Source of the DNA: Pedobacter namyangjuensis
GTDB lineage: Bacteria > Bacteroidota > Bacteroidia > Sphingobacteriales > Sphingobacteriaceae
Direction of reading: 5' to 3'
Length of the DNA stretch: 64,000 nt
NCBI RefSeq assembly: GCF_003313325.1
Contig: NZ_QMHQ01000001.1
Span: 682,001-746,000 of the forward strand
A program made the translations under genes and the position numbers. The notes below the pieces were generated by a model that saw only the letters and a list, made by a program, of their open reading frames with translations, had not been told where the DNA came from and ran no database searches. Positions 1 to 64,000 of the stretch are shown here, piece after piece. Within the stretch, counting starts at the first letter, position 1; the number at the start of each line of letters is the position of its first letter.

Positions 1-747
1 CCCGAAGATTTATTGCAGGGAAAAGATGCTAGGGGAAAAATACACCACATTTCACTAAACATGTATGCAGTGGTCGTGTCGTTTATTTCGGGTTTCTTTT
101 TGGTGTCTAGCTGTATCATTAAGTTTTCTATAGACTGGTTTAGCAACGAAAGGGTGCAACGTAACCTAGAGAGCGAAAAAAAAGATATGGAACTTCAATT
201 CCTCAAATCGCAGCTTAACCCACACTTTTTGTTCAACTCGTTAAACAATATCTATTCGTTGGCGTACCAAAAGTCTGATAAAACTGCCGATGCTATTTTA
301 AAGCTTTCTGAAATTATGCGTTACATGATTTATGAAAGTAACGATAGTTGGGTTGCGCTTAGCAAAGAGGTAGAATATGTTCAAAGTTACATTGAACTAC
401 ATAAATTGCGCTTTAAAGATGGCGCTGCGGTAGAAATTACGTTAAATGGCGAAATAGATGGGCAACAGATTGTACCTTTAATCTTAATATCGTTTGTAGA
501 AAATGCTTTTAAACACGGGGTAGCAAACGATCCGGAAAACCCGATAAAGATTAATATTATTGCAAACCAAAAGATATTGCACTTTAGCGTAAGCAACAAG
601 AAGAACAAAACTAATAAAGATGCAATGGGTGGCGTTGGCTTAAATAACGTAGAACGAAGGTTGCAGTTGCTTTATCCCGATAGGTATAAATTAAATATTG
701 TAAATTCGGCTACCCATTATACAACAGAGTTGATGTTGGATTTGTAA
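1..747 (+). CDS. LytS/YehU-type sensor histidine kinase (5' truncated by window)
   Basis: The reading frame is open from the first base, so the gene enters from the left; the TTG at 13 is only an internal leucine. A transmembrane segment lies around codons 18-40 after that TTG, followed by a short linker and the His_kinase domain. The phosphoacceptor region reads LNPHFLFNSLNNI, with the His near residue 71. An N box (FVENAFKHG) and a glycine-rich GGVGLNNVERRL follow. The protein would autophosphorylate at the membrane and pass phosphate to the LytTR regulator starting 27 bp downstream. The signal sensed cannot be read because the N-terminus is missing. Family assignment is firm. Confidence 0.9.
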   Translation, partial: PEDLLQGKDARGKIHHISLNMYAVVVSFISGFFLVSSCIIKFSIDWFSNERVQRNLESEKKDMELQFLKSQLNPHFLFNSLNNIYSLAYQKSDKTADAILKLSEIMRYMIYESNDSWVALSKEVEYVQSYIELHKLRFKDGAAVEITLNGEIDGQQIVPLILISFVENAFKHGVANDPENPIKINIIANQKILHFSVSNKKNKTNKDAMGGVGLNNVERRLQLLYPDRYKLNIVNSATHYTTELMLDL

Positions 748-774
748 AAAATATAAAAACCAAAGGCAAATAAA

Positions 775-1530
775 ATGATGAAGTTAAAATGTATTGCTGT
801 AGACGATGAGCCGCTAGCACTAGATATTATTGAAGATTACGTTTCGAAAGTACCTTTTTTAGAATTGGTTAAAAGAACCGAAAATGCAATAGAGGCTTTA
901 CAGTTGGTGCAAGCCGGCGGTATTGATTTGGTTTTTCTAGACATCCAAATGCCAGATTTAACTGGGATACAATTTCTGAAAATTGCCAATGGAAAATCCA
1001 ACTATATTTTAACCACAGCTTATTCGCAGTATGCGCTGGAGAGTTACGACTTAAATGTATCTGATTACTTGCTTAAGCCAATTGCTTTCGATAGGTTTTA
1101 CAAAGCGGTAGAAAAAGTACATAATCAGCTGCAAAAGGCCGAACCTGTAGCGCCTGCTCCAGAACCACCACAAATACAAAGTTTTGTAAGTGCGCCGGCG
1201 CCACAGCAAGTACAGGATTTTATTTTTGTTAAAACCGAACATAAAATACAAAAAATACAGCTCGATGATATTCTGTACATAGAAGGCTTAAAAGATTACA
1301 TCTCTATTTTTACCAAAACGGAGCGTGTAATTACTTTGCAGAATATGAAAAAGATGGAAGAAACTTTGCCAAAAGGCGATTTTATTCGTGTGCATAAATC
1401 TTATATTATTGCTTTAGATAAAATTGAAAGTATAGAGCGGAGCAGAATTTCCATCGCATCTAAAATCATCCCGATAGGAGATACTTATAGAGACGAGTTC
1501 TTTAAGCGTATCGACGGAAAGAATATTTAG
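775..1530 (+). CDS. LytTR-family response regulator
   Basis: A 251-residue response regulator. The receiver domain (about 1-125) has the acidic pair in VDDEP, the phosphoacceptor Asp56 in FLDIQMP and the conserved Lys in LLKPI. A proline/alanine-rich linker (about 128-148) leads to a LytTR DNA-binding domain (about 150-250: IEGLKDYI, FIRVHKSYIIAL). It pairs with the kinase immediately upstream, gap 27 bp, so the two are probably one operon. Targets are unknown. Two consecutive ATG codons open the gene; either could be used. Confidence 0.95.
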   Translation: MMKLKCIAVDDEPLALDIIEDYVSKVPFLELVKRTENAIEALQLVQAGGIDLVFLDIQMPDLTGIQFLKIANGKSNYILTTAYSQYALESYDLNVSDYLLKPIAFDRFYKAVEKVHNQLQKAEPVAPAPEPPQIQSFVSAPAPQQVQDFIFVKTEHKIQKIQLDDILYIEGLKDYISIFTKTERVITLQNMKKMEETLPKGDFIRVHKSYIIALDKIESIERSRISIASKIIPIGDTYRDEFFKRIDGKNI

Positions 1531-1536
1531 TATAAT

Positions 1537-1611
1537 TTGTCATTCAGAGCGAAGCAAAGGATCTATTGAATTGGGCTGTCAGTTTAGATTCCTCCAAAGT
1601 CGGAATGACAA
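1537..1611. repeat. 75-bp intergenic element with terminal inverted repeats
   Basis: The ends TTGTCATTC (1537-1545) and GAATGACAA (1603-1611) are perfect inverted repeats. The element fills the gap between the convergent response regulator and TraB-like genes. The GTCATTCnGAGCGAAGC style text resembles dispersed intergenic repeats of Bacteroidota. Related GTCATT-type fragments occur near 38750, 41490 and 48190. A role as bidirectional terminator is possible but not shown. Confidence 0.5.
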
Positions 1612-1637
1612 TCTTTCTTATAGCATGACGCAAAAAC

Positions 1638-2516
1638 CTAATTTGTCGCCACCGGTTTAACCGAGTAACCTTTAGCCTGTAAACCTTTTATTAAACCATC
1701 CTTACCAAGTAAATGGCCAGCACCAACTGCGATAAATAAGTTCTCTTTTTGCATCATCGCAGGCAGTTTTTCCATCCATTTATCATTTCGGTTCTTCAGC
1801 AGTTTATCCATTTCTGCTTGAGTGGTATTATCGTCCACTTTGAATAGACTTTCCATTTTTGCTAAATCTTGCAAGATGTAATTTTGGTAAAGATCGTCTG
1901 CAGTTTTCTTGTTTTTAGCTTCTTCTTTAATGCTTTTTAGCAACAATTCTTTCTGGCGTTCTAGTGTGCTCCCGAAAAGAATTTCGCCTTGATCTTCTGC
2001 CGTTTCCAAACCGTAAACGGGTTTTCCGTTAGCACTAGCGTACGTTTGAAAATATTCATCTATTGCTGGGTTTTCTTTAGAAAAAGTAGATGGAGCAGTA
2101 AGGCCCATAATGGTAATTTGAATAGCCATCGGTTTCATGGAGTTAAACATTTTAAGGTCGTAGCCAGATACCTTTTTAAAATACTCTTCTACCAATTTAT
2201 ATTCAGTTGGCGTAAGTAACTTATCTAAAAAATTGTTTTTCATTAGCATAAATGGCACTAGCTTGGTTGCCATAGTGCTGTCCATCACCAATTCGCCTAC
2301 AATAGCATTTGCATTTTTTAACTTCTCGTTTACTACAGTCATACTGTCTATAAAACTCTTGCCTGCAAAGTGGTAGGTGCCAAACATATAAGAAGGACTT
2401 TTAAGCCCATTGCCACTAATTTCCCAAAGTAAGGTATTGGCAGCTTTTTTATTTTGCGCATAGGCGGAAACAGAAAAGCTTAAAAATAGTACGAATAAAT
2501 AACGGAATGCTTTCAT
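1638..2516 (-). CDS. TraB/GumN family secreted protein
   Basis: About 292 residues, with a Sec signal peptide (MKAFRYLFVLFLSFSVSAYA, then Q). The TraB/GumN hallmarks are present: a FGTYH segment near the N-terminus, GLETAEDQ in the middle and a GAGHLLG segment near the C-terminus that resembles the GX2H motif of Tiki/TraB-type metalloproteases. I chose the ATG at 2516 because it starts directly at a normal signal peptide; an ATG at 2537 would add seven residues. It is the last gene of a probable nudix-plsC-traB operon (29 bp gap). Substrate and activity in bacteria are not established. Confidence 0.85.
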   Translation of the reverse strand: MKAFRYLFVLFLSFSVSAYAQNKKAANTLLWEISGNGLKSPSYMFGTYHFAGKSFIDSMTVVNEKLKNANAIVGELVMDSTMATKLVPFMLMKNNFLDKLLTPTEYKLVEEYFKKVSGYDLKMFNSMKPMAIQITIMGLTAPSTFSKENPAIDEYFQTYASANGKPVYGLETAEDQGEILFGSTLERQKELLLKSIKEEAKNKKTADDLYQNYILQDLAKMESLFKVDDNTTQAEMDKLLKNRNDKWMEKLPAMMQKENLFIAVGAGHLLGKDGLIKGLQAKGYSVKPVATN

Positions 2517-2545
2517 AACGTGGGATGATTTGACCAAAGCCTAAT

Positions 2546-3286
2546 TTAAATACTTTGATGTAATTTAGTTCTAATTGCACTTTCTGCAGCTAAAACAATC
2601 TCTTCGGCATTTTTATCGGTTTTGTCTATTGGGCTTAAAACCTCCCATTTTATCGGATTGCCAACCGTTAGCGGAAACATTCCATAACGTACAATTTTCC
2701 AAGAGTTTTCTATGGCTACCGGCACAACTAAAGCATCAGGCACAACTTTTAAAAGCGTTGCAATTCCGCCAACCTGAAAAGGTTTTAGTTTGCCATCTTT
2801 AGCCCTTGTGCCTTCAGCAAAAATAACGGTACTCCAATTGTTTTCTTTCATTCGTCGGCCTAACTTAATCAGTTCAGAAACTGCTTGTTTGCTATCTTTT
2901 CTGTTAATGTTTGCACCACCGCCAACACGCAGGTTATAAGAAATAGATGGTATGTTTTTAGTCAATTCTATTTTAGAAATAAATTTAGGCTGATGTTTTC
3001 TCAAGTGCCAAATCATTCCCGGAATATCATACATACTTTGGTGATTGGCAACAAAAATTATTGGTCGGTCTGTTGGCAGGTTTTGTTTGTTTATAAATGT
3101 TACCGAGTTAAATAAAGCCCAATTGCTGTAGGTTAAAAAAAGGTTTAAAATATCTACCGATGTTTTGTGCGCTTTATAACCGAAAAGCTTAAAGCAAACC
3201 CATTGAATAGGATGGAAGATACACAGAAATCCAAAAAATAGGATGTAAAATATAGGCGTAAATAGGTAGCCAAAAAACTTGCTCAT
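2546..3286 (-). CDS. 1-acyl-sn-glycerol-3-phosphate acyltransferase (PlsC-like)
   Basis: 246 residues. A hydrophobic N-terminus (about 5-30) anchors it in the inner membrane. The HX4D catalytic motif is NHQSMYD (His82, Asp87) and the substrate-binding EGTR motif is at about 158-161. The family transfers an acyl chain to lysophosphatidate, making phosphatidate for phospholipids. The gene lies 5 bp downstream of the Nudix gene and 29 bp upstream of the TraB-like gene on the same strand. Exact acceptor specificity (glycerophosphate or another lysolipid) cannot be read from sequence. Confidence 0.9.
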   Translation of the reverse strand: MSKFFGYLFTPIFYILFFGFLCIFHPIQWVCFKLFGYKAHKTSVDILNLFLTYSNWALFNSVTFINKQNLPTDRPIIFVANHQSMYDIPGMIWHLRKHQPKFISKIELTKNIPSISYNLRVGGGANINRKDSKQAVSELIKLGRRMKENNWSTVIFAEGTRAKDGKLKPFQVGGIATLLKVVPDALVVPVAIENSWKIVRYGMFPLTVGNPIKWEVLSPIDKTDKNAEEIVLAAESAIRTKLHQSI

Positions 3287-3291
3287 GTAAA

Positions 3292-3846
3292 TTAAATTTT
3301 TCCTTCTTGTATTAATATTTTGGTTTTTAAAATGGCAGCAACGCTGATGCTGTCTGTAATTTCGCCAGCCATAACCATTTGATAGGCCTGCTCAAAAGGT
3401 AACTTTTTAACAATTAGTTCTTCCGTTTCTTCTGGAGATGACTGCCCGGGCGTTAAGCCTTGGGCAATATAGATAATTGCTAATTCATCACTAACAGAAT
3501 TAGATAAGTACATGCGTTGTATCTCTGTGAATTTGATGGCGGTCAGTCCGGTTTCTTCAGAGAGTTCTCTTTTCGCACTTTCCAGTGGCTCGTCGTTTAA
3601 CGGTCCACCACCCTCTACAATCTCCCAGCTGTAGCTTTTTGTCGGGAAACGATACTGACCAACCAGCCAGGTATTCAATTCTTCATCTAAGGGTAAAATG
3701 CCAATGGCGATGTTTTTGAAATGCACTTCTCCGTAAATTCCATGGCCTCCAGCCGGATTTAAAACTTGATGTTCGGTTAGTTTTATCCAGTTGTTATTGT
3801 AAATCTCTTTGCTTTCTAAAACCTTCCAAGGGTTATGCTCGCTCAT
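3292..3846 (-). CDS. Nudix hydrolase, ADP-ribose pyrophosphatase-like
   Basis: 184 residues with a near-canonical Nudix box at about 79-101 (RELSEETGL core for metal binding). One flanking acidic position is Asp85 rather than Glu. Preceding text (GQYRFPTKSYSWEIVEGG) matches the ADP-ribose/NDP-sugar hydrolase subgroup, which cleaves a nucleotide diphosphate linked to a sugar. It is the first gene of a probable three-gene minus-strand operon with plsC and a TraB-like gene. The substrate is inferred from subgroup similarity only. Confidence 0.88.
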   Translation of the reverse strand: MSEHNPWKVLESKEIYNNNWIKLTEHQVLNPAGGHGIYGEVHFKNIAIGILPLDEELNTWLVGQYRFPTKSYSWEIVEGGGPLNDEPLESAKRELSEETGLTAIKFTEIQRMYLSNSVSDELAIIYIAQGLTPGQSSPEETEELIVKKLPFEQAYQMVMAGEITDSISVAAILKTKILIQEGKI

Positions 3847-3998
3847 GGCTGCAAGATACGAATTATAAGATTACACTAATGTATCGTAAGTTTTCAGTTG
3901 CTAATTACGTGTTTTATGTTGCATGCAAGTACACACCCTACAACCCAAAATAGCAGTATTGTTTTTGCCGTCTAAACCTGATATTAGCGAACACGGAT

Positions 3999-4015
3999 CC
4001 CGATTTTTCATCGGG
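3999..4015. repeat. CCCGAT/ATCGGG hairpin repeat
   Basis: CCCGAT, a TTTTC loop, then ATCGGG, followed by GGAGTAAAGCGGTTAGCAGGAC. A close relative sits at 15914-15932 with the same loop and the same trailing AAAGCGG...GGGAC text. It is therefore a dispersed intergenic repeat. It lies in the 232 bp gap between the Nudix gene start and the end of the barrel protein gene. Confidence 0.55.
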
Positions 4016-4078
4016 AGGAGTAAAGCGGTTAGCAGGACTAACTTTAATTGACCGTAGAGATTTGCTTTTCGGAAAAAA

Positions 4079-6487
4079 TTAAGGCTTTGGTGCCGGCGGA
4101 ATTTCGACCTTGTTGGTTTTGATTTTTGTAAAACGATAGTTTAAGCTAAAACTTACGTTGTTACTGTTATTAGTAGAAAAATTTTGCGAAACGAAATTTA
4201 CACCTTGGTTAAAAGAAGTGTTGTTTCTGCGTCCGAAAGGGTCGTTGGTACTTATACGTGCCGAAAGCGTATTTTTGAAAAAGCTTTTACGAGCGCCGAA
4301 ACTGCTGGTTATAGAACCTTTATTACGACCTTGGGCGGTAATGTTATTGGCGTAATTTAAGTTAGATTCAAACGCAGTTTTTAATGGCAATTGCATAGAA
4401 AAGCCAAGCGAACCACGTAAACTTAAACCTGTTCTGTTTAACGAAGAATTTAAGCTGGAAGAATAATTGTTTTGGATAACGCTAAAATTTCCGTTTGTAG
4501 ATATCTTATTAGTTGGGCGGTAGTTACCGATAAGCATTAGGGCAAGGGCATTGTTAGTGCCTACGTTGCTAAAGGTACGCTCAGAAATTCCGTTAGGTTT
4601 TACAATGCGATACTGCTCGATTACGCCTTTGCTGGTGGAATAGGAAACACGTGGTGTAAAAGACCATTTCTGACCAAAAACGCCAAAGCTTAATCCCATT
4701 TGATGCGTGTAAGCTGGGTTTAAATCTGGGTTTCCGTACGAGATATTTAATGTGTCTGAGTTATTAACCTGCGGGTTTAATGCGTTTTCTCTAGGTCTGT
4801 TAATACGGATGCTATAAGTTGCGCCAAAATTGTACCTCTTTTTAAAAAATCTGTTAATAGAAATATTTGGGAAAAGGCTGAAATAAGGTTTTACGTTATA
4901 GCTTTCGCCGGTAGAGAGGTCGAAGTTTACATCGGTATATTCTGTTCTTAAGCCAGTTTTTAAGCCCCAGCCATCTTTTCGGTAATTGTAAGAAGCATAG
5001 GCCGATAAAATATTTTCGTTATAAAAGAACTTATTGCTTAACCGCTGATTGGTAATAAATTCTTCTGTTTGGTAGTTAAAATTTTGCACCAATAAATCGT
5101 TGTTGTTTTTGCGGTAGTTATAAGCCACGCCAAACTCTAACTGATCTCGTTTTTTAAAAACAGGTTTATCATAATCTAGCGTAAAATTAATACCGTCGTT
5201 ATCTGTTTGGTTATTGTTTTGCTGTAAGGTTGGACTTAAGTTAGTAGGGAAAATAAACATCCTGTCGTAAGAGCGGAGGTCGTTGTTGGTGTTAGTATTT
5301 AGGGTAAACCCTAAACTTAATTTACCACCACTGGTATCTGTTTTTAAATTATAATCTGCGTTAAATACAAAGTTATTGCTATTACCGTCTCCAAAGTTTT
5401 TTTGGTTACGTAACCTTGTTTCTATATAATCCTCGTTTAAGTAATAAAAATTGTTGCCAGATAGATTATCGTTTTTATTAATGTTGTAATTGGTAGAAAG
5501 TCGCAAGCTCTGTTTTTCGGTAATATCCCAATCAAAACCCACTCTAAAATTACCACCATTGCTGTTGTTATCGTAATTGTTAAACTGATTTAGGTAAAAG
5601 GTAGTGTCTGGCAAAAAGTTGGTTCTATAACTTTCGCTATCGCCACGATTAATGTTATATCTGTACCCTGCACTGCCATTAATGTTATAGTTTTTGCCTT
5701 TGTAAGAAGCATTGGCGTTAGCGTTTTTGTTGCCTTGTACACCAGCTGTTATTCCTAAATTTCCATTAAAGCCAACTTTAAAGCCTTTTTTCATTACAAT
5801 GTTTAAAATCCCTTCGCCATCGCCAGAATATTTTGATGGAGGATTTGTCATTACTTCTATCTTCTCAATAGCATCTGAGGGCAATACGTTTAGCAGGTCG
5901 GCAATGTTCGAGGTCATATAGTCCGATGGTTTTCCATCAATAAAAACCCTGGTACTTCTTTTTCCGGTTATGGTGGCATTACCATCAATATCAACCTGTA
6001 CCATTGGTACATTTTTTAACAGATCGGTCGCTGTACTGCCTTCTGCTAAAATTGAAGAGCCCACGTTATAGGTAATTACATCGGCACCAAATTCTATTAC
6101 CGGTTTTTGGGCGGTAATTACAACTTCGTTCAAGTTGCTTTGCTCGCTTGCTAATTTTAAGTTGCCTAGGTTTTTATCGCTGTCTTTTTCTGTTAAAAGA
6201 ATATCGTTAACAAATAAATTGGTAAAGCCAACGTAGCTAACACGAACCTTATAAGTGCCGTTTTTAAGATTGCTGAATTTAAAAAAACCATTCTCGTCTG
6301 TCTGAATGGTTTGTAGCGGTTGCTCGGAGTTTGCTTCGAAAAGTGCAACGCCTGCGAAAGGAATAGCTAAAGCTCCAACTTCTTCAACAACCTTTCCTCT
6401 AATAACACCCTTTTCGGCAGAGCCGATACCAAAAGTGGTTAAGCTTAAAATGCTTAGGGCTATAAAGAGGAGGGCGTGTTTTTTCAA
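4079..6487 (-). CDS. outer-membrane beta-barrel protein with carboxypeptidase-like regulatory domain (TonB-receptor-like)
   Basis: 802 residues starting with TTG; an in-frame stop lies a few codons upstream and no ATG precedes the signal peptide (MKKHALLFIALSILSLTTFG). A CarboxypepD_reg-like domain spans about 28-110, then a plug-like domain (about 125-235, with NVPMVQVDIDGNATITG and VFIDGKP), then a long beta-barrel rich in Asn, Tyr and Arg matching the outer-membrane beta-barrel family. Expected location is the outer membrane. The start is 20 bp after the stop of a paralogous gene (6508-8997), so they are probably cotranscribed. No SusD partner is adjacent, so a glycan utilisation role is not indicated. 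Ligand unknown. Confidence 0.88.
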   Translation of the reverse strand: MKKHALLFIALSILSLTTFGIGSAEKGVIRGKVVEEVGALAIPFAGVALFEANSEQPLQTIQTDENGFFKFSNLKNGTYKVRVSYVGFTNLFVNDILLTEKDSDKNLGNLKLASEQSNLNEVVITAQKPVIEFGADVITYNVGSSILAEGSTATDLLKNVPMVQVDIDGNATITGKRSTRVFIDGKPSDYMTSNIADLLNVLPSDAIEKIEVMTNPPSKYSGDGEGILNIVMKKGFKVGFNGNLGITAGVQGNKNANANASYKGKNYNINGSAGYRYNINRGDSESYRTNFLPDTTFYLNQFNNYDNNSNGGNFRVGFDWDITEKQSLRLSTNYNINKNDNLSGNNFYYLNEDYIETRLRNQKNFGDGNSNNFVFNADYNLKTDTSGGKLSLGFTLNTNTNNDLRSYDRMFIFPTNLSPTLQQNNNQTDNDGINFTLDYDKPVFKKRDQLEFGVAYNYRKNNNDLLVQNFNYQTEEFITNQRLSNKFFYNENILSAYASYNYRKDGWGLKTGLRTEYTDVNFDLSTGESYNVKPYFSLFPNISINRFFKKRYNFGATYSIRINRPRENALNPQVNNSDTLNISYGNPDLNPAYTHQMGLSFGVFGQKWSFTPRVSYSTSKGVIEQYRIVKPNGISERTFSNVGTNNALALMLIGNYRPTNKISTNGNFSVIQNNYSSSLNSSLNRTGLSLRGSLGFSMQLPLKTAFESNLNYANNITAQGRNKGSITSSFGARKSFFKNTLSARISTNDPFGRRNNTSFNQGVNFVSQNFSTNNSNNVSFSLNYRFTKIKTNKVEIPPAPKP

Positions 6488-6507
6488 GTTGGAGCTAAAT
6501 TAATATG

Positions 6508-8997
6508 TTAAAAAGATTCTTCTTCTGGACGACTGCCTTCTTCAGATTTTTTAGGTGTTTTCTTGAAGCTAAAATCGTTTTTACCAAAACGGTAAGAGAA
6601 CGTTAAGTTGGCTTGGGTTCCGCCCCATAAGCGACTAAAATCTACGATTGAAGTTTCGCCAATGGTTTGCATCTCCCACTTTCTGCTAGCAAAAATATCT
6701 CTTACGTTTAAGCTCAAGCTCGCTTTTTTGCTGATGTCGTATTTTGCACCACCATCTACACCAAACATCGCCTTTCTAATACCCTGTGCCATTACTTCTC
6801 TAGATCTGTAATCGCCTCTAACTTGTAAAGTTATCCCGTAAGGTAGAGTAAAGTTGTTGGTTAAGTTAGCGTTGTAGCTAAAACCAGCGTTTTCTACAAT
6901 ACCAAATTCTGGTACACCTTTAATTTTGCTTTGGTATAAGTTAACGTTGGCTGTAAAATTCCATTTTTTAACCAAGTCGAATTTACCAATTAACTCCACA
7001 CCGCTAGAGATGTTGTTGGTTAGGTTTTGTGGCGTAGTAATCGTAATACCATTTGCATCTGGTTCGGTTCTTAATCTTTGGATTACGTCATTCGTTTTAC
7101 GTAAATACAATGACGAGATTAAAGAGAACTTAGTGAAAAACTTGCTGTAGCTCAACTCAAAAGCATGCACATCTTCTGGTTGTAAGTTTGGATTACCCTG
7201 ACGATAGTTTAACGGATCGGAAACATCTAAGAATGGATTGGTATCCCAACCACGCGGACGATTTACCCTACGGCTATAACTAGCTTGTAACTGTTGCTCG
7301 TTTTTAAGTTTTTGCGTTAAAAACACACTCGGATAAATTCTAGTATAAGCAACTTTTCCTGGAGTGTAAGCAATGTTCGAGTTGATATCATAAGCGCCCA
7401 TGCTCGTATTTAAGGTAGCATCTTCACCTCTTAAACCTAACTGATAGCCAAAGTTTTTAATCTGATTTTGGTAGTTCACATATACTGCATGTACTTGGTC
7501 TTTACTGTTAAAATCGTTACTTAACGCGTAGTTAAAATCATAATCGCCATTAACCGGGCTTAACTGATCGGCATAAGTTAAACTCTCCGAATTACGGATT
7601 TGAGTGCGGTATCCAGCCTCTAATTTGCCATTAGCACCCAAAGGACGTGTATAATCTATTTGTGCAGTGTAGTTTTTATTATAGCTATCGCGATCTGTAC
7701 GCTGAATATCTAAATCGTCAACAGCATTTCCGTTTAGATTGAAAATGTTGGTGTTATAGATTTGATAATTATCGTTGGTTCCCTCAGAGAAACTGAAGTT
7801 AGCTGTAATTTCTTCCTTCGGATTTTTAAATTTCTGAGAGAAATCCAAGTTCAAATCATAACTCTTATTGTCTTGTGTTTCGTTATTGGTTCTTCTGCTT
7901 AAAGACAATGGATTGAAAGCAACGCCTAACTGATTTATATTCAATAACTCGTTTTCATCGCCTGTTCTGTAGTTTAAACCTGCAGAAAATGTAACCACTG
8001 TTTTCTCTGCCAAATAGTAATCTAAACCAGCTTTTAAGTTGTGTCCGTCATTCAAATCTCTCGATTCGTTGTTTTGGTTGGCGAAACCTAATCCGCCAGC
8101 AGATGGATTTAAATAAGTAATGTTATTATACCCACGACCAATTCTGTAACCATAACGGTAACTGTAGTTACCAAAAATATTTACTTTGCTGTTCTGGAAA
8201 CTTAAGCTGGTGTTAGCGTTATAGTTTTCTCTATTTCCGGCAGTTAAAGCTAAAGAGCCGTTAAAACCTAATTTTTTATTCTTCTTTAAAACAATGTTGA
8301 TGATACCAGACTGGCCTTCAGCATCGTATTTGGCAGATGGGTTGGTAATTAACTCTACACTTTCAATTGAACTTGCAGGGATGGATTGCAGGATTTGCGC
8401 CACGTTTCCGCCGGCAATTAAAGATGGTTTTCCATCTATTAAAACCCTAACGCCCGATGAGCCACGTAAGCTTACGTTACCTTCCATATCTGTTTGTACA
8501 GATGGTACGTTTTGCAAAAGATCGGTAGCAGAACCACCCTCGCTCACCAAACTCTGGTCAACCGAGAAAACCTTTTTATCAATTCCTAATTGCATAGTAG
8601 GTTTTGCAGCTGTAATGGTTACTTCTTGTAAAAGATTTCCTTTGGCAGTTTTCATTTTAATGCTACCAAAATTAACTTCTTTTACTGCATCGCTAATGCT
8701 AACAGAATCTCTTACCATGGTTTGGAAACCAACGTAACTCGCTTTAAAAGTGTAAACGCCTTTAGGAAGGTTGTTAATCGTAAATTTTCCATCTAAATCG
8801 GTTTGAACTATCTTAACGGTTGCTTTTGTTTTTCTGTCCAATACCAATGCAGATGCATAAGGAATGGTCTCGTTTGTTTGTCCGTCTACTATGGTTCCGG
8901 TTATTTTTCCAACTCCGGTAGTTTGTGCGTAAATTTTTACAGTTGTAATACAAATTGCTAGTGCTAATAATAGAACTTTGCGGGTAAGGTGTCTCAT
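6508..8997 (-). CDS. outer-membrane beta-barrel protein with carboxypeptidase-like regulatory domain (TonB-receptor-like), paralog 1
   Basis: 829 residues. Signal peptide about 1-24 (ends IYAQ), CarboxypepD_reg-like domain about 30-115, plug-like region about 125-240 (NVPSVQTDMEGNVSLRG, VLIDGKPS), then a barrel. The domain order and many barrel segments match the downstream protein (4079-6487), so this is a tandem duplication that has diverged. The C-terminus is unusual: a charged tail (KKTPKKSEEGSRPEEE) follows the last barrel strand. First gene of a probable two-gene operon. Ligand unknown. Confidence 0.88.
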   Translation of the reverse strand: MRHLTRKVLLLALAICITTVKIYAQTTGVGKITGTIVDGQTNETIPYASALVLDRKTKATVKIVQTDLDGKFTINNLPKGVYTFKASYVGFQTMVRDSVSISDAVKEVNFGSIKMKTAKGNLLQEVTITAAKPTMQLGIDKKVFSVDQSLVSEGGSATDLLQNVPSVQTDMEGNVSLRGSSGVRVLIDGKPSLIAGGNVAQILQSIPASSIESVELITNPSAKYDAEGQSGIINIVLKKNKKLGFNGSLALTAGNRENYNANTSLSFQNSKVNIFGNYSYRYGYRIGRGYNNITYLNPSAGGLGFANQNNESRDLNDGHNLKAGLDYYLAEKTVVTFSAGLNYRTGDENELLNINQLGVAFNPLSLSRRTNNETQDNKSYDLNLDFSQKFKNPKEEITANFSFSEGTNDNYQIYNTNIFNLNGNAVDDLDIQRTDRDSYNKNYTAQIDYTRPLGANGKLEAGYRTQIRNSESLTYADQLSPVNGDYDFNYALSNDFNSKDQVHAVYVNYQNQIKNFGYQLGLRGEDATLNTSMGAYDINSNIAYTPGKVAYTRIYPSVFLTQKLKNEQQLQASYSRRVNRPRGWDTNPFLDVSDPLNYRQGNPNLQPEDVHAFELSYSKFFTKFSLISSLYLRKTNDVIQRLRTEPDANGITITTPQNLTNNISSGVELIGKFDLVKKWNFTANVNLYQSKIKGVPEFGIVENAGFSYNANLTNNFTLPYGITLQVRGDYRSREVMAQGIRKAMFGVDGGAKYDISKKASLSLNVRDIFASRKWEMQTIGETSIVDFSRLWGGTQANLTFSYRFGKNDFSFKKTPKKSEEGSRPEEESF

Positions 8998-9098
8998 CTA
9001 AATCTTGATTTCGTTTCGTGTGTTTTCCTAAAAGGAAGACAAAGGTCGGATTTGAAGGTTTAAATAAAGAGGCGTAACTATTTTATTACAGCTATTTT

Positions 9099-9701
9099 AT
9101 GCTTAATTACGGTAATATTTTTGATAACGAAGGTTTAACTTACAGCAACTACCGCGAATTGGTTGATAATCTATTAGTGGCAGGCAAAACAACTGGTCCG
9201 GATGATAGCGATGCCATGTTGCATTACACCAAAATGAATGTGGCCAGAATGAACAGGGTTGATAAAACCACGGTTCTAACGGACGAGATTTTAGAAACAG
9301 TGGCTAATATTTCTGGCAAATACCACTTTTTGGTAATTACCGAAGGTTGGTGTGGCGACGCTGCTCAAATTGTGCCTATTATTAATAAATTGGTTTCGGT
9401 TGCGCCGGATAAATTTGATTTGAAATTGGTACTTAGAGATGGAAATTTGCCACTAATTGATGCGCATTTAACTAATAATGGTCGTGCAATTCCAGTTCTA
9501 TTAATTTTAGACGAAAACAAAGAATTGGCTTTGCCAAAATGGGGTCCGCGACCAGCAGTTTTACAAACTTTACTAGCCGACTGGAAAAAGGAAAACAGCG
9601 ATATGATGCTAATTGCAGAACAGTTGCACAGTTGGTACGCTAAGGATAAAACCTTGACTACCCAAAAAGAATTGGTAGCGCTGTTAAAGCAGTTAAAATA
9701 A
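9099..9701 (+). CDS. thioredoxin-fold family protein with single active-site Cys
   Basis: 200 residues, no signal peptide, so probably cytoplasmic. The thioredoxin-like core is around residues 65-165; the active-site loop reads EGWCGDAAQ, where the second Cys of CxxC is replaced (CGDA). This pattern is seen in a recognised Bacteroidota/Firmicutes thioredoxin-like subgroup, and it rules out a classical dithiol mechanism. The cis-Pro region is likely RAIPVLLIL. It is transcribed divergently from the barrel pair. Function unknown; a monothiol or peroxide/bacillithiol-linked role is only a guess. Confidence 0.75.
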   Translation: MLNYGNIFDNEGLTYSNYRELVDNLLVAGKTTGPDDSDAMLHYTKMNVARMNRVDKTTVLTDEILETVANISGKYHFLVITEGWCGDAAQIVPIINKLVSVAPDKFDLKLVLRDGNLPLIDAHLTNNGRAIPVLLILDENKELALPKWGPRPAVLQTLLADWKKENSDMMLIAEQLHSWYAKDKTLTTQKELVALLKQLK

Positions 9702-9774
9702 TTCAATGTTTTAAATTCACCTTTTTTAGCGGCTTGCATGATAGGAGGATTGTTTGAAACTTTGATGTCCGAAA

Positions 9775-10020
9775 ACAATCTGTATTTATCTTTGTGCATC
9801 TCTGGCCAAACCATTAAGGCAAAACAGGATTTGAATTAGGCCTGAATACAATCTGCTACTAGAATGTAACGATCAATAGCTTCACAAGAAACAATCCGTG
9901 TTTATCTGTGGTCAAACCATTGAGGCAAAACAGGATTTGAATTAGGCCTGAATACAATCTGCTACTAGAATGTAACGACCAATAGCTTCACAAGAAACAA
10001 TCTGTGTGCATCTGTGGTAA
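9775..10020. repeat. 106-bp tandem repeat in gene-free gap (about 2.3 copies)
   Basis: From about 9807 to 9912 and again 9913 to 10018 the sequence repeats with a 106 bp period (AAACCATTRAGGCAAAACAGG... to ...CTTCACAAGAAACAATC). Only scattered substitutions separate the copies. A partial, 10 bp longer start precedes them at 9775. The text CTGTGTNNATCTGTGG at the junctions resembles a common dispersed intergenic repeat in this phylum. No convincing gene lies in 9702-10062. Confidence 0.75.
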
Positions 10021-10062
10021 AGAAAAATGCAAAAGATTGTAATTAGTTATAAATAAAATCGG

Positions 10063-10344
10063 CTAATCTACAGAAACCGTTAATCCCTCTTGCTGTAAAA
10101 TTTTGCGGTAAACTTCCATTTCCGTAAAAGAACCTTCAAGAACGGCACATTTACCTTTGTTGTGCACTTCCCAAGCTATTTTTTCGCCCTGTGCCTCACT
10201 GTAATCCAAATATTGCATCATGCACCAAATCACATGTTCAAAGGTATTTACATCATCATTCCACAAAATTAAACGATGAACTGTTTTTAAAGAGGTAAGG
10301 ATTTCTTCCAGTGTAAATGTTTCTTCTTTGGTTTCTGTAGCCAT
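10063..10344 (-). CDS. clpS: ATP-dependent Clp protease adaptor ClpS
   Basis: 93 residues, typical ClpS length. The conserved core is LILWNDDVNTFEHVI (the N-degron-binding pocket region, Asn-Asp-Asp) followed by the Cys/Met-rich helix and an EKIAWEVHNKGKCAVLEG segment with the His ligand. ClpS binds N-terminal destabilising residues and delivers substrates to ClpAP/ClpCP. It stands alone, with a perfect TAnnTTTG box almost touching the start codon (see promoter entry). Bacteroidota lack ClpA proper, so the partner is presumably ClpC. Confidence 0.95.
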   Translation of the reverse strand: MATETKEETFTLEEILTSLKTVHRLILWNDDVNTFEHVIWCMMQYLDYSEAQGEKIAWEVHNKGKCAVLEGSFTEMEVYRKILQQEGLTVSVD

Positions 10345-10348
10345 GGTG

Positions 10349-10356
10349 CAAAAATA
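10349..10356 (-). promoter_or_regulatory. TAnnTTTG promoter box upstream of clpS
   Basis: On the minus strand 10356-10349 reads TATTTTTG, an exact match to the Bacteroidota -7 consensus. Only four bases separate it from the clpS ATG (10344). Transcription from it would give a leaderless or almost leaderless mRNA. No clear -33 element was identified. Confidence 0.4.
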
Positions 10357-10429
10357 ACGAATTAGATTTGAGTTTTAAGGCACTAGATTTGAGATAGTAA
10401 ACATTTAATCGCACATCTTTCTAAATTCT

Positions 10430-10437
10430 TACATTTG
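10430..10437 (+). promoter_or_regulatory. TAnnTTTG promoter box upstream of fabH
   Basis: TACATTTG, an exact -7 consensus, ends 18 bp before the ATG at 10456. It overlaps the TTG at 10435 that would otherwise give a longer open frame, which supports the ATG as the true start. Confidence 0.5.
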
Positions 10438-10455
10438 TTAATCAAACCAATTGCT

Positions 10456-11502
10456 ATGCAAAGTTCAAAAATCGCCGGAATCGGTTATTACGTTCCTAAA
10501 AATGTGTACACAAATAACGACTTATCTCGTTTTATGGATACCAACGATGAGTGGATTCAGGAACGTACAGGTATAAAAGAACGTCGCTTTGCAGATAGAC
10601 TTGGAGAAACCACTACCACGATGGGTGTAGAGGCTGCAAAAATCGCAATTGAAAGAGCCGGGATAACCGCCCAAGATGTAGATTTTATCATCTTTGCTAC
10701 GTTAAGTCCGGATTATTACTTTCCAGGATGTGGGGTTTTGTTGCAAAGGGAAATGAAAATGGGCGAGATTGGCGCATTGGATATTCGTAACCAATGTTCT
10801 GGTTTTGTTTATGCTTTATCCATAGCCGATCAGTTTATTAAAACCGGCATGTATAAAAACATTTTGGTGGTAGGGAGCGAAAAACATTCTTTTGCTATGG
10901 ATTTCGAAACCAGAAGCAGGAATGTTTCTGTAATTTTTGGCGATGGGGCAGGTGCGGTAGTGTTGCAGCCCACTAAAAAAGAAGGTCAGGGAATTTTAAG
11001 TACGCACTTGCACAGCGATGGTGCCGATGCCGAGATACTAGCCATGTTTTATCCGGGTGCACATGCCAATAAATGGATGCCCGAAAAACCAGGTTACCCA
11101 GAACAAGAGCTTGGCGGTTTATTTATGACGACCGAACAGTTGGAAAGTGGAGCGGCTTTGCCCTACATGGATGGACCTGCGGTATTTAAAAAAGCGGTTG
11201 TTAAATTTCCAGAGGTGATAAAAGAAGCATTGGCGGCTAATAATTTACAACCTGAAGATATCGATTTGCTCGTGCCACATCAGGCTAATTTAAGAATCAG
11301 CCAATATGTACAGCAATTGTTAAAACTACCAGACGATAAGGTGTTTAATAACATTCAAAAATATGGGAATACAACTGCTGCTTCAGTGCCAATAGCACTT
11401 TGCGAGGCTTGGGAAGCTGGCAAAATAAAAGAAGGCGACTTGGTTTGCCTTGCCGCATTCGGCTCTGGATTTACTTGGGCCAGTGCTTTAATAAGATGGT
11501 AA
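10456..11502 (+). CDS. 3-oxoacyl-ACP synthase III (FabH-type)
   Basis: 348 residues from the ATG at 10456; the frame could extend to a TTG at 10435, but that codon lies inside a promoter box. The catalytic triad is visible: Cys in NQCSGFVYAL, His in PHQAN and Asn in KYGNTTAASVP. FabH condenses acetyl- or branched acyl-CoA with malonyl-ACP to begin fatty-acid synthesis. It is single-gene here, not beside plsX or rpmF, so it may be an additional KASIII paralog of the genome. Mid-protein residues WMPEKPGYPEQELGG form a loop longer than in E. coli FabH. Confidence 0.9.
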   Translation: MQSSKIAGIGYYVPKNVYTNNDLSRFMDTNDEWIQERTGIKERRFADRLGETTTTMGVEAAKIAIERAGITAQDVDFIIFATLSPDYYFPGCGVLLQREMKMGEIGALDIRNQCSGFVYALSIADQFIKTGMYKNILVVGSEKHSFAMDFETRSRNVSVIFGDGAGAVVLQPTKKEGQGILSTHLHSDGADAEILAMFYPGAHANKWMPEKPGYPEQELGGLFMTTEQLESGAALPYMDGPAVFKKAVVKFPEVIKEALAANNLQPEDIDLLVPHQANLRISQYVQQLLKLPDDKVFNNIQKYGNTTAASVPIALCEAWEAGKIKEGDLVCLAAFGSGFTWASALIRW

Positions 11503-11532
11503 TGGAGTTTTACGTTGGACGTTATAAGTTTT

Positions 11533-11553
11533 ACGTTTTTAAATTGAAAACGT
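11533..11553. repeat. hairpin ACGTTTT/AAAACGT in fabH-DUF2027 gap
   Basis: ACGTTTT (11533-11539) and AAAACGT (11547-11553) can form a 7 bp stem. Just before, AGTTTTACGTT occurs twice. A low-complexity run of ACTAA/TACTA words follows up to the next start codon. Similar ACTAAA-rich leaders precede the yfhO and rmlA-like genes. It may act as a weak terminator for fabH; it lacks a U tract. Confidence 0.35.
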
Positions 11554-11621
11554 AGACGCCCAACTATCTAACTAATAATGTCTAACTACTAAATACTATA
11601 TACTAACTACTTAATAATTTT

Positions 11622-12563
11622 ATGTTCAAACTAGGTGATTTTGTTCGTTTTGTAGACGAGAAAAGAGAAGGATATGTAACCCGAATTATCGATGCGCAAA
11701 CTTTTGGCGTTACCGATACCGATGGTTTCGAGATTCCGGTGGTGGCGAGCAATCTTACGCATGTTCATGGTCATCAAGCATCAAATGCTAATATTAATCC
11801 TACGGCTACAATTGTAGTTGATGAAGAATTTAAAGAAAATGGCGTTTTCTTGGCAGTTGCCGAAGATAGCAAGGCGAGTGCAGTTGCGCATTTTACGCTA
11901 ATAAACAGAAGTTCTTATCAGCTTTTGCTAAGCTTAAAAACTGATAAAAAAGGACTTTACAAAGGCGAATTTGCAAGTGCAGTACAGCCAAAAACTAGTA
12001 CGCAATTGTATAGTGCAAATTTGGGCGATTTAGATAATTGGCCAGAGTTTGTGTTTCAAATCCTTTATTTTACCAGCGGAAATTTAAAACCTGTAGCGCC
12101 GTTAAGCATTACTAAAAAGTTCAGATCGAAGGATTTTAATGGTGCAAAAAGCCAAATTGCAGAAATCAATAAATACGGTTGGCTCATTCAGTTAGATGAA
12201 CCTGCACCCATTATAGATGCACAAAAATTAAAAGAAAGTTTCTTTAAAGGCGAAACTGAAAAACCTAAAGTGTTAAAGCCAGCAAAGGAAATCGATTTGC
12301 ATATCGAAAAATTAAGAGACGATTGTCAGTTTCTATCCCAATCAGAAATTATCGATATACAACTGGCTTCGTTTCAGCAAATGCTCGATGCAGCAATTGT
12401 TCATCAAATGCCTTCCATTGTTTTTATCCACGGTGTGGGAAATGGAACTTTAAGGCACCATATCCACAAAACAATTAGCAAGCATCCGCAAGTAAGAACA
12501 TTTATGGATGCCCGCAAAGAAAAATTTGGTTTCGGTGCTACCGAAGTAGTTTTTAAAAACTAG
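11622..12563 (+). CDS. DUF2027/Smr domain protein
   Basis: 313 residues. The N-terminus (about 1-70: FKLGDFVRFVDEKREGYVTRI) is the DUF2027 Tudor-like segment, the middle (about 75-165) is a beta-rich domain and the C-terminus (about 228-313) is an Smr domain with IDLHIEKL and the signature FIHGVGNGTLRHHIH. Smr domains nick branched or cruciform DNA or cleave RNA in MutS2-linked systems. It has no MutS partner next to it. The stop overlaps the convergent lipoprotein gene at a shared CTAG. Cellular role in Bacteroidota is not defined. Confidence 0.88.
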   Translation: MFKLGDFVRFVDEKREGYVTRIIDAQTFGVTDTDGFEIPVVASNLTHVHGHQASNANINPTATIVVDEEFKENGVFLAVAEDSKASAVAHFTLINRSSYQLLLSLKTDKKGLYKGEFASAVQPKTSTQLYSANLGDLDNWPEFVFQILYFTSGNLKPVAPLSITKKFRSKDFNGAKSQIAEINKYGWLIQLDEPAPIIDAQKLKESFFKGETEKPKVLKPAKEIDLHIEKLRDDCQFLSQSEIIDIQLASFQQMLDAAIVHQMPSIVFIHGVGNGTLRHHIHKTISKHPQVRTFMDARKEKFGFGATEVVFKN

Positions 12564-13150
12564 GTCAAAGGCGCACCAACAGCCACCTCGCATTTATGGC
12601 CAGGCTGACCATGGGCTGGGTTTAGTTTCTGACCCTTTGCATTAGTAGTAGCAACGGGTGCTGAGCTAGGTGCACTAGTGGTAGTTGTAACTGTAGGGCT
12701 AGATGTTGTGCTAACATTTGTTTGTACAGGTTTAGAATCTAAAGGTGCACCAACAGCAATTTCGCATTTGTGGCCTGGTTGCCCATGTGGCGGATTTAAT
12801 TTTTGGCCTTTTTCATTTACCGTAGGTGTGCTAGAGGTCGGAACTGGTGCACTTACCGTTTGGTTGGGTGCAGGTTGTGGTGTTGGAGTAATTGCTTGTG
12901 TAGGTGCAGCATTTAACGGAGCACCTACGGCCAAATCACAACGGTGACCAGGTTTGCCATGCTCAGGATTTAGCAATAAGCTGCCATCGCTTGCTGTTGT
13001 GCCTGCATTTGCGCTTGTTGTACTAGCAGTGTTTTGCAAACCACTTAGGCCAGTGGGCGTTGCGCTGTAATTTGTTTCATTCTTTTCTTTTTTATTATTA
13101 CTGCAAGAAGCCAATACGGCAAGAGACAAGATGTAGATAATTCTTTTCAT
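12560..13150 (-). CDS. lipoprotein with three HGxPGHxC repeats
   Basis: 196 residues. The lipobox is LAVLASC with Cys16, so the mature protein is lipid-anchored. Thr/Ser/Pro/Ala-rich linkers separate three copies of LNPxHGxPGHxCxxAVGAPL at about 60-79, 118-137 and 176-195. The Cys residues (71, 129, 187) and first His residues (64, 122, 180) are spaced exactly 58 apart. The His/Cys layout suggests metal or heme binding or a redox role, but no function is known to me. It is last of a minus-strand run after DinB and HAD genes. Similar single motifs occur in small uncharacterised Bacteroidota proteins. Confidence 0.8.
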   Translation of the reverse strand: MKRIIYILSLAVLASCSNNKKEKNETNYSATPTGLSGLQNTASTTSANAGTTASDGSLLLNPEHGKPGHRCDLAVGAPLNAAPTQAITPTPQPAPNQTVSAPVPTSSTPTVNEKGQKLNPPHGQPGHKCEIAVGAPLDSKPVQTNVSTTSSPTVTTTTSAPSSAPVATTNAKGQKLNPAHGQPGHKCEVAVGAPLT

Positions 13151-13162
13151 GTGATTATTTAT

Positions 13163-13684
13163 TTAAGCGCTAGCAAAACTTTGCGCTATTCTGTTCAATT
13201 GTTTAAGATGGTGTTTTAAATGTATTTCTATAAACCTTAACCATTGTTTGGCATTTAAGTAGCCCAGCCTTGGGTGTTTGGTTTTTATTTTCGGGTTTGC
13301 TTTAGCAATGTTAGGTAAGGCTTGCGCCAATTGTAATTCAAAATCTAGAATGAATTGCTGTGCAGCCATAAAATTAATCTTTTTAACACGACTAGCCATC
13401 CTTTTAGGTACAATAAACTTTTTACCCGGCGGTAAACTGCCAAAAAACAGAATTGCCTTAACCACTAGAGCTGTAGATTTTCTTTCGCCATCTCCTTTTA
13501 TGCAATTATTTAAGGCCATTAACGAGAGCAAGCTCGCATCAAAAATATGAGCGTATACCTCGCTGTAACTCCAGCCTCCAATAGGTGGCGTAATTGTAAA
13601 ATCTGCTTCGGTAAAACCTGCAAGTTTTTCTTTGTAGGCATTTACAGTTTTTACAATTGATTTGTTTACAGATGCAATACTCAT
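13163..13684 (-). CDS. DinB-like superfamily protein
   Basis: 173 residues, helical bundle type. The candidate metal-binding histidines of the DinB/YfiT fold are seen in SYSEVYAHIFD (near residue 47) and in IHLKHHLKQLNRI near the C-terminus. The family includes thiol-dependent transferases and mycothiol/bacillithiol-linked enzymes; many Bacteroidota members are annotated only as DinB. It lies 12 bp upstream of the repeat lipoprotein and 23 bp downstream of the HAD gene, so a short operon is likely. Substrate unknown. Confidence 0.75.
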   Translation of the reverse strand: MSIASVNKSIVKTVNAYKEKLAGFTEADFTITPPIGGWSYSEVYAHIFDASLLSLMALNNCIKGDGERKSTALVVKAILFFGSLPPGKKFIVPKRMASRVKKINFMAAQQFILDFELQLAQALPNIAKANPKIKTKHPRLGYLNAKQWLRFIEIHLKHHLKQLNRIAQSFASA

Positions 13685-13707
13685 TCTTCTAATTTAAAAA
13701 TTATCGG

Positions 13708-14430
13708 CTAGAAATGGTTAATCAGTTCTTTTAAACTGTTAATCTCCCAAGTGACGTCTTCTGGTTTAGCCACTTTAAGCGGGTTGAAAAATATGGCCTT
13801 CATTCCAAAATTTTGCGCACCTCTAATGTCAGCTTCTAAACTGTCACCTATCATAATGCTTTCATGTATTTGTGCATCAGCTTTGCTTAAGGCGTGTGCA
13901 AAAATTGCTTTATCAGGTTTGTTAACGCCTACATCTTCAGAAATAAATACATTTTTAAAATAAGGATTTAATCCCGATAGGTGCATTTTAGTTAAAGTAG
14001 TTTCTTTAAAACCATTGCTAATAATGTGCAAATGATATTTTTCTTGCAAGTAAGCGAGCACTTCTGTAGCACCATCAAACAAATTCGTTTTCGTCGGACT
14101 AATACTTACATAATCATCTTCAAATTGGGCGGGAACTTTCTCTGGCTCAATACCGAGTTCGATAAAGGTTTTTTTAAATCTTTCGGCCCTAAGTTCGGCT
14201 TTAGAAATTTGGCCCAAATGGTATTGCGTCCATAACTGATGGTTGTGCGCAGTGTAGGTGCTAATAAAATCGTCGCAAGAATGTAGGCCAAGTTCGCGTA
14301 GGTTATAATTTCCGTAAAGTTCGGTAAGCGTTTCATGCGCATTGCGATCAAAATCCCAAATGGTATGATCTAGGTCGAAGAAAATGTGTTTTAAATTTTG
14401 CAAATGGTCTGATTTTTTGTCTTGTAACAA
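13708..14430 (-). CDS. YjjG-type HAD hydrolase (noncanonical pyrimidine nucleotidase)
   Basis: 240 residues. HAD motif I is FFDLDHTIWDF, motif II is ISNGFKE, motif III contains the Lys in GVNKPDKAIF, and motif IV is MIGDSLEADIRGA. The helical cap after motif I and the IWDFDRN sequence match the YjjG subgroup, which dephosphorylates nucleoside monophosphates including noncanonical pyrimidine nucleotides. The start is TTG at 14430; a stop lies just upstream in frame and no ATG occurs before motif I. A second TTG at 14403 is also possible. Confidence 0.88.
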   Translation of the reverse strand: MLQDKKSDHLQNLKHIFFDLDHTIWDFDRNAHETLTELYGNYNLRELGLHSCDDFISTYTAHNHQLWTQYHLGQISKAELRAERFKKTFIELGIEPEKVPAQFEDDYVSISPTKTNLFDGATEVLAYLQEKYHLHIISNGFKETTLTKMHLSGLNPYFKNVFISEDVGVNKPDKAIFAHALSKADAQIHESIMIGDSLEADIRGAQNFGMKAIFFNPLKVAKPEDVTWEINSLKELINHF

Positions 14431-14595
14431 TTGCTAAGTTCGGCAAGATTTTTAAAACTCTTGTTTAGCACTTGTCATTTATTTATTAAGCATGTAGCAA
14501 CGGTATCTTGATGCTGAATTGATTTTAGTAGCAACCTTTAAATAAACCTATATTAAGCTTGCATCGAAGTCCAACCTTGCTTTGTTGCCACATTT

Positions 14596-14913
14596 TTAAA
14601 TATAAATCGAAACTTTTGCTTCTAATTCCTGTATCAGTTCTTCATCCATGTATTGATAATCATCTGGAATATCTAAAACGATCAGTTCTTTATCGCTAAG
14701 CATGTCATTAAAGTTTTGTCTAATTTTTTGACGATGTCCTTTTTCCATAACGAAAATTAAATCTGCCCATAAAATATGCTTGGCATTCACTTTAACTCTA
14801 GCCGAAGGCGATGTTCCGGCCGATTTCACCTGATGATCTGGATGATCTTTGAAAATGGTTTCTGCTGTAAAACTTCTCCATTTATTTCTACTACATACAA
14901 AAAGAATGTTCAT
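14596..14913 (-). CDS. short low-molecular-weight protein tyrosine phosphatase-like protein
   Basis: 105 residues. The phosphatase loop is VCSRNKWRS (Cys7, Arg13, Ser14), matching CX5R(S/T). A candidate general-acid Asp lies in VLDIPDDYQYMD. Classical LMW-PTPs are about 150 residues, so this is a short variant found in several phyla. It lies 5 bp downstream of upp on the same strand, and the two are probably cotranscribed. It is too far from the polysaccharide locus to claim a link. Catalytic loop intact, substrate unknown. Confidence 0.8.
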   Translation of the reverse strand: MNILFVCSRNKWRSFTAETIFKDHPDHQVKSAGTSPSARVKVNAKHILWADLIFVMEKGHRQKIRQNFNDMLSDKELIVLDIPDDYQYMDEELIQELEAKVSIYI

Positions 14914-14918
14914 TAAAT

Positions 14919-15563
14919 TTACTGTTTTGCGCCATAAGCCAAATCTCCGGCATCGCCTAAACCCGGTACAATGTAACTTTTGCTGGTCATTTCATCATCA
15001 ATAGCGCCCAACCATAAATCTGCTTTCGGCAAGTTTGCCACCACATGTTTAACGCCCTCTGTACTGGCAATGGCAGCCACGATATGCAGTTTTTTTATTT
15101 TGTAAGTATTAATCAATTCCTTTGCACAAAGCACCATGCTTAGACCCGTTGCTAGCATTGGATCGGCCAGAATAACGGTTTTGCCCTCTAAATCTGGCGC
15201 AGAAATATGCTCCATTTGTATTACGAAATCGCCGTTTTTTTTGGTTTTACGATAAGCGGTTATAAAAGCCGCATCAGCTTTGTCGAAAATACTGAGTAAA
15301 CCATGTTGCATAGGTATACCCGCTCTAAGAATAGTTGCAATTACCGGCTGTTCTACTAACAACTTACATTTTGCAATGCCAAGCGGAGTTTGAACATCAG
15401 CTTCGCTATAACTTAGTTTCTTGCTAATCTCATGCGCAAAATAAGCACCCAAACGTTCTAGGTTTTTGCGAAAACGCATGGCGTCTTTTTGCACCAGCTC
15501 GTCCCTCATTTCGGCAACAAAGGTATTGGCAATGGCGGTTGTTTTGCTTAGGTCGAAGATCAT
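14919..15563 (-). CDS. upp: uracil phosphoribosyltransferase
   Basis: 214 residues, normal for Upp. The PRPP-binding loop reads ILADPMLATGLSM and the C-terminal uracil-binding region is YIVPGLGDAGDLAYG. It salvages uracil plus PRPP to UMP in the cytoplasm. It is first in a probable two-gene operon with a small phosphatase. Upstream (15564-16130) is a gene-poor region with a TATATTTA promoter-like sequence on the minus strand. Confidence 0.96.
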   Translation of the reverse strand: MIFDLSKTTAIANTFVAEMRDELVQKDAMRFRKNLERLGAYFAHEISKKLSYSEADVQTPLGIAKCKLLVEQPVIATILRAGIPMQHGLLSIFDKADAAFITAYRKTKKNGDFVIQMEHISAPDLEGKTVILADPMLATGLSMVLCAKELINTYKIKKLHIVAAIASTEGVKHVVANLPKADLWLGAIDDEMTSKSYIVPGLGDAGDLAYGAKQ

Positions 15564-16130
15564 AAACTAAATATAAGAAAAAGATGCAATGCTTAACTAT
15601 GCTTTTTAACGCGATAGTGTAAGCGATTGTTTTTTGCGAAGCGCAAAAAAAGCAATACTGTTCATTTTCTTTCCGGGTTTAGATTATATGCTTCAAAGCT
15701 CGATGTAAGGTATTGCTAAGTATCATTAATTTACTAAATTATTGATCGCCTTGGCCGGGACGCGACAAAGAAACATTCCAATGTTGGCTTCCTCGCCAAT
15801 GCGCAATTTGATGGTACGATGGATTTGCGACATCCGGAGCTAAAGGCAATGCTACGCAACTATGCATGTTTTGCTGCAATGCCGTTAAAACTAAACCCGG
15901 TGGTAGCGGCATACCCCGATTTTTCATCGGGGATAAAGCGGACAACGGGACAAGTTTGCCATTAACTTGCGGTGTTCATTTTCAAATCAATTCTAAATGC
16001 TATAGTCGTTAATGCATTGGTTCTTTTTTTATTTCCATAAAATCCATAAACTTCTCGCGTTTATCATTGTTGTCCAATCTTTAAGTTTATACCTTTTTGC
16101 TTTGCGCATTATCTTTTATCTTTACCTACG
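15564..16130. other. gene-poor gap with hairpins and a dispersed-repeat relic
   Basis: No supported gene. It holds a perfect hairpin TTTTTTGCG-AAG-CGCAAAAAA (15630-15650) and a CCCCGAT...ATCGGGG hairpin (15914-15932) related to the one at 3999. A minus-strand 68-codon open frame at 15739-15945 runs through that hairpin; I regard it as part of a dispersed intergenic repeat, not a gene. TATCTTTA at 16117-16124 is a near-consensus promoter box in front of uvrB. Confidence 0.5.
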
Positions 16131-18167
16131 ATGAAGTTTAAACTAATATCTGATTACAAACCTACAGGCGACCAGCCTAATGCCATAAAACAACTGGTGC
16201 AGGGTGTAAACGCCGAAGAAAACTACCAAACGCTTTTAGGGGTTACCGGTTCTGGAAAAACTTTTACGGTAGCCAATGTTATTGAGCAAACGCAAAAGCC
16301 AACGCTAATCCTAAGCCATAACAAAACTCTGGCAGCGCAGTTATATGGCGAGTTTAAGCAGTTTTTTCCGGAAAATGCAGTTAACTACTTTGTTTCTTAC
16401 TACGATTATTACCAGCCGGAGGCTTACATGCCAACGACAAATACCTATATAGAAAAAGATTTAAGCATTAACGAAGAGATAGAAAAACTTCGTTTGAGAA
16501 CTACTTCGGCATTAATGTCTGGTAGGCGAGATGTAATTGTGGTTTCTTCCATTTCCTGCATTTACGGTATGGGAAATCCCGAAGATTTTTCGAGATCGGT
16601 TTTCCGCTTTGCGGTTGGAACAAGAATTAGTAGAAATTCTTTTTTGCATAGTTTGGTTGAAATTTTATACGCCAGAACCATAAACGATTTTAAACGTGGA
16701 ACTTTTCGCGTAAAAGGAGATACGGTAGATATTTTTCCGGCTTATTTAGATAATGCCTATCGGATTTCTTTTTTTGGAGATGATATTGAAGAACTTTCCA
16801 TCATTGATCCGATAACGGCTAAAACTATAGAAAAGGTAGAGGATATGGCGGTTTATCCGGCAAATCTTTTTGTAACGCCGAAAGAAAAATTCAACTCTTC
16901 TATTTGGGGCATTCAAGAAGAATTGGAGCTAAGAAAAAATCAGCTGTTAAACGATAAGCAGTTATTGGAGGCAAAGCGTTTGGAAGAAAGGGTAAACTTT
17001 GATATCGAAATGATGAAGGAGTTGGGCTACTGTTCGGGTATCGAGAACTATTCGAGGTTTTTCGATGGTCGTTCGCCTGGTATGCGCCCCTTCTGTTTGC
17101 TCGATTATTTTCCAGACGATTATTTAATGGTGATAGACGAAAGCCACGTTACCGTTCCGCAAATTAGGGCAATGTATGGTGGCGACCGCTCGCGTAAAAT
17201 GAGTTTGGTAGAGTATGGCTTCCGCTTGCCTTCTGCTTTAGATAACAGACCTTTAAATTTCGATGAATTTGAGCGCCTAGCGCCCCAAACTATTTACGTT
17301 AGTGCAACGCCGGCAGATTACGAACTGGAAAAAACAGATGGTGTGGTAATTGAGCAGGTAATTAGGCCTACGGGTTTGTTAGATCCAATAATAGAGGTTA
17401 GGCCAGCAATAAACCAGGTTGATGATTTGCTGGACGAAATTGACAAAACCATAAAAATGGGCGATAGAGTTTTGGTAACAACTTTAACCAAACGTATGGC
17501 TGAGGAGCTAACAAAATACATGGATCGTTTGAACATTAAATGTCGCTACATCCACTCAGAAGTTAAAACTTTAGAGCGAGTAGAAATTTTGCGTGGTTTG
17601 CGTTTGGGCGAGTTTGATGTTTTGGTAGGAATTAACCTTTTGCGTGAAGGCTTAGATTTGCCAGAGGTGAGTTTAGTAGCAATTTTAGATGCAGATAAAG
17701 AAGGCTTTTTGCGTTCAGACAGAGCGCTGATACAAACTATCGGTCGTGCAGCCCGTAACGATAGGGGTAGAGTTATCATGTATGCAGATGATATGACCGA
17801 ATCTATGGAACGTACTATTGATGAAACCAATAGGCGAAGAGAAAAACAAATTGCCTATAACTTGGAACATGGCATTACGCCAAAAACAGTGGGCAAAACC
17901 CGCGAAGAGATTATAGAGCAAAGCTCGGTGCTAGATTTTAGCGAAAGTAGTGCACGTAAAAAGGCTTATGTAGAAATTGATGAGGTTAGTATAGCTGCAG
18001 ATCCGGTTGTACAATATATGACCAAGCCAGAAATGCAAAAAGCCATAGACAAAACGCGTAAGGAAATGCAGAAAGCAGCTAAGGAGATGGATTTCTTAAT
18101 GGCAGCCAGAATGCGTGATGAGATGTTTGCGTTAGAAAAAGTATTTGCAGAAAGATTCGAAAAATAA
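16131..18167 (+). CDS. uvrB: excinuclease ABC subunit UvrB
   Basis: 678 residues, full length. Walker A is GVTGSGKT (about 37-44); the damage-probing beta-hairpin region is YYDYYQPEAYMPTTNTY (about 91-107); motif II is VIDESHVTVPQ; motif VI is ALIQTIGRAARN. A C-terminal UVR domain (about 633-668, MDFLMAARMRDEMFALEK) binds UvrC. It is the helicase-like damage-verification subunit of nucleotide-excision repair. Monocistronic by context, 43 bp before a DUF3472 gene. Confidence 0.98.
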   Translation: MKFKLISDYKPTGDQPNAIKQLVQGVNAEENYQTLLGVTGSGKTFTVANVIEQTQKPTLILSHNKTLAAQLYGEFKQFFPENAVNYFVSYYDYYQPEAYMPTTNTYIEKDLSINEEIEKLRLRTTSALMSGRRDVIVVSSISCIYGMGNPEDFSRSVFRFAVGTRISRNSFLHSLVEILYARTINDFKRGTFRVKGDTVDIFPAYLDNAYRISFFGDDIEELSIIDPITAKTIEKVEDMAVYPANLFVTPKEKFNSSIWGIQEELELRKNQLLNDKQLLEAKRLEERVNFDIEMMKELGYCSGIENYSRFFDGRSPGMRPFCLLDYFPDDYLMVIDESHVTVPQIRAMYGGDRSRKMSLVEYGFRLPSALDNRPLNFDEFERLAPQTIYVSATPADYELEKTDGVVIEQVIRPTGLLDPIIEVRPAINQVDDLLDEIDKTIKMGDRVLVTTLTKRMAEELTKYMDRLNIKCRYIHSEVKTLERVEILRGLRLGEFDVLVGINLLREGLDLPEVSLVAILDADKEGFLRSDRALIQTIGRAARNDRGRVIMYADDMTESMERTIDETNRRREKQIAYNLEHGITPKTVGKTREEIIEQSSVLDFSESSARKKAYVEIDEVSIAADPVVQYMTKPEMQKAIDKTRKEMQKAAKEMDFLMAARMRDEMFALEKVFAERFEK

Positions 18168-18210
18168 TAAATTTCAGTCTCAGCTTATCTAAGACTCTAA
18201 TATTAAAACA

Positions 18211-19548
18211 ATGCGTTACCAATTATTCCTTTTCCTAATTTTAATTTCCTTAACAAAATTAGCTTTTGCGCAGGGCGATAAATCCATTTTATTGCCATTG
18301 GCAGGAAATGCCTATGCAAGCGGTGGCGCCGAAAAAACGGTAACAGAAAATGGTATAGAAAACTGGAAGGATAACAAAACTTCGTACAAGGCCTATGTTA
18401 GGTTAGCTAAAACGGGTACCCTTACTCTAAAAATAAAAGAAGCGAGTAAAATTGTGGGCGACAATCTAATAAGTTTCGGTATTAATAAACGCGTAAAAAT
18501 ATTAAAGCTGGCACAGGGTGATGATTATACGAAGGCATTGGGCGAATGGGAAATTACCGACACCGGATATGTGGCCATCGAAATTAAGGGACTAAGTGCA
18601 TCTTCTGGTCAATTCCCCAATATCACTAGTTTGCAACTTGGTGGTACGGCAATTAATGATAAAACTTCTTACGTTAAAAATAACGAGGGTAACTTTTTTT
18701 ATTGGGGCAGAAGAGGTCCATCTGTACATTTGAACTACGAAATTCCGAAGGATGTAGAAGCAGAATGGTTTTATAATGAAATTACTGTTCCAACTGGCGA
18801 AGATGTTGTTGGCTCAGACTATATGGCAAACGGTTTTGCAGAAGGCTATTTCGGTATTCAGGTTAACTCTGCTACAGAGCGAAGGATTTTATTTTCTGTT
18901 TGGAGCCCCTTTACTACAGATGATCCAAAAAGCATTCCCGAAAGCGATAAGATAAAGTTGTTGAAGAAAGGAACAGATGTTTACACAGGGGAGTTTGGCA
19001 ACGAAGGTTCGGGAGGCCAAAGCTATTTGAAATATAATTGGAAAGCGGGAAATACCTATAAGTTTTTGCTTCATGCTAAGCCCGGAACTCCAAGTTTAAA
19101 GCCTGAAAAAGCTGACGGAACAGTGGATGTTGTTTACACTCAAGATAGTACCACAACCTACACAGCGTACTTTTTTGCGCCAGAATTGAATCAATGGAAG
19201 TTGATTGCCTCTTTTAAAAGGCCTAAAACGCAGACTTATATTAAAAGGCCTCATTCCTTTTTAGAGAATTTTATCCCCGAAATGGGAGATAAAAAGAGAA
19301 AGGTTCTGTTTGGCAACCAATGGATTTGCGATAGCAAAGGAAATTGGACGGAATTAGACAAAGCTAGCTTTACGATTGACAATACTGGGCGAGTAAATTA
19401 CAGGAAAGATTATGCAGGCGGTTTAGATGGTAAAAATTTCTTTCTACAGAATTGCGGTTTTTTCAACAATTTTACGCCAGCCAAATCGGTATTTACAAAG
19501 CCAAAAACTAACAATAAACCAATAATAGATTTTAGAAAATTAAATTAG
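18211..19548 (+). CDS. secreted DUF3472 protein with N-terminal DUF5077 domain
   Basis: 445 residues. Signal peptide MRYQLFLFLILISLTKLAFA then Q. A DUF5077 carbohydrate-binding-like beta-sandwich spans about 24-140 (LPLAGNAYASGGAEKTV). A DUF3472 region follows (about 150-440: FFYWGRRGPSVHLNY, WSPFTTDDP, GNQWICDSKGNWTEL). Both families are common in extracytoplasmic Bacteroidota proteins of unknown activity. Located in the periplasm or at the surface by its signal. No polysaccharide utilisation genes are adjacent. Confidence 0.85.
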   Translation: MRYQLFLFLILISLTKLAFAQGDKSILLPLAGNAYASGGAEKTVTENGIENWKDNKTSYKAYVRLAKTGTLTLKIKEASKIVGDNLISFGINKRVKILKLAQGDDYTKALGEWEITDTGYVAIEIKGLSASSGQFPNITSLQLGGTAINDKTSYVKNNEGNFFYWGRRGPSVHLNYEIPKDVEAEWFYNEITVPTGEDVVGSDYMANGFAEGYFGIQVNSATERRILFSVWSPFTTDDPKSIPESDKIKLLKKGTDVYTGEFGNEGSGGQSYLKYNWKAGNTYKFLLHAKPGTPSLKPEKADGTVDVVYTQDSTTTYTAYFFAPELNQWKLIASFKRPKTQTYIKRPHSFLENFIPEMGDKKRKVLFGNQWICDSKGNWTELDKASFTIDNTGRVNYRKDYAGGLDGKNFFLQNCGFFNNFTPAKSVFTKPKTNNKPIIDFRKLN

Positions 19549-19579
19549 CTATTCCATTCTTTATCCTTTTAGGAGAGAG

Positions 19580-19801
19580 ATGCCGAAGGCAAAGAGAGGT
19601 ATGCAAGGACAAAACAGAGCGGATATTTATCCCGGATTAGAAGTGGGAATTATTTTAAAGAAAGACCAGAGAAACGGAACAGTTACTTATGGTATCGTTG
19701 AGAAACTGTTAACCTCATCGGCTTATCATTCTAGAGGGATAAAAGTACGCTTGGATGATGGGCAAGTTGGTAGGGTTTGCGAGATTGTAGAAGAGGATTA
19801 A
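19580..19801 (+). CDS. YwbE family protein
   Basis: 73 residues. The sequence NRADIYPGLEVGIILKKDQRNG and the tail GIKVRLDDGQVGRVCEIV match the small YwbE family throughout, with a KOW/SH3-like beta character. Function is unknown; the family is widespread in Firmicutes and Bacteroidota. A GGAGAGAG stretch precedes the ATG, one of few purine-rich leaders in the window. Confidence 0.88.
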   Translation: MPKAKRGMQGQNRADIYPGLEVGIILKKDQRNGTVTYGIVEKLLTSSAYHSRGIKVRLDDGQVGRVCEIVEED

Positions 19802-19945
19802 TAATAAAATAAACACTAAAAACTTCATTTATAATAGCTTAATTTAGTTCATTCGAGTTAGTTTAAATGAAACAAATACTTGGTCTAATTGTAATTAGAA
19901 TGCAATTATCTTTTTAAAAAGTAACAAAAAGTTAATTGGCTCGTC

Positions 19946-19953
19946 TATATTTG
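19946..19953 (+). promoter_or_regulatory. TAnnTTTG promoter box upstream of the DUF4834 gene
   Basis: TATATTTG is an exact -7 consensus, 19 bp before the ATG at 19973. The flanks are AT-rich. No convincing -33 element at the usual spacing was found. Confidence 0.5.
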
Positions 19954-19972
19954 TGTTAATTAAAATATAAAA

Positions 19973-20236
19973 ATGCCTTACTTTTTAAAATTCCTCATTA
20001 TCTCTATTTTGGTTTTTTGGGCTATTAGAGCGTTAATCAGGCTTATTTTTCCGGTTATGCTTAAAAAAGCATTTAGCAATATGCAAAACCAAACCGGCGG
20101 TCAGCAATACCAGCACCAACAACAAAGATCTTCAAAACCTGAAGGTTCGATTTCTATAGATTACATGCCTAAAAAAGAGAAAAAAGGCAATGCCGATAAA
20201 TTGGGCGATTTCGTAGACTATGAGGAGGTGAAATAG
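19973..20236 (+). CDS. DUF4834 family small membrane protein
   Basis: 87 residues. One N-terminal transmembrane helix (about 4-28), then a Gln-rich segment (NQTGGQQYQHQQQ) and a conserved C-terminal IDYMPKKEKKGNADKLGDFVDYEEVK-like tail typical of DUF4834 proteins in Bacteroidota. Function unknown. It stands alone between ywbE and yfhO with its own promoter box. The next gene upstream of which it might be part is yfhO, 362 bp away. Confidence 0.8.
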   Translation: MPYFLKFLIISILVFWAIRALIRLIFPVMLKKAFSNMQNQTGGQQYQHQQQRSSKPEGSISIDYMPKKEKKGNADKLGDFVDYEEVK

Positions 20237-20598
20237 GTATTTAGTAATTAGATATTAGTATTTAGAGCTTGAACATTTGATACTTAATATTATCCCAAAC
20301 TTTCTAATACTAAGTACTAACATCCAATAGCTATTTCATTTAAATCTATCGTTTGGTGTCCTCAACTGCCGAAACAAATTTCTCACGCTGATTTTGCAGA
20401 CCTTTCTTGTTTTCTAAACTGCCGATCCTCGCTGAACTCAATCTGTGTACATCAGCGTATCTTTAGATCTTCGCATATCTGTTAGAAAACAATCAATATT
20501 ACCTCTTAATAAATCAATCTCCTATATCCTTCATACTAAACACTAAAACTCGAAAAATTTTCTATTTTTGGGCTCAGATTAATTTTAATACAGCCTAA
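20237..20598. other. gene-free gap upstream of yfhO
   Basis: No gene seen on either strand. The sequence is AT-rich with repeated TTAGTA/TACTAA words at 20240-20330 and 20530-20548. A CTGAACTCAATCTGTGTACATCAGCG fragment resembles the dispersed CTGTGT-ATC-GTGG text near 9990 and 24830. The promoter box for yfhO is at its right end. Confidence 0.5.
20573..20580 (+). promoter_or_regulatory. TAnnTTTG promoter box upstream of yfhO
   Basis: TATTTTTG, an exact -7 consensus, ends 18 bp before the yfhO ATG. The ACTAAA-rich leader lies just upstream. Confidence 0.5.
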
Positions 20599-23094
20599 AT
20601 GAACAATTGGTTTAATAAAAATGGCATTCACGTAGCCATCGTTGCAATATTTGTAGTTATTTGTTTCGTGTATTTCAGTCCTGTTTTGCAGGGTAAAGCA
20701 CCGGCTCAGAGTGATGTTATTCAGTCTAAAGCCATGCAAAAAGAAATCATGGAGTACAAAGAGAAAGATGGCAAAGGCCCACTTTGGACTAACCAAATGT
20801 TCGGTGGTATGCCTGCTTACCAAATCTGGGTACAATATGCCAATAACGGTGCTACTTACGGAATTGCCCTAATTACAAAGGCTTTGCCACAACCCGTAGG
20901 CACGGTTCTTTTACTGCTAGTGGGCTCTTACTTTTTGTTCATCGTTTTACGAATTAACCCTTGGTTGGCGGCTGCGGGTGCTATTGCATTTTCATTTACC
21001 ACCTATAATTTTGTGCTCATAGCAACAGGGCATAGCAATAAAGCGTTGGCAATCGGTTTTTTTGCACCAATTATTGCAGGTATAATTTTAACCTTAAGAG
21101 GTAAACTGTTGTTAGGCGCAAGTTTAACGGCCCTGTTTTTAGCTTTAGAAATCAGGTCTAACCACATTCAAATGACCTACTACCTGTTTATTTGTATCCT
21201 TATTTTTATGGGGATAGAACTTTATCAGGCTTATAAAAATAAAACACTGCCGGCTTTGGGCAAAGCTGTTGCTTATCTGGCAGGCGCTGCGGTTTTAGCT
21301 TTGATGGTAAATGCAAGTTTACTATGGACAACCTCAGAATATGCTGGCGAAACCAATAGGGGTAAATCAAACCTAACAAACGACCAAGGCAAAAAAGAGG
21401 GCATGACAAAAGATTATGCTTACAATTGGAGCCAAGGTGTTGGAGAGAGTTTTACATTCTTAATCCCAGACCTATATGGAGGTGCAACCAGTATTGATGA
21501 GTTAGTTAAGCCAGAAAGTAATATGTATAAAGCTGTTGCTAGTGTAACTGGTGGCGATCCTGAACAAACTATACAGGCAATTCAAAGCTTGGGCTCACAG
21601 TTAAATATGCAACAGTATTGGGGCGAAAAACCTGGAACTTCTGGCGGTTATTATTTTGGAGCAATTGTATGTTTCCTTTTTGTGTTCGGCTTATTCATCG
21701 TTCGTAGTCGTTTAAAATGGTGGATTTTAGCTACAACAGTACTTTTCGTGCTATTGTCATTCGGTAAGAACTTTCCGTTTGTATCAGACTTATTTTATAA
21801 CTATTTCCCACTTTACAATAAATTTAGAGCAGTAGAATCTATTTTAGCCGTTGTAGGTTTAATGGTTCCGCTTTTAGCATTCTTAGCCGTTAAAGAGGCG
21901 CAAGAAGGTAACATCGACCAAAAAGTTTTAATTAAAAAATTAACCTGGTCGGCGGGCATAACAGGTGGTTTTTCTTTGTTGGTGGCCATTTTGCCAACTG
22001 TATTTTTCAGTTTCAAAACTTCAAACCACAGCGATATAGTTCAGGCTTTAACGCAAAGTGTAGGAAACGATGCAACTATTGCACAAAAAATTGCCAATGC
22101 ATTAATTAAAGATCGCGTTGCTATTGCAAGAGAAGACGCTATTCGCTCATTCCTATTTATTTTAGTTGCTTTTGGTATCGTTTGGGCATTCATCACCAAA
22201 AAACTAAACATGCAATTAGCATTTGGTTTGTTGGCTTTAGCCGTGCTGATAGATATGTGGCAAGTAGATCGTCGTTATTTAAACAACAAAAACTTCGAGA
22301 GTAAATCTACGTTGGCAAACTACTTCCAGCCAAGAGATGTAGACACTTTTATTACATCAGACAAAGATCCGAACTTTAGAGTTTACGATCAGACCGTAAA
22401 TACTTTTAGCGATGCTAGCGTAACTTCTTTCCATAAAACTATTGGTGGCTACCACGCAGCAAAGCTGAAAAGATTTGATGAGTTAATTCAAAATCAATTC
22501 GGACAGAGCGTTAATCAAGATGTGTTGGATATGCTTAACGCTAAATATTTCATCACCAGAGATCCTCAAAATGGTTCTTACAAAATGCAACGTAACGCAA
22601 CCGCTTTAGGTAACGCATGGCTGGTTAAAGGTGTCGCTTTTGTTAAAAATGCAGACGAGGAAATGAAAGCCATTAGCAGCTTCGACCCGAAATTGGAAGT
22701 GGTGGTTGACGAGCGTTACAAAAGCGCAATTGATACCACACGCTTAGGTGCCGATCCATCTGCCTTTATTAAAATGGAAAGCTATCACCCAGACCATATT
22801 ACTTATAGTTACAGTGCGCCAAGAGATGTAATTGCGGTTTTCTCTGAAATTTATTACGACAAAGGTTGGAATATGTACATCGACGGTAAAGAGAAACCGT
22901 ACTTTAGAGGAAACTATGTGTTAAGAGCGGCGCAATTAGAAGCTGGTAACCACAAAGTGGAATTTAAATTCGAACCTACATCTTATTACACTGGAGAGAA
23001 AATCTCATTAGCAGGTTCTATATTATTAGTACTTTTCTTAGGCTTAGGTTTTTATACAGATAATAAACAAAAAACAAAACCAGCTAAAGTTTAG
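20599..23094 (+). CDS. YfhO family integral membrane protein
   Basis: 831 residues with about a dozen hydrophobic helices through residue 560, then an extracytoplasmic domain (about 570-795: RDVDTFITSDKDPNFRVYDQ, FSEIYYDKGWNMYIDGK) and a final helix. The layout matches the YfhO/GT-C-like family, which in Firmicutes glycosylates lipoteichoic acid; in Bacteroidota the acceptor is not known. An N-terminal loop with QSDVIQSKAMQKEI follows helix 1, where GT-C enzymes carry acidic catalytic residues. A strong terminator follows. Confidence 0.85.
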   Translation: MNNWFNKNGIHVAIVAIFVVICFVYFSPVLQGKAPAQSDVIQSKAMQKEIMEYKEKDGKGPLWTNQMFGGMPAYQIWVQYANNGATYGIALITKALPQPVGTVLLLLVGSYFLFIVLRINPWLAAAGAIAFSFTTYNFVLIATGHSNKALAIGFFAPIIAGIILTLRGKLLLGASLTALFLALEIRSNHIQMTYYLFICILIFMGIELYQAYKNKTLPALGKAVAYLAGAAVLALMVNASLLWTTSEYAGETNRGKSNLTNDQGKKEGMTKDYAYNWSQGVGESFTFLIPDLYGGATSIDELVKPESNMYKAVASVTGGDPEQTIQAIQSLGSQLNMQQYWGEKPGTSGGYYFGAIVCFLFVFGLFIVRSRLKWWILATTVLFVLLSFGKNFPFVSDLFYNYFPLYNKFRAVESILAVVGLMVPLLAFLAVKEAQEGNIDQKVLIKKLTWSAGITGGFSLLVAILPTVFFSFKTSNHSDIVQALTQSVGNDATIAQKIANALIKDRVAIAREDAIRSFLFILVAFGIVWAFITKKLNMQLAFGLLALAVLIDMWQVDRRYLNNKNFESKSTLANYFQPRDVDTFITSDKDPNFRVYDQTVNTFSDASVTSFHKTIGGYHAAKLKRFDELIQNQFGQSVNQDVLDMLNAKYFITRDPQNGSYKMQRNATALGNAWLVKGVAFVKNADEEMKAISSFDPKLEVVVDERYKSAIDTTRLGADPSAFIKMESYHPDHITYSYSAPRDVIAVFSEIYYDKGWNMYIDGKEKPYFRGNYVLRAAQLEAGNHKVEFKFEPTSYYTGEKISLAGSILLVLFLGLGFYTDNKQKTKPAKV

Positions 23095-23116
23095 CAATAA
23101 CCAAGATCTTTTAACC

Positions 23117-23147
23117 ATCCCGTAAGGTAAAACTTGCGGGATTTTTT
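23117..23147 (+). terminator. rho-independent terminator after yfhO
   Basis: ATCCCGTAAG (23117-23126) pairs with CTTGCGGGAT (23133-23142), one G-T pair, across a 6-nt GTAAAA loop. It is followed by a run of T (23142-23147). It lies 23 bp after the yfhO stop. Confidence 0.85.
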
Positions 23148-23447
23148 GTTTTAGTTGAAAAATAACCAAACGGGAGTGCTGAATAATGACTTCGTTTTTT
23201 TGGTTGAGCCATAGCAGTAAAATCTTAGGTTCTATTTTAAAATCGACGTTGGCTGGTACAGTTTGCAGTATTCGGGCCGAAGTGGTTTCATTGTAGCATC
23301 AGGCATCTCGACTCTCGGGAATAGTTTTTGGTTTTTTTTAACATTAAATATACTCCAAACGAACTTTAAAACTTGTTATTCTGAAGCTTTATCATTATCA
23401 TTAAGAAAAATTAACACTCTTCATCATGAAAAAAATTCTCTCTTGCT

Positions 23448-23975
23448 ATGCTTCTGCTTTTCGTCAATTCTTGTAAAAAGGAGCTTTACGTTAAGGAAGA
23501 AATCGATCCTGCTCAAAGAGCAAAAATTAGCGAATATCTGAAATCACCAAAAATTCAGACCATTTCCTTTAACGGCTTTAGCAAAAACGTAAATATGGCA
23601 TCCTTGGGTAATCTTAAAGAAGTGATGCTTAATTCCGAAAATGTTTCGAAAGGTAAGTTAATGGCTGTTGGACAAAATGCGAGCACAAAACCCAGATATA
23701 AGGTTAATATAGACGCTTATTCTCGCTATTATATCAAAATGGGTTATTATGGCTATCCAATAGATAAAATAGAAAGCGTTGCTCAACCCCAACCTACATT
23801 AGCTCAGCAACACCATGAGTTCATGGCTATGAATATAGAAATAATAAAAAATGGTTTAAAAAGTTTCTCGTTGGCTAACAACTCAAATCACAGCAATTTT
23901 AATGCAGACAGGTTTGAAGCTCTTGCATATCAACGACTGGAACTCACCTCTTATTTACCTCAATACCGTTTGTAA
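23448..23975 (+). CDS. hypothetical lipoprotein, apparently frameshifted
   Basis: 175 codons from an ATG at 23448. The N-terminus MLLLFVNSCKKE has a lipobox (FVNSC) but no charged n-region. An ATG at 23426 followed by seven A residues is out of frame by one. Removing one A would give MKKFSLAMLLLFVNSC, an ideal lipoprotein signal, so the first frame break is probably in this homopolymer. Near the end, the +1 frame continues plausible coding (INDWNSPLIYLNTVC, KDANGNVI to about 24061), suggesting a second break before 23975. No family recognised. It is probably a pseudogene or contains sequence errors. Confidence 0.5.
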   Translation: MLLLFVNSCKKELYVKEEIDPAQRAKISEYLKSPKIQTISFNGFSKNVNMASLGNLKEVMLNSENVSKGKLMAVGQNASTKPRYKVNIDAYSRYYIKMGYYGYPIDKIESVAQPQPTLAQQHHEFMAMNIEIIKNGLKSFSLANNSNHSNFNADRFEALAYQRLELTSYLPQYRL

Positions 23976-24096
23976 GGATGCTAACGGGAACGTAATCATG
24001 GTGAATACTCCGGTGGAAACTACCCATTATCGCAGGTACATAACAACAAGGCGGGCGATTTGATGGTTAATAGCAATATTCCTTGCAATCAAAATT

Positions 24097-24555
24097 ATGA
24101 AAAAAAATTTACTTATAGTTTTAGCTTTGTTATTACTATCAAAACTAAATGCGCAGGAACAAAAAGCAGATACAATTTACATTAGAACAAATATTGAAAA
24201 TGTAGGCAGTAAATTTCATTCAACGTTTGAAAATCAATACAACATTAACTTTTTTTTTAACGTTAATTGGGAACTTCATGGCTTCAAACGAGATGCAATT
24301 TCTTTCATTTACCAATCTCCAAAAAAGAGTGGGACAAATGAATGGTCTATTTTTATTAAAGATGATAAAGAATTTTTGCTTTACAGGAATTATTATACGC
24401 TAGAGCAGTTTACAATGAGATTAAAGAATCCAGAATTCTTCCAATTAATTTTTCTCAATAAGGTTCAGATTATTATGCTTTACGGAGCTAAGTGCTCAAC
24501 TAAGGTTGAGTTGTATCCTGTAAAAGTAAGTACCGATCTTTCTAGTGAGGGATAG
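24097..24555 (+). CDS. hypothetical secreted protein
   Basis: 152 residues with a clear signal peptide (MKKNLLIVLALLLLSKLNA then Q), hence exported. The mature part is rich in Phe, Asn and Lys (TIYIRTNIENVGSKFHSTF, NINFFFNVNWEL) and has one Cys (KCSTKVELYP). I recognise no family. It follows the frameshifted lipoprotein gene, and both are flanked by repeat-rich gene-free DNA, so this may be a small degenerating insertion in the core genome. Confidence 0.6.
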   Translation: MKKNLLIVLALLLLSKLNAQEQKADTIYIRTNIENVGSKFHSTFENQYNINFFFNVNWELHGFKRDAISFIYQSPKKSGTNEWSIFIKDDKEFLLYRNYYTLEQFTMRLKNPEFFQLIFLNKVQIIMLYGAKCSTKVELYPVKVSTDLSSEG

Positions 24556-24727
24556 CTATTATATCAAGCATAGTTAAATTAAGTTAGACGATAAAATCAT
24601 GAAAAACAATCTGTTATAGATTTTGGCATAGCGCATCTCAAATTTAAAGATATCGGCGAAAACCATTTATTCGAATACGACTGTTAGTGGATACACAGGT
24701 ACAAAATGTCCGTAGTATATTTTATTT

Positions 24728-24873
24728 GTGTCAGCGGTTTAAGGCAGTAGTAAGGTCGGCGCTTATCAGTTTGGGCTTTTTTCTCTCGTAAATTTACGCA
24801 GAAAAGGAGCGCAAATTTTTTGGATCAGCGTGTGTCAGCGGTTTAAGTCAGTAGTAAGGTCGGCGCTTATCAG
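24728..24873. repeat. pair of 42-bp direct repeats, 104 bp apart
   Basis: GTGTCAGCGGTTTAAGGCAG... (24728-24769) and GTGTCAGCGGTTTAAGTCAG... (24832-24873) differ at one position. Both end in GGTCGGCGCTTATCAG. The DNA between contains a further half-related ACGCAGAAAAGGAGCGCAAATTTTTTGGATCAGCG segment. The rest of the 24556-25049 gap holds no supported gene. Confidence 0.75.
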
Positions 24874-25049
24874 CGTAAGACATCACACGATACACTTAAA
24901 CTATTAATAAAAGCGGATTTAAAATCCACCTTTGAGCATAAAAAACAGCAATGCATTTTCTTTTTATCCCAGGGAAATAATTTAATAATAATGCTTTAAC
25001 CTACTGTTAATCTATACTTTGCAAATTTGTAATAGTTTAATTGTTTCAA

Positions 25050-25142
25050 ATGACTGAATTAATCCTGATTGCCTGTTTAGTTGCACTGATAGCACTCTTT
25101 TTTAGTCCGTACGATTTAAAAGTGGATGAGGAGGAGGACTAA
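25050..25142 (+). CDS. 30-residue putative membrane microprotein
   Basis: ATG at 25050 to TAA at 25142. The peptide starts MTELILIACLVALIALFFSP, one hydrophobic helix, and ends with the acidic tail DLKVDEEED. A promoter-like TATACTTTG lies about 35 bp upstream. The stop is 24 bp before the phosphoesterase start, so it may be the first gene of that operon. No family is recognised. The helix-plus-acidic-tail layout is unlikely in random DNA but coding is unproven. Confidence 0.45.
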   Translation: MTELILIACLVALIALFFSPYDLKVDEEED

Positions 25143-25166
25143 GTTTTTGAGATTAGATTAAAACCT

Positions 25167-26024
25167 ATGTTTATGGATAAGAGAGAAGTTGAAATTGTTG
25201 TAATTTCTGATGTGCACCTTGGCACTTACGGATGCCATGCCAAAGAACTACTCAAATACCTAAAAAGCATAAAACCCAAAACCGTTATCCTCAACGGCGA
25301 TATCATAGACATTTGGCAGTTTAGTAAACGTTATTGGCCCGAAACCCACATGAAAATCATTAGAAAACTAATGAAGTTCGTGGTAGAAGGTGTGCCGGTT
25401 TATTACCTAACGGGAAATCACGACGAGATGTTAAGGAAGTTTGCCGATATGCACATGGGCGCTTTTCATCTGCAAAATAAACTGGTTTTAGAGTTGGATG
25501 GTAAAAAGGCTTGGTTCTTTCACGGCGATATCTTCGATGTTACAATGCAACATTCTAAATGGCTGGCAAAATTAGGGGCTATCGGCTACGATAGTTTAAT
25601 TTTAATAAACAGTTTCGTAAACTGGTGCTTAACTGCAGTCGGCAGACAGAAAATGAGCTTCTCTCAAAAGATAAAATCTAAGTTCAAAGACGCCGTAAAG
25701 TTTATCAATAGTTTTGAGCAAACTGCTGCAGATTTGGCCATAGAAAATGGTTATGATTATGTGGTTTGCGGACACATTCACCAATCGGAAATAAGAACCA
25801 TTTCATCAGAAAACGGCAATGTTACCTATTTAAATAGTGGCGATTGGGTTGAAAGTTTAACTGCTTTGGAGTACAGCGAGAAACAATGGAAGATTTTTAA
25901 GTACGATGCCAAAGACTTTAAAACAGACGATGTAGAAGAGGGACTTTTGTCAGACAGCGAAGACTTGCACAGTAAATTGGATATTCCAACTTTGTTGCAA
26001 AAGATTAAATTAGAAATTGCCTAA
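25167..26024 (+). CDS. calcineurin-like phosphoesterase, UDP-2,3-diacylglucosamine diphosphatase-like
   Basis: 285 residues. Metal-binding motifs of the calcineurin-like fold are complete: SDVHLG (about 14-19), LNGDIIDIWQF, LTGNHDEM, FHGDIFD and CGHIHQSE. The set GDIIDIW and the length are typical of the LpxH2-like group that hydrolyses UDP-2,3-diacylglucosamine in lipid A synthesis, although many such genes are annotated only as UDP-2,3-diacylglucosamine diphosphatase. The next gene, a glycosyltransferase, starts 29 bp downstream, so cell-envelope lipid work is plausible. A second ATG two codons in (25173) is possible. Confidence 0.85.
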   Translation: MFMDKREVEIVVISDVHLGTYGCHAKELLKYLKSIKPKTVILNGDIIDIWQFSKRYWPETHMKIIRKLMKFVVEGVPVYYLTGNHDEMLRKFADMHMGAFHLQNKLVLELDGKKAWFFHGDIFDVTMQHSKWLAKLGAIGYDSLILINSFVNWCLTAVGRQKMSFSQKIKSKFKDAVKFINSFEQTAADLAIENGYDYVVCGHIHQSEIRTISSENGNVTYLNSGDWVESLTALEYSEKQWKIFKYDAKDFKTDDVEEGLLSDSEDLHSKLDIPTLLQKIKLEIA

Positions 26025-26053
26025 AGCAGAAATAATACAGATATTAGGAGCCG

Positions 26054-27040
26054 ATGAAGATACTTTATGCAATTCAGGGCACCGGTAATGGGCACGTTAG
26101 TAGGGCAAGAGAAATTGTTCCGTTACTGCAACAACATGGTGAACTAGATATTTTAATTTCGGGTACGCAAGCTGATGTTAAGTTAGCACAGGAAATAAAA
26201 TATCAATTGCATGGCTTTAGCTTTGTTTTTGGCAAAAAAGGAGGAGTGCACCATTTTAAAACTTGGCAGAACATGAATTTGCTACGCTTTAAGAAAGACA
26301 TGGGCATTGTTCCGCTTAAGGATTATAATCTCATCATTAACGATTTTGAACCTGTAACTGCTTGGGCTTGTCGCTTGCAGGGTATAGAGAGTGTTTCTTT
26401 AAGTCATCAAGCTGCTTTTAAATCTAAAAAAGTTCCACGACCAAGAACAATAGATTGGGGCAAAATTATTTTAAGCAGGTACGCACCAACCACGCACCAT
26501 GTCGGTTTTCATTTCGAGCGTTACGACGATTTTATCTACACACCGGTTATAAGAAGCGAAATTAGAAACCTTAAACCCACGAATTTAGGTCATTATACCG
26601 TTTACCTACCAGCAGTTGATGATAGAAACTTAACTATACTCCTTAAACAAATTCCCCACATTAAATGGCAAGTGTTTTCTAAACATACAAAAACCGGTTA
26701 TGTAGATGCAAACGTTGTGGTAGAGCCCGTTAACAACGAAAAGTTCAACATCAGCATGGCCTCTTGCGAAGGTTTGTTTACCGGTGGTGGTTTCGAAGGT
26801 CCTGCTGAAGCGCTATTTTTGGGTAAAAAGTTGTTAGTTGCACCAATGCGTTTCCAATATGAGCAACAGTGTAATGCCTATGCGCTTAAGCAACTCGGTT
26901 TGCCAGTTATTTGGGGTAGCGATAAAAATTGGTTGCCTATTGTTAAACAATTTGTAGCTACTCCTCAGCAGCATCAATTCCATTTTCCTGATGAAACCGC
27001 TGCAATAATTGATAAAGTTGTAAAGACATTTGCCAGATAA
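26054..27040 (+). CDS. glycosyltransferase, GT-B fold (MurG/GT28-like)
   Basis: 328 residues. The N-terminal nucleotide-fold opening IQGTGNGHVSRAREIVPLL is the glycine-rich acceptor-side loop of MurG/UGT-like enzymes, and the C-terminal domain has MASCEGLFTGGGFEGPAEALFLGKKLL, the donor-binding segment, with a Glu typical of such sites. Many Bacteroidota annotate this family simply as glycosyltransferase. It follows the UDP-diacylglucosamine phosphoesterase by 29 bp and precedes a DUF6427 membrane gene by 29 bp, suggesting one operon. Donor and acceptor unknown. Confidence 0.8.
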   Translation: MKILYAIQGTGNGHVSRAREIVPLLQQHGELDILISGTQADVKLAQEIKYQLHGFSFVFGKKGGVHHFKTWQNMNLLRFKKDMGIVPLKDYNLIINDFEPVTAWACRLQGIESVSLSHQAAFKSKKVPRPRTIDWGKIILSRYAPTTHHVGFHFERYDDFIYTPVIRSEIRNLKPTNLGHYTVYLPAVDDRNLTILLKQIPHIKWQVFSKHTKTGYVDANVVVEPVNNEKFNISMASCEGLFTGGGFEGPAEALFLGKKLLVAPMRFQYEQQCNAYALKQLGLPVIWGSDKNWLPIVKQFVATPQQHQFHFPDETAAIIDKVVKTFAR

Positions 27041-27069
27041 ATTTCTTTACTTTGCCCTTAGCAAAAGGC

Positions 27070-28053
27070 ATGATCAATCAATTTCGAAGTTTAAATCCTG
27101 TTAATATATTGATATTGGTGGCTTACACCATCTTTATGCGCTTGGCTATCATTTTTAATATGCCGGCAGAACTCAACTTTGAGTTTTTAGAGCCTTATGC
27201 TAGGTTTTTTATTCCTGTTCCGGATGGTGGAAGTTTGTTTTCGCCGAGTGCCAGTTTATTTTTTGCAACCTTAATTATTTTCGCACAGGCGATGATTTTT
27301 AATCGCGTAGTTAACAACCACGGGCTTTTGGCCAAACCAACCTATCTGCCTGCGCTCCTTTATATCACTGGCGCAAGTTTGTTTACACAGTTCTTTTTCC
27401 TTTGTCCTCCTTTAATCTGCAATTTCCTGCTTATCTGGATTATGGATAAATTCCTTAAGATAGGCAAGAGCCAAAATGCAATGATGACCATGTTCGATGT
27501 CGGAATGATTATCGCCATTGGCAGCTTAATCTATTTCCCGTTTATCGTTTTATTGTTAATGCTGTGGCTAAGTTTATTGCTGTACCGTGGTTTTAATTGG
27601 AGAGAATGGATTGCCGGTATAATCGGTTTTTTAACTATCTTTTTCTTTCTAGCCGTTTTTTATTATTGGAATGATAATCTAAATCAATTTTATAAGATTT
27701 GGAGCCCCTTAACGAATAAATTCCCGTCGGTTTTGCAAATTAAATACGATGATTATTTGGTGCTGGTACCAACAGCAGTTATCATGGTGTTAGCGGCATT
27801 TCAGCTCCGCGACAATTTTTTTAGAAGTTTTGTTAGCACCAGAAAGGCGTTTCAAATGCTCTTTTTCATGTTTGTGCTAACCATTATCAGCGTATATACC
27901 AAACCTGGTTTTAGGGTTTATCATTTTTTACTAAGCGTGCCACCTGGTGCGGTAATGTTGGCATACTATTTCTCAAACGCAAAAAAGCGCTGGTTTTACG
28001 AGTCGCTATTCGTTTTGTTTGCACTTTCAATACAGTACTTTCTATTTGTTTAA
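27070..28053 (+). CDS. DUF6427 family integral membrane protein
   Basis: 327 residues from the ATG at 27070 (MINQFRSLNPVNIL). The frame could start at a TTG at 27052, but that TTG is part of a TACTTTG sequence resembling a promoter box. About eight to ten hydrophobic helices span the protein, with conserved CPPLICNFLLIW-like and FWREW-like patches. It matches the DUF6427 family common in Bacteroidota, of unknown function. Downstream, 92 bp separate it from coaX. Confidence 0.75.
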   Translation: MINQFRSLNPVNILILVAYTIFMRLAIIFNMPAELNFEFLEPYARFFIPVPDGGSLFSPSASLFFATLIIFAQAMIFNRVVNNHGLLAKPTYLPALLYITGASLFTQFFFLCPPLICNFLLIWIMDKFLKIGKSQNAMMTMFDVGMIIAIGSLIYFPFIVLLLMLWLSLLLYRGFNWREWIAGIIGFLTIFFFLAVFYYWNDNLNQFYKIWSPLTNKFPSVLQIKYDDYLVLVPTAVIMVLAAFQLRDNFFRSFVSTRKAFQMLFFMFVLTIISVYTKPGFRVYHFLLSVPPGAVMLAYYFSNAKKRWFYESLFVLFALSIQYFLFV

Positions 28054-28096
28054 CCTTTTTTAACAATATTTGGGCTTAAAACTTGGCAAAGATTAA

Positions 28097-28104
28097 TAGC
28101 TTTG
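28097..28104 (+). promoter_or_regulatory. TAnnTTTG promoter box upstream of coaX
   Basis: TAGCTTTG, an exact -7 consensus, lies 47 bp upstream of the coaX ATG at 28152. A TTTG at 28069-28072 is too far away to be a standard -33 element. Confidence 0.45.
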
Positions 28105-28151
28105 TGCCGTAAAGTGCGGATTGGTGTTTTATAGCCATACTTTATTTGTTA

Positions 28152-28889
28152 ATGCATAATCTGGTAATAGATATAGGGAATACAAACAGCAAATTGGCTG
28201 TGTTTAACCAAAAAGAATTGGTTTTATATCAGCGACTCGAAAGTTTAGACCATGTTTTTTTAGCAAGTTTAATTGAGCAGTATAATATAAAAAATGCCAC
28301 CGTATCTAGCGTTAATGCCGCTACTGAAGATTTGAGCATTTTTTTAAAAAAGCTGGTCAACTACATTCCATTTACCACCGCAGTTACAGCAGGAATTATA
28401 AACAATTATCGTTCTTTAGCAACTTTGGGTTTAGATAGATGGGCAAAAGTTATAGCTGCGCATAAATTGTTTAATGGAAAAAATACCATGATGATTGATG
28501 CGGGCACTTGCATAACCTATGATGTGCTGAACAGCAAAAGTGAATATTTTGGAGGTAGCATTAGTTTAGGAATTAATATGCGTTTTAAGGCGCTTAACAA
28601 TTACACAGAGCGATTGCCTTTAATTAATTGGCCCAACGAGGATGTTGAAATCCCTTTGGGTAATGATACCACAAATGCTATTAAAAGCGGCGTTTTAAAT
28701 GGTGTTTTAAACGAAGTGGAAGGTTTTATTGCCACCGAAAGCAAGAAAAACTCCAATCTACAGATAATAATAACGGGCGGCGATGCAGATTTTTTGAACA
28801 AACAATTAAAAAACAGCATCTTTGCATCCCAAATTATACAAGAGCCATATTTGGTTTTAAAAGGATTAAATGAAGTTATTACATTATAA
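28152..28889 (+). CDS. coaX: type III pantothenate kinase
   Basis: 245 residues from the ATG at 28152; a TTG two codons earlier is less likely. The phosphate-binding motif is DIGNTNSK near the N-terminus. GLDRWAK and MIDAGTCITYDVL carry the conserved catalytic Asp residues, and GGSISLGINMRFKAL completes the ASKHA fold. It phosphorylates pantothenate in coenzyme A synthesis, in the cytoplasm. It is followed directly by an outer-membrane protein gene, then an LptC-like gene, an arrangement frequent in Bacteroidota. Confidence 0.95.
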   Translation: MHNLVIDIGNTNSKLAVFNQKELVLYQRLESLDHVFLASLIEQYNIKNATVSSVNAATEDLSIFLKKLVNYIPFTTAVTAGIINNYRSLATLGLDRWAKVIAAHKLFNGKNTMMIDAGTCITYDVLNSKSEYFGGSISLGINMRFKALNNYTERLPLINWPNEDVEIPLGNDTTNAIKSGVLNGVLNEVEGFIATESKKNSNLQIIITGGDADFLNKQLKNSIFASQIIQEPYLVLKGLNEVITL

Positions 28890-28890
28890 T

Positions 28891-30207
28891 ATGTACAATA
28901 AATTAAAATACGCGTTTGCAACTTGCCTAGTTTTAACAAGCGTTTTTGCAAATGCTCAAGTTACCCTACAATCTCCTTACTCTAAATTTGGCGTTGGTAA
29001 TGTTAAAGGTTCTATATTGCCTCAATTTAGAGCAATGGGCGGTATTTCTACCGGTGTTTACAGGGCAGGTGCATTTAATAATATCAATATGCAAAATCCG
29101 GCTACTTACGCTGGTTTTAACAGAAATACTGCGGTTTTAGATATTGGCATGAGCGGCGGTTTTACCGAACTTAAAACTGGTGCACAGACAGAAAACAGCT
29201 TTAACGCAGCACTTAGTCATGTTGCAATGGGTTTTAACTTAACGCCAAAATCAGGTATTAGCTTTGGTATAATGCCTTATTCAGATTTGGGTTACGATTT
29301 TAAAAATACGGTTCAAATTGGAACTAATGCATCGAATACTAAAACAGTAGATTATAAATATGTAGGCGAGGGAGGTTTAACAAAGGCTTACATTGGCTAC
29401 GGAAGGCAGTTTGGCGACCATTTTAGAATTGGTGCTAACGTAGAGTATTTGTTCGGTAACCTTTCAGATAGCCGATCTACAGAGTATGTAAACGAGCCAG
29501 GTTCTCTAAATACCCGTATTCAAGATAAAAACAGTATAGGTGGTGTTGCCTTTTCTTATGGTGCGCAGTATGATATTAGATTAGATAATAAAACTAATTT
29601 AAACTTTGGTTACTCAGGATCTTCTTCATCTAAAATCAATTCTAAAACAAGTAAAATCGTTACCTACTATTTAAAAGATGCACAAGGTAATGAGAATGCC
29701 CCAATAGATAGTTTGTTGGCAGATGAAAACGCTACAACTAAAATGAAGCTGCCTTTAGTGCACAATTTCGGTTTTACCATCACAAGAACTAACAAATGGA
29801 TGATTGGTGGCGATTACCGCATGGGTAAATGGTCTGAGCTAAGCATCGGGAATGTTAACCAAGGTTTGCAAGATACTTGGGGAGCATCATTCGGTGGTCA
29901 GTTTACGCCAGATATTACTGCAATTAACGGATACTTTAAACGTGTAGATTACCGTTTAGGTTTCGCGTATGATAAAACCTATATCCAAATGAATAACCAA
30001 GACATTAAACAAATGTCGGTTACAGCAGGTTTGGGTCTGCCTTTGTCTTCTCTGTCTAGAGGTACCTTTTACAAAATGAATGTTTCTGCAGAGTTGGGTA
30101 AAAGAGGAACGACCAATAACGGTTTATTACAAGAAAAATTCATAAACCTGCATTTAGGTTTTACACTTAATGATGGTTCTTGGTTCCATAGATTTAAATT
30201 CGATTAA
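28891..30207 (+). CDS. outer-membrane beta-barrel protein (PorV/FadL-like)
   Basis: 438 residues from the ATG at 28891, one base after the coaX stop; an ATG at 28870 would overlap coaX by 20 bp and spoil the signal peptide. The signal peptide MYNKLKYAFATCLVLTSVFA ends in NAQ. The mature part begins SPYSKFGVGN and has alternating hydrophobic and polar beta-strands to a C-terminal FKFD, as in barrels. Segments such as QNPATYAG and FRAMGG resemble the FadL/PorV-like group. It lies in the coaX-OMP-lptC run, with the next gene overlapping by one base (TAATG). Function unknown. Confidence 0.75.
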   Translation: MYNKLKYAFATCLVLTSVFANAQVTLQSPYSKFGVGNVKGSILPQFRAMGGISTGVYRAGAFNNINMQNPATYAGFNRNTAVLDIGMSGGFTELKTGAQTENSFNAALSHVAMGFNLTPKSGISFGIMPYSDLGYDFKNTVQIGTNASNTKTVDYKYVGEGGLTKAYIGYGRQFGDHFRIGANVEYLFGNLSDSRSTEYVNEPGSLNTRIQDKNSIGGVAFSYGAQYDIRLDNKTNLNFGYSGSSSSKINSKTSKIVTYYLKDAQGNENAPIDSLLADENATTKMKLPLVHNFGFTITRTNKWMIGGDYRMGKWSELSIGNVNQGLQDTWGASFGGQFTPDITAINGYFKRVDYRLGFAYDKTYIQMNNQDIKQMSVTAGLGLPLSSLSRGTFYKMNVSAELGKRGTTNNGLLQEKFINLHLGFTLNDGSWFHRFKFD

Positions 30208-30779
30208 TGAAAACATCCATCGCCAAGCTTATTTGCCTTTTGGCATTTGCGCAGTTGTTTCTTTTAACTTCTTGTGGCGATGATGATTTAAAAAATGCGG
30301 CTACCATATCCGCAAAACAAATTACCCTAAGCAAGGATAGGTCTTATGGCGTCGATATAATTTACAGCGATTCGGCTAAAGTAAAAGCTAAAGGTTATGC
30401 GCCAATTTTAGACAAAGTTACGCCCTCTGTTGGCGCAATTTATAATGAAATGCCCAAAGGCGTTAAAATTGAGTTTTTTGATGATTTTATGAAAATAAAA
30501 GGCACCATTACCTCAGATTATGCCATCAATAAACTTGGCGAAAAGGTTACCATCTTCAGAAAACATGTAGTTGTAGTTAGCGATAACATGACCTTTACAA
30601 CGGAAGAATTAATTTGGGACGAGAACAAGAAATTGTACACTTCTCCTTACGGTACGGTTACCGGTAAAGATGGGCAGAAAATGACTGGTACCAAGTTTAC
30701 TGCGCCGCAGGATTTTAGTACCTACGAAATTATTCAGGGCTCTGGGCAAACCACAATCGAAGGCGATCTAACGCAATAA
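30207..30779 (+). CDS. lptC: LptC-like lipoprotein (LPS export)
   Basis: 190 residues. Lipoprotein signal ending LTSCGDD (Cys near 23). The mature part has a repeating beta pattern (YGVDIIYSDSAKVKAKGYAP, VKIEFFDDFMKIKGTITSDYA) as in the OstA/LptC jellyroll fold. In Bacteroidota the LptC subunit is usually a lipoprotein encoded after coaX and an OMP gene, as here. It would pass LPS from the LptBFG transporter to LptA. Start overlaps the previous stop (TAATG), so cotranslation is likely. Symbol is by family and context. Confidence 0.75.
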   Translation: MKTSIAKLICLLAFAQLFLLTSCGDDDLKNAATISAKQITLSKDRSYGVDIIYSDSAKVKAKGYAPILDKVTPSVGAIYNEMPKGVKIEFFDDFMKIKGTITSDYAINKLGEKVTIFRKHVVVVSDNMTFTTEELIWDENKKLYTSPYGTVTGKDGQKMTGTKFTAPQDFSTYEIIQGSGQTTIEGDLTQ

Positions 30780-30906
30780 AACCGCAATTTTCAGCATACT
30801 ATCTGCCTAATTTTCAGTAGCAATAAGAAAAAACATTTATTGTTTTCTTATTAGATGCAAATTTGTATCTTGCGCCCTCTTAAAAAAAAGTAAAAATAAG
30901 AATAAT

Positions 30907-33003
30907 ATGGGAGTAATGACATTCATGCGTACCAAAATGGGGTACTTCTTAGTTGGAGGTATCGCTGTGGTATTAGCGTTATTTGTTTTAGAACCGCTGT
31001 TGCAGCAAGGGCCGGCAATTTTTGGCAGCTCTAGAAACACTGTAGGCTCTATAGATGGAGAAGAAGTTAAGTACGAAGAATTTAACCAAAAAGTAGAACA
31101 AAGTGTTGCACAATTTAAGCAACAGTATGGTGGCGAGATTAACGATCAGATGAAAGCTATGGCAATTGACCAGGCTTGGCAAGCAGAAGTTGCGGGTGTA
31201 CTTTTAAATAAAGAATACGAGCGCTTAGGTTTAATCGTTTCTGGTGATGAGTTATTTGACCTTTTGCAAGGTAAAAACCCAAGTCCGTTAATTATGCAAT
31301 ATTTTGGTAACCAACAAACTGGTCAGATTGATCGTGCTGCGGTTATCAATTCTTTAAAACAGCAGTCTAAAAACCCAGACCTTAAAAAGCAATGGGATAT
31401 GTTGCAGGCCGAGGTTGAAAAACAAGCTTTGCAACAGAAATATGCGAGTTTAATCCGTAACTCAATTTATGTAACTTCTTTAGAAGCTAATGATGAGTAT
31501 TCAAACCGTAACAAGTTGGCTAACTTTAAATATGTAAATTTAGATTATAGCTCAATCCTAGATAAAGATGTAAAAATCACCGACGGCGATTATCAAGCTT
31601 ACTATGATGCGAACAAAAAACGTTTCGATAACCCTACTGAAACCAGAACGATCGAATATGTTAATTTTAGCATTAAGCCAACAGCAGCAGATTCTGCGGC
31701 TATTAAAGCGCAAGTAGATAAGTTGGCAGCAGATTTTAGAACTACGCCAAACGATTCGTTATTTGCAGCTACTAATTCTGATGTTAAAGTTCCTTTTGTA
31801 TATCTTTCTAAAGGAAAATTAGATCCGGCAGTTGATTCGGTAATCTTTAATTATCCTGCAGGTAGTTTCTACGGACCAGCTTTATCTGGCAACTCTTATA
31901 AATTAATTAAAGTAGTAGCTAGCCGTTTCTCTCCAGATTCAGTTAAAGCTAGCCACGTGTTAATTGATCCTTCTAAAATTGGTGGTGATGTTGCTGCTAA
32001 CAAATTAGCAGATTCACTAAAAACATTATTGCAAGGTGGTGCTAGCATGGCAGAACTTGCAGCAAAATACAGTGTTGATGGCTCGAAAGATAGCGGTGGC
32101 GATGTTGGTACATTTGCTCGCGGTGCTATGGTTCCAGAATTTGAAAACGCTGCATTTGACGGAAAAACCGGCGACATTAAAGTTGTTAAATCTCAATTTG
32201 GTATCCATGTTTTAAAAATCGAAAAACAAGTAGGAAATGCTAAAGTTGCTAAACTTGCTTATATCGAGAAATCACTTGCGCCAAGTTCAAAAACCAGAGA
32301 TGTCGCTTACAAAAAAGCTTCAGCTTTCTTGAACGAAGTTAAAGGAGATAATTTTAACAGTTTAGCACAGAAAAATGGTTACACTGTTGGCGTAGCCGAT
32401 AGGGTAGTAGCTACACAAGGTTATGCAGCAGGTTTAGATAATCCTCGCGAATTAATCAAGGAAGCTTATGCTGCTGATAAAGGCGAGGTATTGCCTCAGG
32501 TTTATACAATGGATAATGGATTTGTAGTGGCTCGTTTAACCGATGTTAAGCCTAAAGGCCAATTGTCTTTAGAAGATGTTAAAAAACAAATTCAACCAAT
32601 GGTGATGAATGCGGTTAAAGCTAAAACCTTAACTGAAAAATTCAATAAAGCTTTAGCGGGTTCTGCTAACATTGAAGCGGTTGCTCAAAAAGTTGGTAAA
32701 GCTGCTGCTCCAGTTCAAAATATGGTTTTCGCTAATCCAATTATCCCTGGTTTAGCACAAGAAAACAAAGTTGTAGGTACTGTATTCGGTTCTGCAGTAG
32801 GTAAACTATCTAAACCAATTGAAGGCGATAAAGGTGTTTACGTAGTAGTAGCAGAAGGATTTACTAATCCAGCTCCACTAGGCAATACTTTCAAACAAAA
32901 AGAAACAATGATGTTAGGCATAACACAACGTTCGTTGGGTGCAGCTTTCCAAGCATTGCAAGATAAAAGCGAAATCAAAGATAATAGAGTTAAATTCTAT
33001 TAA
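30907..33003 (+). CDS. membrane-anchored peptidyl-prolyl isomerase (PpiD/SurA-like)
   Basis: 698 residues. One N-terminal transmembrane helix (about 12-32) with the rest in the periplasm. SurA_N-like helical region about 45-190; a PpiC parvulin domain about 338-440 (ASHVLIDPS, MAELAAKYSVDGSKDSGGDVG, FGIHVLKI), followed by a second partial chaperone-like region. The PpiD-type layout indicates a periplasmic folding chaperone for exported proteins. It follows the lptC gene by 127 bp. A perfect terminator closes the gene. Confidence 0.9.
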   Translation: MGVMTFMRTKMGYFLVGGIAVVLALFVLEPLLQQGPAIFGSSRNTVGSIDGEEVKYEEFNQKVEQSVAQFKQQYGGEINDQMKAMAIDQAWQAEVAGVLLNKEYERLGLIVSGDELFDLLQGKNPSPLIMQYFGNQQTGQIDRAAVINSLKQQSKNPDLKKQWDMLQAEVEKQALQQKYASLIRNSIYVTSLEANDEYSNRNKLANFKYVNLDYSSILDKDVKITDGDYQAYYDANKKRFDNPTETRTIEYVNFSIKPTAADSAAIKAQVDKLAADFRTTPNDSLFAATNSDVKVPFVYLSKGKLDPAVDSVIFNYPAGSFYGPALSGNSYKLIKVVASRFSPDSVKASHVLIDPSKIGGDVAANKLADSLKTLLQGGASMAELAAKYSVDGSKDSGGDVGTFARGAMVPEFENAAFDGKTGDIKVVKSQFGIHVLKIEKQVGNAKVAKLAYIEKSLAPSSKTRDVAYKKASAFLNEVKGDNFNSLAQKNGYTVGVADRVVATQGYAAGLDNPRELIKEAYAADKGEVLPQVYTMDNGFVVARLTDVKPKGQLSLEDVKKQIQPMVMNAVKAKTLTEKFNKALAGSANIEAVAQKVGKAAAPVQNMVFANPIIPGLAQENKVVGTVFGSAVGKLSKPIEGDKGVYVVVAEGFTNPAPLGNTFKQKETMMLGITQRSLGAAFQALQDKSEIKDNRVKFY

Positions 33004-33027
33004 GCTTTAATTGCTAATCAAATTAAG

Positions 33028-33059
33028 GGCAATGGTTTTTTACCATTGCCTTTTTTTTT
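33028..33059 (+). terminator. rho-independent terminator after ppiD-like gene
   Basis: GGCAATGG (33028-33035) pairs with CCATTGCC (33043-33050), 8 bp and perfect, with a T-rich loop. Nine T residues follow (33051-33059). It lies 24 bp after the stop codon. Confidence 0.92.
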
Positions 33060-33230
33060 GGAAAGAGATTTGAATTGAATTCGAGATAAAAATTTTCAGT
33101 GTTAGAATTACGCAAGCAAAGATGTACCTCAAGCAAAATTATCGTTAGCGCTATTTGTTTAGCCAACGTAAAAAACCAAGCTTCACTAGCCATCAAATGC
33201 AGCTAATGTTTTTAAGCCATAATATTTATG

Positions 33231-33238
33231 TAATTTTG
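33231..33238 (+). promoter_or_regulatory. TAnnTTTG promoter box upstream of the DUF2480 gene
   Basis: TAATTTTG is an exact -7 consensus 36 bp before the ATG at 33275. The upstream terminator isolates this promoter from the ppiD-like gene. Confidence 0.5.
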
Positions 33239-33274
33239 CATTAACCTTGTTAATGAGGTTTTTGATCAATAACT

Positions 33275-33790
33275 ATGGAAATCCAAGAAAATATCGTTAA
33301 TAAAGTAGCAAACAGCGGTTTAATTACTTTAAATCTAGAAGAATATTTCCACAAAGGAGAACGTGTGGTGTATGATATAAAAGACAATTTATTTCATGGT
33401 TTAATGTTAAAGGAGCAAGATTTTAGGGCCTTTATTAAAGAACATGATTGGTCGCAATACACGGATAAAAACATAGCAATCACTTGCAGTACCAATGCAA
33501 TAGTGCCAACTTGGGCCTATATGCTATTGGCTAATAAAATGAAGCCTTTTGCCAACGAAGTAGTATTTGGTAGTTTAGAAACTTTAGAAGCGGTACTTTA
33601 CACTAAAGCTTTGGCTAAAATTGATGTTAATCAGTATGCCGATGAACGTGTGGTAATAAAAGGCTGTGCAGATTTGGAAGTGCCTGTTAACGCTTTTGTA
33701 GAAATAACTTCGCTTTTAACACCAGTGGCTAAAAGTATCATGTACGGCGAACCTTGTTCTACCGTTCCGATTTACAAAAAGAAGGCCTAA
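33275..33790 (+). CDS. DUF2480 family protein
   Basis: 171 residues, no signal peptide. The text NSGLITLNLEEYFHKGERVVYDIKDNLFHGLMLKE and the later CSTNAIVPTWAYMLLA fit the DUF2480 family found mostly in Bacteroidota. Function unknown; the family is small and conserved. It opens a probable operon with a DUF3108 gene (33 bp gap) and a DUF3109 gene (40 bp gap). Confidence 0.85.
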   Translation: MEIQENIVNKVANSGLITLNLEEYFHKGERVVYDIKDNLFHGLMLKEQDFRAFIKEHDWSQYTDKNIAITCSTNAIVPTWAYMLLANKMKPFANEVVFGSLETLEAVLYTKALAKIDVNQYADERVVIKGCADLEVPVNAFVEITSLLTPVAKSIMYGEPCSTVPIYKKKA

Positions 33791-33823
33791 TTTTTTTGGA
33801 TTGCTTTTTGTTTACCACAAAAT

Positions 33824-34594
33824 ATGAAGAAACTAATCTTAACAATTGCGTTAGGGCTTTTTAGCTTAGCCGGATTTTCTCAGGAATTGCCCTTAAAAAA
33901 AGATCCCATCTTTAAAGAGGGCGAGGTGTTAAGCTATAAATTAAAGTACGGTTTTATTACTGCTGCCGAGGCTACTATTAAAGTGCTACCGTCTGATATG
34001 AAGTTTGATGATAAGCCAACTTATCGTTTGTCTGTTGATGCTCGTACATCTGGTACTTTTGATGTCTTTTATAAAATTCGCGATCATTATGATTCTTACA
34101 TAGACAAAACAAACCTAACGCCCTATTTCTATCAGGAAAATATTCGCGAAGCGAGTTACAGACGTACCGATAAGGCAAGGTTCCATCAAGAGGCGAAAAA
34201 AGTGGTAGCCAATAAAGGCACTTTTACCACACCAACCACACAAACATTTGATTTAGTATCTGCCTATTATTTTGCAAGAAGTTTAGATATTTCAAAGCTA
34301 AAAATTGGCGATGAATTTAAATTGAATTATTTCTTGAGCGATGAAATCTCACAGTTGCAGATCGAGTACGTTGGTAAAGAAACCATTAAAACCAAGTTGG
34401 GTAACATCCGCTGTTTAAAGTTTAGCCCTTCCATAAAACCAGGACGTATTTTTAAGAAGGATAGTAAGTTGTATCTTTGGATCACCGATGATGGTAATCG
34501 CGTGCCGGTAAAAGCTCAGGTAGAGATTTTAGTAGGGGCCGTAACTATGGAAATTAAATCGGCCGAAGGTTTAAGATATCCGATAGGAAAATAA
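33824..34594 (+). CDS. secreted DUF3108 protein
   Basis: 256 residues with a signal peptide ending in GFSQ (about 19). The mature part has the DUF3108 beta-rich fold (LSYKLKYGFITAAEATIKV, RTSGTFDVFYKIRDHYDSYID, LKFSPSIKPGRIFKKDSK, LYLWITDDGNRVPVKAQ). Related to the LolA/LppX-like lipid-binding sandwich families by fold type, so an envelope lipid role is possible but not shown. Second gene of the DUF2480-DUF3108-DUF3109 run. Confidence 0.85.
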   Translation: MKKLILTIALGLFSLAGFSQELPLKKDPIFKEGEVLSYKLKYGFITAAEATIKVLPSDMKFDDKPTYRLSVDARTSGTFDVFYKIRDHYDSYIDKTNLTPYFYQENIREASYRRTDKARFHQEAKKVVANKGTFTTPTTQTFDLVSAYYFARSLDISKLKIGDEFKLNYFLSDEISQLQIEYVGKETIKTKLGNIRCLKFSPSIKPGRIFKKDSKLYLWITDDGNRVPVKAQVEILVGAVTMEIKSAEGLRYPIGK

Positions 34595-34634
34595 AATTGA
34601 GTTTATAGCTCAATAGTAAAATAAATTAAAAGAG

Positions 34635-35192
34635 ATGATAGAAGTTGGTGGCACTTTGGTGCACGAGGAGGTGATAAGCGAGAGCTTTGTGTGTAATTTG
34701 AATAAGTGCAAGGGCATTTGCTGTGTTGAAGGTGATGCAGGTGCGCCCTTAGATGCAGAAGAAACCTTAATCCTCCAAGAAATCTATCCTAAAATAAAAC
34801 ACCTTTTAGCACCAAAGGGAATCATAGCTATCGAAGAACAAGGTACATCTGTTGTAGACTTGGATGGCGATTTAACTACGCCATGCGTAGATGGTAACAA
34901 AGAATGTGCTTATGTAACTTTTGAAGGTGGCATTACCAAATGTGCTATAGAAAAAGCTTACGAACAAGGCTTGGTAGATTGGAAAAAACCAATTTCTTGC
35001 CATCTTTACCCAATACGTATTACAAAGTACCCAGAGTTTGATGTACTTAACTACGATAGGTGGCACATCTGCCATGATGCCTGCAGTTTTGGAAGAGAAC
35101 TAAAAGTGCCGGTTTACCAATTCTTAAAAGACCCGCTTATTCGTAAATACGGTGCCGATTGGTATGCTGAATTGGAGGAATCTGTAAGATAG
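34635..35192 (+). CDS. DUF3109 family Cys-rich protein
   Basis: 185 residues with about nine Cys residues: [11 protein letters not shown] near the N-terminus, then [25 protein letters not shown] and [11 protein letters not shown]. The layout resembles the YkgJ-type metal- or Fe-S-cluster-binding CxxCxxCC proteins. Annotated in databases as DUF3109; function unknown. It is the last gene before the polysaccharide locus (rmlB begins 65 bp later) and belongs by spacing to the preceding DUF genes. Confidence 0.85.
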
Positions 35193-35257
35193 TGGCAAAG
35201 GGCTATTGTCTAACAACATAAAAATAAATACTTTTAGAGGAACAAATACTTATTAAC

Positions 35258-36310
35258 TTGAAAAAAATTCTAATCACCGGCGGAGCCGGATTTATAGGCT
35301 CGCATGTGGTGCGTCGTTTTGTGAATAACTATCCTAATTACGAGATCGTAAATCTCGACAAATTAACTTACGCAGGTAATTTGGCTAATTTAACGGATTT
35401 GGAAGATAAACCTAACTATCGTTTTGTTAAGGCTGATATCGTAGACGCGAACGAGATTAACAATTTATTCAAGACAGAAAACTTTGATGCAGTAATACAC
35501 TTGGCAGCCGAAAGCCATGTAGATAGATCGATAACAGATCCTACCGCTTTCGTAATTACAAATGTAATTGGTACGGTGAATTTGTTAAACGCAGCTAGAG
35601 AGTACTGGAAGGGCGATTACGATAAAAAGAGATTTTATCACGTAAGTACCGATGAAGTTTATGGTGCGCTAGGAGAAGAAGGAATGTTTACAGAAACAAC
35701 TTCTTATGATCCACATAGCCCATATTCGGCTTCAAAAGCTAGTTCAGATCACTTTGTAAGAGCTTATCATGATACCTATGGCTTAGACTGTGTGATCTCT
35801 AACTGTTCTAATAACTACGGTTCTCATCATTTTCCTGAAAAGTTAATTCCTTTGGCTATTAACAACATCAAAAACAATAAACCTGTACCAGTTTATGGTA
35901 AAGGAGAGAATGTTCGCGATTGGTTATGGGTAGAAGATCATGCTAGAGCAATTGATGTAATCTTTCACAAAGCTGAAACAGGTACTACCTACAATATCGG
36001 TGGTCATAATGAATGGAAAAACATTGATCTGATTAATCTGCTTTGCAATATTATGGATGAGAAATTAGGTCGAGAGAAGGGCGAATCGGCTAAGTTGATT
36101 ACTTATGTAACCGACAGGGCTGGTCACGATTTAAGATATGCAATCGACTCAACAAAATTACAGAAAGAATTGGATTGGGTGCCAAGTTTACAGTTTGAAG
36201 AAGGCTTGGCCAAAACAGTAGATTGGTATTTAACTAATGAAAAATGGTTAAACGATGTAACTTCTGGGAATTACCAATCTTATTACGAACAACAATACGC
36301 AAATAAATAA
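35258..36310 (+). CDS. rfbB: dTDP-glucose 4,6-dehydratase
   Basis: 350 residues from a TTG codon; no in-frame ATG is near and the Rossmann motif GGAGFIG starts at residue 8. Catalytic YSASK and VSTDEVYG are present, as are RFYHVS-type and NNYGSHHFPEKLIP substrate segments. It converts dTDP-glucose to dTDP-4-keto-6-deoxyglucose, step 2 of dTDP-L-rhamnose synthesis. It begins a rfbBCDA run; the next gene overlaps by one base. A GAGGA sequence 18 bp upstream is unlikely to be a ribosome site. Confidence 0.97.
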   Translation: MKKILITGGAGFIGSHVVRRFVNNYPNYEIVNLDKLTYAGNLANLTDLEDKPNYRFVKADIVDANEINNLFKTENFDAVIHLAAESHVDRSITDPTAFVITNVIGTVNLLNAAREYWKGDYDKKRFYHVSTDEVYGALGEEGMFTETTSYDPHSPYSASKASSDHFVRAYHDTYGLDCVISNCSNNYGSHHFPEKLIPLAINNIKNNKPVPVYGKGENVRDWLWVEDHARAIDVIFHKAETGTTYNIGGHNEWKNIDLINLLCNIMDEKLGREKGESAKLITYVTDRAGHDLRYAIDSTKLQKELDWVPSLQFEEGLAKTVDWYLTNEKWLNDVTSGNYQSYYEQQYANK

Positions 36311-36852
36311 TGGAGATTATACAAACCGGTTTAAAAGACTGTGTAATTATAAAGCCTAGAGTTTTTGAAGATGCTAGAGGCTACTTTTTTGAGAGTTTTA
36401 ACCAGAAGAGTTTCGAAGATCAAACAGGTCTTTCGGGAAAGTTTGTACAAGATAATCAATCCTTTTCTACCTATGGTGTAATTAGAGGATTACATGCGCA
36501 AGCTGGTGAATTTGCACAAGCTAAATTGGTACGTGTACTTAAGGGCGAAGTACTGGATGTGGCGGTTGATATCCGTCCTGATTCCCCTACCTTCGGTAAA
36601 CATATTTCCGTTAGGCTGAGTGCGGAAAACAGACAGCAGCTATATGTTCCTCGTGGATTTTTGCATGGTTTTTCCGTATTGTCGGAAACAGCAGAGTTCT
36701 TTTACAAATGCGATAATTTTTATCATAAAGATGCAGAAGTGGGGATTATGTATAACGATCAGGAACTTAATGTCGATTGGTTAATCCCTGCCGGAAAAGA
36801 ATCCGTGTCTGATAAAGATTTAATCCTTAAAAACTTCTCTTCGCTTAAATAA
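36310..36852 (+). CDS. rfbC: dTDP-4-dehydrorhamnose 3,5-epimerase
   Basis: 180 residues, cupin fold. The catalytic His is in RGLHAQ and the conserved RG(F/L) segment is VPRGFLHGFSVL. It epimerises C3 and C5 of dTDP-4-keto-6-deoxyglucose. Its ATG overlaps the rfbB stop; rfbD begins directly after its stop (no gap), so the genes are cotranslated. Confidence 0.96.
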   Translation: MEIIQTGLKDCVIIKPRVFEDARGYFFESFNQKSFEDQTGLSGKFVQDNQSFSTYGVIRGLHAQAGEFAQAKLVRVLKGEVLDVAVDIRPDSPTFGKHISVRLSAENRQQLYVPRGFLHGFSVLSETAEFFYKCDNFYHKDAEVGIMYNDQELNVDWLIPAGKESVSDKDLILKNFSSLK

Positions 36853-37710
36853 ATGGTTAAAACTTTAGTAATCGGCGCAGCCGGACAATTAGGGCAATGC
36901 CTAAAAACTGTAGCGGAAAGAAGAGGAATTGATAATATCATCTTCGCGGATGAAAAGCAAGGAAATATCTTAGATCCAGCTCTTTTAGAAAATTTGTTTG
37001 GTACAGAGAAACCTGCATTTGTAATTAACTGCGCAGCTTATACCGCGGTAGATAAGGCAGAAGATGAAGTAGAGCTTTGTAAAGCAATTAACGAAACAGG
37101 AGCACTAAATCTGGCTAATGCCTGTGCAAATCATGGAGCTACATTAATACATGTTTCTACTGATTTTGTATTTGAAGGTAAGGATGTAAAGTTACTTGAA
37201 GAAGCCGATATCGCTTCTCCAATTAGTGTATATGGGCAAACCAAATTAGATGGCGAGCTAGCAGTAGCAAATGTTTTAAACGAGCATTTTATAATCCGTA
37301 CGAGCTGGTTGTATTCGGAATATGCCAATAACTTTGTGAAAACAATGCTTAAATTAGGTGCTGAAAGAGATGAATTAGGGGTTATTGCAGATCAGGTAGG
37401 TACACCAACCTATGCAATAGATTTAGCCAATGCTATTTTCGATATCATCGCATCAAAAAGCGAAGCTTACGGAACTTATCACTACAGCAATGAGGGAGTA
37501 ACTTCTTGGTACGATTTTGCAAAGGCAATTTTTGAGATTAGCAATACTTCGGTAAAGTTGAATCCAATTCCAGGTTCGGCATATCCAACTAAAGCAAGAA
37601 GACCTGCATTTTCGGTAATGGATAAAAGCAAAATTAAAACTACATTTAACTTAACCATTCCCTATTGGAGAGCAAGTCTGGTAAACTGTATTAACGCAAT
37701 AAACAATTAA
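36853..37710 (+). CDS. rfbD: dTDP-4-dehydrorhamnose reductase
   Basis: 285 residues. NAD-binding GAAGQLGQ at 8-15, catalytic YGQTK (about 128-132) and STDFVFEG. It reduces dTDP-4-keto-rhamnose to dTDP-L-rhamnose, the last step. It starts one base after the rfbC stop and is followed by rfbA after 75 bp, with an AT-rich ATCTAACATTTAACATCTG leader. Confidence 0.96.
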   Translation: MVKTLVIGAAGQLGQCLKTVAERRGIDNIIFADEKQGNILDPALLENLFGTEKPAFVINCAAYTAVDKAEDEVELCKAINETGALNLANACANHGATLIHVSTDFVFEGKDVKLLEEADIASPISVYGQTKLDGELAVANVLNEHFIIRTSWLYSEYANNFVKTMLKLGAERDELGVIADQVGTPTYAIDLANAIFDIIASKSEAYGTYHYSNEGVTSWYDFAKAIFEISNTSVKLNPIPGSAYPTKARRPAFSVMDKSKIKTTFNLTIPYWRASLVNCINAINN

Positions 37711-37785
37711 TTTATTTAATAAAATATATAGATTATAGATTCGTCGACTTGAGTCTAAAATCTAACATTTAACATCTGAAATCTC

Positions 37786-38646
37786 ATGAAAGGTATAATA
37801 TTAGCCGGCGGTAGCGGCACCCGTTTACATCCATTAACATTGGCATGTAGCAAACAAATGATGCCGGTTTATGATAAGCCGATGATTTATTATCCACTAT
37901 CTACCTTGATGTTGGCAGGGATAAGAGAGGTATTGATCATCTCTACCCCACATGATTTGCCAAATTTCGAAAAGCTTTTGGGCGATGGGAGTAACATCGG
38001 TTGTAAATTTACTTATGCTGTACAGGCAGAGCCGAATGGTTTGGCACAGGCTTTTGTAATTGGAGCGGATTTTATCGGTGATGATAAAGTAGCTTTGGTA
38101 TTGGGCGATAATATCTTCCACGGTGATGGTATGGCTAAATTGCTTCAGGCAAGTTCAGATCCAGAAGGGGGAGTAGTTTTTGCCTATCAGGTAGCAGATC
38201 CAGAACGTTATGGCGTAGTAGAATTTGATCAGGACAAAAATGCAATTTCTATTGAAGAAAAGCCAGCTAGCCCTAAGTCTGATTATGCAGTACCAGGTTT
38301 ATATTTTTATGATAATTCAGTAGTTGAAATTGCTAAAAACATAAAACCTTCGCCACGTGGCGAATATGAAATTACCGATGTTAACAAGGTTTATTTAGAA
38401 CAAGGTAAACTTAAAGTAGGTGTTTTAAGTAGAGGCACAGCTTGGTTAGATACCGGAACTTTTGCTTCTTTAATGCAAGCTGGTCAGTTTGTGCAGATCA
38501 TCGAAGAACGTCAAGGTCTTAAAATCGGATGTATCGAGGAAATTGCCTACCGAATGGGCTTTATAAATGCCGAACAATTAAAAGCGATTGCAACTCCACT
38601 GGTTAAGAGTGGTTATGGCGAATATTTATTGAGGTTGTTGAAATAG
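37786..38646 (+). CDS. rfbA: glucose-1-phosphate thymidylyltransferase
   Basis: 286 residues, typical RmlA. The signature loop is [11 protein letters not shown] with the Lys in [25 protein letters not shown] is the metal-binding Asp segment and GTAWLDTGT the allosteric region. It joins glucose-1-phosphate and dTTP, the first step to dTDP-rhamnose. Although it is the first enzyme of the pathway it is the last gene here (order B-C-D-A). A likely terminator follows before a repeat-filled spacer. Confidence 0.97.
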
Positions 38647-38668
38647 TAATTCTATCGTACAAGAAGTT

Positions 38669-38706
38669 AAAAGGATCAATCATTTTCGGTTGATCTTTCT
38701 TTTTGC
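38669..38706 (+). terminator. probable terminator after rfbA
   Basis: GATCAA (38674-38679) pairs with TTGATC (38690-38695), extended by A-T pairs across a one-base bulge. A T-rich stretch TTTCTTTTT follows. It lies about 25 bp after the rfbA stop and would separate rmlBCDA from the next gene. Confidence 0.6.
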
Positions 38707-38724
38707 TCCCTGCCTTAAAAGACA

Positions 38725-39884
38725 GGGCAGTGAATGAATTCCTTAACCGTCATTTCGAACCGCAGGGAGAAGTCTCTTTGTTTATTGCACTGACAATCTA
38801 TACCAACTCCGTTGTTGCTGAGATAATGCGTAGGTAAGAGTGGTGGGGTGATGCAATCTCTGATGGGTTATCGTGTTCCCGACTTTAGAAGTATCCACAC
38901 AACGTTTCGTCATGAGCTGCTTCCCGAACTGAATTCGGAACAAGTGAATGGGCATCGTAATGCGACTGGACAATTGTTTAACCCTTCGCTCTTTCTCGCC
39001 TCGGTTCACCGCCACCGTTGGCTCTTTCTTTTCTCTTGATAGAAAAGAAACAAAAGATCAAGGCTTGCATCATCCCCTTGCGTAAAGTCAACAACAGCTT
39101 TAACGCGTAAGAAAAAGACGTTACCCTACTTTTTCCCCGCACAAACGTTGCTTTCTTACTTGATGATGCAAACCCGATCGGTACAGCAAAGCCTTTTGTT
39201 GCTTTCTGCTTCGGTGATATGCTAGGCCGTCCCCGTACTATCAATGCTTTTACGCAATGCGCCAAAAAGCGCCTGTGGTATTAATCTGTTTATATTGTTT
39301 TCATGGGTATTAATGAGTTCACTAAGGCTCGGTTTTGGGTACTTTTGCTTCAAGGCAAAAGTATCTTGCCTCGCGGAAAAGAGCGGAGAAAACATCCTTT
39401 TTCCATTCGCTCCTCCTTGCCTCAACTCACCGCCGTTGAAGGGCTCTTTCTTTTGGCTTGAACCAAAAGAAACAAAAGTTCAAGGCTGACGTCTCCTAAC
39501 TGCGGATCATACGTGAATTGTTTTTAACCACAAAATGAGCCGGTACGGTCGAAAAGACCTGCACTTCTCCATTTTGCTGATTACGCTAGAGAGAAAAAGT
39601 TTTTGAAACAATTAACTACGCTCCTTGCCGGGTTACGAAGGCCGTCCTTGCGTAATGGCAATGCAACTGCTATTTGCACTGCAATAGGAGCGCAGGCCAG
39701 TTCCTCAACATCATGCTATGTCCCCTCCAATAAATCGGAGCAAGCTCTTCGGAGGGGTAAGGGGGGAGGAATATGATATAGCTCTTCATTAAAAGACAGT
39801 TGATAAACGTATTCATCAGCATCACATAATTGCCTTTATACACAAAACCAAAAAACAAGTATCTTTATCGCATTAAAACATAAA
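38725..39884. repeat. repeat-mosaic spacer I (rfbA to UDP-HexNAc dehydrogenase)
   Basis: No gene supported. It contains GTCATT-type dispersed text (38750), a TCCCGAA/TTCGG hairpin (about 38922-38937), then one copy of the 38 bp core (class CT/AG) at 39025-39062 with its 200 bp body A to about 39256. A TACTTTTG...CAAAAGTA hairpin follows near 39340, then one core of class GG/CC at 39447-39484 with body B to about 39700, and a CCCCTCC...GGAGGGG hairpin near 39723-39758. The short open frames through it are shared by all repeat copies and are not genes. Confidence 0.8.
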
Positions 39885-41168
39885 ATGGATAAAACCTATA
39901 AAATTGCAGTTATCGGCTTAGGTTATGTGGGCTTGCCACTCGCTATTGCTTTTGCGAAAAAATATAAAGTTGTAGGATTCGATATAAATAGTAATCGAAT
40001 TGCAGAGCTTACAGCTGGAACCGATAGTACGCTTGAAGCCAATTTATACGAATTATCCGCGGTAGCAAAAAATAGAGATTCGTTAAAAGGTTTAACTTTT
40101 TCTTCAACTTTAGAGGAGATTAGTCACTGCAATTTCTATATCGTTACCGTTCCTACACCTATCGACGAGCTTAAAAATCCAGACCTTAAACCATTATTGC
40201 AGGCATCAGCTATGCTGGGCAAAATATTAAAAAAAGGTGATACGGTAATTTACGAATCTACGGTTTATCCTGGTTGCACCGAAGAAGATTGCGTCCCAGT
40301 ATTAGCTGAACAATCACGGTTAATTTATAACGAGGATTTTTTCTGCGGTTATTCTCCCGAACGTATCAATCCGGGCGATAAAATAAATACATTAACGAAG
40401 ATAAAAAAGGTAACCTCAGGCTCAAATGCAGAAACTGCAGTTGTTGTAAATGACTTATATGCTTCGATAATTGAAGCTGGAACCCATTTAGCACCCAGTA
40501 TTAAAGTTGCTGAGGCCAGCAAGGCAATTGAAAATGCACAAAGGGATGTTAACATATCCTTCGTTAACGAATTAGCCTTAATTTTTGACAAAATGGGCAT
40601 TGATACAACCGATGTGTTAACCGCTGCTGCCACCAAATGGAATTTCCTCAACTATAAACCAGGCTTAGTCGGCGGTCATTGTATCGGTGTTGATCCTTAT
40701 TATCTGGCACATAAATCCGAAGCCCTGGGTTACAAACCAGAGGTGATTTTGTCTGGACGACGAGTAAACGACAACATGGGGAAATTTGTTGCCCAAAAAG
40801 TGGTTAAACTGATGGTCGAAAAAGGTAAAGTAATTAAAAATGCTAAAGTTCTGGTATTAGGTTTCGCATTTAAAGAAAATTGTCCGGATACGAGAAATAC
40901 CAAGGTTATTGATATTTACAAAGAACTTAAAGAGTTTAATATAGATGTGGAGGTTTACGATCCTTGGGCCAATAAATCAAAAGTTGAGGAAGAGTACGGT
41001 ATTGTTTTGGTCGATGCAATTAATACAACATCTTATGAAGCCGTGATTCTGGCCGTAGCCCATAAAGAATTTGCAAAAATTGATTTTAGTTCTTATAAAC
41101 AAAATGGGGCTATCATTTTCGATACTAAATCTTTTATTAATCGTGATTTTGTTGATGCGAGGTTGTAA
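39885..41168 (+). CDS. UDP-N-acetylhexosamine 6-dehydrogenase (WbpO/TviB-like)
   Basis: 427 residues. NAD-binding GLGYVGLPLA (about 11-20), catalytic Cys in VGGHCIGVDPYYL, and the C-terminal domain with VLGFAFKENCPDTRNTKVID. It oxidises C6 of a UDP-HexNAc to the uronic acid with two NAD. The sequence sits in the WbpO/TviB/WecC-like group; with a UDP-GlcNAc 2-epimerase at 54902 it could make UDP-ManNAcA, or act on UDP-GlcNAc or UDP-GalNAc directly. It is isolated by repeat spacers on both sides. A TATCTTTA promoter-like box lies 20 bp upstream. Confidence 0.92.
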   Translation: MDKTYKIAVIGLGYVGLPLAIAFAKKYKVVGFDINSNRIAELTAGTDSTLEANLYELSAVAKNRDSLKGLTFSSTLEEISHCNFYIVTVPTPIDELKNPDLKPLLQASAMLGKILKKGDTVIYESTVYPGCTEEDCVPVLAEQSRLIYNEDFFCGYSPERINPGDKINTLTKIKKVTSGSNAETAVVVNDLYASIIEAGTHLAPSIKVAEASKAIENAQRDVNISFVNELALIFDKMGIDTTDVLTAAATKWNFLNYKPGLVGGHCIGVDPYYLAHKSEALGYKPEVILSGRRVNDNMGKFVAQKVVKLMVEKGKVIKNAKVLVLGFAFKENCPDTRNTKVIDIYKELKEFNIDVEVYDPWANKSKVEEEYGIVLVDAINTTSYEAVILAVAHKEFAKIDFSSYKQNGAIIFDTKSFINRDFVDARL

Positions 41169-42069
41169 GCTAATTAGGTAACTAACTTTTTAAATATAAA
41201 AAACACATTTAGTACTATTACAGTACTTCATCTATACTTGATCCCTACTTGAGCTATGCTTGATCTATAGTTGAAAGGTATCGGATTATTTAAGGGTTTT
41301 TATCTCCTTCGGTTCGAAGCTAATGAATACTTAAAAGAAGTATCGATTATTCTAAAGGAACTGAATTTTTCTTCCCAAAATATTCAGCAAACCCATCGTT
41401 ACGATCCATCATGCCTGTCTGCTGTGGGCAGGTGAACTGAAGCCTAGACAAGAGTGGTGGCGTGAAGCAGTTTCTTATGGATTTGTTGTCATCCCGAGTT
41501 TCGAGGGATCTGCGCAACGTTTCGTCATGTTCAGCTTCCCGAACTGAATTCGGGACAAGTGAATAGGCATCGTAATGCAACCGGACAATTGTTTAACCCA
41601 TCGCTCTTTCTCTCCTCGGTTCACCGCCACCGTTGGCTCTTTCTTTTCTCTTGATAGAAAAGAAACAAAAGATCAAGGCTGGCATCATCCCCTTGCATAA
41701 AGCTAACAACAGCCTTAAGGCGTAAGAAAAAGACGTTACCCTACTTTTTCCCCGCACAAACGTTGCTTTCTTACTTGATGATGTAAACCCGATCGGTACA
41801 GCAAAGCCTTTTGTTGCTTTCTGCTTCGGCGATATGCTAGGCCGTCCCCGTAATAGCAATGTCAGTGCTTTTACGCAATGCGCCAAAGAGTGCAGGCCAT
41901 AAGGAATGGCCGGCCACGCGTTGGCTTGTGGATGGAAGCATCGTTCTTTCTTTTGATATTAATCTGTTTATATTGTTTTCATTGGTATTAATGAGCTCGC
42001 TATAATGCATAGGTAAGAGCATGACGAAACGTTGATCCATAAGAGATTGCATCATGGTAATGCATCTTT
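41169..42069. repeat. repeat-mosaic spacer II, left part
   Basis: A gene-free AT-rich start (41169-41350) is followed by dispersed-repeat text (GTCATCCCGAG..., TCCCGAActgaaTTCGGGA hairpin near 41543-41561). A class CT/AG core lies at 41640-41677 with body A to about 41886. A degraded copy of the GCGGGCCACGCGTTGGC module (about 41895-41955) comes next, and a hybrid stretch leads into the tandem array. Open frames here are repeat shadows. Confidence 0.75.
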
Positions 42070-43850
42070 CTCGCCTCGGTTCACCGCCACCGTTGGCTCT
42101 TTCTTTTGGCTTGAACCAAAAGAAACAAAAGTTCAAGGCTGACGTCTCCTAACTGCGGATCATACGTCAATTGTTTTTAACCACAAAATGAGCCGTTACG
42201 GTCGAAAAGACCTGCACTTCTCCATTTTGCTGATTACGCTAGAGAGAAATGGTTTTTGAAACAATTAACTACGCTCCTTGCCAGGATACGAAGGCCGTAC
42301 TTGTGTAATGGCAATGCAACTGCTATTTGCACTGGCCAAAAAGCGCAGGTCAGAAGGAATGGTCGGCCACGAGTTGGCCTGTGGGCGGAAGCATCGTTCT
42401 TGTGGTATTAATCTGTTTATATTGTTTTGAATGGCATTAATGAGTTCACTAAGAGCTCGGTTTTTGGGTACTTTTACATCAAGGCAAAAGTATCTTTCCT
42501 CGCGGAAAAGAGCGGAGAAAACATCCTTTTTCCATTCGCTCCTCCTTGCCTCAACTCACCGCCGTTGAAAGGCTCTTTCTTTTGGCTTGAACCAAAAGAA
42601 ACAAAAGTTCAAGGCTGACGTCTCCCAACTGCGGATCATACGTGAATTGTTTTTAACCACAAAATGAGCCGTTACGGTCGAAAAGACCTGCACTTCCCCA
42701 TTTTGCTGATTACGCTAGAGAGAAAATGTTTTTGAAACAATTAACTACGCTCCTTGCCAGGATACGAAGGCCGTCCTTGTGTAATGGCAATGCAACTGCT
42801 TTGCACTGCAATAAGAGCGCAGGCCAGAAAGAACGGCGGGCCACGCGTTGGCTTGTGGATGGAAGCATCGTTCTTTCTTGTGATATTAATCTGTTTATAT
42901 TGTTTTGAATGGCATTAATGAGTTCACTAAGAGCTCGGTTTTTGGGTACTTTTACATCAAGGCAAAATTATCTTTCCTCGCGGAAAAGAGCGGAGAAAAT
43001 ATCCTTTTTCCATTCGCTCCTCCTTGCCTCAACTCACCGCCGTTGAAAGGCTCTTTCTTTTGGCTTGAACCAAAAGAAACAAAAGTTCAAGGCTGCCGTC
43101 TCCTAACTGCGGATCATACGTGAATTGTTTTTAACCACAAAATGAGCCGGTACGGTCGAAAAGACCTGCACTTCTCCATTTTGCTGATTACGCTAGAGAG
43201 AAAAAGTTTTTGAAACAATTAACTACGCTCCTTGCCGGGTTACGAAGGCCGTCCTTGCGTAATGGCAATGCAACTGCTATTTGCACTGCAATAGGAGCGC
43301 AGGCCAGAAAGAACGGCGGGCCACGCGTTGGCTTGTGGTTGGAAGCATCGTTCTTTCTTGTGGTATTAATCTGTTTATATTGTTTTGAATGGCATTAATG
43401 AGTTCACTAAGAGCTCGGTTTTTGGGTACTTTTACATCAAGGCAAAATTATCTTTCCTCGCGGAAAAGAGCGGAGAAAACATCCTTTTTCCATTCGCTCC
43501 TCCTTGCCTCAACTCACTGCCGTTGAGAGGCTCTTTCTTTTGGCTTGAACCAAAAGAAACAAAAGTTCAAGGCCGACGTCTCCCAACTGCGGATCATACG
43601 TGAATTGTTTTTAACCACAAAATGAGCCGTTACGGTCGAAAAGACCTGCACTTCTCCATTTTGCTGATTACGCTAGAGAGAAAAAGTTTTTGAAACAATT
43701 AACTACGCTCCTTGCCGGGATACGAAGGCCGTCCTTGCGTAATGGCAATGCAACTGCTATTTGCACTGCAATAGGAGCGCAGGCCAGAAAGAACGGCGGG
43801 CCACGCGTTGGCTTGTGGGCGGAAGCATCGTTCTTTCTTGATGTTTTGGG
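42070..43850. repeat. tandem array of about 480-bp repeats (class GG/CC, body B)
   Basis: Four 38 bp cores of the GG/CC class at 42100-42137, 42576-42613, 43054-43091 and 43534-43571 mark four units with periods of 476, 478 and 480 bp. Each unit has the core, body B (with CCACAAAATGAGCC and GGTCGAAAAGACC), a 53 bp inverted-repeat module AGAAAGAACG...CGTTCTTTCT (intact at 42826-42878, 43306-43358 and 43786-43838; degenerate near 42350), an ATTAATCTGTTTATATTG stretch, and a TACTTTT...AAAAGTA hairpin. Units are nearly identical, so recent duplication or gene conversion is likely. No transposase is encoded. Confidence 0.9.
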
Positions 43851-44398
43851 TACTTTTGCATCAAGACAAAAGTATCTTGCCCCGCGGCAAAGAGCGGGTA
43901 AAATATTTTTAATCCATTGCTCAACCTTGCCTCATTTCACCGCCACCGTTGGCTCTTTCTTTTCTCTTGATAGAAAAGAAACAAAAGATCAAGGCTGGCA
44001 TCATCCCCTTGCATAAAGCTAACAACAGCCTTAAGGCGTAAGAAAAAGACGTTACACTACTTTTCCCCGCACACACGTTGCTTTCTTACTTGATGATGCA
44101 AACCCGATCGGTACAGCAAAGCCTTTTGTTGCTTTCTGCTTCGGTGATATGCTAGGCCGTCCCCGTAATGTCAATGTCAGTGCTTTTACGCACAAACCAT
44201 GTCCCATACTATAAAACCGGAGCAAGCTCTCTGGAGAGTTTATCCCGAAAGTCGGGAGGGGATAGGGGGAGGAAAAATTAACAGGGATGGCTACGAGCTA
44301 TTACTCGGAAAACTAACTGCCTTTCCGCTGGTAACACTAACTATCAATGCGAAATTCCGATTGATTGGGAAATCTCCCAACTTTGTAAAATTATTTCT
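43851..44398. repeat. repeat-mosaic spacer II, right part
   Basis: A TACTTTTGCATCAAGACAAAAGTA hairpin at about 43851 is followed by a class CT/AG core (43956-43993) with body A to about 44192, then the CCGGAGCAAGCTC/TCCCGAAAGTCGGGA text related to the one at 39730. The last 60 bp lead to the gmd promoter. No gene is supported. Confidence 0.75.
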
Positions 44399-44406
44399 TA
44401 GCTTTG
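44399..44406 (+). promoter_or_regulatory. TAnnTTTG promoter box upstream of gmd
   Basis: TAGCTTTG is an exact -7 consensus 21 bp before the ATG at 44428. It includes the TTG (44404) that would start a longer frame. This indicates that gmd has its own promoter after the repeat spacer. Confidence 0.5.
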
Positions 44407-44427
44407 CTCATTAATCAATACCAATAC

Positions 44428-45564
44428 ATGAAAGTTGCCTTAATTACAGGAGTTACCGGACAAGATGGAGCTTATTTAGCCGAATTTTTACTAAAAAAAG
44501 GTTATTTCGTACATGGATTGAAAAGACGCTCCTCTTTATTCAATACCGATAGAATTGATCATTTATACCAAGATCAGCACGAAAATAATGTAAATTTCAA
44601 ACTTCATTTTGGCGATTTAACCGATTCTACCAATCTAATACGTATCGTACAAGAAACGCAGCCCGACGAGATTTATAACCTAGCGGCAATGAGCCATGTA
44701 CAGGTAAGTTTCGAAATGCCGGAATATACTGCAAATGCAGATGGCATTGGAACTTTACGTTTATTAGAAGCAGTACGTATTTTAGGCCTAGAGAAAAAAA
44801 CAAGGATATACCAAGCCAGTACCTCTGAATTATATGGATTGGTACAAGCAGTGCCACAAAGTGAAACCACACCATTTTACCCTCGTTCGCCTTATGCGGT
44901 AGCAAAAATGTACGCCTATTGGATTACGGTAAACTATCGCGAAGCGTATAACATGTTTGCTTGCAATGGTATTTTATTTAACCATGAAAGCCCACTTAGG
45001 GGAGAAACTTTCGTAACAAGAAAAATTACAAGGGCGGCAAGTAAGATTGCCTTAGGTTTGCAAAACTGTTTATATTTAGGAAACCTCTCTGCACAAAGAG
45101 ATTGGGGACATGCTAAGGATTATATCGAAGCCATGTGGCTCATCCTTCAACAAGAAAAAGCTGAAGATTTTGTAATTGCAACAGGAGTTACTACAACGGT
45201 TAGAGAATTTGTTAAAATGAGTTTTGCCGAACTTGGCATAGAAATTGAGTTTAGCGGCAAAGATGAGAATGAGAAGGGAGTAATAGTTGGGTTAGATGGG
45301 GAGTTATTAAGTCGTTTAGGTTTAAGTGCTGACAAATTGTTCCTAGGGACTACAGTTGTTAGGATAGATCGTAAATATTTTAGGCCAACCGAGGTAGATC
45401 TATTAATAGGCGACCCAACCAAATCTAAAACACAATTAGGCTGGGAACCGAAATACGATTTACAAGCTTTAGTTGCAGATATGATGCAAGCCGACTTATC
45501 TTTAATGAAAAAAGACGAATACCTGAAAAAAGCTAACTTTAAAACATTGAATTATTTCGAGTAG
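44428..45564 (+). CDS. gmd: GDP-mannose 4,6-dehydratase
   Basis: 378 residues from the ATG at 44428 ([21 protein letters not shown]). A TTG eight codons earlier lies in the promoter box. The NADP-binding [10 protein letters not shown], the [16 protein letters not shown] segment, [13 protein letters not shown] and catalytic YAVAK are all present. It produces GDP-4-keto-6-deoxy-D-mannose, precursor of GDP-L-fucose, GDP-D-rhamnose and others. No fucose synthase or RMD-type reductase follows, which is unusual. Flanked on the left by repeats, on the right by the wza-like gene (125 bp). Confidence 0.95.
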
Positions 45565-45689
45565 AGATTCATCATCGCGAACGGCAGCTTGGGCTGGTGT
45601 AGGAGAGAAACAATCTTTAAAGAGAAAATTAAAAGATATTAGCTAATATTATAGCAACAGAATTTGAGAGAGAGAACGAGTATAGGAGA

Positions 45690-48176
45690 ATGACAAAAAT
45701 ATTTATGAAAAACCACTTACTGCAATTTTTAATATTAATACTTATCAGCTTTGCTGTACCGGTAGCGGTTATGGCACAGCAGAACTTCGCAAATGTTAAA
45801 GTGGACGAACTATCGGATGCGCAGGTGTTGAAAGTAATTAAAGACGCAGAGGCGATGGGTTTTACCAGCCCGCAACAGTTAGAGCAAATGGCACTTGCCC
45901 GTGGTATGAAAGCCGAGGAAGTACAGAAATTTAAACTACGTGCCGAGAAGCTGAAAGCTCAAGGTGGTGCTGCGCAAACAACAGACAAGCCTCTTTCTAC
46001 TGGCAGGGAAATGAGCGAAACTACGCAGGGTGGAAGTTTAACTAACGAAAAAAGAACCGACGAAGAAGAAAAAGGCCCAAAGATCTTCGGATCGGAGCTT
46101 TTCAAAAATGGAAATATTACCTTCGAACCAAATCTTCGTATCGCCACGCCAAGAAATTATGTGGTTGGTCCGGATGATAAACTAATCATTGATCTTACAG
46201 GCGATAACGAGGTTAACTATAATTTAGCGGTAAGCACAGAAGGCGTAATCTCTTTACCCTATGTAGGTAGGGTAGTGGTTGGTGGTTTGACCATCGAACA
46301 AGCCAGCGCAAAAATCAGATCAGCAATGGCTAGAACCTATCCGGGATTAGCATCTGGTAGAACCAGCTTAGCAATCAACTTAGGTAATATCAGAAGTATA
46401 AAGGTTACCATTACTGGTCAGGCAACGAAAACAGGTACCTATACCCTTTCTTCTTTATCGAGTGTATATAACGCATTAAATGCTGCAGGCGGGCCGTCGG
46501 CAAATGGTTCATTCCGTAATATCCAGGTTATTAGAGGAAACCGAGTAATTGCTACTTTAGATGTTTACGACTATATTTTGCGTGGTTTACAGACGAATAA
46601 CATCCGTTTACAGGATCAGGATGTAATCAATATCCCTACTTTTGATAAAAGAGTAGAAGTTACAGGTGAAGTTAAAAACCCAGCTTTTTTCGAGGTTGTT
46701 AAAGGCGAAACCTTAAGGGATGTAATTAATTTTGCATCTGGTTTTACCACAGAAGCCTATACTGCAAAAATTAAGGTTTTCCAAAATACATCCAAAGAAC
46801 GTAGGATCTCCGATATAGCAGACAGCGAGTTTAATACCTATAACCCGCAGAACGGAGATAAATTTATAGTTGAAGCTATCTTAGAACGTTTCGAAAACAG
46901 GGTTGAGATTACAGGATCTGTATTTAGACCAGGGGTTTACGAATTGGAAAGAGGATTAACCCTTAAAGGTTTAATTACCAAGGCTGATGGATTAACGGAA
47001 GATGCTTTTTTAAACCGAGGTTATATCAATCGATTAAACCCAGATCAAACGGCAAGCCTAATATCCTTTGATGTGGCTAAAATATTCGCTGGTACCGAGG
47101 CTGATATCACTTTATTAAGAGAAGACAAAGTAACGATTAGTTCAATTTTTGATTTAAGGGAAGAATACACCGTAAGTATCCAAGGAGAAGTAAGGGCACC
47201 AGGTTCTTTCCAATATGCAGATAATCTAAAATTGGAAGATCTGATCCAAATGGCAGGTGGCTTTAAGGAAGGCGCAACGCCAAATCGTATAGAAGTAGCC
47301 AGACGGGTTAGAAATGCGGATCCCACTTCTAAAAAAGCGCAAACGGCTACGCTATTTACCTTAAACGTAGATCGTGATTTGAAGTTGACTACAGATACCT
47401 TCACCATTCAACCCTTTGATATTATCTCGGTTAGAAGCTCGGAAAGTTACACCGTGCAAAGACAAGTGAAATTAGAGGGAGAGGTTCTATACCCAGGTTT
47501 ATATACCATCGCTAACAAAGATGAACGTATCTCAGATTTGATTAAACGTGCAGGTGGTTTAACGGCTTATGCGTATGCAGACGGTGCCTCATTAAAACGC
47601 CCAGGTGCAGAAGTAGTTAATCCAAATGATAAAAATGCGATTAATACGAAGGACGAAGATGATAAAAAACTTTTAGGACTAAAACGTGCGCAAGAAGCTG
47701 GCGTAAAAGACACCGTAGCGGTAGATATTGAACAGAAACTAATCCAAAGCGATTTAGTGGGTATCAACTTGGTGAAGATTTTAGACAAACCACAATCTAA
47801 ATTTGATATTTTGGTAGAAGATGGCGACATCATCCGCGTACCTAAACAATTGCAAACAGTTAAGGTTAGCGGAGAAGTATTAAATCCGAATAGTATCGTT
47901 TACTTGCCTGCTAAAGGTTTAAAACAATACGTAAACGGAGCGGGTGGTTTTACAACTAATGCAAGAAAAGGCAATGTATATGTTATTTATCCAAATGGTT
48001 CTGCTGCTGCAGTAAGTAGCTTTTTGTTTTTTAGAAGTTATCCTAAAATAAAACCAGGTTCGGAAATTTTAGTTCCAAAAAGAGCAGATCGTGAAAAGAT
48101 CTCACCTCAAGCTTGGATTGGGATAGGAACTGCTTTAGCTTCTTTAGGCGCTATAGTGGTGAGTTTGCTAAGATAG
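45690..48176 (+). CDS. Wza-like polysaccharide export protein with SLBB repeats
   Basis: 828 residues, much longer than E. coli Wza (about 380). Signal peptide about 1-34 (ends VMAQQ). An N-terminal helical region holds KADELSDAQVLK-like helices (residues 35-90). The Poly_export domain is about 152-240 (YVVGPDDKLIIDLTGDNE). Several SLBB-type repeats follow (about 245-780: VTGEVKNPAFFEVVKGETLRD, ITGSVFRPGVYELERG, IQGEVRAPGSFQYADN, LEGEVLYPGLYTI, VSGEVLNPNSIVYLP). The C-terminal hydrophobic stretch may anchor it. It should form the periplasmic and outer-membrane part of the export channel. An ATG five codons later also fits the signal. Confidence 0.9.
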   Translation: MTKIFMKNHLLQFLILILISFAVPVAVMAQQNFANVKVDELSDAQVLKVIKDAEAMGFTSPQQLEQMALARGMKAEEVQKFKLRAEKLKAQGGAAQTTDKPLSTGREMSETTQGGSLTNEKRTDEEEKGPKIFGSELFKNGNITFEPNLRIATPRNYVVGPDDKLIIDLTGDNEVNYNLAVSTEGVISLPYVGRVVVGGLTIEQASAKIRSAMARTYPGLASGRTSLAINLGNIRSIKVTITGQATKTGTYTLSSLSSVYNALNAAGGPSANGSFRNIQVIRGNRVIATLDVYDYILRGLQTNNIRLQDQDVINIPTFDKRVEVTGEVKNPAFFEVVKGETLRDVINFASGFTTEAYTAKIKVFQNTSKERRISDIADSEFNTYNPQNGDKFIVEAILERFENRVEITGSVFRPGVYELERGLTLKGLITKADGLTEDAFLNRGYINRLNPDQTASLISFDVAKIFAGTEADITLLREDKVTISSIFDLREEYTVSIQGEVRAPGSFQYADNLKLEDLIQMAGGFKEGATPNRIEVARRVRNADPTSKKAQTATLFTLNVDRDLKLTTDTFTIQPFDIISVRSSESYTVQRQVKLEGEVLYPGLYTIANKDERISDLIKRAGGLTAYAYADGASLKRPGAEVVNPNDKNAINTKDEDDKKLLGLKRAQEAGVKDTVAVDIEQKLIQSDLVGINLVKILDKPQSKFDILVEDGDIIRVPKQLQTVKVSGEVLNPNSIVYLPAKGLKQYVNGAGGFTTNARKGNVYVIYPNGSAAAVSSFLFFRSYPKIKPGSEILVPKRADREKISPQAWIGIGTALASLGAIVVSLLR

Positions 48177-48627
48177 ACCCTACAATTCGTCATTGCGAAC
48201 TGAAGTGTTGTAATGTGTGAGAGCGTGAAGCAATCTCTTCCAAAGGAACATTACCTTTCCCTCTCTGGACGGGGGTGGGAGAGGAAGCGCTTAGGGAGGG
48301 GGAGGAAAGTAGAAATACGTCATTGCCTGCCTGCGGTATGCAGGCGAACGGAAGTATAAAGCTGGGTGGCTAAAACGAAAAGAAAATATATTTGAGGAAA
48401 GAAAAACTGGCTTATGCTGATGCTTGCCCCACCTCATCGCCGGTGGGAGGCTCTTTCTTTTCTCTTGATAGAAAAGAAACAAAAGATCAAGAAAGAACGA
48501 TGCTTCCTTGCTCCTAGCCAACGCATGGCTCGCCGTTCTTTCTGGCCGGCACCTTGGGACAGTTCCAGGAGTATAAAGCATAATGAAAGACGAATAACGA
48601 ACGAAAGACGAACAACGACAAACGAAC
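48177..48627. repeat. repeat-mosaic spacer III (wza-like to wzz-like)
   Basis: No gene supported. It contains GTCATTGC-type dispersed text (48189 and 48320), a GCCTGCggtatGCAGGC hairpin, a class CT/AG core at 48454-48491 and an AGAAAGAACG...CGTTCTTTCT module (48490-48543) whose interior is the reverse complement of the copies in the tandem array. An ACGAA-rich low-complexity run leads to the wzz-like ATG. Confidence 0.8.
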
Positions 48628-49734
48628 ATGACAACAGAAAGTCAGCAACATATTAATAATGAAACCAACGAGATCTCCCTTAAAGACCTCATCTTGAGAA
48701 TCCGAGAATGGTGGCGATACCTTTTATCTAAATGGATGATCATCCTAGCCTTTGGATTATTAGGTGGAGCTTTAGGTTTTTTCTACGCAACTACCAAAAA
48801 ACCTATTTATACCGCTACAACTACTTTTGTTTTAGAAGATGAAAAACTAGGTGGAGGGGGCTTAGGTTCACTAGCAGGCCTAGCTTCTATGGCAGGAGTG
48901 GATGTGGGAAGTGGTGGTGGAATTTTTCAAGGGGATAACATTTTTGAATTGTATAAATCTAGAAGAATGGTGGTGCAAACTTTGTTAACTGAGGTTATTG
49001 ACAATGGTAGGAAAGAAACCTTAATAGACCGCTACCTTTATTTTAATGATTTTAAAAACAAATGGAAAGACAAAGTTGAATTAGCGGAGTTATCATTTAA
49101 ACCTGACACGTTGTTAAATGGAAACCTGAGTTTGAAGCCAAACAGACTGAGAGATAGTATATTAAATTCTATCGTCTCTGAAATCAATAAAAACTGTTTA
49201 ACTGTCGAAAAGTCAGATAAGAAGCTTAGTATCTTGAAGGTAGATGTGAAATCCAAAGATGAATTCTTTTCAAAAGCGTTCAATGAAGCTATCGTTGGTA
49301 ATGTAAATGAATTTTATTTACAAACTAAAACTAAAAAATCCCTTCAAAATGTTCAAATCATGCAGCAAAAAGCAGATTCTGTACGAGCAGTGATGAACGG
49401 TGCGATCTATGAAGCAGTAGCCATTGCAGATGCCACACCTAATTTAAATCCTACCAGACAGGTTCAAAGGGTTGCACCGGCCCAAAGAGCACAGTTCTCT
49501 GCTGAGACTAATAAAGCTATTTTGAGTTCTTTAGTCCAGAATTTGGAGATGTCTAAACTGGCTCTGATGAAGGATACACCTTTACTTGAAATTATTGACA
49601 AGCCAATATATCCTTTAGATAAACAAAATTTTGGGAAAATAAAAGGTATAGGCTTAGGTGGATTCTTATTCGGCTTTTTGGCGGTTTTTTTTCTAACAAC
49701 ACGTAGAGCGCTAAGGAGCGTTTTTTATCTTTAA
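48628..49734 (+). CDS. Wzz-like chain-length determinant protein
   Basis: 368 residues. Two transmembrane helices flank a periplasmic domain: helix 1 about 35-57 (WMIILAFGLLGGALGFFYA) and helix 2 about 332-352 (GFLFGFLAVFFLTT). The N-terminal cytoplasmic stretch ISLKDLILRIREWWRYL matches Wzz/FepE family members. There is no C-terminal Walker kinase domain, so it is the Wzz type and not a Wzc tyrosine kinase. A Gly-rich LGGGGLGSLAGLASMAG region follows the first helix. It would set polymer length with the Wzy-like protein and the export protein. It opens the long overlapping operon to 61.8 kb. Confidence 0.88.
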   Translation: MTTESQQHINNETNEISLKDLILRIREWWRYLLSKWMIILAFGLLGGALGFFYATTKKPIYTATTTFVLEDEKLGGGGLGSLAGLASMAGVDVGSGGGIFQGDNIFELYKSRRMVVQTLLTEVIDNGRKETLIDRYLYFNDFKNKWKDKVELAELSFKPDTLLNGNLSLKPNRLRDSILNSIVSEINKNCLTVEKSDKKLSILKVDVKSKDEFFSKAFNEAIVGNVNEFYLQTKTKKSLQNVQIMQQKADSVRAVMNGAIYEAVAIADATPNLNPTRQVQRVAPAQRAQFSAETNKAILSSLVQNLEMSKLALMKDTPLLEIIDKPIYPLDKQNFGKIKGIGLGGFLFGFLAVFFLTTRRALRSVFYL

Positions 49735-49742
49735 AAAGTAGT

Positions 49743-50390
49743 ATGATCATTTTATCACATAGAGGTTATTGGCTTACCGAGCACGAGAAAAATACTAAAG
49801 AGGCTTTTGAGCGATCGTTCAAGCTTGGATTTGGCACGGAAACGGATATCAGAGACCTAAATGGAAAATTAGTTATAAGCCATGATATACCCCATATTCA
49901 GGATGCTAATATTTTTGTTGAAGACTTTTTCGACATTTATAAAAAACACAATAAGAATTTACCCTTAGCTCTGAATATAAAATCGGATGGATTAGTTCAG
50001 GAATTGGTTTCTCTTTTGCGGAAATATGAAATACATAATTATTTTGTATTTGATATGTCGGTGCCAGATGGTTTATCTTATATCCGGCAGAATGCGAATG
50101 TATTCACTAGGCAAAGTGAATATGAATTGGAACCGTCATATTATTCTGAATCAATGGGGGTTTGGTTAGATGAGTTCAAGCATCATTGGATCGATAGTAA
50201 GACTATTACTAATCACCTTAATAGGGGAAAGAAGGTATGCATTGTTTCACCAGAATTACATAAACGTAATTACTTCGATGAATGGAAAGACTACAAGGAT
50301 ATAGATTCTAAAATTTTAGTAAATGGAGAGCTAATGATATGTACGGATAAACCTATAGAAGCTAGAGAATATTTCAATGAAAAAAATTAA
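49743..50390 (+). CDS. glycerophosphodiester phosphodiesterase-like (PI-PLC/GDPD fold)
   Basis: 215 residues, short for GDPD. The active-site pattern is conserved: HRG at the N-terminus (LSHRGYW), Glu and Asp in GTETDIRD, and the second His in VISHDIPHIQ. That indicates metal-dependent hydrolysis of a phosphodiester. No signal peptide, so it should be cytoplasmic. It is the first gene of a cassette with a HAD phosphatase (14 bp overlap), two nucleotidyltransferases and a cupin. In such a position it may process a phospho-sugar or glycerol-phosphate unit. Substrate unproven. Confidence 0.8.
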   Translation: MIILSHRGYWLTEHEKNTKEAFERSFKLGFGTETDIRDLNGKLVISHDIPHIQDANIFVEDFFDIYKKHNKNLPLALNIKSDGLVQELVSLLRKYEIHNYFVFDMSVPDGLSYIRQNANVFTRQSEYELEPSYYSESMGVWLDEFKHHWIDSKTITNHLNRGKKVCIVSPELHKRNYFDEWKDYKDIDSKILVNGELMICTDKPIEAREYFNEKN

Positions 50391-51006
50391 AGCTGTTATA
50401 TTTGACATGGACGGTGTTTTGATAGATGCAAGGGAATGGCATTTTGAATCACTTAATAAAGCACTAAACTTATTCGGTGCAGAAATTACTAGATACGATC
50501 ATTTAACTACTTTCGACGGACTACCTACCAAAAAGAAATTGGAGATGTTAACAGCCGTTGCGGGTTTCCCCGTAGGTTTGCATCAGTTTGTCAATGATTT
50601 AAAGCAACAATATACAATGGAAATTGTATACTCTAATTGTAAACCTGTATTTCAACAACAGTATGCCCTTTCTAGATTAAAGAAAGATGGTTACAATTTG
50701 GCAGTATGCTCAAATTCAATTGCCAAAACTGTTGAGATTATGATGGAGAAATCATCACTTTTAAATTATTTAGATTTTTTCTTATCCAATCAAGACGTAG
50801 TTAACGGAAAACCTGATCCAGCTATATATAATTTGGCTATTTCAAGATTAGGCTTAATGCCAGAAGAATGCTTGGTTGTAGAAGATAACGAACATGGTAT
50901 TAGGGCTGCCCTTGATTCGGGAGCACATGTGCTAATGGTCGACAGTCCTGATGATGTTCATTATTATAATATAATAGATAAAATAAAGGAGATAGAAAAT
51001 GCTTAA
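50377..51006 (+). CDS. HAD-superfamily phosphatase (beta-phosphoglucomutase/IA type)
   Basis: 209 residues. HAD motif I FDMDGVL (Asp10 and Asp12), motif II CSNS, motif III Lys in GKPDP and motif IV VVEDNEHGI. The cap domain begins after motif I, as in subfamily IA. It probably removes phosphate from, or isomerises, a sugar phosphate before or after nucleotide transfer. It overlaps the GDPD-like gene by 14 bp and the next gene by 8 bp. The exact substrate cannot be read. Confidence 0.85.
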   Translation: MKKIKAVIFDMDGVLIDAREWHFESLNKALNLFGAEITRYDHLTTFDGLPTKKKLEMLTAVAGFPVGLHQFVNDLKQQYTMEIVYSNCKPVFQQQYALSRLKKDGYNLAVCSNSIAKTVEIMMEKSSLLNYLDFFLSNQDVVNGKPDPAIYNLAISRLGLMPEECLVVEDNEHGIRAALDSGAHVLMVDSPDDVHYYNIIDKIKEIENA

Positions 51007-51730
51007 GATAATAATACCACTTGCCGGGTCTTCAGAACTGTTCGCAAATGCAGGTTACTACTATCCCAAACCTTTGATAGAGGTCAAAGGCATCCCTATG
51101 ATCCAAACAGTTTTAAATAACCCATTATTACTTGACGTTGAAAAATCTTTTATTTTCATAATTAAAGTGGAAGATGCAAAGAAATTCCATCTGGATAGCA
51201 CATTAAGAATACTTGCCCCTAATTGTGAAATCATCAAAATTGATAATGATACAAAAGGTGCGCTATGTAGCGTAATGCTCGCAGTTGATAAAATAGATCC
51301 TCAGGATGAGGTTTTGATATTAAATGGCGATCAAGTGATTGATGAACCACTTGGCCAAATTTATAAATATTGGAAGAAATTAGATGCACCTGCTGGTCTG
51401 ATCACTTTTACCTCAGTACATCCTAGATGGTCATATGCAAGACTTATAGATGGCATAGTAGTGCAGACAGCAGAAAAAAATCCTATTAGTAACTACGCAA
51501 TTGCTGGAGCGTATTATTTCAAAGTTGCAAGTGCCTTTTTTAGTGCTGCTTTTAGATCGATTAAGGAAGGTGTTCATTTGGATGGAATGTTTTTCATTTC
51601 ACCAGTAGTTAACCAATATGTACTAAATGCTGAAAATGTTTTTGCCTATAAGATAGATAATAAAAAATATCATTTATTTTATTCTCCTCAAATGTTGCAG
51701 GAATACGAGAGAAATTTTCAGAATATATGA
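50999..51730 (+). CDS. sugar nucleotidyltransferase-like protein, atypical signature
   Basis: 243 residues with an NTP-transferase fold: IIIPLAG at the N-terminus, KPLIEVKGIPMIQ, then LILNGDQVI as the metal Asp segment. The signature loop that in the neighbour 52047-52772 reads AGEGSRF here reads AGSSELF, so the Arg that holds the nucleotide phosphates is replaced by Leu. The enzyme may be inactive, have another donor mode, or act as a partner of its neighbour. Overlap with the HAD gene is 8 bp and with the cupin gene 4 bp. Confidence 0.7.
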   Translation: MLKIIIPLAGSSELFANAGYYYPKPLIEVKGIPMIQTVLNNPLLLDVEKSFIFIIKVEDAKKFHLDSTLRILAPNCEIIKIDNDTKGALCSVMLAVDKIDPQDEVLILNGDQVIDEPLGQIYKYWKKLDAPAGLITFTSVHPRWSYARLIDGIVVQTAEKNPISNYAIAGAYYFKVASAFFSAAFRSIKEGVHLDGMFFISPVVNQYVLNAENVFAYKIDNKKYHLFYSPQMLQEYERNFQNI

Positions 51731-52044
51731 AAGTATTTAAGATCAAAGATATGTTTAAGGGGTGGTTTATTGGCAATTTTGAACCTAGCCTTTTTAAGAC
51801 TAACGACGTGGAAGTCGGTCTAAAGGAATACAAAATGGGAGACTATGAAGGTGTTCATTATCACAAAATAGCTACTGAATATACCGTAATCGTTTGTGGC
51901 CAGGTTGAAATGAACGGAATAGAGTACAATGAGGGTGATATCCTTGTAATTGAACCATATGATAAAACTGATTTTAAAGCATTAACAGATGTCAAAACGT
52001 TGGTAGTCAAATTGCCGGGCGCTAATGACGATAAATTTATATAA
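51727..52044 (+). CDS. small cupin-domain protein
   Basis: 105 residues. The cupin metal-binding motif HYHKIATEYTVI (HxH-x4-E) is present, as is a second strand pattern ending GDILVIEP. Such cupins in glycan loci act as sugar-nucleotide isomerases or as small-ligand sensors. It overlaps the previous gene by 4 bp and precedes the second nucleotidyltransferase by 2 bp. No further specificity can be seen. Confidence 0.75.
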   Translation: MKVFKIKDMFKGWFIGNFEPSLFKTNDVEVGLKEYKMGDYEGVHYHKIATEYTVIVCGQVEMNGIEYNEGDILVIEPYDKTDFKALTDVKTLVVKLPGANDDKFI

Positions 52045-52046
52045 TT

Positions 52047-52772
52047 ATGATAAACATAGTGATACCGATGGCGGGGGAAGGTAGCCGTTTTGTGAAAGCA
52101 GGTTTCAGTAAGCCTAAACCATTTATTGACGTTGATGGGCAGCCTATGATTGTTAGAGTGATGGAAAATCTAAAATATCAAAATGCTCATTTTATTTTGA
52201 TTGGTAGAAAAGATCATTTAACAAAGGAGAAAGCGCTCGTAGATAAAATAATTGCGGATTATGATGCAGAGTTCATTTCAATTGATAAATTGACTGAAGG
52301 TACCGCGTGCACAGTTCTTTTTGCAATGCCGCAAATAAATACTGATAAACCATTATTGATCGCAAATTCTGATCAGCTCATTGATATAAACATATCTGAT
52401 TTCGTTAAAGATTGCTTTGAAAGAAATTTAGACGGGTCAATATTGACTTTTCAAGATAAAGAATTGAACCCAAAATGGTCTTTTGCAAAGATTCGACAAG
52501 ATGGCCTTGTCGATGAGGTAAAAGAAAAGGAGGCGATATCATCATATGCGACAATAGGAATTTACTTATTTTCAAAAGGTAAAGATTTTGTTGATTCTGC
52601 TGTGCGTATGATAATTGAGAATGAAAGGGTTAACAATGAGTTTTATACTTGCCCCGTATATAATTATTCAATAGATCTGGGAAAAAAAATTGGCGTTTTT
52701 GACATCCCAGTTGAAAAAATGCATGGCATTGGTACACCTGAAGACTTAGAAGAATATTTAAAGCTAAAGTAA
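52047..52772 (+). CDS. sugar nucleotidyltransferase
   Basis: 241 residues. The intact signature loop PMAGEGSRF, then KPKPFIDVDGQPMI with the conserved Lys, and LLIANSDQLID as metal Asp segment. The family joins an NTP and a phosphorylated sugar or alcohol. It is a paralog of the gene 50999-51730 (same length and order of motifs), with one cupin gene between. Together with HAD and GDPD-like genes it suggests activation of a non-standard building block for the polysaccharide. Confidence 0.8.
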   Translation: MINIVIPMAGEGSRFVKAGFSKPKPFIDVDGQPMIVRVMENLKYQNAHFILIGRKDHLTKEKALVDKIIADYDAEFISIDKLTEGTACTVLFAMPQINTDKPLLIANSDQLIDINISDFVKDCFERNLDGSILTFQDKELNPKWSFAKIRQDGLVDEVKEKEAISSYATIGIYLFSKGKDFVDSAVRMIIENERVNNEFYTCPVYNYSIDLGKKIGVFDIPVEKMHGIGTPEDLEEYLKLK

Positions 52773-52777
52773 GAGTC

Positions 52778-53482
52778 TTGGAAAATTTATCGATACTAAT
52801 TCAGGGACCAACATGTTATTGGCGTGAACAAGTACGAGCCTTTAATGGAATTAATGATATTTTATGGGTAACCTGGGATACAGAACCAGCCGAAAATATT
52901 GCTTTCATTGAATCCCATGGCATTGAAGTTATACAGATATCAATGCCTGAGACCAAAGGCTATTGGAATCTAAATCTTCAATGTAGCACATCATATTATG
53001 GAATTGAATATTTGTCGAATAGAAAGCATGCGGATAATATAATTAAAATAAGGTCTGATATGATATTTAGCAATTTCAAGAAATTCTATTTGAATAATAA
53101 GCAATTGTTTTTCGAATCTTCTGATCTTATATTTTTAGGATATATTGAAAATTCGAAAGAAGCATATTTGCTGGATTATATTGTAGCTGGATCAATTAAG
53201 AATATGCTAAATTTTTGGAAGCCGTCTGAGGCTAAAGATTTTGGATTACCTTATCCTGAAGGATGTTTGCAGAAAAGGTATTATGGCTTTAATCCAATAG
53301 AGACAAAAAGATTTCCTAAGTTTTTCGATCTTAATGCGGTAAGGATTTTTTGGTTGAAGCAAAGAGTCACCTTAAATTTTTATAGATCAGATATGTTTTT
53401 ACGTACAACTATTGCATCACCTATCCGGCGGTTACTGAACTATAAAGAGAAGTTTTTGTTATTTTGTGAGCGTTACAGATGA
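52778..53482 (+). CDS. WavE-like glycosyltransferase
   Basis: 234 residues from a TTG codon: the next Met is about 50 residues in, past the conserved opening LSILIQGP, so TTG is likely used. The text ILIQGPTCYWREQV, ILWVTWDTEP and ADNIIKIRSDMIF matches the WavE lipopolysaccharide synthesis family. The last contains a D-rich site possibly for donor binding (RSDMIF). It lies 5 bp after the nucleotidyltransferase and overlaps the flippase start (ATGA). It may transfer the unit made by the preceding five genes. Confidence 0.75.
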   Translation: MENLSILIQGPTCYWREQVRAFNGINDILWVTWDTEPAENIAFIESHGIEVIQISMPETKGYWNLNLQCSTSYYGIEYLSNRKHADNIIKIRSDMIFSNFKKFYLNNKQLFFESSDLIFLGYIENSKEAYLLDYIVAGSIKNMLNFWKPSEAKDFGLPYPEGCLQKRYYGFNPIETKRFPKFFDLNAVRIFWLKQRVTLNFYRSDMFLRTTIASPIRRLLNYKEKFLLFCERYR

Positions 53483-54912
53483 CGAAAGGCGGGGGAAGTT
53501 TTGTTTCAAATTATATTTTATACTTGTTAACTCAAGCATTAAATTTGGTTACGCCTTTTATAGTTCTGCCAATAATTTCTAAAAGATTGGGAATTATTGG
53601 TATGGGTGATGTTAGCTACGTGATTGCAATAAGTCAAGTTTTTATAACAATAGGTGCAGCTGGCTTATTAAATTATGGGAATAGAAAAATATCCAGTTCG
53701 TTAAATGTAGTTTCTGACTTTAGACTATTGTTTTCCATTCAGATAATAACATCGATCTTATCATATGCATTCTTTTTGGTTTACATAAAAAAATTTGAAG
53801 AACAGTATAACCATTACTTTTTTATATCATCAATAGGTGTGTTAGCAAATATTTTTGATTTTTCATGGTATTTCATATCTCAAAATAAAATTAAAAATAT
53901 AACCATTAGAAATTTATTTGTAAAGGTAATCATGATCCTTGGGATACTATTTCTGGTGAAGAATCGCGAGGATATATTGGTTTACCTATATATATATTTT
54001 GGCACGACATTCTTGCTAAATTTGCTCATGTGCGGTTTTATTCATTCAGATCACTTCAAAATATGGAAAATTAAATTGCAACAAATTTTACAGGAACTAG
54101 GAAAGGTCTTCATATTCTTTATTCCAACGATGTTAATGTTGGTGTATGCATCTTTTGATAAAATCTTATTAGCAAAGATTGTAAATAATGAGTCATTAGT
54201 AATTTATGACAATTCTTTAAAAATTATTACGATTCTCTGCGTCTTAACTGCCTCACTAAGTCCTTTGATGGTGGCGCGTATGTCAAAAACGGAGGAGGGC
54301 GATATTAAAAAACTAGTTGGATTCTCTCTGTCTTTTGTATGTTACTTTTCATTTCCTATGGTGTTCGGTATAATCGCTATATCTGAAAATTTAGTAAATG
54401 TTTTGTTTGATAAGTCATTTAATGGTATGATACAGTCTATGCGTATACTTGCTCCTATAATATTTTTTATAGGATTGGGTGATATAATGGTTAATCAAAT
54501 TATAATCTCAACCAATAAAGATAGACAATATATAATAGTAATGGCTTCAATGGTAATCACTTCTTTATTATTAAATCTTTTGCTTATACCGATTTTTGGA
54601 GTCACAGGTGCTTCAGTAAGTAATCTATTATCTCATTTTTTAATATTGGGTGTAGAATATTATTTCTGCAGAAATTATATTAACATCAAATTGCTGTTAA
54701 CCGTTAGTTTTGCTCCATTTATCGCGTCGATAATAATGATGTTAGTGATCCAAAATTTAGATATTTTTCCAGTTCAAAGTATGAATATGATTATAAAAAT
54801 ACTTGTGGGTATGGCAATTTTCGTCATTTTGAATCATATTATGAAAACAAAGTTTCAACAAGAAGTGCTTTCTTATGCACTACTAAAATTAAAAAAAAGA
54901 AATGAGAAGTAA
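53479..54912 (+). CDS. wzx: oligosaccharide flippase (Wzx-like)
   Basis: 477 residues with 12-14 transmembrane helices, typical of the MATE-like polysaccharide transporter family. The opening NYILYLLTQALNLVTPFIVLPIISKRLGIIGMGDVSYV and the IVNNESLVIYDNSLKI-type loop fit Wzx proteins. It moves undecaprenyl-pyrophosphate-linked repeat units across the inner membrane. Overlaps its neighbours on both sides (4 and 11 bp). AT-rich, with many ATA and AAA codons. Confidence 0.9.
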   Translation: MTKGGGSFVSNYILYLLTQALNLVTPFIVLPIISKRLGIIGMGDVSYVIAISQVFITIGAAGLLNYGNRKISSSLNVVSDFRLLFSIQIITSILSYAFFLVYIKKFEEQYNHYFFISSIGVLANIFDFSWYFISQNKIKNITIRNLFVKVIMILGILFLVKNREDILVYLYIYFGTTFLLNLLMCGFIHSDHFKIWKIKLQQILQELGKVFIFFIPTMLMLVYASFDKILLAKIVNNESLVIYDNSLKIITILCVLTASLSPLMVARMSKTEEGDIKKLVGFSLSFVCYFSFPMVFGIIAISENLVNVLFDKSFNGMIQSMRILAPIIFFIGLGDIMVNQIIISTNKDRQYIIVMASMVITSLLLNLLLIPIFGVTGASVSNLLSHFLILGVEYYFCRNYINIKLLLTVSFAPFIASIIMMLVIQNLDIFPVQSMNMIIKILVGMAIFVILNHIMKTKFQQEVLSYALLKLKKRNEK

Positions 54913-56026
54913 AGTATTAATTGTTTTTGGTACGCGTCCAGAAGCCATAAAGATGGCGCCGCTAGTAAAAGAATTTAAGCTACACGCAAAATCTTTTGAT
55001 GTTAAAGTTTGTGTTACTGCCCAACATAGAGAGATGTTAGATCAAGTTTTGAATTTTTTTGATATTATACCAGATTACGACCTTAATATTATGAAACCTG
55101 GGCAAAATTTATTTCATTTGACAGCTGACGTAATAACTGGCATGAAGCCAGTTATAGAAGCTTTTAATCCTGATTATATTTTTGTTCACGGAGATACAAC
55201 TACATCCACAGCTACCGCATTGGCTGGATTTTACGCTGGTGTCACAGTATGCCATGTTGAAGCGGGCTTAAGGACGCATAATATCCATTCTCCGTTTCCT
55301 GAGGAGATGAATAGACAAATAACCGGTAGAATAGCAGGATGGCATTATGCACCCACAGAAAAATCCAAGTACAATTTAGCCACGGAAAACATTTCTAATA
55401 CTAAGATACTGGTAGTAGGTAATACAGTTATAGATGCGTTATTCTTGGCTCTCGAAAAGTTAAAAAACTATGAGGATGAAGAAATTTTATTTCTTAAAAA
55501 AATTATTGATCCAAATAAAAAAATTATACTAGTGACTGGACATCGGAGAGAAAATTTTGGAGAAGGATTTAAAAACATATGCATAGCGTTGAAAGATGTT
55601 TCCGAATTAGAAAATGTACAAGTTATATATCCTGTGCACTTAAATCCGAATGTTAAAAATATTGTTTTTGAAATGTTGGGAAATGCAGATAATATAAATC
55701 TAATTAACCCGCTGTCATATCCAGCATTTGTTTGGCTGATGAATCGGAGTTACGTTATATTGACTGATAGTGGTGGCATCCAGGAAGAAGGACCAAGCTT
55801 AGGTAAGCCTATATTGGTAATGAGAAATACCACTGAAAGACCTGAGGCAGTTGATGGGGGAACTGCAAAGTTGGTTGGTACCGACGTAAAAAAAATCGTG
55901 TATGAAGTGAAAACTCTTTTAAATGATAAAAGTTATTATGAAAGTATTAGCTCATCCAAAAACCCATATGGTGATGGTACTACAAGTAAACAAATTATTG
56001 ACCACCTATTGACCATAAAATTATAA
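54902..56026 (+). CDS. wecB: UDP-N-acetylglucosamine 2-epimerase (non-hydrolysing)
   Basis: 374 residues. The family signature is complete: FGTRPEAIKMAPLV, TAQHREMLDQVL, VHGDTTTSTATA, HVEAGLRTHN, TGHRREN, DSGGIQEEGPSLGKP and TERPEA. It interconverts UDP-GlcNAc and UDP-ManNAc. With the 6-dehydrogenase at 39885, UDP-ManNAcA could be made. It overlaps the flippase gene by 11 bp and the next glycosyltransferase by one base. Confidence 0.96.
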   Translation: MRSKVLIVFGTRPEAIKMAPLVKEFKLHAKSFDVKVCVTAQHREMLDQVLNFFDIIPDYDLNIMKPGQNLFHLTADVITGMKPVIEAFNPDYIFVHGDTTTSTATALAGFYAGVTVCHVEAGLRTHNIHSPFPEEMNRQITGRIAGWHYAPTEKSKYNLATENISNTKILVVGNTVIDALFLALEKLKNYEDEEILFLKKIIDPNKKIILVTGHRRENFGEGFKNICIALKDVSELENVQVIYPVHLNPNVKNIVFEMLGNADNINLINPLSYPAFVWLMNRSYVILTDSGGIQEEGPSLGKPILVMRNTTERPEAVDGGTAKLVGTDVKKIVYEVKTLLNDKSYYESISSSKNPYGDGTTSKQIIDHLLTIKL

Positions 56027-57105
56027 TGTCGAAATATGATTCACTCAATGTAAAAAATGAACTCGTTTTCGTAGCGAATTTTCCTAGTACGGAATTAGAA
56101 AAAAAAGAAGGCATGGCTCAAAGGATACTTGCAGTTGACCAACACTTTAAAAGTTACAGGAGAATATACTTACAAATCTCTTTTTTACAGTTTTTAAAAA
56201 AAAAGACGGTTAATGTAGAAGAAAATTGTGTTCAATTAAGTGTTAACCTATTTTTCCATTTTTTCACTATTATAAAAATTTTTAAAAGGTCTCGGGCATT
56301 ATATTTTCATTCTATGATAAATGTAATGCCGTCTATTATTCCTGTATTATTAGCACCTAAAAGGAAGATTATATTGGATATACATGGAGTTGTTCCTGAA
56401 GAAAATTACTTTACTGGAAGGAAATTGATGGGTATGATTTATTCATTAGCCGAATCTATTATCTTTAAGAGATTAACAATTGCTCTGTGTGTTTCTCAAG
56501 CAATGATTGACTTTTATAAAAAGAAATATAAAAATTCAAGAACTAATTATGTGATTTACACGATTTTGCCAGCTAATTTAGCGTTTAATCAAAACGTGTT
56601 TGTAGATGAACCAAGTGATGTTACAAATATAGTATACAGCGGAAACGCCCAAAAATGGCAAAACGTAGATTATATGGTGCAACTTATAAAACAAAATTTA
56701 TCTCAAAAGATATATTATTATATACTGACTGGAGAACCCGACAAGATGAAGGTTTATTTCGATAAATATGAAGTGCCCCATTCTAATTATACCCTTAAAT
56801 CTGTCCATCCTGACAAGCTTTATGAATTCTATCAGAAAGCTCATTATGGTTTTATTCTTCGGGACGATGTCATTGTTAATAAGGTTGCATGCCCGACAAA
56901 AATGGTAGAATATTTGCAATACGGAATAATTCCAATTGTAAAGACTCCATTCATAGGGGATTTTCATAGCCTAGGATATGAATTTGTTTGTGATTCAGAT
57001 TTTTCATCATCGTTACTGCCAAATAAATCTATTAAAAACAAACTTATTGCAGAAAAAATGAAAACTGAATATAATGCGATTGATTTAAAATCACTTTTAG
57101 ATTAA
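56026..57105 (+). CDS. glycosyltransferase, GT-B fold (GT4-like)
   Basis: 359 residues. N-terminal nucleotide fold about 10-190 (IILDIHGVVPEENYF) and C-terminal domain with YSGNAQKWQNVDYMV and KVACPTKMVEYLQYGIIPIV, the GT4 donor-binding region with the E of the EX7E motif. It transfers a sugar to the lipid-linked repeat unit in the cytoplasm. Starts at the TAATG overlap of the epimerase gene; the next gene begins 7 bp later. Specificity unknown. Confidence 0.8.
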   Translation: MSKYDSLNVKNELVFVANFPSTELEKKEGMAQRILAVDQHFKSYRRIYLQISFLQFLKKKTVNVEENCVQLSVNLFFHFFTIIKIFKRSRALYFHSMINVMPSIIPVLLAPKRKIILDIHGVVPEENYFTGRKLMGMIYSLAESIIFKRLTIALCVSQAMIDFYKKKYKNSRTNYVIYTILPANLAFNQNVFVDEPSDVTNIVYSGNAQKWQNVDYMVQLIKQNLSQKIYYYILTGEPDKMKVYFDKYEVPHSNYTLKSVHPDKLYEFYQKAHYGFILRDDVIVNKVACPTKMVEYLQYGIIPIVKTPFIGDFHSLGYEFVCDSDFSSSLLPNKSIKNKLIAEKMKTEYNAIDLKSLLD

Positions 57106-57112
57106 ATGGATT

Positions 57113-58006
57113 ATGAAACCAAACTTAGATAATAAAACAATTTCAGTAGCTATAGCAACATATAACGGGTCTAAATATTTAGGGCAGTTAATGGAGTCAT
57201 TGTTACAACAAACGGTAATCCCCGATGAAATATTTATTGTAGATGATTGTTCAGTTGATGATACGCTTGAAATAATAAAATCTTACAATGATAAGTATCC
57301 TTTTATAAGATACATTGTCAATAAGGTTAACTTAGGCGCCATTGAATCCTTTAAATTAGCAGTTAGTAATTGCAATGGAGTTTATACAGCATTATGTGAC
57401 CAAGATGATATCTGGAAGCCTAATAAACTGGAAATTAGCATTAAAACTTTAAAAGAAATAGATATTGAAAATAAACCGGCTTTAATTTACACAGATCTGT
57501 CAATAATCGATAATCAGGGCGGTTTATCTAAAATTTCATTTTGGGAATCACTTGGAATGTGTCCAGAAAGAGAAAGCTTCAAAAGTAGTATGTACGGCAA
57601 CATTGCTACAGGTTGCACAATGGTTTTCAATAAACATATGAAAAGGGAAATGTTGTTAATGCCAGAAACTGTATTAATGCATGATCATTGGCTGGCAATG
57701 ATTGCTTACGGATTTGGGAATATAAAAGCTGTTAACCTATCAACAGTCTTTTACAGGAGCCATGCTGAAAGTGTTACCGAAAAAAAAAGAATTAATATAT
57801 TTAGAAAAATTGAAGTTTATATAAAGTTAATATTTAGGGAAGATGATTATCTATTAAAAAACATATATCAAGCGAAATCTTTCAAAAACATGTATTTTTC
57901 AAGATTAACTATCCAAAAAAAGCTCGTTTTGGAGCAGTTCATATTGCTGAGAGATAGATCTCTAATTGTAAAAAAAATAGCTGCATTTAGAAAATACACC
58001 AATTAA
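57113..58006 (+). CDS. glycosyltransferase family 2
   Basis: 297 residues. GT-A motif: VAIATYNGSKYLGQL, then IVDDCSVDDT (nucleotide contact), and CDQDDIWKP, the DXD-like metal site. The H-loop region MHDHWLAMIAYG lies near residue 190, as in GT2 rhamnosyltransferases. Rhamnose transfer would fit the nearby rmlBCDA genes but cannot be proven. Overlaps the following polymerase gene by one base. Confidence 0.9.
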   Translation: MKPNLDNKTISVAIATYNGSKYLGQLMESLLQQTVIPDEIFIVDDCSVDDTLEIIKSYNDKYPFIRYIVNKVNLGAIESFKLAVSNCNGVYTALCDQDDIWKPNKLEISIKTLKEIDIENKPALIYTDLSIIDNQGGLSKISFWESLGMCPERESFKSSMYGNIATGCTMVFNKHMKREMLLMPETVLMHDHWLAMIAYGFGNIKAVNLSTVFYRSHAESVTEKKRINIFRKIEVYIKLIFREDDYLLKNIYQAKSFKNMYFSRLTIQKKLVLEQFILLRDRSLIVKKIAAFRKYTN

Positions 58007-59205
58007 TGGCATTCTTGCATGTAATCAAATATCAATCTGTTATTGATTTTCTATTTGTAATAGTTGTATTCATAACCACGCGACAGGTGCCATTCTCAAT
58101 GCTATCGCCCCTAATGAATATCGCTTTAGTATTATTGGTAGTTTTCTCCTTATATAGATACAGGCTTAATTCAAACGAGATCAAAATCGTCATAAGTCTT
58201 TTGCTTCTTCCATTAGCCTTTTCTTTTTTTTATTCATCAATTCTAACTGACAACAAACTGTCGTTAGCTTTGAGGTTTTTTATAATTTTAATATCAATTG
58301 GACTGGCATACTTTGTTAAAGTTAGTGAACGTGCATTAAAATGGTTTATTTATCTGTGCGTTTTTCAAAGCTTCTGCCTTATTCTTGCGTTATTGTTCAT
58401 TTATATCTTCGTAGGTTATGAAAATTATCTACCAGTTAGATTTTATGTTCAACAGCAAGGCTGGGGAGATTTGTATACTTACAACGGTATTTTCTATAGA
58501 ATACAAATAAAGGGTAGTGCGTTACTAGTAATCGCCTTTATACTAAATGTAGAAACGGATCTAATTAAGTCTAAACTAGTTGTTGCAATGTTTCTTTTAA
58601 TTGGAATAATTCTTGCTGGCAACTTTGCATTTCTAATTTCGATAGCCATATATTTTCTATATATGGTATTAAGATTGAGAAATAAAAGATCATTGAATTA
58701 CTATCAATTAAGTTTATTTGCTCTGGGGATTTGTTTGATTTTCATACTACCGTATGCATATAATTTCGTCGTTTCAACTCTAGCAGATAAAAAGGATGAA
58801 TCATTAGGCGCAAGATATGATCAAACACAACAACTATTAAAAGACCTATTTAGAGATGCTTTTTCATTAACATTAGGAAGAGGACTTGGAAATACTTTAG
58901 ATGTGACGACCCAGTTTAGAAATTACAGTGGTTTATCTTACTATGAATTACAAGTTGTTTATTTATTCAATCAACTAGGGATAATATTTTCTTTTTGTTA
59001 CCTTCTCTACCAGTCCATTATTGTATCATTAAAGTGGGGAAGATCAACATATATTGTTATTATATATATTATTTACCTAATTTATTCAGTCACAAATCCA
59101 TATATATTCGACACAAACCACTTTATTGTTATCGTAGTTTTAAATTCGCTAATTATTTATGATCGTGAGAAAAGGTGTACGAATTATTTAATTGAACCAT
59201 GTTAA
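58006..59205 (+). CDS. Wzy-like polysaccharide polymerase (multi-spanning)
   Basis: 399 residues with about 10 transmembrane helices and a large extracytoplasmic loop (about 145-175 and again at 255-320: RGLGNTLDVTTQFRNYSGLSYYELQVVYLFNQLG). The hydrophobic pattern, its length and its place between glycosyltransferases match O-antigen/capsule polymerases. Wzy sequences diverge greatly, so this rests on topology and context. It would join the flipped repeat units in the periplasm. Confidence 0.75.
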   Translation: MAFLHVIKYQSVIDFLFVIVVFITTRQVPFSMLSPLMNIALVLLVVFSLYRYRLNSNEIKIVISLLLLPLAFSFFYSSILTDNKLSLALRFFIILISIGLAYFVKVSERALKWFIYLCVFQSFCLILALLFIYIFVGYENYLPVRFYVQQQGWGDLYTYNGIFYRIQIKGSALLVIAFILNVETDLIKSKLVVAMFLLIGIILAGNFAFLISIAIYFLYMVLRLRNKRSLNYYQLSLFALGICLIFILPYAYNFVVSTLADKKDESLGARYDQTQQLLKDLFRDAFSLTLGRGLGNTLDVTTQFRNYSGLSYYELQVVYLFNQLGIIFSFCYLLYQSIIVSLKWGRSTYIVIIYIIYLIYSVTNPYIFDTNHFIVIVVLNSLIIYDREKRCTNYLIEPC

Positions 59206-59255
59206 AAGCATATATAATTTGTACAGAATAATTACCAGAATTTACTATAATAAAA

Positions 59256-60152
59256 ATGAACAAAAATAAAGTTGCATCAGTAATTGTACTTTACAATCCA
59301 AATTGGGAATTGTTAACCAAAGTTATCAACGCCGCCTCGTCGCAAACTTCAACGGTTTTCGTCGTAGATAACAGTGAAACTGACAATAAATCAGAAATCG
59401 AAAAACGATTTAGTTATTTTGACAATTTGGTTTATAAATCTTTAAGAAAGAATGTAGGAATTGCTAAGGCTCAAAATATTGGTGTTGAATTAGTTAAAGG
59501 TGGGGGGAGTGAGTATATTATCTTTTTTGATCAAGATAGCATACCTGTTGATGGCTTAGTTGAGGCTTTACTGCTGGATTTTATTCACCTGAGAAAAAAT
59601 AATGTTGCTGTTGCGACCATTGGCCCTATGCCGTTGAATAGCCAAACTAATGAGTTTTATAAACCGAGGCTTAGAAAGAATAAAAAGATAATTATTGAAA
59701 ATTTAGATTTTTATACCACAAAACAAATAATTAGTTCTGGGGGATTAATGTGTGTAGAAGATTTTGAAGTTATAGGTAATTTTGAAGAGGGATTATTTAT
59801 AGATGGAGTTGATCATGAATGGTGTTGGAGAGCGATACGATATAATTATTTTGTGTTTCTGTCGCCTAGGGCAACATTAGTGCATAGTTTAGGAGATGGT
59901 GATAAAAAAATTCTCGGAATTAAAATAGCTACTACTTCATCGTTTAGATTGTATTATCAATACAGAAATTATGTAATTTTGTCATTTAGAAGCTATGTAC
60001 CTACGTACTGGAAACTAAATAATTTAATAAAATATTTGATTAAAGCGATTTATTACCCAGTTGTGAGGAAAGATTTAAAATTATTTACACGCATTTTTAC
60101 TGGCATAAAGGACGGTTTCGATATAGTCTTAAATAAAACAAATGCAAAATAG
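59256..60152 (+). CDS. glycosyltransferase family 2 (rhamnosyltransferase-like)
   Basis: 298 residues. GT-A fold: VIVLYNPNWELLTKVI, VVDNSETDNKSEI, and FFDQDSIPV as the DXD-like motif. Further on, DGVDHEWCWRAIRYNYFVFLSP matches the WbbL-type rhamnosyltransferases with the HEW(C)WR catalytic segment. dTDP-rhamnose from the rmlBCDA genes would be the likely donor. The ORF starts 50 bp after the polymerase stop and overlaps the next glycosyltransferase by 11 bp. Confidence 0.88.
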   Translation: MNKNKVASVIVLYNPNWELLTKVINAASSQTSTVFVVDNSETDNKSEIEKRFSYFDNLVYKSLRKNVGIAKAQNIGVELVKGGGSEYIIFFDQDSIPVDGLVEALLLDFIHLRKNNVAVATIGPMPLNSQTNEFYKPRLRKNKKIIIENLDFYTTKQIISSGGLMCVEDFEVIGNFEEGLFIDGVDHEWCWRAIRYNYFVFLSPRATLVHSLGDGDKKILGIKIATTSSFRLYYQYRNYVILSFRSYVPTYWKLNNLIKYLIKAIYYPVVRKDLKLFTRIFTGIKDGFDIVLNKTNAK

Positions 60153-60957
60153 GTTTTCGGTTTTATTGTCGTTGTATGATGGAGAAGTAGAGAGTCATCT
60201 AGAACAAGCTCTACATAGTCTTTGGATACAAAAGTTGAAGCCTGACCAGGTTGTCATAGTATTTGACGGTATTTTACGAAATGGCTTGGTTACGATTGTA
60301 AATAGCTTTTTAAATAAACTTAATGACCTAACTATTATTAAATTAGAATCAAATATTGGCTTAGGCAGGGCACTAAACATAGGCTTGAAACATTGCAGGT
60401 ATGAGTTAGTAGCCCGTATGGATACAGATGATATATGCTATATTGATCGATTTGAAAAACAAATTAATCACATGATTTTATATCCAGAAATTGCTGTTCT
60501 AGGTTGCTCTGTTCAAGAATTCAATACAATGCCCAATGATCTAGGCCTTTACAGACACTTACCCATAAATATGTGCCAAATATTAACTTTTGCTAAATTT
60601 AGAAATCCTTTAAATCATCCAAGCGTTGTATTTAGAAAAACTAAAATTGCAATTGTTGGTTCTTATGTAGATATGCCGTTATTTGAGGACTATTTCTTAT
60701 GGATTAGGGTCTTAGAACAAGGCTTGACAATAGAAAATCTATCCGATGCTTTACTTCATTTTAGAGTTGGCAATGATATGATTGGTAGACGACACGGATT
60801 ATCATATTTAAAAAAGGAAGTTAATTTTTTGAAGGAAATTAAGAAAAGGAAATTCATCAACGATACACAATTCTTTCTATCACTTATAACTAAGGCCCCT
60901 CTTAGACTCATGCCGAAATTTATGTTAAGGGTATTCTATAAAAAAATCTTGCGATGA
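60142..60957 (+). CDS. glycosyltransferase family 2 (paralog A)
   Basis: 271 residues. GT-A motifs: SVLLSLYDGEVESHLEQAL, VVIVFDG, NIGLGRALNIGL, and ARMDTDDI as DXD site, then NHPSVVFRK and PLFEDYFLWIR. It is colinear with the gene 62238-63098 (ARMDTDDI, NHPSIMFRK, PLFEDYSLFLK). Thus the two are homologous. It overlaps the following SDR gene by 4 bp and the preceding gene by 11 bp. Confidence 0.9.
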   Translation: MQNRFSVLLSLYDGEVESHLEQALHSLWIQKLKPDQVVIVFDGILRNGLVTIVNSFLNKLNDLTIIKLESNIGLGRALNIGLKHCRYELVARMDTDDICYIDRFEKQINHMILYPEIAVLGCSVQEFNTMPNDLGLYRHLPINMCQILTFAKFRNPLNHPSVVFRKTKIAIVGSYVDMPLFEDYFLWIRVLEQGLTIENLSDALLHFRVGNDMIGRRHGLSYLKKEVNFLKEIKKRKFINDTQFFLSLITKAPLRLMPKFMLRVFYKKILR

Positions 60958-61844
60958 AAATAATTCTAACGGGAGCATCGGGCTTTCTCGGCAGATTTGT
61001 CTACAAGGAATTGGCAAATGAACATGAAGTTGTAACAGTTTCTAGGCTAGGTGCAAGCGTAAATGCTAACTTAGCAATAGAGATTCCTAAACTGCCTTCG
61101 GCTAGTTTGGTGATACATTGTGCCGGTAAAGCCCATTCAATACCTAAAACAATAGAAGAAAAGAAAGCTTTTTTTGATGTAAATTTAACTGGAACAGCAA
61201 ACCTAATAAATGGCTTAGAGGATAGTAATGAATTGCCAAAAGCTTTTGTTTTTATCAGCACTGTAGCTGTATATGGATGTGAATATGGTAACATGATTGA
61301 CGAAAATCATCCGCTAGACGCAAATGATCCATATGGATTGAGTAAAATTCAAGCTGAGCGGTTAATACAAAAGTGGTGCACAGAAAATAATGTGATTTGT
61401 ACGATACTTCGTTTACCGCTTTTAGTAGGTGAACATCCTCCAGGAAACTTAGGCTCTATGATCAAAGCAATTAGAAAAGGCTATTATTTTAATATCGGAG
61501 GTGGTAAGGCAAAAAAAAGTATGGTATTCGCTGAAGACGTGGCGAAAATAATTCCTACAAGTGCTAAAATTGGAGGCGTCTATAATCTCACTGACGGTTA
61601 TCATCCATCATTTGCTGAAATTTCTGAAAGTATAGCGGCCAAGTTAGACAAAGTTAAACCTTTCAATATACCGATATGGTTCGCTAATGTTTTAGCGCTT
61701 GTTGGCGCTTTATTTGGTAATAAGGCTCCTATAAATATCAGAAAAATGAGGAAAATTACAAACGATTTAACCTTTGATGATAGAAAGGCTAGAACATTAT
61801 TAGCTTGGAAACCTAAATCTGTTTTAAATAATTTGAGTTTATAG
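60954..61844 (+). CDS. NAD-dependent epimerase/dehydratase family SDR (probable 4-keto reductase, copy A)
   Basis: 296 residues, extended SDR. Rossmann TGASGFLG (6-13), VIHCAGKAH, active-site Thr/Ser in FISTVAVYG and catalytic YGLSK. Similar SDRs in capsule loci reduce a 4-keto-6-deoxyHexNAc, for instance in UDP-QuiNAc or FucNAc synthesis; substrate is inferred. It overlaps the glycosyltransferase upstream by 4 bp. A paralogous SDR follows another paralogous glycosyltransferase at 63101. A gap of 393 bp follows. Confidence 0.85.
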   Translation: MKIILTGASGFLGRFVYKELANEHEVVTVSRLGASVNANLAIEIPKLPSASLVIHCAGKAHSIPKTIEEKKAFFDVNLTGTANLINGLEDSNELPKAFVFISTVAVYGCEYGNMIDENHPLDANDPYGLSKIQAERLIQKWCTENNVICTILRLPLLVGEHPPGNLGSMIKAIRKGYYFNIGGGKAKKSMVFAEDVAKIIPTSAKIGGVYNLTDGYHPSFAEISESIAAKLDKVKPFNIPIWFANVLALVGALFGNKAPINIRKMRKITNDLTFDDRKARTLLAWKPKSVLNNLSL

Positions 61845-62237
61845 TCAACTTCTAAAAAGAAATGGATCGGATTCGTTAAAAAACCTCATATTTAACTATT
61901 TTAGTTTCTTTATTAGAGAGTTTAGTAGTAAGTACATTGAGCAATCTTTGGTTCAGAACTAACGAGTATATGTTGTTGAAAAAGAAATTGTTATGTTCTC
62001 TAGCTGAAATATTTATTTGGGAGGTTAGGTCATTACGGTTGATTTTCTAACTAAATCTTATAACTTTTCAAACTCATTTAACAGAGTCACTAGATATGAT
62101 TGTTATTTATTAGACGATAGCACCGCATATTTAATCTATAAATAAACAGAAAGTCATACAAACTTAATTTGATAGATTAAAAGAGTTAACAAAATTAAAA
62201 GACTAGACTAAAAATTTTTATAGCATGAAAATATAAA
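61845..62237. other. AT-rich gap between the two GT-SDR pairs
   Basis: No gene seen on either strand. Very AT-rich; no inverted repeat of note and no copy of the hairpin-core repeats found elsewhere in the locus. It separates the two duplicated glycosyltransferase-SDR pairs and might hold a promoter for the second pair, since it ends at the ATG of 62238. Confidence 0.5.
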
Positions 62238-63098
62238 ATGACTTTGAAATATAATTTAAAACGTGATTTTTCTGTACTAATGTCTGTCTATGAGAGAGAA
62301 TCGCCCGCGAATCTAAATTCTGCGCTTCAGAGTGTATTGATCAACCAAACCGTCAAGCCAAAACAGGTGGTACTAGTAGTAGACGGACCGATCGGTATGA
62401 AATTAGGCGAAGTAATTAGTTATTATGAAAATAAATTTAAGGATCAATTAAAGGTTTTGAGCCTAGATAAAAATTATGGCTTAGGTTCTGCGTTACGGAA
62501 AGGACTATTAGAATGTGAGGCTAGCATAGTTGCCCGAATGGATACTGATGACATATCATTGCCAACCAGATTTGAAAAACAATTTGCTTTTTTGGAAAAT
62601 AACTTGCAATATGATGTAGTTGGTTGTAACATAGAAGAATTCAATATAGTTCCCGGAGATTTAAAAAGGTTTAAATATACTCATGAACACCACGAAGAAC
62701 TTATAAAAGCAATCAAGTTAAGGAGTCCATTTAACCATCCCTCAATAATGTTCAGAAAAGCGAGTATTTTAAAAGCGGGTAATTATGATGGTGACTTACC
62801 TCTCTTTGAGGATTATTCCTTATTTTTAAAACTATGGCAATCCGGATCCAGATTTTACAATTTACAGGAAGTCTTATTGTATTTCAGGGTTGGAGTTGGA
62901 ATTGAGACTATAAAGCGCAGGAGTGGCTTACATTATTTGAAAAAAGAATGGGATTTTGTTAAATATGCCAAAAGAGTTGATGCGTTTACTTCAATTGAAG
63001 TTTTGAAGTACGTAATTTTAAAATTTCCAATAAGATTGCTGCCACCGAAAATAGTTTTATTTATTTACAATAGATTTCTACGTAAAACTCAAAGATAA
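62238..63098 (+). CDS. glycosyltransferase family 2 (paralog B)
   Basis: 286 residues. GT-A motifs: SVLMSVYERESPANLNSAL, VVLVVDGPIG, ARMDTDDI (DXD site), NHPSIMFRKASILKAGNYDG and PLFEDYSLFLKLW. It parallels 60142-60957 along the whole length but is clearly diverged. It is followed two bases later by the second SDR. Possibly transfers a different sugar than paralog A. Confidence 0.9.
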   Translation: MTLKYNLKRDFSVLMSVYERESPANLNSALQSVLINQTVKPKQVVLVVDGPIGMKLGEVISYYENKFKDQLKVLSLDKNYGLGSALRKGLLECEASIVARMDTDDISLPTRFEKQFAFLENNLQYDVVGCNIEEFNIVPGDLKRFKYTHEHHEELIKAIKLRSPFNHPSIMFRKASILKAGNYDGDLPLFEDYSLFLKLWQSGSRFYNLQEVLLYFRVGVGIETIKRRSGLHYLKKEWDFVKYAKRVDAFTSIEVLKYVILKFPIRLLPPKIVLFIYNRFLRKTQR

Positions 63099-63100
63099 TT

Positions 63101-64000
63101 ATGGAGGTATATTTCAGTGGTATTAGCGGTTTTGTTGGTCGAAATCTGATTTCATATTTCGAGGATAAGAATATTGTCGTTAATAGCATTTCTAGGAAAG
63201 ATGTATTGATGATTGAATACCTATTGCCAAAAAATGCCGACGCTATGATACACCTAGCTGGTAAAGCCCATGACTTAAAAAAAATATCTGATCCTGATGA
63301 GTACTACCAAGTAAATTATGAATTAACTAAAATATTATACGATGCTTTTTTGAAATCGAATGCGAAGAAGTTCATATTCATGAGTTCAGTTAAAGCATCA
63401 GCAGATGTCGTAGATGGAATTTTAACGGAAGATAATATACCTAATCCCATTACAGATTATGGTAAGTCTAAATTAATGGCTGAGCAATATATTCAAAATC
63501 AGGCATTACCTGAAGGAAAATCTTATTACATTTTACGTCCTTGTATGATTCATGGGCCTGGTAATAAAGGAAACTTAAATTTATTATATAAATTTGTGCA
63601 GAAAGGTATCCCTTACCCCCTAGCATCGTTCGAAAATAAACGCTCTTTTTTAAGTATTGAAAATTTGTGTTTTCTAATTGCTAATTTATTGCAGAAAGAT
63701 ATTCCATCAGGAATTTATAATGTAGCAGATGATAAAACATTGTCTACTAGCGAGGTGGTTAAAATACTGGCTAATTCGGTTAATAAACAAGCCAGGCTAT
63801 GGAAAATTCCTAGTAGTTTAATTCATAGTTTAGCTAAAATTGGGGACGCATTGAGGTTGCCTTTGAATTCTGAGCGCCTAAACAAACTTACTGAAAATTA
63901 CGTAGTAAGCAACAAAAAATTAAAGCAAGCACTAAATTTAGAACTGCCGATTTCAACCGAACAAGGATTGGCACTTACTGCACGATCTTTTAAAAATTCA
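63101..64000 (+). CDS. NAD-dependent epimerase/dehydratase family SDR (copy B, 3' truncated by window)
   Basis: Open from an ATG at 63101 to the last base, 300 codons, with no stop. Rossmann SGISGFVGRN near the N-terminus, MIHLAGKAH, FMSSVKA and catalytic YGKSKLMAE (Y and K intact) show an extended SDR. It is colinear with the SDR 60954-61844. The previous glycosyltransferase stop lies 2 bp upstream. In related loci the gene after such an SDR is often a phosphoglycosyl transferase, which would lie just outside the window. Substrate unproven. Confidence 0.88.
   Translation, partial: MEVYFSGISGFVGRNLISYFEDKNIVVNSISRKDVLMIEYLLPKNADAMIHLAGKAHDLKKISDPDEYYQVNYELTKILYDAFLKSNAKKFIFMSSVKASADVVDGILTEDNIPNPITDYGKSKLMAEQYIQNQALPEGKSYYILRPCMIHGPGNKGNLNLLYKFVQKGIPYPLASFENKRSFLSIENLCFLIANLLQKDIPSGIYNVADDKTLSTSEVVKILANSVNKQARLWKIPSSLIHSLAKIGDALRLPLNSERLNKLTENYVVSNKKLKQALNLELPISTEQGLALTARSFKNS

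Follow-up and report, generated by a model that had tools for sequence, protein, structure and literature searches.

What might a run of six short genes make for the bacterium that carries it, when the run combines a phosphodiesterase-like protein, a HAD-family enzyme, two nucleotidyltransferase-like proteins, a cupin and a WavE-like protein? The question is raised by a window of 64,000 nucleotides from Pedobacter namyangjuensis, the whole stretch of DNA analysed here. A first-pass annotation had suggested that the set makes and adds a non-standard activated unit, and had not recognized it as a described pathway; our search of open-licence papers likewise found no described pathway for this gene set.

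The six genes overlap or abut as that annotation had stated, with overlaps of 14, 8 and 4 nt followed by gaps of 2 and 5 nt (Table 1). The annotation took them to form one translation unit; the run is not limited to the cassette: a Wzz-like gene ends at 49734, 8 nt upstream, and the downstream ORFs overlap or lie no more than 50 nt apart as far as 61844. Judged from the sequences of its neighbours, the cassette sits inside a Wzx/Wzy-type surface-polysaccharide locus.

Table 1. Features of the cassette and its locus (window positions; the ORF coordinates of the six cassette genes include stop codons; the Wzz, Wzy and epimerase labels at 48628, 58006 and 60954 were assigned by reading the sequences)
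Feature	Position	Strand	Basis
GDPD-like protein, 215 aa	49743..50390	+	AlphaFold model, fold comparison, alignment
HAD-family phosphatase or phosphomutase, beta-phosphoglucomutase-like, 209 aa	50377..51006	+	HAD_2, TIGR02009, PDB 3kbb
NTA, nucleotidyltransferase-like protein, motif Arg lost, 243 aa	50999..51730	+	PF00483, alignment
Small metal-type cupin, 105 aa	51727..52044	+	Predicted fold, alignment
NTB, nucleotidyltransferase, complete active-site motifs, 241 aa	52047..52772	+	PF00483, alignment, PDB 4evw
Short WavE-like transferase, 234 aa, TTG start	52778..53482	+	BLAST, hhalign
Co-directional run: Wzz-like, cassette, Wzx-like flippase, WecB-type epimerase, glycosyltransferases, Wzy-like, epimerase-like	48628..61844	+	
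Wzx-like	53479		
WecB-type epimerase	54902		
Wzy-like	58006		

The first protein of the cassette has no Pfam match, yet its AlphaFold model (pLDDT 95.4) is a TIM barrel of the GDPD fold, superposing on 3no3 and 2pz0 with Z 21.4 and an rmsd of 2.4 Å over 197 residues. It shares this fold and the His/Glu/Asp/His residues with canonical GDPDs (3no3, 2pz0 and Bacillus subtilis GlpQ, 5t9c), whereas identity in the structural alignments is only 15-19% and an Asn replaces a Glu. The catalytic and metal residues of the HR, ExD and HD motifs (His6, Arg7, Glu33, Asp35, His47) are present in 84-86 of 87 aligned relatives. Asn78, two residues ahead of a conserved Lys, occurs in 87/87, although it was contained in one of the two patterns used to collect these relatives; Asn is also found in L018, L019 and the aligned plasmid copies, all recovered without that pattern, and canonical GDPDs of two other loci in the same alignment (L022, L009) have Glu at this position. 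In GDPDs this Glu is probably the third metal ligand. The phosphodiesterase call stands for the fold and catalytic residues, while the protein departs from canonical GDPDs at this probable metal ligand. Its first GDPD motif, HRG, occupies residues 6-8, so that the reading frame leaves no room for a signal peptide.

The HAD assignment proved sound, the family being clear from Pfam HAD_2 (7.4e-32). TIGR02009 (beta-phosphoglucomutase) is matched at E 4.5e-32 with 111.8 bits, below its curated cut-off of 153.35, PDB 3kbb is matched at 8e-19, and Asp10, Asp12, Ser112, Lys145 and Asp170 are invariant in 85/85 rows. The cupin, too, was rightly named: its only Pfam match is below cut-off, though its predicted model (pLDDT 96.7) has the double-stranded beta-helix cupin fold. 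An HxH + Glu set (His44, His46, Glu51) in 73/73 rows marks it as a metal cupin; in the second motif no His is among the commonest residues at 82, 83 and 85 of the same rows, and residue 82 is Asp in 62. Its best fold matches include the cupin-type phosphomannose isomerases 7zvy and 7zvm, the top row (Z 12.8) being tied with KdgF and DddK.

Both nucleotidyltransferase-like proteins exceed the PF00483 cut-off (NTA 1e-7, NTB 2.7e-10), in agreement with the annotation, but of the pair only NTB, to judge from the alignments, retains the complete motif set. Its GxGxR, PKP and NxDQ residues are kept in 80-82 of 82 rows, and it matches PDB 4evw, which we take to be a Vibrio cholerae protein, at 1.3e-14. 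NTA has Arg at the GxGxR position in only 2 of 80 rows (Lys24 in 71, Asp111 in 76), each row being assigned to NTA or NTB according to which of the two window proteins it resembled more in BLAST, a procedure that may shift intact copies to NTB.

How firmly do these genes belong together? One scan gave 412 stretches encoding GDPD-like relatives, and the best 80 loci were fetched and examined; a sample chosen in this way, from the top of the 412 and by means of patterns in the GDPD-like protein, may favour intact sets. Among these 80, a HAD gene lies within 5.5 kb of the GDPD-like gene in 79, at least two nucleotidyltransferase-like genes are present in 73 and a cupin in 70, and the window's gene order is kept in 46, so that the neighbourhood search proposed by the annotation did recover the set. 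In 76 of 79 loci no more than 200 nt separate the GDPD match from the start of the HAD match that follows it, and the median distance between the aligned parts is 1 nt. Of 296 genomes from the window's phylum, the three with a close GDPD relative are also the three with a close HAD relative, the window's own being one of them. All pairs of the five genes show correlated distances over 65 loci (Mantel rho 0.37-0.60, against at most 0.21 in 200 permutations of any pair). Fusions of NTA with NTB (L025, L026, L029) and of HAD with NTB (cyanophage S-CAM9, L028) suggest that the enzymes act jointly or in succession. Copies of the set are found in many phyla, Campylobacter jejuni included, and on plasmids; one Campylobacter locus (L046) has kpsC/kpsS-like neighbours, assigned by reading the sequence as a capsule setting, and some rhizobial copies (L029, with neither a cupin nor a WavE-like match within 14.6 kb) lie outside a recognizable polysaccharide locus. 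The cassette is one conserved unit, not a chance group. Since the 80 loci (of 412) span many phyla and most of the set is present in nearly every one, this would seem to be a widespread pathway lacking a named product.

The sixth protein had been called a WavE transferase, a relationship that holds at the profile level but is remote. It has no Pfam match at E 0.1 and so falls below the PF07507 (WavE) cut-off, and the PF07507 profile finds nothing in the window's own genome at 0.001. BLAST links it to the WavE protein of L024 (1e-8), and hhalign aligns its N-terminal ~150 residues with a WavE alignment at 98.2% probability (3.6e-14), the first member of that alignment scoring 199 bits for PF07507 (cut-off 27). 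On these profile comparisons it is a remote WavE relative. We know of no function assigned to the WavE family. WavE is rare, being found in 1 of 198 genomes of the window's phylum, and that single genome (G079) also carries adjoining GDPD, HAD and NTA genes; in another class it occurs in 2 of 274, one of them a cassette genome. The cut-off is exceeded in 41 of 78 cassette genomes (10/19, 26/50 and 5/9) and in none of the other 37; none of these searches gave a match in its control genomes (0/14 each). In one genome (G351) the match lies on a separate contig from the cassette, beside a different gene set; the others were counted by genome. Within the fetched DNA of the best 80 of 412 loci, a WavE-like protein was found in 43 and not in 37. 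Among 72,556 plasmid records, nine match the WavE query; six of these contain the GDPD-like gene and the remaining three a locus with small EcbF-like HAD, kinase-like and nucleotidyltransferase-like proteins. That second combination resembles the EcbF/BcbF-type capsule set, a small HAD (TIGR01689), a nucleotidyltransferase-kinase fusion and a nucleotidyltransferase, presumably named after Pasteurella capsule genes, for which we know of no function. It likewise occurs with WavE in Grimontia (L113), Citrobacter (L116), Caballeronia (L115) and, with a separate kinase, Legionella sainthelensi (L117), and in Grimontia its nucleotidyltransferase has a match to PDB 4evw at 4e-94. Like the cassette, the set brings together a HAD enzyme and domains resembling nucleotidyltransferases, but the HAD family differs and a kinase-like domain replaces GDPD and cupin. 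Near another WavE gene (L112), neither set lies within the 11.8 kb available. The rare WavE family thereby gains testable partners in two different enzyme sets.

Our preferred reading, to which we give a probability of about 0.6, is that a horizontally moving five-gene module makes a nucleotide-activated non-standard unit, X, which the WavE-like protein adds to the repeating unit of a surface polysaccharide. A cytoplasmic GDPD-like protein would open a phosphodiester to yield a phosphorylated alcohol or sugar; the HAD enzyme would shift or remove phosphate and the cupin isomerize the carbon skeleton; NTB would join X-phosphate to an NTP, with NTA a catalytically degenerate partner; the WavE-like protein would transfer X or X-phosphate, with export by Wzx and polymerization by Wzy to follow. 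What the annotation had proposed in this respect is partly supported, by a real gene unit, a polysaccharide locus and the expected parts, and is qualified by the incomplete motifs of NTA, the departure of the GDPD-like protein at a probable metal ligand and the remoteness of the WavE relationship. For the step of the GDPD-like protein taken by itself, supply by hydrolysis is the likeliest of the named roles, though less likely than not; what probability is not taken by this or by the synthetic and clean-up roles considered below falls to some other function.

A close layout has been tabulated in the capsule locus of C. jejuni IA3902 (HS1/8), where nine of the ten genes of an insertion have highly conserved counterparts in HS65 (excerpts of PMC7901785). 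The same excerpts list CJSA_1357-1362 by BLAST label, without function, as a 619-aa dTDP-glucose pyrophosphorylase, a 109-aa Unknown, a 111-aa ketosteroid isomerase, a 241-aa glycosyl transferase, a 219-aa haloacid dehalogenase and a 212-aa Unknown. This is the layout of L045 and L101, matched by order, size and label rather than by sequence; it differs from the window's cassette in a further, SnoaL-like gene and in the kind of transferase. According to these excerpts, the IA3902 capsule showed the HS1 structure with one extra methyl phosphoramidate only, with 'no evidence of a second CPS'. A strain so described that appears to carry the set, the setting of L029, the loci and genomes lacking WavE (the window's own genome has no PF07507 match), the WavE match of G351 away from the cassette and the WavE gene of L112 near neither set are points against the five-gene proposal.

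The GDPD-like protein could instead act after NTB, as a synthase that passes the phosphate-linked unit of NDP-X to a hydroxyl to give a sugar phosphodiester and NMP. The excerpts of PMC12807533 supply a precedent in AvrBs2, a GDE-like protein with canonical catalytic residues that converts UDP-galactose to a sugar phosphodiester and UMP. The retained His/Glu/Asp set, with Asn for Glu in every row, would suit such a role, as would a nucleotidyltransferase-like gene near the GDPD-like gene in 65 of 66 loci with enough flank. Nevertheless, AvrBs2 and agrocinopine synthase reportedly carry an extra motif within the active site (R544 and D547 in AvrBs2; same excerpts), and no such motif was seen in the GDPD-like protein, a short one in which His47 and Asn78 are 31 residues apart and the stretch between them has no insertion relative to canonical GDPDs. 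R123 (84/87) and E/D126 (87/87) are conserved elsewhere in it. That clade shares the GDE-like domain, canonical residues and sugar-phosphodiester chemistry, but comprises an effector and an opine enzyme outside polysaccharide loci. We regard synthesis from NDP-X as unlikely, and hold equally doubtful the wider proposal of a route to phosphodiester-linked or new glycan units, in which an altered-metal-site GDPD-fold synthase would use the NTB product and WavE-type proteins would be the matching transferases, fed elsewhere by the EcbF/BcbF-type set. Should the GDPD-like protein be a synthase, a family associated mainly with breakdown would gain a biosynthetic class beside AvrBs2.

It is similarly improbable that unfamiliar enzymes make a familiar activated alditol or glycerol here, namely CDP-glycerol, CDP-2-glycerol (a known activated glycerol) or CDP-6-D-glucitol, even though a GDPD could supply glycerol 3-phosphate. 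Neither NTA nor NTB has a glycerol 3-phosphate cytidylyltransferase model among its profile matches. HS5.18, a polysaccharide-locus nucleotidyltransferase like those of the cassette, does activate a non-anomeric phosphate, giving CDP-6-D-fructose (excerpts of PMC10918830); the CDP-6-D-glucitol pathway (HS5.18/HS5.17), however, consists of two genes including the NAD(P)-dependent reductase that it requires, which is absent from the six cassette genes, and HAD, GDPD and cupin are not named for it in those excerpts. Were the product such a unit, the cassette would be a marker for predicting it from genomes.

The GDPD-like and HAD proteins may alternatively form a clean-up pair. Some furanosyl nucleotides decay to cyclic phosphates, and a labile NDP-X could likewise give a cyclic phosphate and NMP, the former opened by the GDPD-like protein and dephosphorylated by HAD. 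The two genes do adjoin as for consecutive steps (76 of the 79 loci above), but the cyanophage fusion ties HAD to NTB instead, and no phage record in the collection that holds it matches the GDPD-like protein; we give such a clean-up role only a slim chance.

That common polysaccharide genes came together here by chance, in loci that often shuffle their content, has next to no probability, being contradicted by gene order conserved across phyla and by the co-presence, correlated distances, shared occurrence in 3/296 phylum genomes and fusions, and nor was a known pathway for a common sugar recognized, the other outcome that would have undone the annotation's proposal. In Pedobacter chinensis (L030) the six-gene order is that of the window.

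The six-gene cassette is a conserved and mobile module of a known kind, the 'nucleotide-activated precursor module of a surface-glycan locus', and is undescribed in the open-licence literature searched. Among the matches listed there, from searches several of which were weak, no title or abstract opening assigns a function to the gene set; the first-pass annotation, too, did not recognise a described pathway. It was right that the genes overlap or abut, the ORF call giving overlaps and gaps of at most 14 nt. The run of co-directional genes extends well past the cassette in the same ORF call. Since the cassette is preceded, 8 nt away, by a Wzz-like gene and followed by genes from Wzx-like to Wzy-like, it is read as the start of the variable section of a predicted Wzx/Wzy-type polysaccharide locus. 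The Wzx-like protein matches Polysacc_synt_3 in Pfam and the epimerase matches TIGR00236 in NCBIfam above cut-off, while the Wzz and Wzy labels were read from the sequence by eye. GC content is 0.29-0.35 from position 49000 onward, against 0.39-0.45 over the preceding 7 kb. Scans for promoters (97 sites against a shuffle mean of 76.9) and terminator-like sites (10 against 7.4 in shuffles) were uninformative, and the 64-kb window holds no tRNA. A 480-bp unit is tandemly repeated just upstream of the polysaccharide locus; counting this array, the genome has 28 sites that match the unit in whole or in part.

Coordinates of the cassette, its surroundings and related features at other loci (L numbers denote fetched loci with relatives)
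Feature	Location	Strand	Remarks
Six cassette ORFs	window 49743-53482	+	overlaps of 14, 8 and 4 nt, then gaps of 2 and 5 nt
GDPD-like gene	window 49743-50390	+	first cassette gene
Wzx-like, WecB-type epimerase, glycosyltransferases, Wzy-like, in order	window, from cassette up to 61844		co-directional with cassette
Tandem array	window 42095-43840		480-bp unit, 3.7 copies, 95% matches
Direct repeat	window 9793-10018		106 bp, 2.1 copies, 92% matches
GDPD-like frame, C. jejuni GP013	L101 1550-2041		5'-shortened in that assembly
Pantoea blastn query	L093 9300-12290
HAD-NTB fusion, cyanophage S-CAM9	L028 6341-7726
Third, more degenerate nucleotidyltransferase-like gene	L025 9946-10668; L026 9898-10578; L029 9912-10619		after NTA-NTB fusion
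Divergent form	L018 8114-11431; L019 8546-11863
SnoaL-like ORF, example	L039 10720-11055		between NTA and cupin
Post-NTB family	L033 13383-14171; L034 13043-13822; L036 9216-9992
Protein resembling post-NTB family, S-CAM9	L028 7726-8454

The GDPD-like protein matches no Pfam or NCBIfam model. Its AlphaFold model (pLDDT 95.4, built from 33 sequences) matches solved GDPDs along the whole chain, with 3no3 and 2pz0 in tied rows (Z 21.4, rmsd 2.4 A, 197 residues); a stretch within PDB entries 7wwc and 7ww4, which are titled beta-1,3(4)-glucanase, also matches it (Z 21.1). Residue counts were taken over 87 loci and the window, dropping rows with no match or less than 70% coverage, which left 87 rows for GDPD, 85 for HAD, 80 and 82 for the first and second nucleotidyltransferase-like proteins (NTA and NTB) and 73 for the cupin. 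Of the 87 GDPD-like rows, 84-86 retain His-Arg, Glu-x-Asp and the second His. Two residues before a conserved Lys, where the alignment shows Glu for the canonical GDPDs of loci L022 and L009, Asn78 stands in all 87, a count that is biased because one of the two search patterns contained that Asn; the Asn is also present in relatives found without a pattern (L018, L019 and plasmid copies). The canonical Glu is presumably the third metal ligand. Because an N-terminal extension is absent, the protein is probably cytoplasmic. Its gene had no match at 1e-3 in phage records, and a pattern search of viral contigs found none.

By predicted family, the HAD protein would be a phosphatase or mutase of the beta-phosphoglucomutase-like kind (TIGR02009, 4.5e-32, below the family cut-off); Asp10 and Asp12 are invariant across its 85 rows. 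NTA and NTB share 33% identity. Of 82 NTB rows, 80-82 carry the residues that mark the motifs of an active nucleotidyltransferase; in NTA the motif Arg survives in 2 of 80, with Lys24 in 71 and Asp111 in 76, from which we infer a degenerate partner. His44, His46 and Glu51 are invariant in the cupin (73/73 rows), whose model (pLDDT 96.7) has among its best folds the archaeal cupin phosphomannose isomerases (7zvy, Z 12.8; 7zvm, Foldseek 1.6e-6). Because KdgF and DddK tie with these, the model does no more than suggest that the cupin is a sugar isomerase; the cupin sequence had no useful match in the PDB.

The HAD-NTB fusion described below, together with the complete NTB motifs, suggests that the cassette makes an activated unit (X), and WavE points to its transfer. 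The proposal of the first-pass annotation, that the cassette makes and adds a non-standard activated unit, holds in part: the set is a recurring unit, lies here in a polysaccharide locus, and NTB is intact in its motifs, but the NTA Arg is lost, the GDPD-like protein departs from canonical GDPDs at a probable metal ligand, and the WavE relationship is remote. Since the cassette has no kinase, dehydrogenase or aldolase, general metabolism or the GDPD-like step would have to supply X-phosphate; the favoured reading, at low confidence, is that this step does so by opening a phosphodiester. That the GDPD-like protein is instead a synthase, making a phosphodiester from the nucleotide-bound form NDP-X, we consider improbable. 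The nearest biochemical precedents are AvrBs2, a GDE-like synthase whose products from UDP-galactose are UMP and a cyclic sugar phosphodiester (PMC12807533), and HS5.18, a fructose 6-phosphate cytidylyltransferase (PMC10918830).

The sixth protein has no Pfam match and shares 45% identity with the protein that occupies its position in Pedobacter chinensis (L030). Because it matches the WavE protein of a Ruegeria locus (L024) at 1e-8, that protein itself matching the Pfam WavE family PF07507 at 8.5e-12, and because its four-row alignment matches a WavE alignment with 98.2% probability, we regard it as a predicted remote, short WavE relative. PF07507 is found in one of 198 genomes of the phylum (G079, the same genome as locus L052), where GDPD, HAD and NTA adjoin WavE and the contig ends soon after, and, in the class to which G351 belongs, in two of 274 genomes, G351 being one. 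It exceeds the cut-off in 41 of 78 genomes with a GDPD-like gene, which represent all 80 fetched loci bar L109 and L041 (the latter in the same genome as L036): 10 of 19 from the first 20 loci, a choice that was not blind, being made after WavE had been noticed in some, and 26 of 50 and 5 of 9 in the 59 genomes searched afterwards. The same searches gave 0 of 14 control genomes. Within the fetched DNA, 43 of the 80 loci (best 80 of 412) carry a WavE-like protein, as counted with models built from proteins of those very loci.

On plasmids (72,556 records), the WavE query matches nine and the GDPD-like protein 27, with both on six: CP017294, AP025274, CP054057, CP029835, NC_016588 and CP065364. 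The WavE loci of the other three, from Caballeronia (L115), Citrobacter (L116) and Legionella sainthelensi (L117), share with that of Grimontia (L113) a second set comprising a small HAD, a kinase-like protein and a nucleotidyltransferase; in all save Legionella the kinase-like protein is itself fused to a further nucleotidyltransferase-like domain. The Citrobacter small HAD belongs to TIGR01689, EcbF-BcbF (2.4e-49, over cut-off), which the other three match through models built partly from themselves, and 4evw is a PDB match of the nucleotidyltransferase from Grimontia (4e-94). Neither the cassette nor the EcbF-type set lies within the 11.8 kb available around the WavE gene of L112.

An insertion in the capsule locus of C. 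jejuni IA3902, CJSA_1357-1362, fits the cassette in order, size and label; two of its six products are listed as 'Unknown' (109 and 212 aa) and the rest carry general BLAST labels (PMC7901785). By sequence, the layout is the same in C. jejuni GP013 (L101) and C. bilis (L045). The authors report no second capsule in IA3902 (PMC7901785). This is the main result that speaks against the simple view of the cassette as making part of the capsule, unless its product is destined elsewhere or was unmade under the conditions used. A known pathway for a common sugar, the alternative raised in the first-pass annotation, is rejected: among the NCBIfam matches listed (for the HAD, 25 of 47), no equivalog exceeds its cut-off for NTA, NTB, cupin or HAD. 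For E. coli, a link to a known O-antigen was sought by blastn of a Pantoea segment against 5,426 genomes, with no match. The core of V. cholerae contains fructose. As the transferred sugar here, fructose was dropped because, for C. jejuni HS1, HS1.08 alone is reported to be the fructose transferase (PMC7901785).

A scan of genome contigs with patterns lying in the GDPD-like protein gave 412 relatives, and the best 80 were fetched. Among these mutually non-independent loci, a HAD lies within 5.5 kb of the GDPD-like gene in 79, at least two nucleotidyltransferase-like genes in 73 and a cupin in 70, and 46 keep the gene order of the window. The HAD match starts at most 200 nt past the GDPD match in 76 of 79 loci (median 1 nt, measured between aligned parts and not ORF ends); some ORFs start too early because the caller takes the longest frame. 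Where the flank suffices (66 loci), 65 have the HAD and 64 the two nucleotidyltransferase-like genes, the exceptions being L053 and L091. Pairwise distances of the first five cassette genes correlate across 65 loci (rho 0.37-0.60 against a largest permuted value of 0.21, kinship ignored). Among 296 phylum genomes sampled independently of gene content, HAD relatives (E < 1e-30) and close GDPD relatives (E < 1e-60) occur in the same three, G079, G292 and the window's own, with weaker GDPD matches in five more. A chance group is rejected by this recurrence of the set, by the distance correlations and by the shared genomes. Hosts of GDPD-like relatives include Bacteroidota, Pseudomonadota, Campylobacter, Helicobacter, Pseudanabaena, Nostoc, Planctomycetota, Elusimicrobia and Sporomusa. 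Since NTA has no match in the 35 other genomes of the genus, the cassette would have been gained or be in course of loss.

Fused and variant forms were also encountered. NTA and NTB are fused on Azospirillum and Rhizobium plasmids, where a third nucleotidyltransferase-like gene follows and no cupin was found in the three loci (L025, L026, L029). HAD and NTB are fused among glycosyltransferase genes of the cyanophage Synechococcus S-CAM9. A divergent form in L018 and L019 combines a GDPD-like protein of 32-33% identity and a fusion of two nucleotidyltransferases with GtrA-like and GT2-like proteins, a class II aldolase-like and another HAD-like protein lying nearby; labels beyond GDPD and nucleotidyltransferase were read by eye. 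A SnoaL-like ORF of about 111 aa, so labelled from a Pfam run on the L039 copy, occurs in 13 of 80 loci (L033, L036, L039, L041 and nine more), between NTA and cupin in those examined, and agrees with the 'ketosteroid isomerase' entry for IA3902. A further protein family, present in 12 of 80 loci and without Pfam match in the two proteins tested (L036, L028), typically follows NTB and may take the place of WavE as transferase where WavE is absent; the S-CAM9 protein (L028) resembles it.
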